A stretch of 43,948 nucleotides of DNA. It comes from Lachnospiraceae bacterium (lineage in GTDB: Bacteria; Bacillota; Clostridia; Lachnospirales; Lachnospiraceae). Positions within the stretch are counted from its first letter, which is position 1. Each line of letters begins with the position of its first letter. Below are positions 1-43,948 of the stretch, piece after piece. The stretch is taken from contig JAKSRY010000019.1 of NCBI GenBank assembly GCA_024403415.1, positions 1-43,948 on the forward strand. Direction: 5' to 3'. The notes under the pieces are model-generated. The model was not told the DNA's origin and did not search any database. It was given only the letters and a program-made list of their open reading frames with translations. The translations under genes were made by a program, and so were the position numbers.

Positions 1-1
1 A

Positions 2-133
2 GCATATATCGAAACTCATACAAATCTGGACGTGGCACTTAAAATGTATTATAAATACGGCTACCAGCAAATTGACAGACCATCATCGGTTTCGCATGGT
101 ACTATGAACAGATTTTTAATTAAAAAAATATAA
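2..133 (+). CDS. C-terminus of a probable GNAT-family N-acetyltransferase (partial)
   Basis: Only the last 43 codons are in the window; the gene starts upstream. The visible residues include ETHTNLDVALKMYYKYGY, then a proline and a final hydrophobic-basic strand. This matches the last helix and strand of GNAT acetyltransferases, where a surface helix with an (A/L)xxxYxKxGF pattern closes the acetyl-CoA site. The substrate cannot be told from the fragment. The stop is followed after 5 nt by the first copy of the hairpin repeat that recurs through the next 5.6 kb. The family call rests on a short segment, so confidence is moderate. Confidence 0.5.
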   Translation, partial: AYIETHTNLDVALKMYYKYGYQQIDRPSSVSHGTMNRFLIKKI

Positions 134-138
134 ATTTA

Positions 139-173
139 GGGACGCTTCTTTTGTTACGAGGAGCGCCCTTTTG
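139..173 (+). repeat. Hairpin repeat copy 1
   Basis: The copy starts GGGACGCTTCTTTTGTTACG and ends in GAGCGCCCTTTTG. The GGGACGC and GCGCCC arms pair with one bulged A, and a short U-rich tail follows, so it could end transcription of the upstream gene. It lies 5 nt after the acetyltransferase stop. It shares the flanking TTTTGCTATAT with copy 4 at 3874. Confidence 0.85.
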
Positions 174-254
174 CTATATCAAAAAGCTTAAATAGGGAAG
201 AAGTATATTTTTTGCAAATAATACCTATTTGAATAGTAGGAGAGTAGGAATAAG

Positions 255-263
255 TGCTATAAT
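255..263 (+). promoter_or_regulatory. Extended -10 promoter candidate for the PLP enzyme gene
   Basis: TGC followed directly by TATAAT forms an extended -10 element 40 nt before the start codon. No good -35 lies at the usual spacing, which fits an extended -10 promoter. This is sequence match only. Confidence 0.4.
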
Positions 264-303
264 ATATATTTGTACATGAATGAAAGTTTACACGGAGGTT
301 AAA

Positions 304-1500
304 ATGGCTAAGAAAGAAAATAAATTTAAAGATTACGACATAATGACACAGGCTATCCATACAGGAACAGATTATGATGCTGAGACAGGTGCTGTCAGGC
401 GTCCGCTTCACATGGCCAACAGCTATAAATTGCCTGATGATTTATCTAAGGTGAATTATTCTTCGACAGACTTGTTAATGTATGCGCGAAATGGAAATGC
501 AAATCAACACTGGTTAGAGGAGAAGATAGCAGCTTTGTATGGCGCAGACGATGCAATAGTTTTGGCGAGTGGAGTTGCAGCATTGCATGCACTTTTTTGG
601 ACACTGTTAAAGACCGGGGATCGTGTTGTATATCCAAATGTCAGCTATATGGCTGTATACAGAATGTTTCATGAATTATTTAATAATAAGTTTGGAGTTG
701 AAACTGTGATGGTGGATATGACAGATCTTGATGCAGTACGTAAGGCCATTACTCCGGGCACAAGGCTTGTGCATATTGAAACACCCGATAATCCGACTGT
801 GGGAGTTACTGATATAGAGGCTATTGCTAAAATTGCTCACGAGAACGGAACTATTTTGTCAGTTGATAATACATTTGCATCGCCATATAATCAACTTCCG
901 TTAGAACTTGGCGCTGACTTTGTAGTAGATGCATTAACCAAATTTATTAATGGTCATGGTGATGCTCAGGGAGGTGCCATTATTTCGAACAATTTGGAAG
1001 AGATGGACCGTATAAGATATGAAGCGCAGGTGAATGTTGGTTCTGTTATAAGTCCATTTAACGCATGGCAGATTTTTAGAGGTTCTGTTACATTTCCGCT
1101 TAGAATGCAGCGAATCAATGAATCATCGTTAGAGGTTGCAAAATGGCTTGAACAGAGAAAGAATGTAACATTCGTTTCATATCCCGGACTTGAGAGTAAT
1201 TCCGGATATGAACTTGCTAAGAAACAGATGAAAAATGGTTATGGCGGTGTTATCTCATTTGGACTTAATACTGATGATAAGACAGTGGAACAATTCTGTG
1301 CGAAGTTAAAGGTTATTACGTTTGCGGTATCATTAGGTCATGATGAAAGCCTTATTTTTCCACAGCCAAGTTATGATGAAAGAATTAACCTGTATCCGAA
1401 GCCGTTTAGGAATGGTTTCATTCGCTTTAGTGTAGGATTGGAAGAAGTCAAAGATATTATCGCTGATCTTGATCAGGCACTAACAGCGGTTAATCTATAA
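304..1500 (+). CDS. Cys/Met metabolism PLP-dependent trans-sulfuration enzyme
   Basis: This 398-aa protein belongs to the cystathionine gamma-synthase / O-acetylhomoserine sulfhydrylase / methionine gamma-lyase fold type I family and has the family's normal length. The PLP lysine is K213 in LTKFINGHGDAQGG, matching the family's TKYxxGHxDxxGG; DNTFASPYNQLPLELGAD is the conserved segment before it. The reaction (synthase, sulfhydrylase or lyase) cannot be fixed from sequence alone. ATG304 is chosen over ATG280 because GGAGG ends 5 nt before it. Two tRNA thiolation genes follow, so a link to sulfur supply is plausible but inferred. A hairpin repeat begins 4 nt after the stop. Confidence 0.85.
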   Translation: MAKKENKFKDYDIMTQAIHTGTDYDAETGAVRRPLHMANSYKLPDDLSKVNYSSTDLLMYARNGNANQHWLEEKIAALYGADDAIVLASGVAALHALFWTLLKTGDRVVYPNVSYMAVYRMFHELFNNKFGVETVMVDMTDLDAVRKAITPGTRLVHIETPDNPTVGVTDIEAIAKIAHENGTILSVDNTFASPYNQLPLELGADFVVDALTKFINGHGDAQGGAIISNNLEEMDRIRYEAQVNVGSVISPFNAWQIFRGSVTFPLRMQRINESSLEVAKWLEQRKNVTFVSYPGLESNSGYELAKKQMKNGYGGVISFGLNTDDKTVEQFCAKLKVITFAVSLGHDESLIFPQPSYDERINLYPKPFRNGFIRFSVGLEEVKDIIADLDQALTAVNL

Positions 1501-1504
1501 TTTG

Positions 1505-1542
1505 GGGACGCTTCTTTTGTCACGAGGAGCGCCCTTTTGTCA
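1505..1542 (+). repeat. Hairpin repeat copy 2
   Basis: GGGACGCTTCTTTTGTCACG followed by AGGAGCGCCCTTTTGTCA. It is nearly identical to copy 1 and sits just after the PLP enzyme stop, in the same orientation as the gene. The bulged stem plus U-rich tail could act as a weak terminator. Confidence 0.85.
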
Positions 1543-1595
1543 TACGTGTGGTTTTTGGGATAAATGATATATTTGTAATAAAAGGTATAAATGAA

Positions 1596-2750
1596 ATGAT
1601 AGATATTGATGTAACATATGAGCAGGTATGCAAATGGGATAAATCTGAATATGTGTGGATAGATGTAAGAGATAAAGAAACCGCAATGTATGGTGGAATT
1701 CCAAATTCGATATGGATTTCAGTAAAAGATATCGAGGATGGAAATGCTGACTTACCCAAGGTGAAGAAGCTTGTTCTTTACTGCATGCGTGGTGTGGTGA
1801 GCAGAGATTGGGCAGAGAAGCTTAGAGACGAAGGTTTGGAAGCATACTCGTTACAGGGTGGATACTATAAGTATCTTTCTAAAGTAATGATAGAGGATGC
1901 TAAGAATGACAAGGAAAAAGCAGAACAGATTGAGCTGAGTATCAGAAAGAAATTTTATAAGGTCTTGTTTTCAAGATTTGCCAAGGCAATAAATGAATAT
2001 GAGTTGGTAAAGGAACATGACCATATTGCGGTATGTATATCTGGTGGTAAAGATTCAATGCTTATGGCCAAATTGTTTCAGGAATTGAAGAAACATAATA
2101 AATTCGAATTTGAACTTACATTTCTTGTTATGGATCCTGGGTACAGTCCGGAAAACAGGAGGGTGATAGAGCAAAACGCCCAACTTATGAATATACCGAT
2201 TACAATTTTCGAATCAGATATTTTTGACGCAGTGGATACGATAGAAAAATCTCCCTGTTATCTTTGTGCAAGAATGAGAAGAGGGCATCTTTATAAGAAA
2301 GCAAAAGAACTCGGCTGCAACAAAATTGCACTGGGACATCACTACGATGATGTAATAGAAACCATACTGATGGGGATGTTGTACGGGGCTCAGGTACAGA
2401 CAATGATGCCTAAACTTCATAGTACCAATTTTGAAGGGATGGAGCTTATCAGACCATTGTATCTGATTCGGGAAGATGATATTAAACAGTGGCATGATTA
2501 CAATGATTTGCATTTTTTGCAATGTGCATGTCATTTCACTGACACATGTTCGAGCTGTCGGGATGATGGAACCAGTAATTCGAAGCGCCTTGAAATAAAG
2601 AAGCTTATTGCAGAACTTAAAAAGGTTAATCCATATGTTGAAGGGAATATTTTTAAGAGTGTGGAAAATGTAAATTTAAGTACTGTAATAGCATATAAGG
2701 AAGATGGAGTAAGACATCATTTTTTAGATGAATATGACAAAGATAGATAA
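1596..2750 (+). CDS. Rhodanese domain fused to TtcA-like tRNA 2-thiocytidine synthase
   Basis: Two domains are visible in about 384 aa. Residues 1-115 form a rhodanese domain with WIDVRD and the active-site loop YCMRGVVS, the persulfide cysteine being C63. The rest is a PP-loop ATPase of the TtcA type: SGGKDS at 149-154, C221xxC224 (PCYLC), ALGHHYDDVIET, and a late cysteine cluster CACHFTDTCSSC. TtcA proteins thiolate cytidine 32 of tRNA using ATP and a [4Fe-4S] cluster held by such cysteines. The fused rhodanese could deliver sulfur in cis (inference). A GTG at 1548 is possible, but ATG1596 has AAAGG about 11 nt upstream and matches where rhodanese domains begin. mnmA follows. Confidence 0.85.
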   Translation: MIDIDVTYEQVCKWDKSEYVWIDVRDKETAMYGGIPNSIWISVKDIEDGNADLPKVKKLVLYCMRGVVSRDWAEKLRDEGLEAYSLQGGYYKYLSKVMIEDAKNDKEKAEQIELSIRKKFYKVLFSRFAKAINEYELVKEHDHIAVCISGGKDSMLMAKLFQELKKHNKFEFELTFLVMDPGYSPENRRVIEQNAQLMNIPITIFESDIFDAVDTIEKSPCYLCARMRRGHLYKKAKELGCNKIALGHHYDDVIETILMGMLYGAQVQTMMPKLHSTNFEGMELIRPLYLIREDDIKQWHDYNDLHFLQCACHFTDTCSSCRDDGTSNSKRLEIKKLIAELKKVNPYVEGNIFKSVENVNLSTVIAYKEDGVRHHFLDEYDKDR

Positions 2751-2755
2751 TTGTG

Positions 2756-2793
2756 TGACAAAGGGACACTCCTCGTGACAAAAGAAGCGTCCC
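2756..2793 (-). repeat. Hairpin repeat copy 3 (inverted)
   Basis: On + it reads TGACAAAGGGACACTCCTCG then TGACAAAAGAAGCGTCCC, the reverse complement of the other copies with slight divergence. It fills most of the gap between the ttcA-like gene and mnmA, and its end abuts the mnmA ribosome binding site AAAGGAG. Confidence 0.85.
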
Positions 2794-2806
2794 CAAAGGA
2801 GAGAGT

Positions 2807-3874
2807 ATGTCAAAGAAGGCCTTAATTGCAATGAGTGGCGGGGTTGATTCTTCAATTGCCGCAAAGCTTATGAAAGATGCAGGATATGAGTGCATTGGAT
2901 GCACGATGAAACTATATGATAATGAAGATGTTGGAATAAGCAAAGGACATACCTGCTGTAGTCTTGATGATGTCGAAGATGCAAGGAATGTGGCAGCAGC
3001 GAACGGGATGCCATATTATGTCCTTAATTTTAAGGATGGTTTCAGCGAATGTGTTGTCAGAAGATTCGTGGACGCATATGAGAATGGAAGGACTCCAAAC
3101 CCGTGTATAGATTGCAATCGCTTTATGAAATTTGACAAATTATTTTATAAAGCAAAAGAGCTGGGCTGTGACTATGTAGTTACCGGTCATTATGCAAGAA
3201 TAGAGCAGTCGGGTGATAAATATATACTAAAAAAAGGACTGGATGATACCAAAGATCAAAGTTATGTATTGTATTCAATGACTCAGGAACAATTGAAGCA
3301 TACTCTTTTTCCAATAGGAAATCTTAGGAAAACCGAGGTTCGTGAGATAGCTGAAGCGAATTCATTTATTAATGCCAATAAACCGGATAGTCAGGATATA
3401 TGTTTCGTTCCGGACGGAGATTATGCAACATTCATTAAAAGACATACAGGTAAAGACTACAGGCATGGAAAATTTATTGATTTGGAAGGAAATGTGCTTG
3501 GAGAACACAAGGGAATTATTAATTATACAATAGGTCAAAGAAAGGGGCTTGGAATTGCTTATAAGGAACCTTTATATGTGGTTGATATAAGACCTGATGA
3601 AAATGTTGTCATCCTTGGTAATGATAAAGCTCTCTTTTCTACTACATTCGAAGCAGGTGATTTTAACTGGATTAGCAGTGAAGTGCCAAAAGGAGAAATT
3701 GAATGCAGGGTAAAGGTTCGGTATCGCCAAAAAGAACAGCCGGCAAGAGTTATTCCATTAAACGATAACAAAGTTCGAATAGAGTTTAGATTTCCGCCGC
3801 GCGCTATAACAAAGGGACAGGCAGCGGTCTTATATGATGGTGATGTTGTTCTGGGCGGCGGAACTATACTTTAG
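2807..3874 (+). CDS. mnmA: tRNA-specific 2-thiouridylase MnmA
   Basis: MnmA puts sulfur on the wobble uridine (s2U34) of Lys, Glu and Gln tRNAs, using ATP and a persulfide donor. The 355-aa length is typical. The PP-loop SGGVDSS is at 9-15, the first catalytic cysteine C100 lies in NPCIDCNRFMKF and the second, C199, in SQDICFVPDG, equivalent to E. coli C102 and C199. TGHYAR and IGQRKGLG are also conserved. The C-terminal beta-barrel is complete. The start is set by AAAGGAGAG 6 nt upstream. No cysteine desulfurase is adjacent; the nearest sulfur-handling protein is the rhodanese-TtcA fusion just upstream. The stop codon overlaps the first base of repeat copy 4. Confidence 0.97.
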   Translation: MSKKALIAMSGGVDSSIAAKLMKDAGYECIGCTMKLYDNEDVGISKGHTCCSLDDVEDARNVAAANGMPYYVLNFKDGFSECVVRRFVDAYENGRTPNPCIDCNRFMKFDKLFYKAKELGCDYVVTGHYARIEQSGDKYILKKGLDDTKDQSYVLYSMTQEQLKHTLFPIGNLRKTEVREIAEANSFINANKPDSQDICFVPDGDYATFIKRHTGKDYRHGKFIDLEGNVLGEHKGIINYTIGQRKGLGIAYKEPLYVVDIRPDENVVILGNDKALFSTTFEAGDFNWISSEVPKGEIECRVKVRYRQKEQPARVIPLNDNKVRIEFRFPPRAITKGQAAVLYDGDVVLGGGTIL

Positions 3875-3910
3875 GGACGCTTCTTTTGTCACAAGGGGTG
3901 TCCGTTTTGC
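3874..3910 (+). repeat. Hairpin repeat copy 4
   Basis: GGGACGCTTCTTTTGTCACA followed by AGGGGTGTCCGTTTTGC. The first G is the last base of the mnmA stop codon. The 3' flank TTTTGCTATAT is shared with copy 1. GGGACGC can pair with GTGTCC plus a U-rich tail. Confidence 0.85.
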
Positions 3911-4043
3911 TATATAATATCTGAGGGAGGTTGAGAAAGATGAAATATATAAGGATGGTGTACTTCTTTATGAAATCGAAGAGTTTGATGATGAAGGAAA
4001 CTGTCGAATAAGATATTGTAGATAATGCCCCCAAGGTAGATAC
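3911..4043 (+). other. Gene-free spacer with a possible decayed coding remnant
   Basis: No intact gene is seen between repeat copy 4 and the B12 leader promoter. One frame, 3918-4025, is open between two stops and reads acidic, protein-like residues (VLLYEIEEFDDEGN). It has no start codon with a ribosome binding site in that frame, so it may be a remnant or chance. Confidence 0.2.
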
Positions 4044-4072
4044 TTGCATTGTAAAAAGATTTGTGATAGCAT
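4044..4072 (+). promoter_or_regulatory. Promoter candidate for the B12-riboswitch transcript
   Basis: TTGCAT, a 17-nt spacer and TAGCAT. Transcription would start near 4079, about 20 nt before the first helix of the riboswitch, which is the expected geometry. Confidence 0.5.
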
Positions 4073-4099
4073 AACACACTGTAATTGAATATGGAAAGG

Positions 4100-4283
4100 T
4101 AATTGGTGCCGGATTAATTATTGATAATTAAGATGGTTAAAAGGGAAACAGGTGCAAATCCTGTACGATCTCGTCACTGTGATTAGGGAGTGCAGATGTC
4201 AATTAATTTTAAGCCACTGATACATTGGTATTGGGAAGGTGATATCTGTGTGATGATCTTTCAGCCAGGAGACCTGCCAATTA
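4100..4283 (+). promoter_or_regulatory. Cobalamin (B12) riboswitch
   Basis: All conserved blocks are present in order: closing helix TAATTGGT (4100-4107) paired with GCCAATTA (4276-4283), GGTGCC, AAAAGGGAA, GGTGCAAATCC, TCACTGT, AAGCCACTG, GGGAAGG, and the B12 box AGCCAGGAGACCTGCC at 4263-4278. The receptor binds adenosyl- or related cobalamins and normally turns expression off. Downstream are a hairpin at 4333-4353 and a rho-independent terminator at 4373-4402, so control is probably by termination. It leads to the DUF4430 lipoprotein and ECF S-component genes, implying that these serve corrinoid or precursor uptake. Confidence 0.95.
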
Positions 4284-4332
4284 TTGGTACAGGATAAATA
4301 TCCGGATCACGAGGAATTGGTCGTACTGCTTG

Positions 4333-4353
4333 AACAGAATAAGTTATTCTGTT
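4333..4353 (+). promoter_or_regulatory. Hairpin between riboswitch aptamer and terminator
   Basis: AACAGAAT and ATTCTGTT form an 8-bp stem with a 5-nt loop, followed by a T-rich run. It may be part of the switching platform or an additional weak terminator. Confidence 0.4.
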
Positions 4354-4372
4354 TGATTTTGTGCACTCTTTT

Positions 4373-4402
4373 ACTCCATTTGATTTCAAATGGAGTTTTT
4401 TA
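4373..4402 (+). terminator. Rho-independent terminator of the B12 riboswitch
   Basis: ACTCCATTTGA pairs with TCAAATGGAGT and is followed by a run of T. It lies between the B12 aptamer and the first regulated gene, so it is the probable off-state terminator. Confidence 0.85.
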
Positions 4403-4457
4403 TTCTGAACCATGATATATGCAATTATACATTTTATATTAGAAGAGGAGATTTATT

Positions 4458-5015
4458 ATGAAAAAATCAATCAAAAAGCAGTTAACAACTATTATGAGTG
4501 TATTAATGGCATTAGCAATGTCTTTTGCACTTGTAGCCTGCAGCAAAAATGAAGTAAAGGAAGAAGTTGCACAGGCAGTCGAAGAGGTTAAGGATGCAGT
4601 TGAGGAAGTTAAAGAAGCTGCTGCAGAAGTAAAAGAAGAAGTAAAGGAAGAAGTTACTGAAGCAGTAGAAGAAGTAGTAAAAGACGTAAAGGGTTCAGAC
4701 GCTGAAGCTACAGTAGTTGGCGAAGGTGCTGTACAGTTTGCATTTGAAGTTGTTGATGCTGAAGGAAATACTACTTTATTTACAGTAAATACAGACAAGG
4801 CAACTGTAGGAGAAGCTTTACTTGATGTTAACCTTATTGAAGGCGAAGATAGTGAATATGGACTTTATGTTAAGAAAGTAAATGGAATTACAGCTGATTT
4901 TGATGTTGATCAGACATACTGGGCATTCTATGTTGATGGTGAATATGCAATGACAGGTGTTGATTCAACAGAAGTTGTTGCCGGAAGTACTTATTCTTTC
5001 AAGGTTGAAAAATAA
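4458..5015 (+). CDS. B12-riboswitch-controlled lipoprotein with transcobalamin-like DUF4430 domain
   Basis: This 185-aa protein starts with a lipoprotein signal peptide (lipobox LVAC, lipidated C28). Residues 30-80 are an almost uninterrupted Glu/Lys/Val/Ala helix built from KEEV and EEVKEA units, a likely stalk or coiled coil. Residues 88-185 form a DUF4430 domain (FEVVDAEGNTTLFTVNTDKA, VGEALLDVNLI, YGLYVKKVNGI, YWAFYVDGEYAMTGVD), the family related to the C-terminal beta domain of animal transcobalamin and intrinsic factor. It sits directly after a B12 riboswitch and 47 nt before an ECF S-component gene. I infer a surface corrinoid-capture lipoprotein; binding is not shown. AGAAGAGGAG precedes ATG4458. 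Confidence 0.85.
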   Translation: MKKSIKKQLTTIMSVLMALAMSFALVACSKNEVKEEVAQAVEEVKDAVEEVKEAAAEVKEEVKEEVTEAVEEVVKDVKGSDAEATVVGEGAVQFAFEVVDAEGNTTLFTVNTDKATVGEALLDVNLIEGEDSEYGLYVKKVNGITADFDVDQTYWAFYVDGEYAMTGVDSTEVVAGSTYSFKVEK

Positions 5016-5062
5016 GTTACCTGAATTAGTTGCAGTGCGATGTTAGTTACAGGAAAAGGTGA

Positions 5063-5581
5063 ATGAAGCTTTCTGTAAGAGAAGTTGTAATATTTGCGAT
5101 GCTCGGTTCAATTATGTATGTATCAAAGGTCATTATGGAGTTTGCTCCTAATGTGCATCTGCTTGGTATGTTTACCATGACATTTACTTTGGTATATAGG
5201 AAGAAAGCCCTGTATCCGATTTACACATATGTATTATTAAATGGAATATTTGCAGGTTTCGCCACTTGGTGGATACCATATCTTTATATATGGACAGTTC
5301 TGTGGGGGATAACGATGCTGTTGCCCAAAAACATTCCTGCAAAGGCCCGACCAATAGTGTATATGTTGGTATGTGCATCTCACGGGTTCTTATTTGGAAC
5401 TCTTTATGCACCGGCGCAGGCAATACTGTTTGGCCTTAACTTTAAGGGGATGATTGCATGGATAATCGCAGGACTCCCATGGGATGCAATACACGGAATA
5501 AGTAATTTTTTCTGCGGAATGCTTATATATCCTTTAGTGATATTGCTTAGAAAACTGGAAGCATCATTCCAAACGAAATAA
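5063..5581 (+). CDS. ECF-type transporter S component, probably for a corrinoid or precursor
   Basis: The 172-aa protein is very hydrophobic with about five or six membrane helices. It begins MKLSVREVVIFAMLGSIMYV, the usual first helix of energy-coupling factor S components, and has aromatic WWIPYLYIWTVLW and LPWDAIHGISNF segments in later helices. S components bind a vitamin or metal and dock on a shared EcfAAT module, which is not in this window. The B12 riboswitch and the DUF4430 lipoprotein in the same transcript suggest cobalamin, cobinamide, alpha-ribazole or dimethylbenzimidazole as substrate (inference). A long hairpin terminator follows. Confidence 0.75.
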   Translation: MKLSVREVVIFAMLGSIMYVSKVIMEFAPNVHLLGMFTMTFTLVYRKKALYPIYTYVLLNGIFAGFATWWIPYLYIWTVLWGITMLLPKNIPAKARPIVYMLVCASHGFLFGTLYAPAQAILFGLNFKGMIAWIIAGLPWDAIHGISNFFCGMLIYPLVILLRKLEASFQTK

Positions 5582-5602
5582 TAAATATAAAGAAAAATGA
5601 AA

Positions 5603-5688
5603 ATCGCCTGGATTATTTATATATATCTATAAGGGAGCATATGACTAACGTATAGAAGATATTATAAGTAATCTAGGCGATGTTTTTT
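5603..5688 (+). terminator. Long hairpin terminator after the B12 unit
   Basis: ATCGCCTGGATTA (5603-5615) pairs with TAATCTAGGCGAT (5669-5681) with one G-U pair. The A/T-rich inner arms extend the stem further with bulges, and GTTTTTTAA follows. It is unusually long for a terminator and could also be a small structured element. Confidence 0.7.
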
Positions 5689-5730
5689 AATACGCGGTAT
5701 TACAGAAGAGTATCCTATAAATAGAGAAGA

Positions 5731-5768
5731 TGACAAAGGGACAATCCTCATTACAAAAGAAGCGTCCC
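5731..5768 (-). repeat. Hairpin repeat copy 5 (inverted)
   Basis: On + it reads TGACAAAGGGACAATCCTCA then TTACAAAAGAAGCGTCCC. Read on the - strand it starts a few nt after the HAD phosphatase stop, so relative to that gene it has the same placement as copies 1, 2 and 4. Confidence 0.85.
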
Positions 5769-5772
5769 CGAA

Positions 5773-6423
5773 TCAGAGATACTGGAAGATATCTTCAATG
5801 GTTGGAGCAATGTGCTTTACACCGGCAGCTTCGAGAGTTTCTCTGGTTCCAAAACCATACAGAACACCGATACAGTCAATGCCGACCGCAGCAGCTCCTT
5901 CTGCATCAAATTTAGTATCACCAACGAGAACAACCTTCGATTTATCAGGATTACCGAATTGCAAAAGTGCATATTCGACAACTTCGGTTTTACTGGCACG
6001 TGGTTTCTCACCATCGCCTTCAAGGGTAGCGCCGGAAACAATATCGAAATAGTCCAACAATCCGAATTTATCAAGAATCTGACGAGAAAAAACAGCAGGC
6101 TTTGAGGTTGCTACGGCAATTTTTCGTCCGCTTTCCTTAACCTTTCTGAGTAAGGCATCAATTCCTTCGTAGGCTGTATTTTCAAACAAGCCTGTTTTTG
6201 AATAGTAATCCCTGTAAGCTTTAATTGCTTTATCTGTCTGCTCCTCATCAAAATCATAGAATTTGCTGAATGAATATGTGAGGGGAGGTCCTATGAATTT
6301 ACGTAAATTGTCTAAAGGTTCTTCAATTCCCAAAGAACGAAGGGCAATCTGAATTCCTTTTGTTATTCCGAGACTTGAGTCAGAAATGGTTCCATCCAAA
6401 TCAAAAAGTATATAATCGTACAT
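5773..6423 (-). CDS. HAD-superfamily phosphatase (phosphoglycolate phosphatase-like)
   Basis: This is a 216-aa haloacid dehalogenase-type hydrolase. Motif I is FDLDGT, with nucleophile D8 and acid D10. Motif II lies in VATSKP, motif III in the lysine of EGDGEKPRASK, and motif IV in VLVGDTKFDAEGAAAVG. A helical cap of about 65 residues between motifs I and II makes it a C1-cap member of the Gph/PpaX/YjjG-like subgroup. The substrate is a small phosphorylated metabolite that cannot be named from sequence. ACGGAGA lies about 7 nt before ATG. It is transcribed away from the neighbouring histidine kinase, and repeat copy 5 follows its stop. Confidence 0.85.
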   Translation of the reverse strand: MYDYILFDLDGTISDSSLGITKGIQIALRSLGIEEPLDNLRKFIGPPLTYSFSKFYDFDEEQTDKAIKAYRDYYSKTGLFENTAYEGIDALLRKVKESGRKIAVATSKPAVFSRQILDKFGLLDYFDIVSGATLEGDGEKPRASKTEVVEYALLQFGNPDKSKVVLVGDTKFDAEGAAAVGIDCIGVLYGFGTRETLEAAGVKHIAPTIEDIFQYL

Positions 6424-6609
6424 GGTAATTCTCCGTTTATCTATTTTAGAATATAGTTAATTTATCTTTAACACTATACCATATTTTATGGCTGTTTATG
6501 AAGCTAAAATATTGTTTAGATGTTATAAGTTATGTTAAAATTTGTAGAACGAGAACATGCCTTTTTGTTATTATCAGAGCTGTTGAAAGACGGCGAAATG
6601 AGGATTTTT

Positions 6610-8520
6610 ATGAAATATGATATTCATTTTTCAATAGCAGCTTTTATTATATATATTGTTCTTCTTGTTTCAATGAGAGTGCAGTATAACAGGGAACTTA
6701 ATACAGTTAAGAAGCTGAGGAATGTAATTATTTGTCTTTTTGCAACAAACTTACTAGATGTTGTGACTGCATATACCATTACATATAGAGCACATGTCCC
6801 GGTTGGTATTAACTATTGTCTAAATGCTGCTTTTTTCATTTTTGAAGCATTGTGTCTGGCGCTTTTCGTTATATATATCAGATTTGTTATTGATCCTGAA
6901 AAGGGAAGAAAAAATATATTTGATAATATCAATCTGGGGATACTGGTAATATTCGCCATCATCTGTGCTACAAGCTTTTTGACTCATCTGATTTTCTATT
7001 TTGATGAGAATAACGATTATCAGCATGGAATATTGTACAATCTTCCATATGCTCTTGGATTGTACTTCCAGGTGTTTGCACTTGTTCGACTTACACGTAA
7101 CAGAAAGCAGTTTAATAAGCGTCAGTTTTATTCGGTTATCGGCTTTTTTTCAATATCAGTACTTGGTTCCATAATTCAGTTTATTATACCGGGAAGTGTT
7201 TTCGTCCTTTATTTTGCACTGAGTGTTGCAGCATTTATAGGAATGTTTGGGTTAGAGACTCCTGACTATATTAAATTAGAGAAAACACTCACTAAACTTA
7301 GGCAGTCTGAGGAGAATCTTAAGGTTGCCGTCGAAAGAGCAGAGGCAGCAGATTCTGCTAAATCTGAGTTCCTTGCGAATATGTCGCACGAAATAAGAAC
7401 TCCTATAAATGCTGTTCTTGGAATGAATGAGCTTATAAGTCGTGAAAGTGAAGACAAGCAGATACTGACATACTCTGAAAATATCAAGGATGCCGGACAA
7501 ACATTATTATCCCTGATTAATGATATTTTGGACTTTTCTAAGATTGAAGCCGGAAAAATGGAGCTTATACCGGTAGATTACGAACTGTCGAAGCTTATTA
7601 AAACAGTAAGCAATATCATTAAGGTAAGATGCGAGGAGAAAGGACTTACCTTTAATGTAGAAGTTAATCCTGATATTCCCAATGTGCTTAATGGAGATGA
7701 GGTGAGAATCAGACAGGTACTCATTAACCTGTTGAATAATGCTGTAAAATACACAGAAAAAGGCAGGATTGATTTTACAATAGATTTTGAGGCTGTTAAT
7801 GAAGATATTAATCTAATCGTTTCTGTCAAGGATACAGGAGTGGGTATTAAGGAAAAAGATATAGATGCACTGTTTGAGTCCTTTAAGCGAGTTGATCTTG
7901 AAAAGAATCGTAAGCGAGAAGGAACAGGACTTGGATTATCAATCACTAAATCACTTGTTGATATGATGGATGGATCAATTGAAGTTAAAAGTACCTATGG
8001 GGAAGGTTCCGAGTTTAAGGTTGTGATTCCACAGATAGTGATACAGCAGACTCCAATTGGTGAGTACAAAGATACAGATATTTCTGAACCCAAAGAAAAA
8101 TATCGGACAATGTTTAAGGCTCCAACAGCAAAGATTCTTGTTGTTGACGATGTTAAAGTAAATCTTATGGTATTTTCCGGATTACTCAAAAATACCGAGA
8201 TGAAAATATCGATGGCTATATCAGGGGCACAATGCCTGGAAGTAATCAAAAATAATAAATTTGATGTTATTTTCCTGGATCATATGATGCCTGAGATGGA
8301 TGGAATCGAAACTATGAAGAAACTGAAAGAAGACAGTACGCATTGTAATCAGGACACACCTGTTATAATGCTCACTGCAAATGCGATTCTTGGTGCTAAA
8401 GAGCAGTACATTGACAGCGGGTTTAATGATTATCTTTCAAAGCCTGTATTTCCTAAAGATCTTGAAGAAATGCTGATTAAATACATTCCGAAGGAAAAAA
8501 TCATTATGACAGAAGATTAG
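6610..8520 (+). CDS. Hybrid sensor histidine kinase with C-terminal receiver domain
   Basis: About 636 aa. The first ~220 residues hold roughly seven hydrophobic segments, a membrane sensor of unknown ligand. A short coiled coil then leads to HisKA (phosphorylated H260 in SHEIRTPINAVLG), followed by HATPase_c with N box RQVLINLLNNAVKYT, DTGVGI and GTGLGLSI. The receiver domain has VVDD, phosphoacceptor D557 in FLDHMMPEMDG, and the lysine of YLSKP. No HPt or DNA-binding domain is present, so its output partner must be elsewhere. ATG6610 is preferred (GAGG 6 nt upstream); ATG6532 lacks a ribosome binding site. No cognate regulator is adjacent. Confidence 0.9.
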   Translation: MKYDIHFSIAAFIIYIVLLVSMRVQYNRELNTVKKLRNVIICLFATNLLDVVTAYTITYRAHVPVGINYCLNAAFFIFEALCLALFVIYIRFVIDPEKGRKNIFDNINLGILVIFAIICATSFLTHLIFYFDENNDYQHGILYNLPYALGLYFQVFALVRLTRNRKQFNKRQFYSVIGFFSISVLGSIIQFIIPGSVFVLYFALSVAAFIGMFGLETPDYIKLEKTLTKLRQSEENLKVAVERAEAADSAKSEFLANMSHEIRTPINAVLGMNELISRESEDKQILTYSENIKDAGQTLLSLINDILDFSKIEAGKMELIPVDYELSKLIKTVSNIIKVRCEEKGLTFNVEVNPDIPNVLNGDEVRIRQVLINLLNNAVKYTEKGRIDFTIDFEAVNEDINLIVSVKDTGVGIKEKDIDALFESFKRVDLEKNRKREGTGLGLSITKSLVDMMDGSIEVKSTYGEGSEFKVVIPQIVIQQTPIGEYKDTDISEPKEKYRTMFKAPTAKILVVDDVKVNLMVFSGLLKNTEMKISMAISGAQCLEVIKNNKFDVIFLDHMMPEMDGIETMKKLKEDSTHCNQDTPVIMLTANAILGAKEQYIDSGFNDYLSKPVFPKDLEEMLIKYIPKEKIIMTED

Positions 8521-8522
8521 AA

Positions 8523-8576
8523 TATAAATGGGGTTGTACATACATTAAATAGTATATGTACAACCCCATATTTTAT
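8523..8576. terminator. Bidirectional terminator between convergent genes
   Basis: ATGGGGTTGTACATA pairs with TATGTACAACCCCAT, flanked by A-rich sequence on the left and T-rich on the right. It lies between the kinase and the convergent cellobiose phosphorylase, so it could serve both. Confidence 0.85.
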
Positions 8577-8600
8577 TATGTATTTAAGTTTGAGTACGGA

Positions 8601-11078
8601 TTAACCCATTACAACTTCAACCTTATGTGTCTTTCCATCGCCGAATACAGGAAGGATATTTCCTTCAATTGCATTTCCGTCAACGGTTACAGATTTGATT
8701 CCCTTATTGATGTGGTTAGGATTTGTAACGTTGATGTCATAAGTAGCACCACGGAATTCTCTAGTTGCTTTCATACCGTCCCAAGAAGAAGGGATTGAAG
8801 GATCAATCTTAAGTCCATCAAAGTCAGCAGCAATACCAAGAATGTACTGTGAAATGGCTACCATGTTCCATGCAGCTGTTCCTGTAAGCCATGAGTTCTT
8901 ACCCTGACCAAAGTTCTTACCTGTCTGACCGATATCAGAACCGGCATCCTTACCACCAATCATCTGGCCATATACGTAAGGTTCTGTCTTGTGGATATCA
9001 GAAGTTTCTTCTGTGAATGCAGGAGCGATTTCTGAATAATACTTAAATGCCTGATCACCCTTTCCTGCATAAGCAGCAGCACAGATAATCCATGCGTTGT
9101 TATGAGTGAAGATACCGGCATTTTCTTTGTATCCACCGGGATATGTAGAAATTTCACCGTATTCGATATAGTACTTAGTGAAAGCAGGATTGTTAAGAAC
9201 AAGACCATACTGAGTATTAAGTCTTTCATCAATAGCTGCAAGAGTCTTGTTTGTAGCTTCTTCATCGATATCTGACATAATAGCAAATCCCTGAGGCTCA
9301 ATGAAAATCTGACCTTCTTCACATTCCTTAGAACCCATCTTCTTACCATTTGCATCATATGCTCTTAAGAACCAGTCGCCATCCCATGCAGATTCCATAA
9401 TTGCTTTCTTCATGTCATCTACAGCCTTCTGAGCTGCAGCAGCTTCATCGTCCTTACCGATATGCTTAAGAATAGAAACATAGTTAGGACCTGTGTAAGT
9501 GAAGAGTGTAGCAACCATAACAGATTCTGCAACCTTAGAATAACCACCTTCAGCAGCAAACTTAGGATTTGTATAAGTCTGGAAGCTTTCACCGGGTGTA
9601 TCTGAGAAGCATGAAAGGTTAATACAGTCATTCCAGTCAGCTCTCATTGCAAGAGGAAGACCATGAGGTCCAAGGTTATTAACGATGTGATAGAAGCTTA
9701 CCTTTAAGTGCTCAAGCATTGTCTGAGCAATTGACATATCGTTGTCATAAGGTACCATCTCATCAAGAATAGACCAGTCACCTGTTTCTTTAATATATGC
9801 AGAAACAGAAAGGATTAACCACAAAGGATCGTCTGAGAAGTCACCACCGATATCTGCATTACCTTTCTTGGTGAGAGGTGAATACTGGTGATAACATCCA
9901 CCATCAGGGAACTGAGTAGAAGCTATATCAATAATTCTTTCCTTAGCTCTGTCAGGAATCTGATGAACGAAACCAAGAACGTCCTGGTTGGAATCTCTGA
10001 ATCCCATTCCACGACCGATACCTGATTCGAAGTAAGAAGCAGAACGTGAAAGGTTAAATGTAACCATACACTGATACTGATTCCAGATATTAACCATACG
10101 GTTAACCTTATCATCAGGAGTATCAACATTTAAGATACCAAGAAGCTTATCCCAGTATGCCTTAAGTTCTGCCATTCCGGCAGCAAACTTCTCTGGAGAA
10201 TTGAACTTCTCGATCATTGCATTTGCTTTAACTTTATTAATTGTCTTGCCATCTGCTTCGAACTTCTCAGCTACAGGCATTTCAACATAACCAAGTACAA
10301 ATACAAGAGTCTTTGTCTCGCCCGGAGCAAGAGTAATCTTCTTGTAGTGTGAAGCTATAGGAGCCCATCCATCAGCAAATGAGTTGTTAGCCTTATTGGC
10401 AACTACTGCCTGAGGATCACCAAATCCATTGTAAAGACCGATGAATGAATCTCTGTCTGTATCATAACCATCGATAGTATCATTTACTGAATAGAAAGCG
10501 TAATGATTACGACGATCTCTGTATTCTGTTTTATGGAAGAGAGTAGAACCACAGATTTCTACACGTCCTGTAGAGAAGTTACGCTGGAAGTTGTTGCTGT
10601 CATCCTGCGCATCCCAGAGACACCATTCTGCGAATGAGAAAAGTGAGAAATCTTTTGCTGCATTGCCTTCATTAGTAAGAACAACCTGCTGAACTTCACC
10701 ATCATAGTCCTGAGGTACGAAGAATGTTACCTCTGCCTTAAGATCATTTTTCTTACCTGTGATTACTGTGTAGCCCATTCCGTGACGACACTCATAAGCA
10801 TCAAGTTCTGTCTTAACAGGAGACCATCCGGGATTCCAGATTGTTCCGTTATCATTGATATAAAAATAGCGACCACCCATATCGATAGGAACGTTGTTAT
10901 AACGATATCTGGTGATACGACGCAGACGTGCATCCTTATAGAAAGAATAACCACCTGCTGTGTTCGAAATTAATGAGAAGAATCCCTGAGTTCCAAGGTA
11001 GTTAATCCATGGGTAGGGAGTTCTTGGAGTTGTGATGACATATTCTCTTTTGGCGTCATCAAAGTAACCAAACTTCAT
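8601..11078 (-). CDS. Cellobiose phosphorylase (GH94)
   Basis: The 825-aa protein begins [20 protein letters not shown], the signature start of GH94 cellobiose phosphorylases. It splits cellobiose with phosphate into glucose and glucose 1-phosphate, saving ATP during cellulose or glucan fermentation. The catalytic Asp region [10 protein letters not shown] lies near residue 480. [33 protein letters not shown] and the closing [15 protein letters not shown] segment are conserved. No signal peptide is present, so it is cytoplasmic. An upstream in-frame ATG exists (11147), but AAGGAG and the family N-terminus fix the start at 11078. A good promoter and an 18-bp palindrome lie just upstream. The GH3 glucosidase at 31.6 kb may share substrates. 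Confidence 0.96.
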
Positions 11079-11114
11079 ACATTTTTCTCCTTCTAGATAA
11101 GAATATGAATTAAT

Positions 11115-11132
11115 TGCAAAATGCATTTTGCA
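11115..11132. promoter_or_regulatory. Perfect 18-bp palindrome, candidate operator
   Basis: TGCAAAATGCATTTTGCA is its own reverse complement. On the - strand it lies about 14-31 nt after the predicted transcription start of the cellobiose phosphorylase gene, a position where a dimeric repressor (for example a LacI-type sugar regulator) would block transcription. The regulator is not in this window. Confidence 0.6.
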
Positions 11133-11152
11133 CAAATTCGCTAACATTTAAA

Positions 11153-11181
11153 ATTATATCCAAAAAGGCAATTCAATGCAA
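11153..11181 (-). promoter_or_regulatory. Promoter of the cellobiose phosphorylase gene
   Basis: Read on the - strand: TTGCAT (11181-11176), 17-nt spacer, TATAAT (11158-11153). Both boxes and spacing are close to the sigma-A consensus. Confidence 0.7.
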
Positions 11182-11233
11182 TATAAAAAGGTAATTCTAC
11201 ATTAAGAAGAAACAGCGTTTCATGACTTTTTAA

Positions 11234-11263
11234 TAGACATTGTGTGTGATTTTGTAATAGTAT
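11234..11263 (+). promoter_or_regulatory. Promoter candidate for the OmpA-domain lipoprotein gene
   Basis: TAGACA, an 18-nt spacer and TAGTAT lie about 100 nt before the start codon. The match is fair; position is the main support. Confidence 0.4.
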
Positions 11264-11363
11264 ATAACCATGTTGGAAATATGTATGCCGATGTGAGTTT
11301 TATGAGCATGCATCCCGACTGAAATGTGGCACGTATATTTGAATGGAATATGAGGAGTGAAAA

Positions 11364-13007
11364 ATGAAAAGAAACAGGTTTTTAACCCAGATTCTCGCAT
11401 TGGTTATGTCGGTTGGACTAATACTGACCGGATGTGGTTCAGATGAAGATTCAGCGCAGACAGAGACTGCAGAAACAGCAACTGAAGAAGCGGCAACAGG
11501 CCTTGCAGCATTTAAGATTAATCAGATAGATGTAAACAGGTTTGTCGAAATACCTATAGTCGACAGTTCGCTCACAGTGCACGAGGTGGGTGAAGCCTTT
11601 GATGCATTGTTAATGGGAAATTTTCAATATGAAATTTATACCATGAGTGAAAATGCCGGAATGGAATTAACAAAATATCGAGCTGATATTGAGGCATTTA
11701 AGGAAGGGATGAAATATGCAAATGTTGAAGGAAAGGATTTTTCTGTAGTGCCAATCAGCATTGAACACAGTGAACTGGCATACAGCATACCCGATTCCAA
11801 GGACGGCGAATTCAGAGCAGCGCTGAATGAAGCTTATGGTGATGAAAAAGCCATATATTTATATAACCTGTATAAAAATATACATAAGGCCAGCTTTTCA
11901 TTTGCCACAGAGGACGGAAAAAGCGGAAACAGATATGAAGCCTTTTATTATGTGAATAATGGAAAACTATATATTTTTAAGGGAGATGAACCGACATTTA
12001 ATCCTAATGATGGTCAGATAATTGAAATCGATATTACTGCAGATGAAAAAGGTGTTTTACTAACAAAAGACGGTGTTTCAAGAAAACTTGATTCCGACCT
12101 GAACAGAAAGGATACCGAATTAAATGGACGTAACCTCGTTATAGAAGGCGGCTACGCATCAGGACCTAATCAGATTTACAAAAATATTGCAAGTTTAGCA
12201 GTGTTCTGGCTTCGTTATTCAAAGCCGGATGAAGATCCTCATGTATATTTATATCTTACAGACGGCGGATATGTAGTGGATCCTCAGGTTGTTAAATTTC
12301 AGGATGGAGATATAAACATAAAGTGGACACAGGTTCGTAAGAAAATTGACGGAAATAAAGTAGTTGTGGACGAACCCGGAGAATTAAATACTCATGTCAT
12401 AGATAATGATCTGAGAGGCTGCATTATTGTAGAAAACGGAAGATATTATATTTACCAGGATGATCTTGATACATATAAGGCAAAACAGCTTCAGGGTATG
12501 ATAGAAGAGGAAAAAATGGAGTCCCTGGATGAAGACAAGACAGCGGAAATTATAGGTACTCAGACATCTATTAAAGACGATTTACAGGAAGAATTCGGAA
12601 CTTCGGGATTAAACGTTGAAGTAAATGAAGCAACAGGTAAGGTTTCAATGGATGCCAGCATTTTATTTGCCGTAGACAGCGACGAATTGTCAGAGGAAGG
12701 AAAACAATATCTTGACGAGTTCTTTAATGATTATGCCAAGGTAGTTCTTGCGGATAAGTATGCTAACAATGTATCAACAATAGTTGTTGAAGGCCATACT
12801 GATACATCGGGAGGTTATGATTACAACATGAATCTTTCCGAAAGAAGAGCAAATAAAGTAATGGAATACTGTATCAGCATTAATCCACAGGTTAAGGACA
12901 AGATGAAGGCTAAAGGATGTTCCTATGACTATCCCGTATATGATGCGGATGGAAAAGTTGATATGGCTGCTTCGAGAAGAGTAGAATTTAAGTTTGTACT
13001 TCATTAA
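11364..13007 (+). CDS. Lipoprotein with C-terminal OmpA-like peptidoglycan-binding domain
   Basis: This 547-aa protein has a lipoprotein signal peptide (lipobox LTGC, C24), then a Thr/Glu/Ala-rich linker and a large middle region (about 55-400) that I do not recognise. Residues about 415-547 are an OmpA-like domain: ILFAVDSDELSEEGKQYLDE, VEGHTDTSGGYDYNMNLSER, and a final ASRRVEF. The Asp and Arg that bind diaminopimelate in this family are present. In Gram-negatives this domain tethers outer-membrane proteins to peptidoglycan; here it would link a membrane-anchored lipoprotein to the wall. GAGGAG precedes ATG. The next gene starts 21 nt after the stop. Confidence 0.85.
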   Translation: MKRNRFLTQILALVMSVGLILTGCGSDEDSAQTETAETATEEAATGLAAFKINQIDVNRFVEIPIVDSSLTVHEVGEAFDALLMGNFQYEIYTMSENAGMELTKYRADIEAFKEGMKYANVEGKDFSVVPISIEHSELAYSIPDSKDGEFRAALNEAYGDEKAIYLYNLYKNIHKASFSFATEDGKSGNRYEAFYYVNNGKLYIFKGDEPTFNPNDGQIIEIDITADEKGVLLTKDGVSRKLDSDLNRKDTELNGRNLVIEGGYASGPNQIYKNIASLAVFWLRYSKPDEDPHVYLYLTDGGYVVDPQVVKFQDGDINIKWTQVRKKIDGNKVVVDEPGELNTHVIDNDLRGCIIVENGRYYIYQDDLDTYKAKQLQGMIEEEKMESLDEDKTAEIIGTQTSIKDDLQEEFGTSGLNVEVNEATGKVSMDASILFAVDSDELSEEGKQYLDEFFNDYAKVVLADKYANNVSTIVVEGHTDTSGGYDYNMNLSERRANKVMEYCISINPQVKDKMKAKGCSYDYPVYDADGKVDMAASRRVEFKFVLH

Positions 13008-13027
13008 AAAGGTAACAGATATTACAT

Positions 13028-15001
13028 ATGAAGGATTTTTTACCAATAACAATTGAAGATATGCATAAACGAGGTTGGGATTCTCCCGACTTCGTTTACG
13101 TTATAGGGGATGCTTATGTGGATCAGTCAACTTTTGGTCCTGCGATAATAAGCAGAATTTTGGAATCGCATGGCTATAAGGTTGCCATTATTTCACAACC
13201 AGATTGGAAAGATGACAAGAGTGTCACTGTTTTTGGAGAACCAAGACTAGGATTTCTTGTTTCAGCCGGAAATATGGACTCTATGGTCAATCACTATACG
13301 GTAAATAAAAAGCCACGTCATGAAGATGCGTATACTCCGGGTGGGATTGCAGGGAAGAGACCTGATTATGCAACTATTGTTTACTGCAATCTTATCAAAA
13401 GAACCTATAAAAATAAGCCAATTTTGATAGGTGGTATTGAAGCCAGTTTAAGAAGATTCGGTCACTATGATTACTGGTCTGACAAGGTTAAAAGAAGTAT
13501 TCTTTTAGACTCGGGTGCAGATATTCTTATGTACGGTATGGGAGAATTGTCCATTGTTGCCTGTGCAGATGCTCTTGCAGCAAATATATCGGTTGAAGAT
13601 ATCACCTATGTTCCGGGAACCGTATATAAGGCTAAAGATATAAATTTTGTAAAGGAAACTCTCGGAGGGATAGAACTTCCTACATTTGATGAAATCAAGG
13701 AAGATAAGAGAAAATATGCACAAAGCTTTGGAATTCAGTATAAAAATACAGATTTTGCAACGGCTAAACCATTAATAGAAAAATATGGTGAAAAAAGATA
13801 TATAGTACAGAATCCACCTTCAAGACCTCTAACCACAAAGGAAATGGATGAAGTTTATGAACTTCCGTATATGAATGCTTACCATCCGTCATATGATGCC
13901 TTGGGAGGGATTCCGGCAATCAAAGAAATAAAGTTTTCACTCACAAGCAACAGAGGATGTTTTGGTGGATGCAGTTTCTGTGCACTTACTTTTCATCAGG
14001 GAAGAATTGTTCAGACAAGAAGTCAGGAATCATTAATTGAAGAGGCAAAGAAGATGACTCTTGATCCGGAGTTTAAGGGATATATTCATGATGTCGGCGG
14101 ACCAACGGCAAACTTCTTCAGACCGGCCTGCGACAAACAGCTTGAAAAGGGTGCCTGTCAGAATAAGCAGTGTCTGTATCCGTCACCCTGTAAGAATATG
14201 AAAGTAGACCATACAGGCTACATCAGGCTATTACGTAAGCTTAGAGAACTGCCGGGGGTTAAGAAAGTATTTATCCGCTCCGGTATACGATATGATTACG
14301 TTCTTGCTGATAAAGATAAAACATTTCTTAAAGAACTATGCAAGTATCATGTGAGTGGACAGTTAAGAGTTGCGCCTGAACACGTAACTGACCATGTACT
14401 TGACCTTATGGGAAAACCAAGAGCAGAAGTTTACAATAGATTTGTTAAAGAATTCGAGAATATAAATAAGAGCTGCAAACTTAATCAGTTTATAGTTCCG
14501 TATTTAATCTCATCACATCCGGGTTCTACACTTGAAGATGCAATTGCACTTGCTGAAAGTGTTAGGGATATGGGATATATGCCTGAACAGGTTCAGGATT
14601 TCTATCCGACACCATCTACTATTTCTACCTGCATGTATTACACAGGCCTTGATCCTAGAACTATGGAGAAAGTTGATGTTACAAGAAGTCCTCATGAAAA
14701 AGCAATGCAGAGAGCGTTGATTCAATATAAGAAGCCGGAAAATTATGAGTTGGTTAAGGAAGCACTCCTTAAATGTAATCGTAAGGATTTGATAGGATTT
14801 GATAAATCAAAATGCCTTATTCCGCCAAGAAAAGTGGAGTCGGCTTCAAAAGGATCGAGCAAAACGGTTAAAAAGCTATCTGCAAAGACAAACGGTAAAG
14901 CAGTGAGTAAGCCATTAGGAAAGAATATAGTAAAAACAGCCAATAAGACCAAATACGAAAAAGACAACAAATCCAAGGGGTCAAGAAAGAAAAAAACCTA
15001 A
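13028..15001 (+). CDS. YgiQ-family radical SAM protein
   Basis: The 657-aa protein starts MKDFLPITIEDMHKRGWDSP, typical of the YgiQ (UPF0313) family, and has the usual N-terminal domain (DFVYVIGDAYVDQSTFGPAI). The [4Fe-4S] radical SAM motif is C311xxxC315xxC318 in CFGGCSFC. Later cysteines in CDKQLEKGACQNKQCLYPSPC are also conserved in the family. The last ~60 residues are Lys/Ser-rich, a disordered tail. The reaction is unknown for the whole family. The ribosome binding site before ATG13028 is weak (AAGGTAA further upstream), but the family N-terminus supports this start. Confidence 0.92.
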   Translation: MKDFLPITIEDMHKRGWDSPDFVYVIGDAYVDQSTFGPAIISRILESHGYKVAIISQPDWKDDKSVTVFGEPRLGFLVSAGNMDSMVNHYTVNKKPRHEDAYTPGGIAGKRPDYATIVYCNLIKRTYKNKPILIGGIEASLRRFGHYDYWSDKVKRSILLDSGADILMYGMGELSIVACADALAANISVEDITYVPGTVYKAKDINFVKETLGGIELPTFDEIKEDKRKYAQSFGIQYKNTDFATAKPLIEKYGEKRYIVQNPPSRPLTTKEMDEVYELPYMNAYHPSYDALGGIPAIKEIKFSLTSNRGCFGGCSFCALTFHQGRIVQTRSQESLIEEAKKMTLDPEFKGYIHDVGGPTANFFRPACDKQLEKGACQNKQCLYPSPCKNMKVDHTGYIRLLRKLRELPGVKKVFIRSGIRYDYVLADKDKTFLKELCKYHVSGQLRVAPEHVTDHVLDLMGKPRAEVYNRFVKEFENINKSCKLNQFIVPYLISSHPGSTLEDAIALAESVRDMGYMPEQVQDFYPTPSTISTCMYYTGLDPRTMEKVDVTRSPHEKAMQRALIQYKKPENYELVKEALLKCNRKDLIGFDKSKCLIPPRKVESASKGSSKTVKKLSAKTNGKAVSKPLGKNIVKTANKTKYEKDNKSKGSRKKKT

Positions 15002-15071
15002 TAAGGTGGGAATAGAATTAACGAACTATTAGGGATATTCAATATTTTTTCATAATTTTGCTTTTTTACTA

Positions 15072-15099
15072 TAAAGATATATAATGGATATGTCGATAA
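15072..15099 (+). promoter_or_regulatory. Possible sigma-D/FliA-type promoter
   Basis: TAAA, 16 nt and GTCGATAA resemble the motility sigma factor consensus TAAA-N15-GCCGATAA. The same stretch also contains TATAAT (15080-15085), so a sigma-A promoter is the alternative. A 117-nt leader follows. Confidence 0.3.
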
Positions 15100-15215
15100 T
15101 AGTAATGAAACGGTTAAGTTCGTTTTAAAATAGGTGAAAAGGATTTCAAATTTTCTCAAGGATGAGACCATTTTGAATATCCGATTTCGTTTAGGAATCA
15201 GTAAGGAGGATATTT

Positions 15216-15830
15216 ATGAGTGAAATGAATGTAAGCAATGTATCAAGTACCTACACAGGCTATCAGACAGGTGCAGCAGCAAAGAATGACAAAGAAACAA
15301 AACCTGTTGATGAAAAAAAGGCAGTTGAAAATTCAGGTGTTGTATATGAAAAGAGTTCAGAGCCTGAAAAGAAGGGTACATACACCATTAATAAGATGAG
15401 CGCTGAAGACAGAGCAGCACTTGTTCAGCAGCTTAAGCAGGACGAAATTGACAGAAGAAGTCAGTTATCAAGTCTTGTTCAGAAAATGTTTCAGGGACAG
15501 GCCGGCGTGTCTAATCTTTCACAGCTTTTCAGTCCTGAAAATCTTAAGAACGTAAGTATTGAAGATATCGAACAGGCTAAGAAGGATGTTGCAGAAGATG
15601 GATACTGGGGAGTTAAGCAGACTTCGCAGAGACTGTTTGATTTTGCATCAGCTCTTGCAGGTGATGATGTAGATAAGATGAAGGAAATGCAGAAGGCTCT
15701 TGAAAAGGGCTATAAGCAGGCAGAAGAAGCATGGGGCGGAGAACTTCCTGAGATTTCCAAGAAGACATTGGAAGCAGCCAACAAGCTTTTTGAAGATTAT
15801 TATGCATCAAAAAATCAGGTTGAAGAATAA
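15216..15830 (+). CDS. Uncharacterised helical protein, possibly DUF5610-like
   Basis: 204 aa with no signal peptide or membrane segment. Residues 1-60 are polar and low-complexity (NVSNVSSTYTGYQTG, then Lys/Glu-rich). Residues 65-100 are helical (DRAALVQQLKQDEIDRRSQL). The C-terminal third (GYWGVKQTSQRLFDFASALA, GYKQAEEAWGGELPEISKKT) resembles what I recall of DUF5610 proteins, so that name is tentative. No function can be given. GGAGG lies 8 nt before ATG. A possible sigma-D promoter upstream hints at a motility link, but no flagellar gene is in view. Confidence 0.75.
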   Translation: MSEMNVSNVSSTYTGYQTGAAAKNDKETKPVDEKKAVENSGVVYEKSSEPEKKGTYTINKMSAEDRAALVQQLKQDEIDRRSQLSSLVQKMFQGQAGVSNLSQLFSPENLKNVSIEDIEQAKKDVAEDGYWGVKQTSQRLFDFASALAGDDVDKMKEMQKALEKGYKQAEEAWGGELPEISKKTLEAANKLFEDYYASKNQVEE

Positions 15831-15917
15831 TAGCTGAATAAATATTGTAAAAGCGATATTGTAATATCAGCTGCAAATTAATATTAAAAACTAAAATCAA
15901 GTAAGTGGAGAAGAAGA

Positions 15918-16973
15918 ATGAATACATCTATTTCAATCCCCGCGTTACTTAAAATCGAAAAAGGAGCCTTAAGTGAAATAGGCTCCTTTCTTAAAAGTAA
16001 CAATTTAAATAAAGCCGTTGTGTTTTTTGGAAACGGACTTATTGATTTGTTCGGAATGAAGGTTTTAAGTTCGCTCGAAGAAAATTCCATAGAAGTATTA
16101 AGTTATATGGAGTTGGATACAGTCAATATTGAGGATATCACAGATATTGCATTTAATTTACCAAATCAGACGCAGGTAGTTATAGGTATAGGCGGCGGTA
16201 AAGTTATTGATGCAGCAAAATATACCGGATTTCTTAAAAAGATTCCGTATATCAGTGCACCTACTGCTACATCCAATGATGGTTTTTCGAGCGCAACAGC
16301 TTCATTGCTTATCAGAGGAAAAAGGCAGTCGGTTCCTGCAAAAATGGCCTTTGGAATAGTTGCTGATATTGATGCCATAAAGAGTGCGCCAAGGGGATTT
16401 TTATATTCCGGAATCGGAGATATGATTTGCAAAATTACAGCTATTTATGACTGGCAGTTTGAAGCATCAAAGGGCTATAGTCAGATTAATGATGTAGCTG
16501 TTATGATAGCAAAAAAAGCAGTTAACAGTCTGGTAAGAACACCCTATACAGATATTACAGATGATGTTTTTTTGAAAGAGTTATTAAATTCACTTGCCAT
16601 GTGCGGTATAGCTAATGAAATTGCAGGAAGTTCGCTGCCGACAAGCGGAAGCGAGCATTTGATAAGCCATGCAATAGATCAAAAGGCTGAAAAACCGCAG
16701 CAGCATGGAATCCAGGTTGGTATAGCAACTTATATAATGTGTCTAGTTCAGGAACACAGGGTTGAAAGAATAAGGAATTTCCTTACGGACACCGGATTTT
16801 TTGATTATGTTGCTACACTTAATCTTGATGTCAACGATTATCTGAATGCTATTGAATATGCTCCAAACATTAAACCCTTCAGACATACATATCTTCATGA
16901 AGAAGAATATCGAATGAAGGCTAAGAGATTCATCGTGGAAGATGAGATACTAAAAAAGATATTCCATGAATAA
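15918..16973 (+). CDS. sn-glycerol-1-phosphate dehydrogenase (AraM/EgsA family)
   Basis: The 351-aa protein belongs to the iron-alcohol-dehydrogenase-like G1PDH family. It reduces dihydroxyacetone phosphate to sn-glycerol-1-phosphate with NAD(P)H, the archaeal lipid backbone, and is known in bacteria as AraM of Bacillus. Visible signs are the nucleotide-binding GIGGGKVIDAAKY, APTATSNDGFSS, and the metal ligands Asp in YSGIGDMICK, His in TSGSEHLISHAID and His in QQHGIQVGIAT. All three ligands are present, so it should be active. GTGGAG precedes ATG. A terminator separates it from the acyl-transfer genes, so it may be a neighbour rather than a member of that operon. Confidence 0.9.
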   Translation: MNTSISIPALLKIEKGALSEIGSFLKSNNLNKAVVFFGNGLIDLFGMKVLSSLEENSIEVLSYMELDTVNIEDITDIAFNLPNQTQVVIGIGGGKVIDAAKYTGFLKKIPYISAPTATSNDGFSSATASLLIRGKRQSVPAKMAFGIVADIDAIKSAPRGFLYSGIGDMICKITAIYDWQFEASKGYSQINDVAVMIAKKAVNSLVRTPYTDITDDVFLKELLNSLAMCGIANEIAGSSLPTSGSEHLISHAIDQKAEKPQQHGIQVGIATYIMCLVQEHRVERIRNFLTDTGFFDYVATLNLDVNDYLNAIEYAPNIKPFRHTYLHEEEYRMKAKRFIVEDEILKKIFHE

Positions 16974-17004
16974 GAAAATATATTGTTTATCTATATTACA
17001 AAGG

Positions 17005-17036
17005 TGTGCCCGTATTTACTTACGGGCACATTTTTT
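17005..17036 (+). terminator. Rho-independent terminator
   Basis: TGTGCCCGTA and TACGGGCACA form a 10-bp GC-rich stem with a 6-nt loop, followed by TTTTTT. It ends the G1PDH transcript. Confidence 0.93.
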
Positions 17037-17279
17037 ATGTTATGGCAATAAAATCACTGAAAATACCAAAAAGGGGAGTTCTATATGGCACAAATATGGT
17101 AAAGAAATGTCCAATTGTATAGAGAGTTTAACAGGACATTGAACCCCCCTCTGATATTGACAGAATATGTGGTTTTGTGTCAAAATATCTTCTGTATGTG
17201 TCTGCGAATTTGAATAAAAACTGAGCTAAAAAGTACACATATTTTTATATTATTTTATTTTGTCTTGGAGCATGGATTT
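17037..17279 (+). other. Gene-free leader before the acyl-transfer operon
   Basis: No gene or convincing promoter was found. TTGACA at 17157 has only a poor -10 at the right distance (TCAAAA); TTGACA and TGTCAA 15 nt apart form an inverted pair. The last ~60 nt are T-rich. Confidence 0.4.
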
Positions 17280-19226
17280 ATGAGCATTTCTGGAATTGGT
17301 GATGCTAAAAGCATAAATGAATTTGTTGAGAAAAAGATTAAAGGTCTCAGCGAAAAAGAAAGATCTTTTGCAACACTTTTTGAGTTCATGTTTTCTGAAA
17401 AAGAAAATGTTATTTACGAAAGAAGTAAAGGCTACAGAATCGAAAAAACAACATATAAAGAAGCATATGAGAAGGTCTTCTTTATAGCTGACAGCATTGA
17501 AAAGGCATTGGAAAATGTCGAAAAGGGAAGTGTGGTCGGCCTATATATGGAAAACAGCCTCGAATGGATTGAAGTCTTCTGGGCAATACTTATGGCAGGA
17601 TACAGACCATTGCTTTTGAATCTTCGTATGCCGCATGAAATGCTGTCATCAGTGGTTACTGAGGTTGGAGTTAATGCAGTAATAACATCGGGAAACGAAA
17701 TTGTTTTTGATAATAGTAAAAGTATAGATATATTAAGCATACTTGACGAAAATGATTTGGCTAAAATCAAGGATAGTGGTTCAAAGAACCATATCTTTGC
17801 CGAAGAAATTATGTTTATGTCTTCAGGAACCTCTTCTAACGTCAAGGTATGTGCATATTCTGCTGAAGAACTGTTTTACCAGATTACAGACAGTTTTAAT
17901 ATTATTAAAAAGTGTTCATTGATGAAAAAACACTATAAGAACAGTCTTAAACAGCTTACTTTTTTACCTTTCTATCATGTGTTTGGATTTATAGCCGTAT
18001 ATTTATGGTTCGGTTTCTTTTCAAGGACCTTCATTCATCTTGAAAATATGGCACCGGAAACTCTGCTTAATACAATAAGACGTCATGAGGTGACTCATAT
18101 ATTTGCCGTGCCGCTCTTTTGGGAAACAGTATATGATCAGGCCATAAGAACGATTAAAGAGCGTGGAGAAAAAACATATAAAAAGTTTCTGAAAGGAATG
18201 AAGATATCACGAGCATTGTCTTCATGCAGAATTCTTTCAAAGCTTTTTTCAAAGGTTGCATTTAAGGAAATCAGACAGAATCTGTTTGGTGACAGTATAA
18301 GTTTCATGATTACCGGTGGAAGTGAAATATCCGGTGATGCAATAGAATTCTTTAATGCTATTGGATATCGTCTTGCAGACGGATATGGAATGACAGAGAT
18401 TGGCATTACCTCTGTAGAATTAACTGCCAACAGGCAATATCTTACCGGCTGCAGTATAGGAGAACCTTTCTCTTCAATCGAATATAAAATAGATGAAAAC
18501 GGAGAACTTCTTGTTCGCGGAAAGAGTACAGCAAAGTATATTCTTGAAAACGGTAAAAAGATAGATAAACCGGAATGGTTTAACACACATGATCTGGTCA
18601 AAGCACATAAGGGTGGTTATAAGATACTTGGTCGTAAGGATGATCTTGTTATTTCAAATAATGGTGAAAATATGAATCCTAATCTCATCGAACCATTATT
18701 TGATGTTCCAACATGTCTGATAAAGAGTAACAATAAACCTGTTCTGCTTGTAAGCCTTAAAGGTTATGTTACAAAAGAACGTTTTCAGACGGTGTCTGAT
18801 AAGATTTCAGAGAAGTTGAAAGAAACTGGGATGGCGGCCGCTATTGGTAAGCCTGTATTTATCAGGGATGCCTTTATTAAGGGTGATGAATTTAAGAAAA
18901 ATCGAAGCAGAATCGCAAAAGATTACGCTGAGGGAAATTTAAGTATAATAGAACTTTCAAAGATAGAGAGCAGCGAAGACGAAAATGAGATTACAAGAAA
19001 TATAAGGCTTATTTTTGCAGTTGCACTCAAAAAGGATGTAGAAGAAATTGGAAGCAGGGACGATTTCTTCCTTGATCTTGGAGGAAGCAGTCTTGATTAT
19101 TTTGGTATGATAACTGAAATGAATTCAGAGTTTAATCTTACCATTCCTGTTGGTCAGAGCATGGAATTAAGTACTGTTGAGAGCCTTAGTAAATTTATTG
19201 AGGAAGAAATTGGGCATGTGGATTAG
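17280..19226 (+). CDS. Acyl-AMP ligase fused to an acyl carrier protein domain
   Basis: About 648 aa. Residues 1-560 are an ANL-superfamily adenylating enzyme: SSGTSSNVK at 181-189 is the ATP loop, DGYGMTEIG is motif A5, THDLV and LGRKDDLVISNNGEN follow, and KKNRSRIAKDY carries the C-terminal lysine. Residues 575-648 are a carrier domain with LGGSSLDYF, S604 being the predicted phosphopantetheine site. It should activate a carboxylic acid, most likely a fatty acid, and load it onto its own carrier; the acid is not known. No ketosynthase or condensation domain is near, which argues against polyketide or peptide assembly. GGAG lies 9 nt before ATG17280; a TTG at 17265 is less likely. It overlaps the next gene by 11 nt. 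Confidence 0.88.
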   Translation: MSISGIGDAKSINEFVEKKIKGLSEKERSFATLFEFMFSEKENVIYERSKGYRIEKTTYKEAYEKVFFIADSIEKALENVEKGSVVGLYMENSLEWIEVFWAILMAGYRPLLLNLRMPHEMLSSVVTEVGVNAVITSGNEIVFDNSKSIDILSILDENDLAKIKDSGSKNHIFAEEIMFMSSGTSSNVKVCAYSAEELFYQITDSFNIIKKCSLMKKHYKNSLKQLTFLPFYHVFGFIAVYLWFGFFSRTFIHLENMAPETLLNTIRRHEVTHIFAVPLFWETVYDQAIRTIKERGEKTYKKFLKGMKISRALSSCRILSKLFSKVAFKEIRQNLFGDSISFMITGGSEISGDAIEFFNAIGYRLADGYGMTEIGITSVELTANRQYLTGCSIGEPFSSIEYKIDENGELLVRGKSTAKYILENGKKIDKPEWFNTHDLVKAHKGGYKILGRKDDLVISNNGENMNPNLIEPLFDVPTCLIKSNNKPVLLVSLKGYVTKERFQTVSDKISEKLKETGMAAAIGKPVFIRDAFIKGDEFKKNRSRIAKDYAEGNLSIIELSKIESSEDENEITRNIRLIFAVALKKDVEEIGSRDDFFLDLGGSSLDYFGMITEMNSEFNLTIPVGQSMELSTVESLSKFIEEEIGHVD

Positions 19227-19875
19227 TTTTTGGAACTGGTTTGTAAAAATAACCGGATGGCCGGTTCAAAAGATATGCTTCAGAACCAAAATCTACTATG
19301 AAGATAAGTCAGTTCAGAGCCGTAAGATAAAAGGACCTGCTATCATCATTTCAAATCATACTTCGGTTTTTGATTATGCGGTATGGCTGTTTGTCTTTTG
19401 GGGAAGAACATTACGATTTCAAATGGCGGAACTTCTGTTTAAGAAGAAGGGATTGGGAATTCTGTTAAGAATGCTCGGCGGGATTTATGTAAACCGAAAT
19501 GCACATGATTTCAGCTTTATTACAAAATCTGAAAATATAATAAAAAAAGGTGGAGTGGTAGGAGTATTTCCGGAAGCAAGAATACCTCTTCCGGATGAAG
19601 AAAGGCCATTGGAATTTAAGCCGAGTGCGGCATATCTTACAATACTTTCCGGAGTGCCTGTGATTCCTGTTGTTACAGACGGTTCTTATTTTAATAAAAA
19701 GCATGCAAATGTCATTATTGGAAAACCGATAGACATATATGAAATAACAGACAGCGATTTGTCAGATAAAGAGAATATCGAAAAGGTCAATGAAGTTTTA
19801 AGAAATAGGATTATTGAACTGGAGTCATTCTTAAATGAAAAAAAGTCAGGATGTGACAAAAAAGAAAAAAACTAA
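19216..19875 (+). CDS. PlsC-type 1-acyl-glycerol-phosphate acyltransferase (first of two)
   Basis: About 219 aa of the lysophosphatidic acid acyltransferase superfamily. The catalytic HX4D is NHTSVFD (H48, D53). The acceptor-binding motif is FPEARIP, where most relatives have FPEGTR, so the acceptor may not be ordinary lysophosphatidate. IYVNR and IPVVTDG are further conserved blocks. A hydrophobic N-terminus (WISFWNWFVKITGW) suits membrane association. ATG19216 lies inside the end of the ligase gene, with GAGGAAG 9 nt upstream; this coupling suggests it takes acyl groups from the fused carrier. The next acyltransferase gene overlaps its end by 41 nt. Confidence 0.85.
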   Translation: MWISFWNWFVKITGWPVQKICFRTKIYYEDKSVQSRKIKGPAIIISNHTSVFDYAVWLFVFWGRTLRFQMAELLFKKKGLGILLRMLGGIYVNRNAHDFSFITKSENIIKKGGVVGVFPEARIPLPDEERPLEFKPSAAYLTILSGVPVIPVVTDGSYFNKKHANVIIGKPIDIYEITDSDLSDKENIEKVNEVLRNRIIELESFLNEKKSGCDKKEKN

Positions 19876-20491
19876 TTATCTGTTCTATGATTTTGTAAAG
19901 GTTACTGCCGCTATTCCGGGACTTATATGGTTAAGACCTAAAAACTATTACGAAAATGAAGCGGCAAAAAAGAAAATAAAAGGTGGAGCGCTTATAATAG
20001 CAAATCACAATGGTTTTCTGGATCCTATTTTTCTTCAGTATGTTATATGGTACAGAAGGCATCATTTTGTCTGCGGAATAGAATTTATGCAGGGTAAGGG
20101 GGCCTGGTTTTTTAAGGGAGTGCAGTGTATCCCGGTAGACAGAAGCAATTTTACAATGGATACCTATCGCAGAATTACCGATGCAATGAGTGAAGGAAAG
20201 CTTGTAACAATGTTCCCGGAAGGGCATATCAACTCTACCGGAGGCAAAGAAATGGATTCCTTCAAACCCGGAATGATTATGATGGCACTGAAGGGTGGGC
20301 ATCCAATTATTCCTGTGTATATGAAGGAGAGAAAACATTTTTGGAGCAGACTTAAAGTTGTGGTGGGAGAACCTATTGATATTGTTAAAATGTATGGGGA
20401 TAAGCCAACCTTTGCACAAATAAATGAAATGACGAAGCTGTTGCAGGAAAAAGAAGAGCAGCTTAAACAGATTATGATATCTTTGTCATAA
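19835..20491 (+). CDS. PlsC-type acyltransferase (second of two)
   Basis: 218 aa, with HX4D as NHNGFLD (H58, D63) and acceptor motif FPEGHIN. CIPVDRSN and IIPVYM are the other conserved blocks. The N-terminus is lysine-rich, then hydrophobic. It differs clearly from the preceding acyltransferase, so the pair probably acts on different positions or acceptors, as PlsY/PlsC do in normal phospholipid synthesis (inference). GGAG lies 11 nt before ATG19835, inside the previous gene. An AMP-ligase gene follows within 75 nt. Confidence 0.88.
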   Translation: MKKSQDVTKKKKTNYLFYDFVKVTAAIPGLIWLRPKNYYENEAAKKKIKGGALIIANHNGFLDPIFLQYVIWYRRHHFVCGIEFMQGKGAWFFKGVQCIPVDRSNFTMDTYRRITDAMSEGKLVTMFPEGHINSTGGKEMDSFKPGMIMMALKGGHPIIPVYMKERKHFWSRLKVVVGEPIDIVKMYGDKPTFAQINEMTKLLQEKEEQLKQIMISLS

Positions 20492-20562
20492 ATATATGAT
20501 AAGTGACCGAAAAAAGTAAGTTAATATTTCAAAAAAATGAAAAGGAGTTTTTGATTGGCAAA

Positions 20563-22077
20563 ATGAATATTATTGAGGTAAATACAGCTGATAAATATAA
20601 AAAATATACAGACGAAGAGACTTTTAACAAAATAGTTGAGTATCCATCGATAAGCAGTATGTGGCAGAACTGCCTGAAAGAGTACTCTGATCTTGCTGCT
20701 ATAGAGGATAATGGCAGTTCCTATACTTATAAGGATATTGAAAAATCTGCTGCAAAGATGAGAGCCAAAATTCTTGATATTACCAAAGGCGAAAAAAGAA
20801 GAATAGCTATTTTGGCTCCAAATTCATATTCTTTTGTGGCCGGTTTCATTGCAATAGTTACAACAGGATGTGCGGCAATTATTTTACCTGCTCATCTGGA
20901 TGAAAGAAGTGTATTCGGATGCTGTATGAAGTATGGAGCAGCAGCGCTTTTATTTGCAAAGGAGAGCGAGGAAAAAACTTCAATTGCAGCTTCAAAAATA
21001 CAGACAGTACTTATAAGTGAAGAGTATGAAGCAGAAGCAGAGGCTGTTGAGGTTAATCCTGAGGATGAATGTGTTCTCATGTTCACAAGCGGTACTACAG
21101 GAAAGAGTAAGGCAGCTATATTAAATAACAGAGCAGTTATGCTTGGAACTGTTAACGGATGTTATGGATATAAGGATGTATTTAATCAAAGATATATTCT
21201 GGTACTTCCCCTAAGTCATGTATTCGGACTGATTCGAAATCTTATGACAAGTTTATATACCGGAAGTGATTTGCTTATTTGTCGTGATAATAAAAATATG
21301 TTTAGGGATATAGCTGTGTTTAAGCCGACAATACTTGTGGCGGTTCCAGCACTTGTTGAAATGTCACTTACCCTTTCAAGGCAGTTTAATAAAAATATGC
21401 TGGGTGCTGATATGAAGACCATAATATGTGGTGCTGCAGCAGTTGCTCCATATCTTATTAAGGAATATGACAAATACGGAATAAGGGTATGTCCGGGTTA
21501 CGGTCTTACGGAGTCAGCCAATCTGGTGTCAGGAAATCCTGAAGGACTGACAAAGAGTGAATCGGTTGGTATACCTTATCCGCATCAGAAGTTTCAGATT
21601 GTTGATGGTGAACTTTGGATAAAGGGAGACAATATGATGAACGGATATGCAGACGATGATGCGGAAAATCCTTACGAGGATGGATGGTTCAAAACAGGTG
21701 ACCTTGTAAGATTTGATGAAGACGGATTCCTCTATATTACAGGTCGCTGCAAAGAGATTATCGTTTTGTCAAATGGTGAAAATGTTTCTCCGCAGGAATT
21801 GGAAGCTGCATTTAACAGACTTCCGTTTATTCAGGATTCACAGGTTTATGAGGATGTTCTGGAATCGGGAGAGCACATTCTTGCACTTGAGGTTGTTCCA
21901 AGAAAAGCAGAGCTTAAAGATATACCTTCTGATGAACAGGAAGCTTTTATTATAGAGGAACTGAAAAAAGTTAATCGTGAAGCGCTTCCATATCAGAGAG
22001 TCAGTCGAATAATAGTCAGAGACAGTGACTTTGAACGTTCACCAAGTATGAAGATTGTGAGATATAAGAAATGTTAA
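20563..22077 (+). CDS. Acyl-AMP ligase / acyl-ACP synthetase (stand-alone)
   Basis: About 504 aa of the ANL superfamily. Motifs: MFTSGTTGKSKAA (ATP loop), LPLSHVFGLIR, PGYGLTESANL, FKTGDLVRFDEDGFLYITGR, LSNGENVSPQELE, and the C-terminal ERSPSMKIVR with the catalytic lysine. It lacks a fused carrier, but the next gene is a small ACP overlapping it by 7 nt, so I infer that it loads that ACP with a fatty or other organic acid. The start is uncertain: AAAGGAG lies 15 nt before ATG20563, and an in-frame GTG at 20503 would add 20 residues without a better ribosome binding site. Confidence 0.87.
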   Translation: MNIIEVNTADKYKKYTDEETFNKIVEYPSISSMWQNCLKEYSDLAAIEDNGSSYTYKDIEKSAAKMRAKILDITKGEKRRIAILAPNSYSFVAGFIAIVTTGCAAIILPAHLDERSVFGCCMKYGAAALLFAKESEEKTSIAASKIQTVLISEEYEAEAEAVEVNPEDECVLMFTSGTTGKSKAAILNNRAVMLGTVNGCYGYKDVFNQRYILVLPLSHVFGLIRNLMTSLYTGSDLLICRDNKNMFRDIAVFKPTILVAVPALVEMSLTLSRQFNKNMLGADMKTIICGAAAVAPYLIKEYDKYGIRVCPGYGLTESANLVSGNPEGLTKSESVGIPYPHQKFQIVDGELWIKGDNMMNGYADDDAENPYEDGWFKTGDLVRFDEDGFLYITGRCKEIIVLSNGENVSPQELEAAFNRLPFIQDSQVYEDVLESGEHILALEVVPRKAELKDIPSDEQEAFIIEELKKVNREALPYQRVSRIIVRDSDFERSPSMKIVRYKKC

Positions 22078-22325
22078 GCAGAAATGAAATAATGGACAAA
22101 TTGCGTGATATACTGCTTTTTGCCGATGAAGAGAATAAAGAGGAAATTGCCAAAGCAGATGAAAATACGGATCTTGCGACAGAGCTTGGTCTGACTTCAG
22201 TTAAGATGCTTTATATGGTTATTGCAATTGAGGAAACCTTTGATATAAGGTTTGAGAATGTTGGATTTAATGATTTTAAGATAATGAAGGACATAGTAGA
22301 TTATATCGAAACAAATCTTAAATAA
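22071..22325 (+). CDS. Acyl carrier protein (stand-alone)
   Basis: 84 aa, acidic and helical. TELGLTSVKMLYMVIAIEE is the helix II region, with S43 as the predicted phosphopantetheine attachment (LGLTS in place of the common LGxDS). Residues IRFENVGFNDFKIMKDIVDYIE fit helices III and IV. It overlaps the end of the stand-alone ligase gene, so the two form a ligase-carrier pair. It differs from a housekeeping AcpP (no DSL). It is the second carrier in this locus. Confidence 0.85.
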   Translation: MLSRNEIMDKLRDILLFADEENKEEIAKADENTDLATELGLTSVKMLYMVIAIEETFDIRFENVGFNDFKIMKDIVDYIETNLK

Positions 22326-22351
22326 GTCTGGATTTATGAGGAGTATCGGTT

Positions 22352-22774
22352 ATGAAATGGTGGCCCGGAGAATGCCGGATGGGTGATATGATTCGCATCA
22401 ACCTTGGCACTGTTTGGCATTATGGAATATTTGTAAGTGAAGATGAAATTATTCAGTTTGGTCTGCCCCCGGTACAGGAGTATAAACTGCCGGATTCGGA
22501 AGTCAGAGTCTGCGTTTCGAATATTGATATTTTTTCCTGTGGAAAGATAGTCGAGGTGGGAACACCTGAAAAATCCGAAAAGCGAAAGAAGAACAGCCCG
22601 GAAAAAGTGGTTGAACTTGCAAGAGCCAGAATAGGTGAAGGTGGTTACAGTCTTGTTCATAATAATTGTGAACACTTTGCGAATGAGTGTTATTTCGGAA
22701 TTCACAGAAGCGTTCTTCAGGAAGATGCAATGAACAGATGGAAAGCATTCCTGGCCAAAAAGGGAGAAAAATAG
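22352..22774 (+). CDS. LRAT-like (NlpC/P60-superfamily) acyltransferase or thiol hydrolase
   Basis: 140 aa. Residues 8-60 carry GDMIRINLGTVWHYGIFV with H23, and residues 104-109 are NNCEHF with C106, the hallmark of the LRAT/HRASLS family, in which this Cys takes an acyl group from a phospholipid and passes it to an acceptor or to water. The second active-site His of the animal enzymes is not obvious. No signal peptide or membrane segment is seen. GAGGAG precedes ATG. Its place between an ACP and an alpha/beta hydrolase in a chain of acyl-handling genes supports a lipid role; the acceptor is unknown. Confidence 0.85.
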   Translation: MKWWPGECRMGDMIRINLGTVWHYGIFVSEDEIIQFGLPPVQEYKLPDSEVRVCVSNIDIFSCGKIVEVGTPEKSEKRKKNSPEKVVELARARIGEGGYSLVHNNCEHFANECYFGIHRSVLQEDAMNRWKAFLAKKGEK

Positions 22775-22775
22775 T

Positions 22776-23714
22776 ATGAATACAATACATATAGTATTAA
22801 TCATTATTGTAGGAATACTGATAGTCTTTTGGGTTGCACCGGCTATAAGCATGTATATAGCTGTTTTTTGCAGAAAAGGACATAAAGCAAACAAAGGTGT
22901 TGATCCGGAAAAAGAATATTTTGAAGGATATGAGACAGAATATAGAAGTGCAGTTCAAAAGCTTGAGGGTCTTTATAAGGAACAGATTGAGATAACCTCT
23001 TTTGATGGAAAAAAACTATACGGATATTACTGTTATTCAAAAGAAAAAAATGAAAAATCAGACAAAGCGGCAATATTATTTCATGGATTTCGAACAAATC
23101 CATTTCTGAACCTGGCCCCAATGGCAAAAGTACTCCTGGAAATGGGGTATGACATTGTTATTCCTTACGCAAGAGGGCATGTGCCAAGTGAAGGAAGATC
23201 AACAGTCGGATTGCTTGAGCAGGAGGATGTACTTGCCTGGACTGATTTTGTAAAAAAGAAATATTTACCTTCAAAGTTTATTTTGGGAGGAATCTCAATG
23301 GGAGGATCATCTGTAGGATATGCCTCTGACAGACTTGAAGGAGTTAATGCGATAATAATTGATTGTGCTTTTGTTTCTCCATATAATCAGATGGTTAAGG
23401 AAACAAGACAGCGTCATATGCCGGGGGAAATGCTTATCCCGATAATGAGGTTATGTGGCAAAATGCACATTAAAAAGGATATTAAGGCAGCTGTCACGGA
23501 TAGTCTTTCAAAAACAGATATACCGGCATTTTTTATTCATGGAAATAAGGATGCGACAGTGCCGGTTTCCGAAGGAATTAAAAATTATGAAGCATGTGCT
23601 TCAAAAAAAGAGATGCTTCTCGTTGAAGGAGCAAAGCATACGGCAGGACTTATCTGGTCCAAAGATGAGGGTGTGTCAAGACTGAAAAAATTCATTCTTG
23701 AATGTGAAAGGTAA
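22776..23714 (+). CDS. Membrane-anchored alpha/beta hydrolase (Ser nucleophile)
   Basis: 312 aa. Residues 5-30 are a membrane helix (IVLIIIVGILIVFWVAPAI). The hydrolase domain has LFHGFRTNP (oxyanion loop), YARGHVPSEGRST, and the nucleophile elbow GISMGGS with S174. IHGNKDATVP supplies the acid Asp and GAKHTAG the His. It resembles the BAAT/FrsA-like or YqiK-like hydrolases seen in Clostridia; the substrate could be a lipid ester or acyl thioester. The start lies 1 nt after the LRAT-like gene's stop, so they are co-translated. Confidence 0.85.
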   Translation: MNTIHIVLIIIVGILIVFWVAPAISMYIAVFCRKGHKANKGVDPEKEYFEGYETEYRSAVQKLEGLYKEQIEITSFDGKKLYGYYCYSKEKNEKSDKAAILFHGFRTNPFLNLAPMAKVLLEMGYDIVIPYARGHVPSEGRSTVGLLEQEDVLAWTDFVKKKYLPSKFILGGISMGGSSVGYASDRLEGVNAIIIDCAFVSPYNQMVKETRQRHMPGEMLIPIMRLCGKMHIKKDIKAAVTDSLSKTDIPAFFIHGNKDATVPVSEGIKNYEACASKKEMLLVEGAKHTAGLIWSKDEGVSRLKKFILECER

Positions 23715-23736
23715 ATAAAAAATAGGAGATAGAAAA

Positions 23737-24672
23737 ATGAAAAAATTCGTTATTATTGCTGATTCGAACTGTGATCTTGAAGAAGAACTTCAGAAGCAGT
23801 ACGACATTGAAGTTATCCCCGGACATGCTGTGTTACCGGATAATACCGAGGTACTTACATATCCTAAATGGGACGTATTTACTCAGGAAGATTTCTATGC
23901 TGCACTTAAGAAGAATCCTGATGGATTCAAGACAGCACCATCAAATGTTGCCGAGTTTCTTGAAGCATTTGAGAAGGCAGCCAAAGAAGGCTGTGATGTG
24001 CTTTGCATAACTATTTCTACCGCTTTGAGCGGAACCTGTAATTTTGCCCGTCAGGCAGCGACTCAGGCAGAAAAGAATTATCCCGGAACTGTTGTTAAGG
24101 TTGTTGATTCAAGTCGTTTTGGCCCGGGCTTTGGACTTATGGTTGTGCATGCATCACTTCAGCGTGAGAGTGGCAAATCATTGGAAGAAACAGTTGAATG
24201 GCTTGAGGACAACAAGAACCGTTTCCATCAGGGTGGATGGCTTGATGATCTTTCATTTGTAGCAAAGAAAGGCCGTATGACTAATGCCAAGGCTTTCTTT
24301 GGAACACTTGTAGGTATAAAGCCTATTGGAGAATTCGATAAAAATGGTATGACTACAGTTATTGGTAAGATTAAAGGAGCCAAGAAAGGATACTCAGTTG
24401 TTCTTTCTTATATCAAGGAGACTATCGATAATCCTGAGGAGCAGACTATTTTTATAGCACAGAGTAATCGTATGGCTCAGGCAGAAAAATTCAAGGAGCT
24501 TATTGAGGCAGAGATTCATCCAAAGGAAGTTATTATTAAGGATGTGCATATGTCATGCGGTATCAATGTTGGACCCGGACTTATGGCTGCTTACTACATG
24601 GGTAAGCCAATTTCAGATGACCTTGAGACAGAAAGAGCACTTATAGAAAAATTTGATGCGGAGACTAAATAA
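23737..24672 (+). CDS. DegV-family fatty-acid-binding protein (FakB-like)
   Basis: 311 aa. DegV/FakB proteins hold a fatty acid for phosphorylation by FakA. Seen here: VIIADSNCDL at the N-terminus, FKTAPSNVAEF (Thr of the T-x-P/S motif), ITISTALSGTCNFA (carboxylate-binding Ser region), FVAKKGRMTNAKAFFGTLVGIKPI. The C-terminal GxHxGPG motif, whose His is conserved in most FakBs, reads CGINVGPG, with Asn replacing His. That may change ligand or kinase interaction. The FakA gene lies 1.4 kb downstream after one transporter gene. AGGAGAT precedes ATG. The stop overlaps the transporter start by 1 nt. Confidence 0.9.
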   Translation: MKKFVIIADSNCDLEEELQKQYDIEVIPGHAVLPDNTEVLTYPKWDVFTQEDFYAALKKNPDGFKTAPSNVAEFLEAFEKAAKEGCDVLCITISTALSGTCNFARQAATQAEKNYPGTVVKVVDSSRFGPGFGLMVVHASLQRESGKSLEETVEWLEDNKNRFHQGGWLDDLSFVAKKGRMTNAKAFFGTLVGIKPIGEFDKNGMTTVIGKIKGAKKGYSVVLSYIKETIDNPEEQTIFIAQSNRMAQAEKFKELIEAEIHPKEVIIKDVHMSCGINVGPGLMAAYYMGKPISDDLETERALIEKFDAETK

Positions 24673-26036
24673 TGCGTAAATTAGATAAAACATGGAAAAA
24701 ACTTCTTTATGCACTCGCCGGAATGGGTGTAAATATGCTCAATCTTATGATGAATTCATATCTTTGCAGCGCACTGCTTATTGGTGGATTTGGCGAAGAA
24801 GCGATAAAGAATCAGACTTTTGCAGGAGTTGATCTTATAGTACCGGCTGTTTGGACAGTATTTGCATTTATTTCCAAGATAATCGATGGAATTATAGATA
24901 TCCCTATGGCTTCGCTTACAGATAATCTTAAGTCAAAATGGGGAAGAAGACGTCCGGCTTTGGTAATGGGATTTATTCCAATGATAGCAGCTTATGTGTT
25001 GTTCCTTTGTGTACCGAATTCGGGAGCAGCAACAGTACTTAACACCGTTTATTTCGGAGTTCTTCTCTGCATCTTCTATATTGGCTACACGCTTACCATG
25101 GTTACATATTATGCAACCTTCACTGAAATAGTTGATAATGCAAAGGACAGAGCTTTCATTTCGAACTCAAAAGCATTTTTCGATATTGTTTATTATATTT
25201 TAGGTTATGTAGTTGTTAGTGGAATGCTTAAGTCAACAAACATTAAGACAGTTGCGCTTATCGTTTTGCCAATGAGTTTAACAATGCTTATTGCCTTCTT
25301 TATGATTAAGGAAAAATCAACCAAAGATGGAGTTGAAGGTGAAAAATCCGAAACAGTTAATCTTGTAAAGTCTATTACATTTACACTGAAGAACAGACCT
25401 TTTGTATTATGGATGGTTATCTATTCAGTTATGACAGTAGGTGTGCAGCTGTTTCTTGGCGGAATTAATGAATACTTCTCATACGTCGATATGAATATGA
25501 TGTTTGTTATGATGGGGGCATTTGCTCCGGTTCCGTTCACATTGATTCTTTATAATCGCATGATGAAAAAACGTGGTTTTGGAGTTGCTTTTAGGGTGTC
25601 ACTGATAATATATGCACTTGGAATGATATCAATGTTTGCAGCAGGTATTATTTTTGACAAGGGTTCCGTTAAAACTATTATTTCGGTTATTACAGGTGTC
25701 ATCAGTTCATTTGCAATTGGTTCACTGTTTTCAGTTGCGTATTTTGTTCCGTCGCAGCTTGCTGCAGAAGAGGAACAAAAGACAGGTATTAAGTCTTCAG
25801 CGATGTATTTTGCAGTACAGGGTTTGTTTGCAGGAATTGCATCGGGACTTGCCACCGGAGTTATTTTAACATTGTTAAAGACCTTTACTGATAAAGAGGC
25901 AGACAAAGCAGCTGCAGTTAACTCAGGACCTATGGCTTATATGACACTTATTGCCGGAGTGTTTGTGCTTATTGCAGCATTACTTATGCCGAAGTTGCCA
26001 CAGTCAATAAAAGACATAGGAAAAGAAGCTAAGTAG
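24672..26036 (+). CDS. MFS_2/GPH-type transporter
   Basis: 454 aa with about 12 membrane helices. SKIIDGIIDIPMASLTDNLK and SKWGRRRPALVMG form the conserved cytoplasmic loop of the glycoside-pentoside-hexuronide family (MelB-like), which also includes the animal lysophosphatidylcholine carrier MFSD2A. Bacterial members usually carry sugars with sodium. Here it is coupled to a FakB-like gene by a 1-nt overlap in an acyl-handling operon, so a lysolipid or lipid-precursor substrate is worth testing; that is inference from context only. A terminator follows. Confidence 0.85.
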   Translation: MRKLDKTWKKLLYALAGMGVNMLNLMMNSYLCSALLIGGFGEEAIKNQTFAGVDLIVPAVWTVFAFISKIIDGIIDIPMASLTDNLKSKWGRRRPALVMGFIPMIAAYVLFLCVPNSGAATVLNTVYFGVLLCIFYIGYTLTMVTYYATFTEIVDNAKDRAFISNSKAFFDIVYYILGYVVVSGMLKSTNIKTVALIVLPMSLTMLIAFFMIKEKSTKDGVEGEKSETVNLVKSITFTLKNRPFVLWMVIYSVMTVGVQLFLGGINEYFSYVDMNMMFVMMGAFAPVPFTLILYNRMMKKRGFGVAFRVSLIIYALGMISMFAAGIIFDKGSVKTIISVITGVISSFAIGSLFSVAYFVPSQLAAEEEQKTGIKSSAMYFAVQGLFAGIASGLATGVILTLLKTFTDKEADKAAAVNSGPMAYMTLIAGVFVLIAALLMPKLPQSIKDIGKEAK

Positions 26037-26062
26037 TATTATGCTATATGAATAATATGTAA

Positions 26063-26093
26063 AACGAGTAGGACATCTTGCCTACTCGTTTTT
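26063..26093 (+). terminator. Rho-independent terminator
   Basis: AACGAGTAGG pairs with CCTACTCGTT around an 8-nt loop and is followed by TTT. It separates the acyl operon from fakA. Confidence 0.85.
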
Positions 26094-26125
26094 AAAGCAA
26101 ATATTTTTGTAAAGGAAGTTTTCAT

Positions 26126-27781
26126 ATGAAAACAAAGAGAATAGACGGTAATTTACTGGAAAAAATGTTGAAAAACGGTCTTGCAAACTTAAAGACCCAT
26201 GAACAAGAACTGAATGACCTGAATGTATTTCCTGTACCGGATGGTGACACAGGTACTAATATGCTTCTGACCTTGGGAAATGGTCTTAAAAATACTCCAA
26301 GCTCTTACGAATGCGGTAAATTTCTTGTTGATTTAAGTAATGCCATGCTCCTTTCTGCAAGAGGTAATTCCGGGGTCATTCTGTCACAGATTTTTACGGG
26401 TTTTGCAATGGAAGTTGGAAGATGTCCGTTATTGGGTCCCGGAGAACTGAGAAATGCTCTCATACGTGGATATCGTAATGCCTATGCAGTTACAATACAG
26501 CCTGTAGAAGGCACTATTCTCACAGTATGCAGAGAAGGTATTGAACACATTAAAACAATGATAACAAGAAATTCTTCTGCAGAAGATATTTTGTCAATGT
26601 ATCTTGGTGAAATGAGGAAGAGCCTTACTTTTACCCCTGATATTCTTGAGGTACTTAAGGATGCCGGTGTGGTAGACAGCGGAGCTCTTGGTTATATCTA
26701 TATATTTGAAGGAATGCTTAAATACCTCTATAATGATATGCTTCCGGATGATTATGTGGAAGTGCTGGAAACAATTACACCAGCAGCAAATGCCGATTTA
26801 AGTCTGTTCAATGAGTATAGTATTTTTGAAGACGGTTACTGTATGGAATTCATCCTCCAACTGATGAAAAATAATAAGTATAATCAGCATTTTAATTTAA
26901 AAAGATATATTGAGGATCTGAAGTTATATGGAAATTCTCTTGTTGTTGTACAAAACGGCCAAAGAGTCAAGGTTCATGTTCATACACAAAAACCTGCAAA
27001 GGTAATTAACCTGAGTCAGGAATTCGGCGAGTTCCTGACATTTAAGCTCGAAAATATGCAGGTGCAGCATAATGAGAGAACAGAGAGAATTGAAAAGAAT
27101 ATTACAAGAAACGAGGTTGCAATCATTTCTGTTTCCAATGGAGATGGAATGACAAAACTGTTCAAGCAGTTAGGTTCCAATTTTGTAATTGAAAGCAGTC
27201 AGAATGCAGGAGTAGCTTCCGAAGAATTTTTAAGATATTATGACAGATGTAATGCAGATACAGTAATTGTATTCCCTAATGATAATAATCTGATTCCTGC
27301 TGCAGAGCAGGCAGCTAAGCTTTTTCAGGATCCAAATTCAAGGATTCTTGTTATGCCGACCAAAACCGTTGCAGAAGGATATTTTGCTCTTGCCATGGAC
27401 CTTCGTGATGAAAAGGATGTTGAACGAAGAATCGAACTTATGAAGAACGGAATGGAGAATGTTGCGACTCTTTATGAGGTTACAGCCGTAAAAGACTATT
27501 CCGGTGAATTGGTTACTGTCAGTGCCGGGGAGGAGACCGCCATAATTAATAAGACCCCGGTATGTAAGGGACAGGATAAATGTTCAACTTTAATGGAAGG
27601 TTTAGCTCAAATAGAAGATATCGATGATTATGAAATTGCAGTTATATTTAAGGGTGAAAATGTTACTGATGAAGAACAGGAAACGCTTGAGAGCATGATT
27701 GAGGAACAATATCCATTGCTGGAGGCAACATTTATACAGGGTGATCAGAAAAAATATAATTTTGTTGTCGGATTAAGTTAA
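26126..27781 (+). CDS. fakA: Fatty acid kinase FakA (DAK2/DhaL domain)
   Basis: 551 aa, the usual FakA length. The N-terminal DhaL-type kinase domain has LNVFPVPDGDTGTNM, D39 and D41 being magnesium ligands, plus LLSARGNSGVILSQIF and DAGVVDSGALGY. The middle domain has DGYCMEFIL and GNSLVVVQNGQRVKVHVHT, the conserved Cys and His regions. The C-terminal domain is DegV-like. FakA phosphorylates a fatty acid held by FakB, giving acyl-phosphate for PlsY or PlsX. Two DegV proteins are in the window (23.7 and 42.4 kb). AAAGGAAG lies 10 nt before ATG. Confidence 0.93.
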   Translation: MKTKRIDGNLLEKMLKNGLANLKTHEQELNDLNVFPVPDGDTGTNMLLTLGNGLKNTPSSYECGKFLVDLSNAMLLSARGNSGVILSQIFTGFAMEVGRCPLLGPGELRNALIRGYRNAYAVTIQPVEGTILTVCREGIEHIKTMITRNSSAEDILSMYLGEMRKSLTFTPDILEVLKDAGVVDSGALGYIYIFEGMLKYLYNDMLPDDYVEVLETITPAANADLSLFNEYSIFEDGYCMEFILQLMKNNKYNQHFNLKRYIEDLKLYGNSLVVVQNGQRVKVHVHTQKPAKVINLSQEFGEFLTFKLENMQVQHNERTERIEKNITRNEVAIISVSNGDGMTKLFKQLGSNFVIESSQNAGVASEEFLRYYDRCNADTVIVFPNDNNLIPAAEQAAKLFQDPNSRILVMPTKTVAEGYFALAMDLRDEKDVERRIELMKNGMENVATLYEVTAVKDYSGELVTVSAGEETAIINKTPVCKGQDKCSTLMEGLAQIEDIDDYEIAVIFKGENVTDEEQETLESMIEEQYPLLEATFIQGDQKKYNFVVGLS

Positions 27782-27861
27782 AGCATTGTATATCAGTTTA
27801 TTACAGATATTTATTTGGTGTATTTGTATTAGGTTTTAGTGCATACAGAAAGGATAGATAA

Positions 27862-28812
27862 GTGAGTACAGCATGTTTGATTTGCCTGATTATATTCGGG
27901 CTCATAATGTTTTTTGGGATATTGCCTACATTTATCATGTCATATTTTTTATATCGTGAGTTGTTTGTCCGTAAGAATCCAAATGAAAGAGTCAGACACT
28001 GCAGTTTCCCGGATGATGAGGAATATGTGAAGATGTATTCTGAAGGTCTTGATTGGGGCAAAGAGAATGAGAGCGCAAAGGAAGCAGTTGAAATAGAAAG
28101 CGAAGGCGCACATCTTTTTGGCGAGTATTTTGATTTCGGATTTAAGAAGGCAGTGATAATAATTCCGGGAAGAACAGAAGACTGTACATATTCTTATTAT
28201 TTTTCAGAACCTTACAAGAAGGCAGGATGTAACGTTTTATGTATTGATAATCGTGCCCACGGCTTATCTGACGGTACCTGTCATAATCTTGGTGCTACGG
28301 AGTATAAAGATATACTTAAGTGGTCACAGCTGCTTCATGATAAATATGGTAATGAGACAGTAATTCTTCATGGTATTTGCATCGGCGCCCAGGTTGCAAT
28401 GAAGCTTATGACAAATGAGATATGTCCTTCATATATTAAGGCTATGGTAACAGAGGGTATGTTTACAACCTTTAGGGATTCTTTTGATGAACACATGAGA
28501 GAAGGACATCATCCGATTTTTCCATTTACTTTGTGGGTAATGTTATGGATCAGAATTCGTTCACATGCAAATGTGTTGACTGAGGGGCCGGTTAAATGGA
28601 TAGGCTCTCTTGATAAGCCGATACTTATGCTTCACAGCAGACAGGATAAATATTCAACACCCAAACAGGGAGAAATTCTAAATAACCTTTGCAAGGCTCC
28701 TAAGAAGATGGTATGGTTTGATGAAGGAGAACACTCGAGAATCCGACCACGAAATACGGAGGCTTTTGACAAAGAGATAGAAGAGTTTGTAAAAAATCTT
28801 GCAATTGACTAA
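27862..28812 (+). CDS. Membrane-anchored alpha/beta hydrolase with a Cys nucleophile
   Basis: 316 aa with an N-terminal membrane helix (CLICLIIFGLIMFFGILPTF). The hydrolase fold shows IIIPGRTEDC, CIDNRAHGLSDG and a nucleophile elbow LHGICIGAQ, so the position normally held by Ser is C173. HSRQDKY and EGEHSR supply the usual Asp and His. A Cys nucleophile is known in dienelactone hydrolases but is uncommon in this group. Start is GTG27862 with AAAGGA 7 nt upstream. It follows fakA by 80 nt and is similar in layout to the Ser-type hydrolase at 22.8 kb, suggesting a related lipid or thioester substrate (inference). Confidence 0.82.
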   Translation: MSTACLICLIIFGLIMFFGILPTFIMSYFLYRELFVRKNPNERVRHCSFPDDEEYVKMYSEGLDWGKENESAKEAVEIESEGAHLFGEYFDFGFKKAVIIIPGRTEDCTYSYYFSEPYKKAGCNVLCIDNRAHGLSDGTCHNLGATEYKDILKWSQLLHDKYGNETVILHGICIGAQVAMKLMTNEICPSYIKAMVTEGMFTTFRDSFDEHMREGHHPIFPFTLWVMLWIRIRSHANVLTEGPVKWIGSLDKPILMLHSRQDKYSTPKQGEILNNLCKAPKKMVWFDEGEHSRIRPRNTEAFDKEIEEFVKNLAID

Positions 28813-28882
28813 TTGTAAAACAGGAATATAATAATAGTGTTGATATTGTATGAAATAAATACATATATTTATGGAGGGGAAA

Positions 28883-29248
28883 ATGGATAACAATTTTAAC
28901 AATAACTACAATAATAATATGCAGCAGAATGGTGTAAGTTATAATAGGCCAATGAACAATATGCCTGTAAACAATATGGGATATAGTGCAAACCAGTATA
29001 ATCAGGCACCTCCTTCAACAGGAATCTTGGTTATGGGTATCTTGGGACTTGCATTGTGCGAGTTGTTCGGTATAGGACTTATCTTCTCAATCATAGGTTT
29101 GGTTAAATCATCAAACTATGCAAAAGTAGCTCCTTTAACAGGTAAGGCTAAGGTTGGTAGAATCCTTTCTATCGTAGGTATTCCTGTTAATGCATTTTTG
29201 ATTTTCTATTTCATCGTAGTAGTTGGTATCATAGCTGCATATGTGTAA
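28883..29248 (+). CDS. Small membrane protein with Asn/Gln-rich N-terminus (DUF4190-like)
   Basis: 121 aa. Residues 1-45 are rich in Asn, Gln, Met and Tyr (NNFNNNYNNNMQQNG), a disordered cytoplasmic arm. Two membrane segments follow, ILVMGILGLALCELFGIGLIF and FLIFYFIVVVGIIAAYV, joined by a short basic loop. This layout matches DUF4190-type proteins of Firmicutes, whose role is unknown. ATG28883 has GGAGGGG directly upstream; ATG28871 is less likely. A terminator follows. Confidence 0.8.
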   Translation: MDNNFNNNYNNNMQQNGVSYNRPMNNMPVNNMGYSANQYNQAPPSTGILVMGILGLALCELFGIGLIFSIIGLVKSSNYAKVAPLTGKAKVGRILSIVGIPVNAFLIFYFIVVVGIIAAYV

Positions 29249-29299
29249 ACCTTAAATAATGTATTGAGTTGAAATTAATTTTACACTGAATGAGATAAG

Positions 29300-29331
29300 A
29301 CAGAACTGACAGAAATGTTAGTTCTGTTTTA
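29300..29331 (+). terminator. Rho-independent terminator
   Basis: ACAGAACTGAC pairs with GTTAGTTCTGT with one G-U pair, followed by TTTT. It ends the unit running from fakA to the small membrane protein. Confidence 0.85.
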
Positions 29332-29352
29332 TATTAAAAAAGTATAAAATAA

Positions 29353-29381
29353 ATGACATAATATGTCGCATTATATATAAT
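29353..29381 (+). promoter_or_regulatory. Promoter for the DUF3737 gene
   Basis: ATGACA, a 17-nt spacer and TATAAT, about 64 nt before the start codon. The -10 is perfect and the spacing ideal. Confidence 0.65.
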
Positions 29382-29444
29382 ATACAATTAGTTGGATAAT
29401 TGACCGGATATATCATTTAAGAAAAAGAAACGGAGATTTTGTTT

Positions 29445-30311
29445 ATGAAAACGAATGTAACAGGCGAATTCCTTACGGGAGAAAGAGCACTGTTTAACTC
29501 AAAGGACTTATATATTACAGATACTATTTTTGATGATGGTGAATCCCCATTAAAGGAAAGCTCTGACATCGAACTTGAAGGATGTATGTTTAAGTGGAAG
29601 TATCCTCTCTGGTATTGTAACAATATTGAAGCAAGGGATTGCAAATGGTTTGAAATGGCAAGAGCGGGTGTGTGGTATACCAGTAACATTTCGGTTAAGA
29701 ATGCCATGATAGAAGCGCCTAAAAACTTTAGACGATGCAGTAATCTCACTCTTACTGATGTAAATTTTTACAATGCAGCAGAAACACTTTGGAGCTGCAG
29801 TAAAGTTAATCTTACCAATGTCAGTGCTAAAGGCGATTATTTTGCAATGAACTCTTCAGATATAGAGATAGATAATTTAAGGCTCGACGGCAATTATTCT
29901 TTTGACGGCTGTAAGAATCTTACAATCAGAAATTCCACACTTCTTTCAAAGGACGCTTTTTGGAACTGTGAAAACGTAACAGTATATGACTCGTTCATTT
30001 CGGGAGAATATCTTGGCTGGAATGCTAAAAATGTCACACTTATTAATTGTACAATCGAAAGTCTTCAGGGAATGTGTTACATCAACAATCTTGTTATGAA
30101 AAACTGTAAGCTTATTAATACAACGCTGGCATTTGAATATTCTTCAGTTGATGTAGAATTAACCGGTGGTGTTCAAAGTGTTATTAATCCAAGCGAGGGA
30201 ACAATTACAGCTGATTTTATTAACGAGCTTACTATGGATGAAACAAAGGTTGATATTTCAAAGACCAGGATTATTCTGAATGCGACAAAGAATGATGCTG
30301 ATTCTGAGTAA
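29445..30311 (+). CDS. DUF3737 right-handed beta-helix protein
   Basis: About 288 aa built of short repeats in which a strand is followed by a Cys/Asn turn: DIELEGCMF, NIEARDCKWF, NLTLTDVNF, KVNLTNVSA, NLTIRNSTL, NVTVYDSFI, NVTLINCTI. Such rungs form a pectate-lyase-like beta-helix. The opening (TGEFLTGERALFNSKDLYIT) and FKWKYPLWYCNNIEARDC match the DUF3737 family, which is common in gut Firmicutes and has no known function. No signal peptide is present, so it is probably cytoplasmic. CGGAGA lies 8 nt before ATG29445. Confidence 0.85.
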   Translation: MKTNVTGEFLTGERALFNSKDLYITDTIFDDGESPLKESSDIELEGCMFKWKYPLWYCNNIEARDCKWFEMARAGVWYTSNISVKNAMIEAPKNFRRCSNLTLTDVNFYNAAETLWSCSKVNLTNVSAKGDYFAMNSSDIEIDNLRLDGNYSFDGCKNLTIRNSTLLSKDAFWNCENVTVYDSFISGEYLGWNAKNVTLINCTIESLQGMCYINNLVMKNCKLINTTLAFEYSSVDVELTGGVQSVINPSEGTITADFINELTMDETKVDISKTRIILNATKNDADSE

Positions 30312-30389
30312 TAGTCTGAATTGCGAAATAATGTTATTTATTGCCCGTAGGGCTTTGAATCTGTATTAACAGGAACCGGAGGGAATTTT

Positions 30390-31544
30390 ATGAGTCGGTT
30401 TGATGAAATAATTGATAGAAGAAATACAGAATCCTATAAATGGGATGTCAAAGAAAATGAGCTTCCAATGTGGGTTGCGGACATGGATTTTAAGACAGCC
30501 CCATGTGTTATTGATACACTTACCAAAAGAGTCGCACATGGTGTATTCGGATATTCAATTGTACCGGATGAGTGGTATGAAGCTTATACAAACTGGTGGA
30601 AGAGGAGACATTCTTTCACAATTGAAAAGGATTGGCTGATTTTTACAACAGGAATAGTTCCGGCAATTTCTTCAATTGTTCGAAAGGTAACATCCGTGGC
30701 CGAAAATGTAGTTGTTATCACACCGGCATACAATATCTTTTTCAATTCGATATATAATAATGGTCGTAATATACTTGAAAGCCAATTGATATACGAAAAC
30801 GGGAAGTACAGAATCGACCTGGATGATTTGGAGGAGAAGTGTAAGGATCCACAGAGTACATTGCTTATCCTTTGTAATCCTCATAATCCGACAGGTATTA
30901 TCTGGGATAAAGATACACTTATTAAAATCGGAGATATATGCAGCAGAAATAATGTGACAGTACTGTCAGATGAAATACACTGCGATATTACTATTCCCGG
31001 TAAAGAGTATGTTCCTTTTGCTTCGGCTTCTTCTGTGTGCAAAGATATAAGTATTACTTGCATCTCGCCTACGAAGGCATTTAATATTGCAGGACTTCAG
31101 AGTGCTGCCGTATGTGTGCCTGATCCGGTTTTAAGACATAAAGTCTGGAGAGGGCTTAATACTGACGAAGTGGCAGAAGGAAATGTATTTGCCTGTGATG
31201 TGGCAATCAGTGCTTTTAATGAAGGCGAAGAATGGCTTAATGAGCTTAATGCCTATATTGCTCAAAACAGGTTGATTGCAGAAAAATATATAGAAGACAA
31301 TATACCGAAAATCAAAGCAGTTAAAGGCGAGGCCACCTATCTTTTGTGGATTGACTGCAGTTCTTTGGAGATGTCTTCGGATATACTGGCTGAAGAAATC
31401 AGAAGATTATCCGGGTTATATTTATCAGAAGGCTGTGAGTACAGAGGGGATGGAAGAAACTTCCTCAGAATGAATCTGGCCTGCTCGAAATCAAGACTTG
31501 AAGATGGTCTTGAACGACTTAAAAAAGCAATTGAATTAATATAA
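30390..31544 (+). CDS. MalY/PatB-type aminotransferase or cystathionine beta-lyase
   Basis: 384 aa, fold type I PLP enzyme. MWVADMDFKTAP near the start, CNPHNPTGIIWD, SDEIHCDI and the PLP lysine K229 in SPTKAFNIAGLQSA place it in the MalY/PatB C-S lyase group, which cleaves cystathionine or cysteine to pyruvate, ammonia and a thiol or sulfide. FLRMNLACSKSRLEDGLERL carries the carboxylate-binding Arg. CGGAGGG lies 7 nt before ATG. It could recycle cysteine sulfur, but it is far from the thiolation genes at 0.3-3.9 kb. Confidence 0.9.
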   Translation: MSRFDEIIDRRNTESYKWDVKENELPMWVADMDFKTAPCVIDTLTKRVAHGVFGYSIVPDEWYEAYTNWWKRRHSFTIEKDWLIFTTGIVPAISSIVRKVTSVAENVVVITPAYNIFFNSIYNNGRNILESQLIYENGKYRIDLDDLEEKCKDPQSTLLILCNPHNPTGIIWDKDTLIKIGDICSRNNVTVLSDEIHCDITIPGKEYVPFASASSVCKDISITCISPTKAFNIAGLQSAAVCVPDPVLRHKVWRGLNTDEVAEGNVFACDVAISAFNEGEEWLNELNAYIAQNRLIAEKYIEDNIPKIKAVKGEATYLLWIDCSSLEMSSDILAEEIRRLSGLYLSEGCEYRGDGRNFLRMNLACSKSRLEDGLERLKKAIELI

Positions 31545-31582
31545 GTATTTTTAAGAACCAATACTATTTTATGGAGGTTGTT

Positions 31583-34024
31583 ATGGGACTTTTAGCTTAC
31601 GAAAAAGAGAATTTGACAAAAGTAAGAAAGATGGCACCTGAATGTACACTCTTTCTTAAAAGGAATTGTGATTTTCCTATAGATGAACCATGTAAAGTTG
31701 CCTTGTTTGGTAATGGAGCAAGAAAAACCATAAGGGGTGGTACCGGCTCCGGTGAAGTAAATTCCAGATTTGCCATTAATGCTGAACAGGGACTTGAACA
31801 GGAAGGATTTACAATAACAACCAGGAACTGGATAGATGCTTTTGATGATATTCATGAAAAGGCAGAGGAAGCTTTCTATGATGAGATTAAGCGTAAAGCA
31901 AAAGAAAATCATACTTTTGCGGTTATGGAATCAATGGGAAAGATTATGCCACAGCCCGAATACAGTCTTTCAACTGATTACGAAGGAGATATTGCAGTTT
32001 ATGTTCTCTCGAGAATCTCAGGAGAAGGAAGTGACAGAGAGTTTAAGAAGGGCGATATCTTATTAACAGACACTGAAGTAAGAGATATCCTTGCAATAAA
32101 TAAGAAGTTCGATAAATTTATGCTCGTGCTCAATGTTGGTGGTCCGGTTGACTTATCCCCTGTTATGGAGGTTGAGAATATACTTTTATTATCCCAGCTT
32201 GGCGTGGTGACAGGTAAAACACTTGCAAGAATTATTCTTGGAAAAGACGTGCCTTCAGGAAAACTCACGACCACCTGGGCAAAGGAAGAAGACTATTGCA
32301 AAAAGGGAACCTTCGGGGATAAGAATGATACCTATTACAAAGAAGGAATATATGTAGGTTACAGATATTTTAATACAGTAGACAAGAAAGCTGTTTTCCC
32401 GTTTGGCTATGGTCTTGGGTTTACAGATTTTGAAGTGAACCCCATAGATATTTCCATGGTGAATACAACGGTTACTGTTAAGGCTGAGGTTAAAAATACC
32501 GGCAAATATAAAGGAAAAGAAGTAGTACAGGTTTATGTATCCGTGCCGGATGGAGAACTTGACCAGCCATATCAGTCACTTGCAGCATTTAAGAAAACTC
32601 CCGTACTTAACAGTGGTGATACGGCAGTTTTATCAATATCCTTTGATATTAGTGATATTGCAGGATATGATTCAAAGAAAGCAGCGTATGTGCTTGAAAG
32701 CGGAGCGTACGTTGTAAGAGTAGGAAACAGCTCAGAAAGTACAAAGGTTGCAGGTGTGATAGATATTGAGGAATCAGCCGTGATCAGGAAGGTTAAGAAC
32801 TGTCTCGGTGAATTCGGATTTGAGGACTGGGTACCTGAAAATAAAAAGGCAGTCGAGATTCCTGTAGGAAGCAAACATATCACATTTGACGGAAGAATAA
32901 TTAAGACAGAAGAGACTGATTATGAAAGAGAGTATGAGAAAGATTCATATATTTCTTCATTAAGTAATAAAGAACTTGCAAAGCTGTGCGTTGGTGCATA
33001 TAAAGAGCATGGAATAGCCAATACCATCGGAGATGCATCAATGAAGGTTGCAGGTGCAGCGGGACAGACTTCAACACCAAAGAAGAATGGTAATTTCCCA
33101 TATCTTGTAATGGCAGATGGTCCTGCGGGAATTCGTATCTGTAAACAGTATTATATTGATAAGGATGGAAATGAACATCCCGTTGGCGTTATGATGATGG
33201 ACAGCCTTTTGAGACTTATGCCAAAGATAGGAGTAGCTTTTCTAAAACTTAGAGCAAAGCGTCCACCGAAGTCAGCCATTAAATTCCATTATGCAACAGC
33301 AATTCCCATTGGTGTTGCACTTGCTCAAAGCTTCAATGTTATGCTGGCAAAAGAGTGCGGTAATATTGTCGGAGGTGAAATGGAAAGATTTGGAATACAC
33401 CTGTGGCTTGCACCGGCACTTAATATTCACAGAGACATAAGATGCGGAAGAAACTTTGAATATTTTTCAGAGGATCCGCTTGTTAGCGGTTTGTTTGCAG
33501 CGGCAATTACCGAGGGTGTGCAGGCACATCCGGGATGCGGCACTACCATTAAGCATTATGCTGCAAATAATCAGGAAACAAACAGATACAACAGTAACAG
33601 TCATGTAAGTGAAAGAGCGATGAGAGAAATTTATCTTAAGGGCTTCGAAATCTGTGTTAAAAAATCACAGCCACTGACTCTCATGACATCTTATAATCTT
33701 TTAAATGGTGAACATACCAGTGAAAGCAGAGCACTTATTGAAGATATCTTAAGAAGTGAATTTGGATTTAAGGGTGTTGTAATGACTGACTGGGTTGTTA
33801 TGGGTGGAACCATAGATAAGTCATCAATGTACAGAGCTCCTAAGGCTGGTCTTGTTGTAAAAGCAGGTGGTGACCTGTTTATGCCGGGCTGTGAGGAGGA
33901 TGTTGAAAGCATTCTTGAACACTTAAAGAGTGGTGAAATCACAAGAGAGCAGTTAATTATCAACGGAACCAGAATCTATCGTTTGGCAAAAGAATGTAAT
34001 GAAAAACAAATATTAAGATTCTAG
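31583..34024 (+). CDS. GH3 beta-glucosidase with circularly permuted domain order
   Basis: About 813 aa. Ordinary GH3 enzymes run (beta/alpha)8 barrel, alpha/beta sandwich, fibronectin-like domain. Here the sandwich comes first (residues 1-285: RGGTGSGEVN, VLSRISGEGSDR, GKLTTTWA, FPFGYGLGFTDF). The Fn3-like domain follows (about 290-395: VEVKNTG-type strands, GKEVVQVYVSVPDG), then the barrel (about 445-813: VMADGPAGIRI, GRNFEYFSEDP, TTIKHYAANNQETNR, and MTDW with nucleophile D736). Permuted GH3s are known from rumen Butyrivibrio and Ruminococcus. No signal peptide, so it is probably cytoplasmic. GGAGG lies 5 nt before ATG31583. Confidence 0.92.
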   Translation: MGLLAYEKENLTKVRKMAPECTLFLKRNCDFPIDEPCKVALFGNGARKTIRGGTGSGEVNSRFAINAEQGLEQEGFTITTRNWIDAFDDIHEKAEEAFYDEIKRKAKENHTFAVMESMGKIMPQPEYSLSTDYEGDIAVYVLSRISGEGSDREFKKGDILLTDTEVRDILAINKKFDKFMLVLNVGGPVDLSPVMEVENILLLSQLGVVTGKTLARIILGKDVPSGKLTTTWAKEEDYCKKGTFGDKNDTYYKEGIYVGYRYFNTVDKKAVFPFGYGLGFTDFEVNPIDISMVNTTVTVKAEVKNTGKYKGKEVVQVYVSVPDGELDQPYQSLAAFKKTPVLNSGDTAVLSISFDISDIAGYDSKKAAYVLESGAYVVRVGNSSESTKVAGVIDIEESAVIRKVKNCLGEFGFEDWVPENKKAVEIPVGSKHITFDGRIIKTEETDYEREYEKDSYISSLSNKELAKLCVGAYKEHGIANTIGDASMKVAGAAGQTSTPKKNGNFPYLVMADGPAGIRICKQYYIDKDGNEHPVGVMMMDSLLRLMPKIGVAFLKLRAKRPPKSAIKFHYATAIPIGVALAQSFNVMLAKECGNIVGGEMERFGIHLWLAPALNIHRDIRCGRNFEYFSEDPLVSGLFAAAITEGVQAHPGCGTTIKHYAANNQETNRYNSNSHVSERAMREIYLKGFEICVKKSQPLTLMTSYNLLNGEHTSESRALIEDILRSEFGFKGVVMTDWVVMGGTIDKSSMYRAPKAGLVVKAGGDLFMPGCEEDVESILEHLKSGEITREQLIINGTRIYRLAKECNEKQILRF

Positions 34025-34147
34025 GAACTTTATTATATAGTGGAATATTGATAGATTCAGGATTTCAGCCTTTGTAGTTATCTACACTTATTTTTAATGT
34101 TGAGTCATATTATCAATTGACTGTATATTGCTTGGATGGAGATTATT

Positions 34148-35266
34148 ATGTTTCAAAAGCAGGATAAAAAAAGAAATGCATATCAGCTTTATAGAGGACA
34201 GGCAAGAAAAGGCTATGACTGGTGGTGGCATTCTTTCACAGGTTATAACGAAAAGACCGGAAAAGAGAAATCTTTCTTTGTTGAATTCTTTGTCTGTAAT
34301 CCAAAACTTGGCAAAGATGAACCAATACTTGGACAGCTTGCAGCCAACAGGGAAAAAGGGCGGCGACCTTCTTACCTTATGGTAAAGGCAGGAGCCTGGG
34401 GAGAAGATGCAGCTCAGCTTCACAGATTCTTTGGGGTTAATGAAGTATCAATTAGGAAGAACGGACCTATTAAGATTAAAGCAAAAGACTGTTTCCTTTC
34501 AGAAAGCATAATCAGAGGAAAAGTGAATATTTCTGACACAGATGTCAAAGAGCATCCTGAATGGATGTGTGACAGCGGATCAATGGAATTTAATCTTAAG
34601 ATTAATAAGCAGATAGCATATAATGTTGGATATGGCGCAGGTTCCCTGTTTCGTTATCTTCAGCTTTTTGAGATGTTTTGGCATGCAGAGGGAATGAAGA
34701 GCGCATACGACGGATACGTTATATTTAATGGCGAAAAATATATAGTTACTCCCGAAAAATGCTATGGATATGCTGATAAAAACTGGGGAAAAGATTTTAC
34801 ATCTCCCTGGGTATGGTTATCATCAAATGATTTGTATAGTAAAAGATATCAAAGACGCTTAAATAATAGTGTTTTTGACATCGGAGGAGGAAGACCTAAG
34901 GTTGGACCGGTTGCCCTGCAACGAAAACTTTTGTCAGCTTTTTGGTATGAAGGAATTCCTTTTGAGTTTAACTTTTCTAAATTTTGGACCGGAACCAAAA
35001 CCAGATTCGAATGTGGCGAAACAGATACACAGATTATATGGCATGTGGAACAGTCTACGTTCAAAGCAAAAATGGTTACCGACATAACCTGCGAAAAGAA
35101 AGATATGCTGCTGGTGAATTATGAAGCACCCAATGGAATGAAAAAGCATAACAGGTTATGGAACGGAGGAAACGGAAAAGGCGTTGTAAGACTATATTAT
35201 AAGGGAAAACTCGTAGATAAAATTTTGGTAGGACATACAGGCTGTGAATATGGTGAGTACTGCTAA
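34148..35266 (+). CDS. Tocopherol-cyclase-like family protein
   Basis: 372 aa. The region CYGYADKNWGKDFTSPWVWL, with NWG and PWVW, matches the signature of the tocopherol cyclase family, and the Trp/Tyr-rich beta-strands (YDWWWHSFTGYN, GYGAGSLFRYLQLFEMFWHAEG) fit its lipocalin-like barrel. A true vitamin E pathway is not expected in a fermenting anaerobe, so the ligand is unknown; similar proteins occur in other Lachnospiraceae. GGAG lies 6 nt before ATG34148, preferred over ATG34136. There is no signal peptide. It has its own spacing from the GH3 gene (123 nt). Confidence 0.75.
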   Translation: MFQKQDKKRNAYQLYRGQARKGYDWWWHSFTGYNEKTGKEKSFFVEFFVCNPKLGKDEPILGQLAANREKGRRPSYLMVKAGAWGEDAAQLHRFFGVNEVSIRKNGPIKIKAKDCFLSESIIRGKVNISDTDVKEHPEWMCDSGSMEFNLKINKQIAYNVGYGAGSLFRYLQLFEMFWHAEGMKSAYDGYVIFNGEKYIVTPEKCYGYADKNWGKDFTSPWVWLSSNDLYSKRYQRRLNNSVFDIGGGRPKVGPVALQRKLLSAFWYEGIPFEFNFSKFWTGTKTRFECGETDTQIIWHVEQSTFKAKMVTDITCEKKDMLLVNYEAPNGMKKHNRLWNGGNGKGVVRLYYKGKLVDKILVGHTGCEYGEYC

Positions 35267-35285
35267 TGCTTAATTGCTATTTATA

Positions 35286-35314
35286 TTGACATATTTATAA
35301 GCGGGTGGTATATT
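35286..35314 (+). promoter_or_regulatory. Promoter of the trp operon
   Basis: TTGACA, a 17-nt spacer and TATATT just before the T-box leader. Near-consensus sigma-A promoter. Confidence 0.85.
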
Positions 35315-35324
35315 CAATTCAATA

Positions 35325-35611
35325 TAGAAACCGTTGATGTGGGGATAAAGATTTCATATGCGCGAAGAGCTAGTCCTGGATGGTGGGAGCAGGAACGAAA
35401 TGCAGGTTATCAAATGGGCCACTGAGGGCACGAAGGAAAAGCTGATGCTTAGTATTGCGTGACGTTTGACACACGTTAGTTGTCAGGAATATGTAGGTAT
35501 TCTGTGAGCGCACGGGTCATTCCGTGAAATTAAGGTGGCACCGCGGGTGTAGTTTATTCACTCGTCCTTAACAGTATTGCATTAATATTGTTATGGACGA
35601 GTTATTTTTTT
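35325..35611 (+). promoter_or_regulatory. T-box leader (probable tRNA-Trp sensor) with terminator
   Basis: The T-box core AGGTGGCACCGCGGG is at 35533-35547. Upstream is a Stem I region with GAAGAGCTAGTCC, GGTGGGAGC and GAACG elements. The best specifier candidate is TGG at 35415-35417 (Trp) on the 3' side of Stem I, fitting a trp operon. The terminator pairs ACTCGTCC (35560-35567) with GGACGAGT (35595-35602), then T-rich TATTTTTTT. Uncharged tRNA-Trp should stabilise the antiterminator and let trp genes be read. The specifier choice is inferred; the rest is direct. Confidence 0.93.
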
Positions 35612-35660
35612 ACAAAGATTAATGCAATTTGGTTCACTTTAAGTTAAAAAGGAGGCAAAT

Positions 35661-37151
35661 ATGTATCCAACAATTGATGAAGTTAAGAAAATGGCTTCAG
35701 GCGGTGAATATAAGAGAATTCCTCTTTGCAAGGGAATTTTGTCAGACAGATATACACCGGTTGAAGTGACAAGAATTCTTAGGGAAGCAGATAAGCACTG
35801 TTATCTTCTTGAAAGTGCTTCACAGTCGGAAAACTGGGGAAGGTATTCGTTCCTTGGTTATAATCCGACAATGGAAATAACATGTATGGACGGAAGTGTA
35901 AAGATTCGTTCCATAGATGAAAACGGTAAGGAAAATGTTGAAGAAAAGCAAGTTACACATCCCGGGGATGTAATCAGAAAAATTCTTGCAGATAACAAGA
36001 CTCCTGTTATGGATGATATGCCATCATTTACCGGTGGTCTTGTAGGTTATTTTGCATATGATTACATCAAGTACAGTGAGCCAAAATTAAAACTTAATTC
36101 TGATGGTGACCAGGATTTCAGGGATATGGATCTTATGCTTTTTAATGAGGTAATTGTATTTGATCATTTTAAGCAGATGATTTACCTTATATCCGGAATT
36201 AAGGTTACAGGAGATATAGAAGTTGAATATGAAAAGGCATCAAAGAGAATAGCTGAGATGTCAAATCTTATCAAATACGGTGATAAGAAGAAGTTCCAGC
36301 CACTTCAGTTGAATTCCGAAATTACTCCAAAGTTCACCAAGGAAGAATATGGTGCAATGGTTAATAAAGCTAAGGATTATATACATGAAGGAGATATTTT
36401 CCAGGTAGTTCTTTCAAATCCTCTGACAGCTGAAGCTGAAGGACATCTGTTTGATACCTACAGAGTGTTAAGAGCAACTAATCCGTCTCCTTATATGTTT
36501 TACTTTGCAAGTGATGATATAGAAATTGCGGGAGCTTCACCGGAGACTCTTGTTAAACTTGAAAACGGAGATCTTAGCACATTTCCATTGGCAGGAACCA
36601 GACCAAGAGGAAAAAATCATGAAGAGGACATAGCTCTTGAAAAGGAACTTCTTGCAGATGAAAAGGAAAGAGCAGAACACAATATGCTCGTAGATCTTGG
36701 AAGAAACGACATGGGTAAAATCAGCCGTATCGGAACAGTTCAGGTTGAAAAGTATATGAATATTGAAAGATATTCACATGTTATGCATATAAGCTCTACA
36801 GTAACTGGTATAATAAGAGATGATAAAGACAGTATAGATGCAGTAGATGCAATTCTTCCTGCCGGAACATTGTCAGGTGCGCCCAAGTTCAGAGCCTGTG
36901 AAATAATAGAAGAGCTTGAACAATCAAAGAGAGGAATTTACGGAGGCGCAATCGGTTATCTTGATTTTTCCGGTAATCTGGATGTATGTATAGCTATCAG
37001 ACTTGTATATAAAAAGAACGGAAAGATTTGTATCCGATCAGGTGCCGGAATTGTAGCTGATTCAGATCCTGAGAAGGAGTATTTTGAATGTATTAATAAA
37101 GCTAAGGCTGTTGTTAATGCAATTAATAAAGCAAAGGAGGGACTGGAATGA
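35661..37151 (+). CDS. trpE: Anthranilate synthase component I
   Basis: 496 aa. With TrpG it converts chorismate and glutamine to anthranilate, the first committed step to tryptophan. CYLLESASQSENWGRYSFLG holds the LLES feedback site for tryptophan. The catalytic region has GDIFQVVLSNP, GASPETLVK, LPLAGTRPRG-like FPLAGTRPRG, DLGRNDMGKI and AGTLSGAPK. AAGGAGG lies 7 nt before ATG. Its last 4 nt overlap the trpG start, typical of coupled translation. Confidence 0.97.
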   Translation: MYPTIDEVKKMASGGEYKRIPLCKGILSDRYTPVEVTRILREADKHCYLLESASQSENWGRYSFLGYNPTMEITCMDGSVKIRSIDENGKENVEEKQVTHPGDVIRKILADNKTPVMDDMPSFTGGLVGYFAYDYIKYSEPKLKLNSDGDQDFRDMDLMLFNEVIVFDHFKQMIYLISGIKVTGDIEVEYEKASKRIAEMSNLIKYGDKKKFQPLQLNSEITPKFTKEEYGAMVNKAKDYIHEGDIFQVVLSNPLTAEAEGHLFDTYRVLRATNPSPYMFYFASDDIEIAGASPETLVKLENGDLSTFPLAGTRPRGKNHEEDIALEKELLADEKERAEHNMLVDLGRNDMGKISRIGTVQVEKYMNIERYSHVMHISSTVTGIIRDDKDSIDAVDAILPAGTLSGAPKFRACEIIEELEQSKRGIYGGAIGYLDFSGNLDVCIAIRLVYKKNGKICIRSGAGIVADSDPEKEYFECINKAKAVVNAINKAKEGLE

Positions 37152-37726
37152 TTTTACTTATAGACAATTACGATAGTTTCTCATATAACGTATACCAGCT
37201 TATAGGTTCAGTAGAGCCTGATATTAAGGTTGTAAGAAATGATGAAGTATCACTGGAAGATATTGAAAAAATGAATCCCGATGCCATCATTCTTTCACCG
37301 GGGCCCGGAAAACCGTCAGAGGCCGGAATATGTATGGATGCAGTCAAGTACTTTGCAGGTAAGAAGCCTATTTTGGGAATATGTCTCGGACATCAAGCAA
37401 TCTGTGAAGCTTTTGGAGCTACAGTAAGCTATGCGAAGGAACTTATGCACGGAAAGCAGAAGGAAATCGAAAAGGTAGGTGAAAGTGCTCTGTTTAAGAA
37501 TATGGAGCAAAGATTCACAGCAGCAAGATATCATTCTCTTGCAGCAATTGAAGAGACAATGCCTGAAATATTAAAGGTAACTGCGCGATGTGAAGATGGC
37601 GAGATAATGGCAGTTGAGCATCGTGATTACAAAATATATGGGTTACAGTTTCATCCGGAATCAGTTATGACACCTGATGGAAAGACAATTATAGAGAATT
37701 TTATGGAGGTTATTAAAAATGATTAA
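37148..37726 (+). CDS. trpG: Anthranilate synthase component II (glutamine amidotransferase)
   Basis: 192 aa class I amidotransferase that supplies ammonia to TrpE. The catalytic triad is Cys in LGICLGHQA and His/Glu in [21 protein letters not shown] is the conserved oxyanion segment. GGAGGGA lies 6 nt before ATG. Stand-alone rather than fused to TrpD. It overlaps trpE and, by 8 nt, trpD. Confidence 0.97.
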
Positions 37727-38741
37727 GGAAGCAATATTTAAGGTTGTTAATAAGGAAGATTTGACTTACGATGAAGCTTTTGCTGTTATGAATGAGATTA
37801 TGAACGGAGAGACAACAGCTACTCAGAATGCAGCTTTGCTTGCAGCACTTTCTACCAAAAGCACAAAATCTGAAACAACAGATGAAATAGCCGGTTGTGC
37901 AGCTGCTATGAGAGATCATGCACTTCCTGTAGATATGGAAGATATCGACAATTTTGAAATAGTAGGAACAGGAGGAGATCACTCACAGTCTTTCAATATT
38001 TCTACTACTTCAGCAATCGTTGCGGCAGCAGGTGGAATGAAGGTAAGTAAGCATGGAAACAGAGCAGCTTCTTCAAAGAGTGGAACAGCTGACTGTCAGG
38101 AAGCTCTTGGTGTTAATATCGATCAGAGCCCTGAAAAATGTGTAGAACTCATTAATAAGGTTGGTATATGTTTCTTCTTTGCACAGAAATATCATGCTTC
38201 TATGAAATATGTAGGACCAATCAGAAAAGAACTTGGAATCAGAACAGTGTTTAATATTCTCGGACCACTTACAAATCCTGGAAAACCGAAGCGTTTCCTT
38301 CTTGGAGTTTATGATGAATCTTTAGTACTTCCTTTGACTAAGGTTCTCATCAGCCTTGGCGTTAAAACTGGTATGGTTGTATACGGAAAGGACGGACTTG
38401 ATGAAATATCTGCTTGCGGACCTACTCTTGTAAGTGAATTCAGAGATGGATGGTATAAGACTTATGAAATTAAGCCTGAAGATTTTGGCATGATTTCATA
38501 TACCAAGGCTGACCTTGTTGGTGGATCAGCAGAAGAAAATGCTGATATTACCCTTAATATCTTAAACGGTACAATTCAGGGACCTAAGAGAAATGCAGTT
38601 TTGCTTAATGCAGGTGCAGCTTTGTATATTGGTGGAAAAGCAGATTCAATTGCAGAAGGAATTGATCTTGCAGCTAAGCTTATTGATACAGGTAAGGCAA
38701 TTGCAACTCTTGAAGCATATATTGAAGAGAGTAACAAATAA
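37719..38741 (+). CDS. trpD: Anthranilate phosphoribosyltransferase
   Basis: 340 aa. It joins anthranilate with PRPP. The PRPP/diphosphate loop is [17 protein letters not shown] (most relatives have GTGGDG), then [40 protein letters not shown] and [17 protein letters not shown] lies 9 nt before ATG, inside the end of trpG. Confidence 0.97.
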
Positions 38742-38755
38742 TAGGTTATAAAGAT

Positions 38756-39565
38756 ATGGATAATATTCTTATTAAAATAGCAAATAAGACTAAGGAAAGA
38801 ATTGCAGACGATGAAAAAAAGCTTTCTCTTGATGAACTTATTATCAAAGTTAAGCAAAAGATAGAAGATGAAAAAGCAACTTCATATGTTCTTCCTAATT
38901 TTTATGAAGCATTAAAGAAAAAGGGAATGTCTTATATATGTGAAGTTAAAAAGGCATCACCATCGAAAGGGATAATAGCAGAAGAATTTCCTTATCTTGA
39001 TATTGCAAAGGAATATGAGAGGGCAGGAGCATCTGCAATATCATGTCTTACAGAACCATTTTGGTTTCTGGGAGCAGACAGATATGTGGAAGAGATAACA
39101 AAGGAAGTTTCAATTCCTGTATTGCGAAAAGACTTTACCATAAATGAATATATGATTTATCAGGCACGACTAATAGGGGCATCAGCTATTTTGCTCATTT
39201 GTGCAATACTTGATGATGAGCAGCTGAAGTCATACAGAGAACTGGCTGAAAGCCTTGGAATGAATGCCCTTGTTGAGGCGCATGATGAAGAAGAGGTTCA
39301 TAGGGCATTAAAATCAGGTGCCAGAATAGTTGGAGTGAATAATAGAGACCTTAAAACATTTACAGTAGATGTTAATAATAGCATTAGATTAAGACGTCTT
39401 GCACCGTCAGAGGTATTATTTGTATCTGAAAGTGGTATTAAAACATCTGATGATATTAAGCAATTATATGACAATGATGTCGATGCGGTACTTATAGGCG
39501 AAACTCTTATGAGAAGTAGCGATAAGGCAGCAGCACTTGAAGAATTAAATGGAGCACCCCTTTAG
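38756..39565 (+). CDS. trpC: Indole-3-glycerol phosphate synthase
   Basis: 269-aa beta/alpha barrel that closes the indole ring. CEVKKASPSKGII carries the catalytic Lys, VLRKDFTINEYMIYQARLIG the second Lys, and VGVNNRDLKTF and VSESGIKT the phosphate and Asn/Ser contacts. Not fused to TrpF. The ribosome binding site is weak (AGGT). It runs to 2 nt before trpF. Confidence 0.96.
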   Translation: MDNILIKIANKTKERIADDEKKLSLDELIIKVKQKIEDEKATSYVLPNFYEALKKKGMSYICEVKKASPSKGIIAEEFPYLDIAKEYERAGASAISCLTEPFWFLGADRYVEEITKEVSIPVLRKDFTINEYMIYQARLIGASAILLICAILDDEQLKSYRELAESLGMNALVEAHDEEEVHRALKSGARIVGVNNRDLKTFTVDVNNSIRLRRLAPSEVLFVSESGIKTSDDIKQLYDNDVDAVLIGETLMRSSDKAAALEELNGAPL

Positions 39566-39566
39566 G

Positions 39567-40247
39567 ATGGCTAAAATTAAAATATGTGGACTTAAATCTG
39601 AAGATGATATTAAAATGGTTAATGAATTGAAACCTGATTATTGTGGTTTCATTATTGATTTTCCTAAAAGTCACAGATCAAAAACTCCTGATGAAGTCAG
39701 AAAGCTTGTATCTTTATTACAAAAAGAAGAAGTTGTACCAGTGGGAGTGTTTGTGAATGAGGATGTTGAAATTGTAGCCTCACTTATTAATGATGGTACA
39801 ATTTCAATAGCACAGCTTCATGGAAATGAAGATGAGAATTATATTAGCCAGCTTAGAAAACTTATAGATAATAAGTCAGATAATGTTTATAGTATTGATA
39901 ACAAAGATTCTGATGTGAAAATTATTAAAGCCTTTCAAATAAAGTCAGAAGCAGACTTTGAAATAGCAAAAATAAGTAAGGCGGATATGATTCTTCTTGA
40001 TCAGGGCCAGGGAAGTGGCGAGACCTTTGACTGGTCGCTAATAAAAACAGAAGAAATATGCAGAAAGTGGATACTTGCAGGCGGACTTAATGAAAAAAAT
40101 ATAGCTTTGGCAATAGATAAATTCAGTCCATATGCAGTTGATCTTTCAAGTGCGGTTGAAACAGATAATAAAAAGGATTACCATAAGGTAAAGAATATGA
40201 TAGAACTGGTCAGAAAGACAGGCAACGGAGGAAACCGGAATGACTAA
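39567..40247 (+). CDS. trpF: Phosphoribosylanthranilate isomerase
   Basis: 226 aa. KIKICGL carries the catalytic Cys, [43 protein letters not shown] with the catalytic Asp, and [10 protein letters not shown] follow. ATG39567 matches the family N-terminus; an in-frame ATG at 39549 inside trpC would add six residues. Its end overlaps trpB by 8 nt. Confidence 0.95.
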
Positions 40248-41430
40248 TGAAAAAGGAAGATTTGGTATACACGGAGGACAGTATATACCCGAAACTCTTA
40301 TGAATGCAGTTATAGAGCTTGAAGAAGCATACGAGCATTATAAGAATGATCCTGAATTTAATAAAGAACTTGAGGATTTGCTTAACGATTATGCAGGCAG
40401 ACCATCAAGATTATATTATGCAAAGAAAATGACAGAAGATCTTGGTGGTGCAAAGGTTTATCTTAAGAGAGAAGATCTTAATCATACCGGTGCTCACAAG
40501 GTTAATAATGTATTAGGTCAGGCCCTCCTTGCAAAAAAGATGGGCAAAACAAGACTTATTGCAGAAACGGGTGCAGGACAGCATGGAGTTGCGACAGCTA
40601 CAGCAGCTGCACTCATGGGAATGGAATGTGTTATTTTCATGGGTATAGAGGATACCGTAAGACAGGCGCTTAACGTATATAGAATGCGTCTGCTTGGAGC
40701 AGAAGTAATTCCTGTAACCTCAGGAACAGGTACACTTAAGGATGCCTGCTCGGCAGCATTTAAAGAATGGACTAACAGAATAAGCGATACACATTATTGC
40801 TTAGGTTCTGTTATGGGACCACATCCATTCCCTACAATAGTTAGAGATTTTCAGGCTGTTATCTCTAAGGAGATAAAAGAACAGTGTCTTGAAAAGGAAG
40901 GAAAACTTCCGGATGCGGTTTTGGCCTGTGTTGGTGGCGGCTCAAATGCTATCGGAACATTTTATAACTTTATTGAAGATAAGGAAGTAAAACTTATTGG
41001 CTGTGAAGCAGCAGGACGAGGTGTTAATACTGCAGAGACGGCTGCAACAATAGCGACCGGTAAACTCGGTATTTTCCACGGAATGAAATCATATTTTTGT
41101 CAGGACGAGTATGGACAGATAGCTCCTGTTTATTCTATATCTGCAGGACTTGATTATCCCGGTATTGGACCTGAACATGCAAATCTTTATGATACAGGAA
41201 GAGCAGAATATGTACCTGTCACTGATGAGGAGGCAGTTGAAGCATTTGAATATCTTTCTAAGATGGAGGGAATCATTCCTGCCATCGAAAGTTCACATGC
41301 TGTGGCATATGCAAGAAAGCTTGTTCCTACAATGAGTAAGGATCAGATAGTAGTTATTACAATTTCAGGACGTGGCGATAAGGACTGTGCTGCAATTGCA
41401 AGATACAGAGGGGAGGATATTCATGAGTAA
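40240..41430 (+). CDS. trpB: Tryptophan synthase beta chain
   Basis: 396 aa PLP enzyme joining indole with serine. The PLP lysine is in [35 protein letters not shown], the phosphate-binding [10 protein letters not shown], and [12 protein letters not shown] are conserved. This is the ordinary TrpB1 type that pairs with TrpA. GGAGG lies 9 nt before ATG40240, and it overlaps trpA by 8 nt. Confidence 0.98.
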
Positions 41431-42193
41431 ATCAATTAGAGATGCCTTTACTAATGGAAAGGCTTTTATACCTTTTATAACCTGCGGGGATCCTTCACTT
41501 GATATTACCGAAAAACTTGTATATGCAATGGAGGGTGCCGGAGCTACACTTATAGAACTTGGTATTCCTTTTTCGGATCCGACAGCTGAAGGACCTGTAA
41601 TAATGGCAGCTGATGAGAGAGCCTTAAGTGCAGGAACTACTACAGACAAAGTATTTGACCTTGTAGTCAAAATTAGAAAGAATACTGATATTCCTCTTGT
41701 GTTTATGACATATGCGAATGTTGTATTTTCGTATGGAATCGAAAAGTTTGCAGCAAAGACTAAGGAAGTTGGGGTCCAGGGACTTATTCTTCCCGATGTT
41801 CCTTATGAAGAAAAAGATGAATTTGATGAAGTTCTCAGCAAATATGGAATCGAACTTATATCTATGATTGCACCAACATCAAATGAAAGAATTAAGATGA
41901 TTGCAAGTGAGGCAAAGGGATTCTTATACTGCGTATCATCTTTGGGTGTTACCGGTGTAAGAAGTACGATTAATACAGATATTGGCGGAATGATTAAACT
42001 TGCAAAAGAAGTATCCGATATTCCATGTGCTGTAGGTTTTGGTATTTCTAATCCTGAAACAGCAAAGAAAATGACAGAGTTTTCAGATGGTGCTATCGTT
42101 GGTTCAGCAATAGTTAAGATTATTGCTGAATATGGTGAAAACTGTGTTGAACCGGTAACAAAGTTCGTTAAATCTATTACAGATGCAATATAA
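41423..42193 (+). CDS. trpA: Tryptophan synthase alpha chain
   Basis: 256 aa barrel that releases indole from indole-glycerol phosphate. [13 protein letters not shown], the catalytic Glu in [16 protein letters not shown], the catalytic Asp in [21 protein letters not shown] and GFGISNPE are present. The first loop reads DPTAEGPVI where most enzymes have DPxADGP. ATG41423 with AGGGGAGG 6 nt upstream is the start; the frame stays open further upstream inside trpB. Last gene of the trp operon. Confidence 0.97.
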
Positions 42194-42285
42194 GTAATCT
42201 ATGGTATAAAGTTTGATTGGATCTAGTCTCTACACTGTTAGTCAAAGATTAGAATAGAATTTTGCAAGATATTTGAGATTGTATT

Positions 42286-42326
42286 GTGCTGATAACCCTA
42301 CTATTGTTTGGTTATCAGCACATTTT
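42286..42326 (+). terminator. Terminator of the trp operon
   Basis: GTGCTGATAACC pairs perfectly with GGTTATCAGCAC around a 12-nt loop, followed by ATTTTATA. It lies 92 nt after trpA. Confidence 0.85.
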
Positions 42327-42344
42327 ATACACTTTTTCATATGC

Positions 42345-42374
42345 TTGATATATTATGTCTTTATAGATTATACT
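42345..42374 (+). promoter_or_regulatory. Promoter of the second DegV gene
   Basis: TTGATA, an 18-nt spacer and TATACT, 60 nt before the start codon, just after the trp terminator. Confidence 0.6.
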
Positions 42375-42433
42375 GAATGTAGTGTTATGTTGTTGATTAA
42401 TTCGGATTATCATAGAAATGGGGGGATGATTTT

Positions 42434-43315
42434 ATGAATTCTGATTATATTATTGCTACGGCATCAACTGCAGATCTTACACAGGATTATTTAAAAGAAC
42501 ATAATATTCCATATATTAGTTATTCATATATTTTGGGAGACGAAGTATATGAAGATGATTGTCTTGAGGAGACAAGAGACAAAGTATATAAGAGAATGCG
42601 ACAGGGAGAGATTCTTACTACTTCTGCAATAAATGCTTTCACCTACAGAGAATTTTTTGAAGGTTTATTAAAAACAGGAAAGAATGTAATCTTTTTGGAT
42701 ATGTCGAGAGCTCTTTCAGCATCATGGAGATACTGTGATGAGGCGATTGAGAGCTTGAAAGAGGACTATCCGAATCAGAAGGTTATTAATGTTGATACAA
42801 GATGTGTTACCGGTGGACTTGCAATACTTGTAACGGAGGCTGTTAAGTTGTATGAGGCCGGTGAATCCATGGACACAGTCCTTGAATGGATTGAAAGTCA
42901 TAAGCTTGGAATATGTCACAGATTTACGGTTGATGATTTATCCTGGCTTAGAAGAGGTGGAAGAGTATCGAATGCCTCTGCACTTATAGGAACTCTGCTT
43001 TCGATAAAGCCTGTTTTATTTGTTCCCGATGACGGAACGCTTATAGCGGCTGCTAAGGTTCGTGGACGTAAGAATGCACTTAATCATATTATTGAATCAA
43101 TAAAAGATGATATACATGAGAATCATACAGGAATGTCATTTATCATTAATCATGCTGATTGCTATGATGATGCTGTATTCGTAAAGAATGCGCTCATGGA
43201 AGCATATCCGGATATAAAAGAGATTAAAATAGCAGGACTTGGAGTAGTAATAGGTGCACATACCGGTCCAGGTCTTATTGCAGTATTCTATCAAGGTGGA
43301 AAGAGAGTAGAATAA
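42434..43315 (+). CDS. DegV-family fatty-acid-binding protein (FakB-like), second copy
   Basis: 293 aa. IIATASTADLTQDYL at the N-terminus, LTTSAINAFTYREFFEG (the usual Pro after the Thr/Ser is absent), LDMSRALSASWRYCDEAIE, LSWLRRGGRVSNASALIGTLLSIKPV, and VIGAHTGPGLIAV with the conserved His that the first DegV protein lacks. It is a candidate second FakB for the FakA at 26.1 kb, perhaps with a different chain preference (inference). GGGGGATG lies 8 nt before ATG. The next gene starts 6 nt after its stop. Confidence 0.9.
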   Translation: MNSDYIIATASTADLTQDYLKEHNIPYISYSYILGDEVYEDDCLEETRDKVYKRMRQGEILTTSAINAFTYREFFEGLLKTGKNVIFLDMSRALSASWRYCDEAIESLKEDYPNQKVINVDTRCVTGGLAILVTEAVKLYEAGESMDTVLEWIESHKLGICHRFTVDDLSWLRRGGRVSNASALIGTLLSIKPVLFVPDDGTLIAAAKVRGRKNALNHIIESIKDDIHENHTGMSFIINHADCYDDAVFVKNALMEAYPDIKEIKIAGLGVVIGAHTGPGLIAVFYQGGKRVE

Positions 43316-43321
43316 GCGGCT

Positions 43322-43843
43322 ATGTATAAAGGACAATTTATATTAAATGAAAAGACAGCTGCTGAAGTTGCTGTCGGTATATGTAAATCACTTCAGAAGT
43401 ACAGATTGATTGTATTTACTATTGCTTCACTGGCTTTATGTGCTATAAATTTGTTTAGAATGTCAAGCATGAATTTGCCGACTGCCATTGTCAGTTGGGC
43501 TATTGCACTTTTGGGAATTATTATTCTGTTGGTTCTTTTTACTTTCGAGAAGAAGAATTCTGTCAAAAAAGCAGCAAGAACTCTGATGGAGCAGCTTGAT
43601 ACATCATATCATTCAGAAGAACTTATTAAGTATCTGACCTTTGAGGATGAGAAGGTTTTGGTTGATAATGGCGATACAGTTAAAGATTTTTGGTATATGA
43701 GTATCACAAAGATTATAGAAACCGAAAAACAGATATTGTTCAGAATGAAAGGGAATTTGTATCTGTGGGTTGAAAAGAGCACTATTGAAGGCGGCTCATT
43801 GGAAGAGTTTAAGAGTTTTATTAATAGCAAAATGGGAAAGTAG
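43322..43843 (+). CDS. YcxB-like membrane protein
   Basis: 173 aa. Two adjacent membrane helices (about residues 28-45 and 55-75) are followed by a cytoplasmic domain with EDEKVLVDNGDTVKDFWYMSITKIIETEKQ-type strands, the YcxB-like pattern of a PH-like fold (short segments: FWYMSITKI, LYLWVEKS). Function is unknown in the family. No good ribosome binding site is seen, but it starts 6 nt after the DegV stop and is probably co-translated. A terminator follows. Confidence 0.75.
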   Translation: MYKGQFILNEKTAAEVAVGICKSLQKYRLIVFTIASLALCAINLFRMSSMNLPTAIVSWAIALLGIIILLVLFTFEKKNSVKKAARTLMEQLDTSYHSEELIKYLTFEDEKVLVDNGDTVKDFWYMSITKIIETEKQILFRMKGNLYLWVEKSTIEGGSLEEFKSFINSKMGK

Positions 43844-43848
43844 ATATA

Positions 43849-43880
43849 ACAGACATTGTTTATGCAATGTCTGTTTTGAT
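43849..43880 (+). terminator. Rho-independent terminator
   Basis: ACAGACATTG pairs with CAATGTCTGT around a 6-nt loop, then TTTGATTTG. It ends the DegV-YcxB unit. Confidence 0.8.
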
Positions 43881-43889
43881 TTGTATAAC

Positions 43890-43948
43890 ATGAATTTAAA
43901 TGAGTTTTGTAAAAAAGAATATGGGTCAAAACTGTATAAACTAAGCTT
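43890..43948 (+). CDS. Start of a probable YhcC-type radical SAM protein (partial)
   Basis: Only 19 complete codons remain: MNLNEFCKKEYGSKLYKLS, open to the window edge. The KxYGxKLYKLS pattern matches the N-terminus of YhcC-like radical SAM proteins, in which it is followed by a cysteine-rich LDGGFTCPNRDG-type segment that would lie just outside. No clear ribosome binding site is visible, so the call is tentative. Confidence 0.45.
   Translation, partial: MNLNEFCKKEYGSKLYKLS

Follow-up and report, generated by a model that had tools for sequence, protein, structure and literature searches.

The window (the whole 43,948-nucleotide stretch that we analysed, contig JAKSRY010000019.1 of a Lachnospiraceae bacterium) carries a cluster of lipid-related genes at 17265–28812, all on the + strand. 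The first gene is LigACP (17265–19226), an AMP-ligase with a C-terminal ACP (Pfam AMP-binding 139.9 bits, PP-binding 41), whose likelier start is ATG 17280, with GGAG ahead of it at 17267–17270. Two LPLAT-family acyltransferases follow, PlsC1 (19177–19875; PF01553, 67.5 bits; NHX4D and FPEARIP; likelier start ATG 19216) and PlsC2 (19835–20491; PF01553, 79.7 bits; NHX4D and FPEGHI), both without the FPEGTR found in E. coli PlsC and in the window genome's own C1 copy. Then come Lig2 (20503–22077; AMP-binding 181.7 bits and AMP-binding_C_3), a free-standing relative of acyl-CoA/acyl-ACP ligases, and a free ACP (22071–22325; PP-binding 21.4 bits, marginally above the cut-off of 20.8). The remaining genes encode a predicted LRAT/PLAAT-like cysteine enzyme (22352–22774; LRAT domain, 62.2 bits), the membrane-anchored alpha/beta hydrolase ABH1 with a serine nucleophile (22776–23714; Pfam), a FakB-like DegV protein (23737–24672; TIGR00762, 209.6 bits against a cut-off of 99.7), a predicted MFS_2 (GPH-type) transporter (24672–26036; 112.1 bits), the predicted fatty acid kinase catalytic subunit FakA (26126–27781; FakA-like_C 139 bits, Dak2 106.5 bits, FakA-like_M) and ABH2 (27862–28812), also membrane-anchored and of the alpha/beta hydrolase fold, in which cysteine takes the place of the nucleophile. 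All proteins named in the original prediction are thus present in Pfam/profile scans of the window's ORFs, and its claim that ketosynthases are absent agrees with the Pfam scan, which found none among 37 window ORFs.

That prediction began the locus at 15918, and in this respect it was too wide: the cluster is real at 17265–28812, but 15918–16973 is a separate gene, which the prediction left unnamed, for a relative of glycerol(-1-phosphate) dehydrogenase. A terminator-like stem-loop (17000–17035, + strand; 15 pairs with a T-rich tail after) closes the upstream dehydrogenase unit, and no match to the dehydrogenase adjoins LigACP in the other loci read. Because this stem intervenes and no match lies beside LigACP elsewhere, we excluded the dehydrogenase from the system, rejecting the candidate role of a glycerol-1-phosphate dehydrogenase in archaeal-type lipid stereochemistry. 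On weak evidence, a promoter-like site (17157–17186, + strand; TTGACA, 18 nt, CAAAAT) precedes LigACP; such sites were found at about chance level in the scan (61 observed, 58.1 expected).

Predicted enzymes of the cluster

In the alignment, LigACP retains motifs A5, A7 and A10 and the ACP serine. Its P-loop has diverged, reading SGTSSNVK in the window and TSAT in L013, L014, L034, L036 and L038. We rejected the idea that LigACP is a dead ligase: the A10 lysine is present, shifted by one column in the alignment (FKxxR). Both the fused and the free ACP have a PP-binding domain with the attachment serine, which in the free ACP is kept in 15/15 loci. The free ACP scores below the NCBIfam ACP cut-offs.

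E. coli Aas is an acyl-ACP synthetase/2-acyl-GPE acyltransferase, and LplT is a lysophospholipid transporter. LigACP has only a distant likeness to Aas (27.7 bits), while Lig2 matches its ligase half with 107 bits. PlsC2 resembles E. coli PlsC (25 bits) less than it does Aas, whose acyltransferase half it matches with 43 bits. Against curated Aas models, the best Aas-type matches fall far below cut-off, for example those of Lig2 (106.8 of 1349 bits) and PlsC2 (64.9 of 1221 bits). The transporter belongs to MFS_2 and LplT to MFS_1; their best pairwise score is 22.3 bits (E 0.024 for a single comparison), and a search for a solved relative of the MFS_2 protein found none.

On domain content, the window cluster qualifies as a FakAB system: the Dak2, middle and C-terminal Pfam domains of the predicted FakA are all above cut-off, and a DegV-family FakB is encoded near it (109 bits against the specific FakB1 model, below the cut-off of 350). 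The LRAT/PLAAT-like protein has an LRAT domain with the histidine and the cysteine of NCEHF (H23 and C106 in 7/7). Its profile is closest to PLAAT phospholipases and its nearest solved relatives are PLAAT proteins; in L011 and L058 it is fused to a phosphopantetheinyl transferase. A single-sequence AlphaFold2 model of ABH2 has a mean pLDDT of 40 and is usable for the N-terminal helix only.

Conservation across Clostridia

Our sample comprised 23 LigACP loci from six Clostridia families plus one unlabelled genome. PlsC1 lies immediately downstream of LigACP in 21 of the 23, and FakA and FakB are both within the LigACP stretch in 18; four of the remaining five run off the contig. L033, which ends inside LigACP at a contig end, counts as a miss for synteny and does not enter the tree (22 rows), L039 is scored as present, with FakA-FakB ~7 kb from LigACP and FakB cut at the stretch end, and an ABH1-like gene on the opposite strand in L012 is excluded from the operon count. 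Four matches were dropped before counting: the second LigACP matches G632:C31 and G549:C31:35055, which have neither an ACP domain nor cluster neighbours, the second match G374:C1, of which only the match itself was read, and G986 (L060, 709 aa), which was read within 4.3 kb only.

Synteny beyond one strain, which the original prediction had set as its own test, was found in 22 further loci from several families. The gene arrangement exceeds chance by these synteny counts, and the predicted gene content supports a conserved unit of ligase, ACP, PlsC and FakAB across Clostridia families. Six genomes of g457, a distant genus, show the gene order of the window except that LRAT and MFS_2 are missing; two of the six are cut by contig ends. 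The cluster is patchily distributed (LigACP is in 1/6 genomes of the window's genus) yet well conserved in Clostridia. Pairwise identities track those of LigACP for FakA, PlsC1, ABH2 and FakB (Spearman 0.78, 0.74, 0.70 and 0.56, respectively, in a comparison made without an unlinked control gene). A scan of genome contigs gave a single relative (L010), and a scan of a plasmid collection gave distant Fusobacteriota proteins only.

Other parts vary. LRAT was seen in 7/24 loci read, and so was the MFS_2 transporter, some of the 17 loci where it was not seen being cut by contig ends. Loci of family f45 have an extra GT2 glycosyltransferase and esterase. Among the 15 loci with a free ACP (window included), eight have Lig2, five have PlsX and none has both; this exclusion follows two clades and so reflects few independent events.

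Besides the cluster, the genome of the window encodes a complete FASII operon, a second FakAB, PlsX and PlsY. With FASII available, the cluster would be a supplement there, not needed for membranes. Ketosynthase was undetected in 8/18 cluster genomes vs 6/15 controls, and with no enrichment where FASII is missing, a role for the cluster as a FASII replacement is unsupported overall and finds support only lineage-wise in f54, the family of g457: FabH was undetected in 9/9 f54 genomes, seven of which have LigACP. A link between MFS_2 and FASII loss (5/6 genomes whose LigACP locus includes MFS_2) was likewise rejected; it fades after adding g457, which is without both. One genome, G510 (92% complete), has PlsY and PlsC but no detected ketosynthase, FabH or PlsX, so its acyl-ACP would have to be supplied by LigACP, by Lig2 or by some further ligase that escaped detection.

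Proposed function and its rivals

We consider it somewhat probable, judging from gene content, that the operon scavenges fatty acids and transfers acyl groups, supplying membrane glycerolipids via two activated forms of fatty acid. Acyl chains would be released from lipids by the anchored hydrolases together with the LRAT/PLAAT-like protein, and in loci that have MFS_2, this transporter would import lipid or lysolipid. FakB would pass free fatty acid to FakA, yielding acyl-phosphate, the donor with which PlsY (encoded elsewhere in the window's genome) would fill the first glycerol position. For the second form, LigACP would adenylate free fatty acid and load its own ACP domain, with PlsC1 as the probable taker, and Lig2 would charge the free ACP, with PlsC2 as the probable user. 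Other loci carry PlsX near FakA in the absence of Lig2; there, acyl-ACP would be made from acyl-phosphate. This reading is favoured by the synteny of PlsC1 and FakAB with LigACP, the g457/f54 and G510 results, the split between Lig2 and PlsX, the retained LigACP motifs, the fusion of LRAT to a phosphopantetheinyl transferase and the correlated identities. Points against it are the FASII operon, PlsX, PlsY and second FakAB of the window's genome, the similar share of controls with undetected ketosynthase, the diverged P-loop and the few independent events behind the Lig2/PlsX split.

An alternative that we consider unlikely is lysophospholipid salvage proper, i.e., a functional counterpart of Aas-LplT in which FakAB only handles the freed fatty acid. 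MFS_2 would import lysolipids, LRAT and the hydrolases would make them, and LigACP/Lig2 with PlsC1/PlsC2 would re-acylate them. The Aas scores of Lig2 and PlsC2, the missing FPEGTR in both acyltransferases and the closeness of LRAT to PLAAT phospholipases all suit this alternative, but MFS_2 and LRAT each occur in only 7/24 loci while FakAB is near-constant, and MFS_2 is no relative of LplT.

A small-molecule or envelope conjugate pathway seems slightly less likely again. Here a ligase and dedicated ACP would charge a fatty acid for a special acceptor (an amine, sugar or other), with PlsC1, PlsC2, LRAT or ABH2 as the transferase, much like the route to fatty acid amides in gut Clostridia. Such ligase plus free ACP logic is common to OaaA-OaaACP (excerpts of PMC13142362), LRAT and ABH2, a cysteine enzyme, might act as acyltransferases, and the f45 glycosyltransferase and esterase would fit. 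However, the Pfam scan of 37 window ORFs revealed neither a condensation domain nor any other enzyme that forms amides, both acyltransferases are of the LPLAT family, and FakAB belongs to the unit. A chance neighbourhood of unrelated lipid genes, to which the presence of LigACP in just one of six genomes of the genus might point, is refuted by the recurrence of these genes together in the 22 further loci and is extremely improbable.

A further point against the scavenging system that we prefer is that in G494, G382 and G355, FakAB is inside the cluster and neither PlsX nor PlsY was detected; the FakAB-PlsY step cannot account for this. In such lineages, FakAB, LigACP and a fused PlsC1-PlsC2 could conceivably make up their own glycerolipid acylation pathway, with acyl-phosphate taken directly by the LigACP/PlsC enzymes; this is improbable, but if true, it would be a use of acyl-phosphate beyond PlsX and PlsY.

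Gram-positives generally activate outside fatty acids as acyl-phosphate via FakAB (excerpts of PMC10146087), and acyl-ACP synthetases such as Aas and AasS are generally known from Gram-negatives (in part from excerpts of PMC11271967). A conserved Clostridia operon with both chemistries, a ligase-borne carrier and its own two groups of acyltransferases would offer a testable route from diet or host lipids to membranes in bacteria without FASII, and would matter for how FASII inhibitors are used. Two-route salvage, if true, would account for membranes made from scavenged fat in some gut bacteria. The cluster also gives a context for the fusion of LRAT with a phosphopantetheinyl transferase and for ABH2, as a conserved protein of the alpha/beta hydrolase fold whose nucleophile is a cysteine. 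An open-access literature search (titles and abstract starts) found no description of this gene combination.

Comparison with known systems

Fusion proteins of AMP-ligase, ACP and PlsC in Ilyobacter and Fusobacterium have the domain order of LigACP plus PlsC1. Pfam found all three domains in two Ilyobacter proteins and did not report the ACP of the Fusobacterium protein. Identity is 24–28% in matched parts, the acyltransferase domains are far from PlsC1 and PlsC2, and no FakAB is annotated in the genomic stretches read.

AasR-AcpR of rhodobacterial sphingolipid synthesis is alike in that a dedicated acyl-ACP synthetase and its own ACP channel free fatty acids into a single class of lipid, but its acyl user is serine palmitoyltransferase (excerpts of PMC9386255), and Pfam scans found none in the window operon. 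In OaaA-OaaACP-OaaC, an adenylating enzyme likewise loads fatty acid onto a free-standing ACP, but that pathway uses a condensation domain (excerpts of PMC13142362), which as a free-standing domain is absent from the 37 window ORFs; the window has PlsC-family acyltransferases.

The Firmicutes system of FakAB, PlsX, PlsY and auxiliary ACP (Enterococcus faecalis; excerpts of PMC12594616 and PMC6509188) shares FakA and FakB with the cluster. In five cluster loci, PlsX adjoins or lies near FakA-FakB, with a free ACP. The cluster unit differs in also holding a predicted ATP-dependent ligase route to acyl-ACP.

With Aas-LplT, the cluster shares the logic of ligase, ACP and PlsC-family acyltransferase, plus an MFS-clan transporter in some loci. 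Aas is acyltransferase and ligase in one polypeptide, whereas the window has separate genes, an ACP covalently joined to one of the ligases, two sets of ligase and acyltransferase, FakAB in the unit and an MFS_2 transporter, outside the LplT sequence relationship, instead of an MFS_1 one. The predicted dissected Aas-LplT plus FakAB system therefore stands for FakAB and for the Aas likeness of Lig2 and PlsC2, and falls, by sequence, for the LplT-like transporter and, given its distant likeness, largely for LigACP. The best reading of these sequences is that the cluster would work like Aas plus FakAB.

The operon and its conserved gene order

The window corresponds to contig C11 in a genome of 2.7 Mb that is 87% complete. 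Eleven same-strand genes, several of them overlapping, run from a terminator-like stem (17000-17035) to 28812: LigACP (an AMP-ligase with a C-terminal ACP), PlsC1 and PlsC2 (LPLAT-family acyltransferases), Lig2 (a free-standing ligase), ACP, LRAT, ABH1 (a membrane-anchored alpha/beta hydrolase-fold protein), FakB (DegV family), MFS_2, FakA (the fatty acid kinase catalytic subunit) and ABH2 (a second such hydrolase). Transcription attenuation may occur at a stem between MFS_2 and FakA (26061-26092). The upstream gene (15918-16973) of this Clostridia genome, related to glycerol(-1-phosphate) dehydrogenases, scores 218 bits against the glycerol-1-phosphate dehydrogenase model (cut-off 413), and its nearest solved chain is PDB 3ce9, 'Glycerol dehydrogenase' (381 bits); none of its relatives was seen adjoining LigACP in the other loci read. 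Further downstream are a GH3 enzyme with permuted domains, i.e., its C-terminal domain and Fn3 precede the N-terminal domain (31571-34024), a tocopherol-cyclase match barely above cut-off (34136-35266; 29.6 vs 26.6 bits), and the trp operon genes trpE through trpA, after which comes a further DegV/FakB-like gene (35661-43315, the last at 42434-43315).

We compared 23 LigACP loci (the window, L010, four from a family search, twelve from a class search and five from a search of family f54) and one LigACP-free sister locus, L058, giving 24 loci from families f1, f54, f45, f18, f72 and f21 and one genome without a label. The original prediction looked to synteny in related genomes, and this was found across several families: PlsC1 or a PlsC1-PlsC2 fusion lies directly 3' of LigACP in 21/23 loci, the exceptions being L010, with an MFS_2 gene in between, and L033, which is cut within LigACP. 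FakA and FakB share LigACP's stretch (up to 20 kb) in 18/23; L010, L012, L033 and L069 stop at contig edges, and in L014 both are truly absent within the stretch read. Assuming five FakA genes per genome, the chance of one falling in a 20 kb stretch is about 4% by arithmetic. Some loci are cut, so ABH2 occurs in at least 15/24, and LRAT and MFS_2 in at least 7/24 each. The gene grouping is real, conserved and coherent.

Four architectures were seen among the loci read. The window type, LigACP-PlsC1-PlsC2-Lig2-ACP-(LRAT)-ABH1-FakB-(MFS_2)-FakA-ABH2, recurs without LRAT and MFS_2 in genus g457 (L032, L067, L070 and L071 complete; L068 and L069 cut) and without Lig2 in L011. The PlsX type has PlsX-FakA-FakB beside or near LigACP-PlsC1-PlsC2-ACP-(LRAT) (L013, L034, L036, L038, L039), with PlsX identified by genome search in all five and also by model match in L013, L034 and L036. 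The minimal type is FakB-FakA-MFS_2-LigACP-PlsC1-ABH2 (L035, L037, L040). The f45 type (L041-L043) is GT2-esterase-LigACP-PlsC1::PlsC2-FakB-ABH2-FakA, with GT2 and esterase typed in L041 only; these loci end with a fusion of a xylose-isomerase-like TIM barrel and an AMP-ligase (L041:842-3367, L042:16161-18686, L043:533-3058). L014 has LigACP-PlsC1-PlsC2-ACP alone. Genome G510 carries a minimal locus and, on a separate contig, MFS_2-PlsC1-PlsC2-Lig2-ACP-LRAT::PPTase (L058); joined together, these two modules would resemble the window operon.

A free ACP was seen in 15 loci, accompanied by Lig2 in eight, PlsX in five, both in none and neither in two (L011, L014), suggesting that one and the same ACP is loaded either by Lig2 or by FakAB-PlsX. 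A naive one-sided Fisher test gives p of about 0.007. However, the two states fall along two clades in the LigACP tree, and four of the Lig2 loci lie near contig ends, so the independent evidence for exclusion is small.

Distribution and genomic background

LigACP relatives occur in at least 5/299 genomes (298 genera) of the window's family (E 1e-60), at least 13/391 of the class (E 1e-45), 1/6 of the genus and at least 2/398 of the phylum (E 1e-55), the second being G986, from another class; the window's own genome is included in each of these counts. In f54, they occur in 7/9 genomes (E 1e-75). Lig2 was found in at least 1/392 genomes of the order (E 1e-100), namely the window's, and also in G187, of the same family, though not among the order-search matches. 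Family, class, order and phylum counts are lower bounds, as at most three or four candidates per genome were scored. The spread of 298 genera over the 299 family genomes would fit Lachnospiraceae. Well-supported branches of the LigACP tree force two or three changes each for f1, f54, f45 and f18. The module has therefore moved from family to family. In comparisons among linked genes only, FakA, PlsC1, ABH2 and FakB show pairwise identities that track those of LigACP.

A FASII operon (fabK, fabD, fabG, fabF, fabZ, accDA, fabH) is present in the window's genome, as are PlsX on contig C4, two further PF01553 proteins and, side by side on C7 (L057:5105-8484), PlsY, a second FakA (35% identical) and FakB. 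The LigACP operon is therefore an addition in this genome. Ketosynthase was undetected in 8/18 cluster genomes vs 6/15 controls, so the cluster is not enriched where ketosynthase is missing. FabH was undetected in all nine f54 genomes, including the two that lack LigACP (76% and 69% complete). In G510 (92% complete), no ketosynthase, FabH or PlsX was found; it has PlsY, plus a PlsC adjoining housekeeping genes. Neither PlsX nor PlsY was found in three g354 genomes (G494, G382, G355; 98-99% complete), which have ketosynthases and FakAB, leaving the FakAB product there without a known user. Also in G355, the genes at L054:2139-4799 and 5118-7915 include one for a protein of 886 aa that matches PlsC weakly after an apparent membrane part; next to it are a further PlsC-like gene and an AMP-ligase of 622 aa.

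Catalytic motifs and fusions

In the alignment, LigACP retains YGxTE (or YGxSE), the A7 aspartate, the A10 lysine and the ACP serine; its P-loop is altered, reading SGTSSNVK in the window and TSAT in L013, L014, L034, L036 and L038. Every PlsC1 and PlsC2 row keeps NHX4D and none has FPEGTR, a motif present in E. coli PlsC and in the C1 copy of the window's genome. PlsC2 forms a single group (support 99/97), and another unites PlsC1 with the N-terminal half of each f45 fusion (97/91); support is weak (90/58) for the branch joining both groups to the exclusion of housekeeping PlsC and Aas. The nucleophile of ABH1 is the usual serine, and ABH2 has cysteine followed by xG at that position, plus Asp and His, in 15/15 (full GxCxG in 13/15).

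LRAT keeps His23 and Cys106 in 7/7, and PLAAT proteins (group XVI phospholipase A) are nearest to its profile among solved structures. By Pfam, it is fused to a phosphopantetheinyl transferase in L011:6135-7187 and L058:3835-4848, which ties LRAT to carrier proteins; at L010:8865-9692, BLAST and alignment alone indicate fusion to a likely remnant of that enzyme. This domain pairing was new to us.

Comparison with known systems

The locus had been likened to a dissected Aas-LplT plus FakAB system. FakAB membership holds at the family level. Against E. coli Aas, Lig2 matches with 107 bits, PlsC2 with 43 and LigACP with 27.7; PlsC2 matches E. coli PlsC with 25 bits, and MFS_2 matches LplT with 22. 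Identity as Aas-LplT is not borne out, but it is reasonable to say that ligase-ACP-PlsC 'works like Aas'. The best reading, and on balance a probable one, is a fatty-acid scavenging operon with two activation routes: acyl-phosphate (FakAB) and acyl-ACP (the ligases). Dedicated ligase-ACP pairs have precedents in AasR-AcpR (PMC9386255) and OaaA-OaaACP (PMC13142362), and FakAB-PlsX-ACP has one in the E. faecalis system (PMC12594616; PMC6509188).
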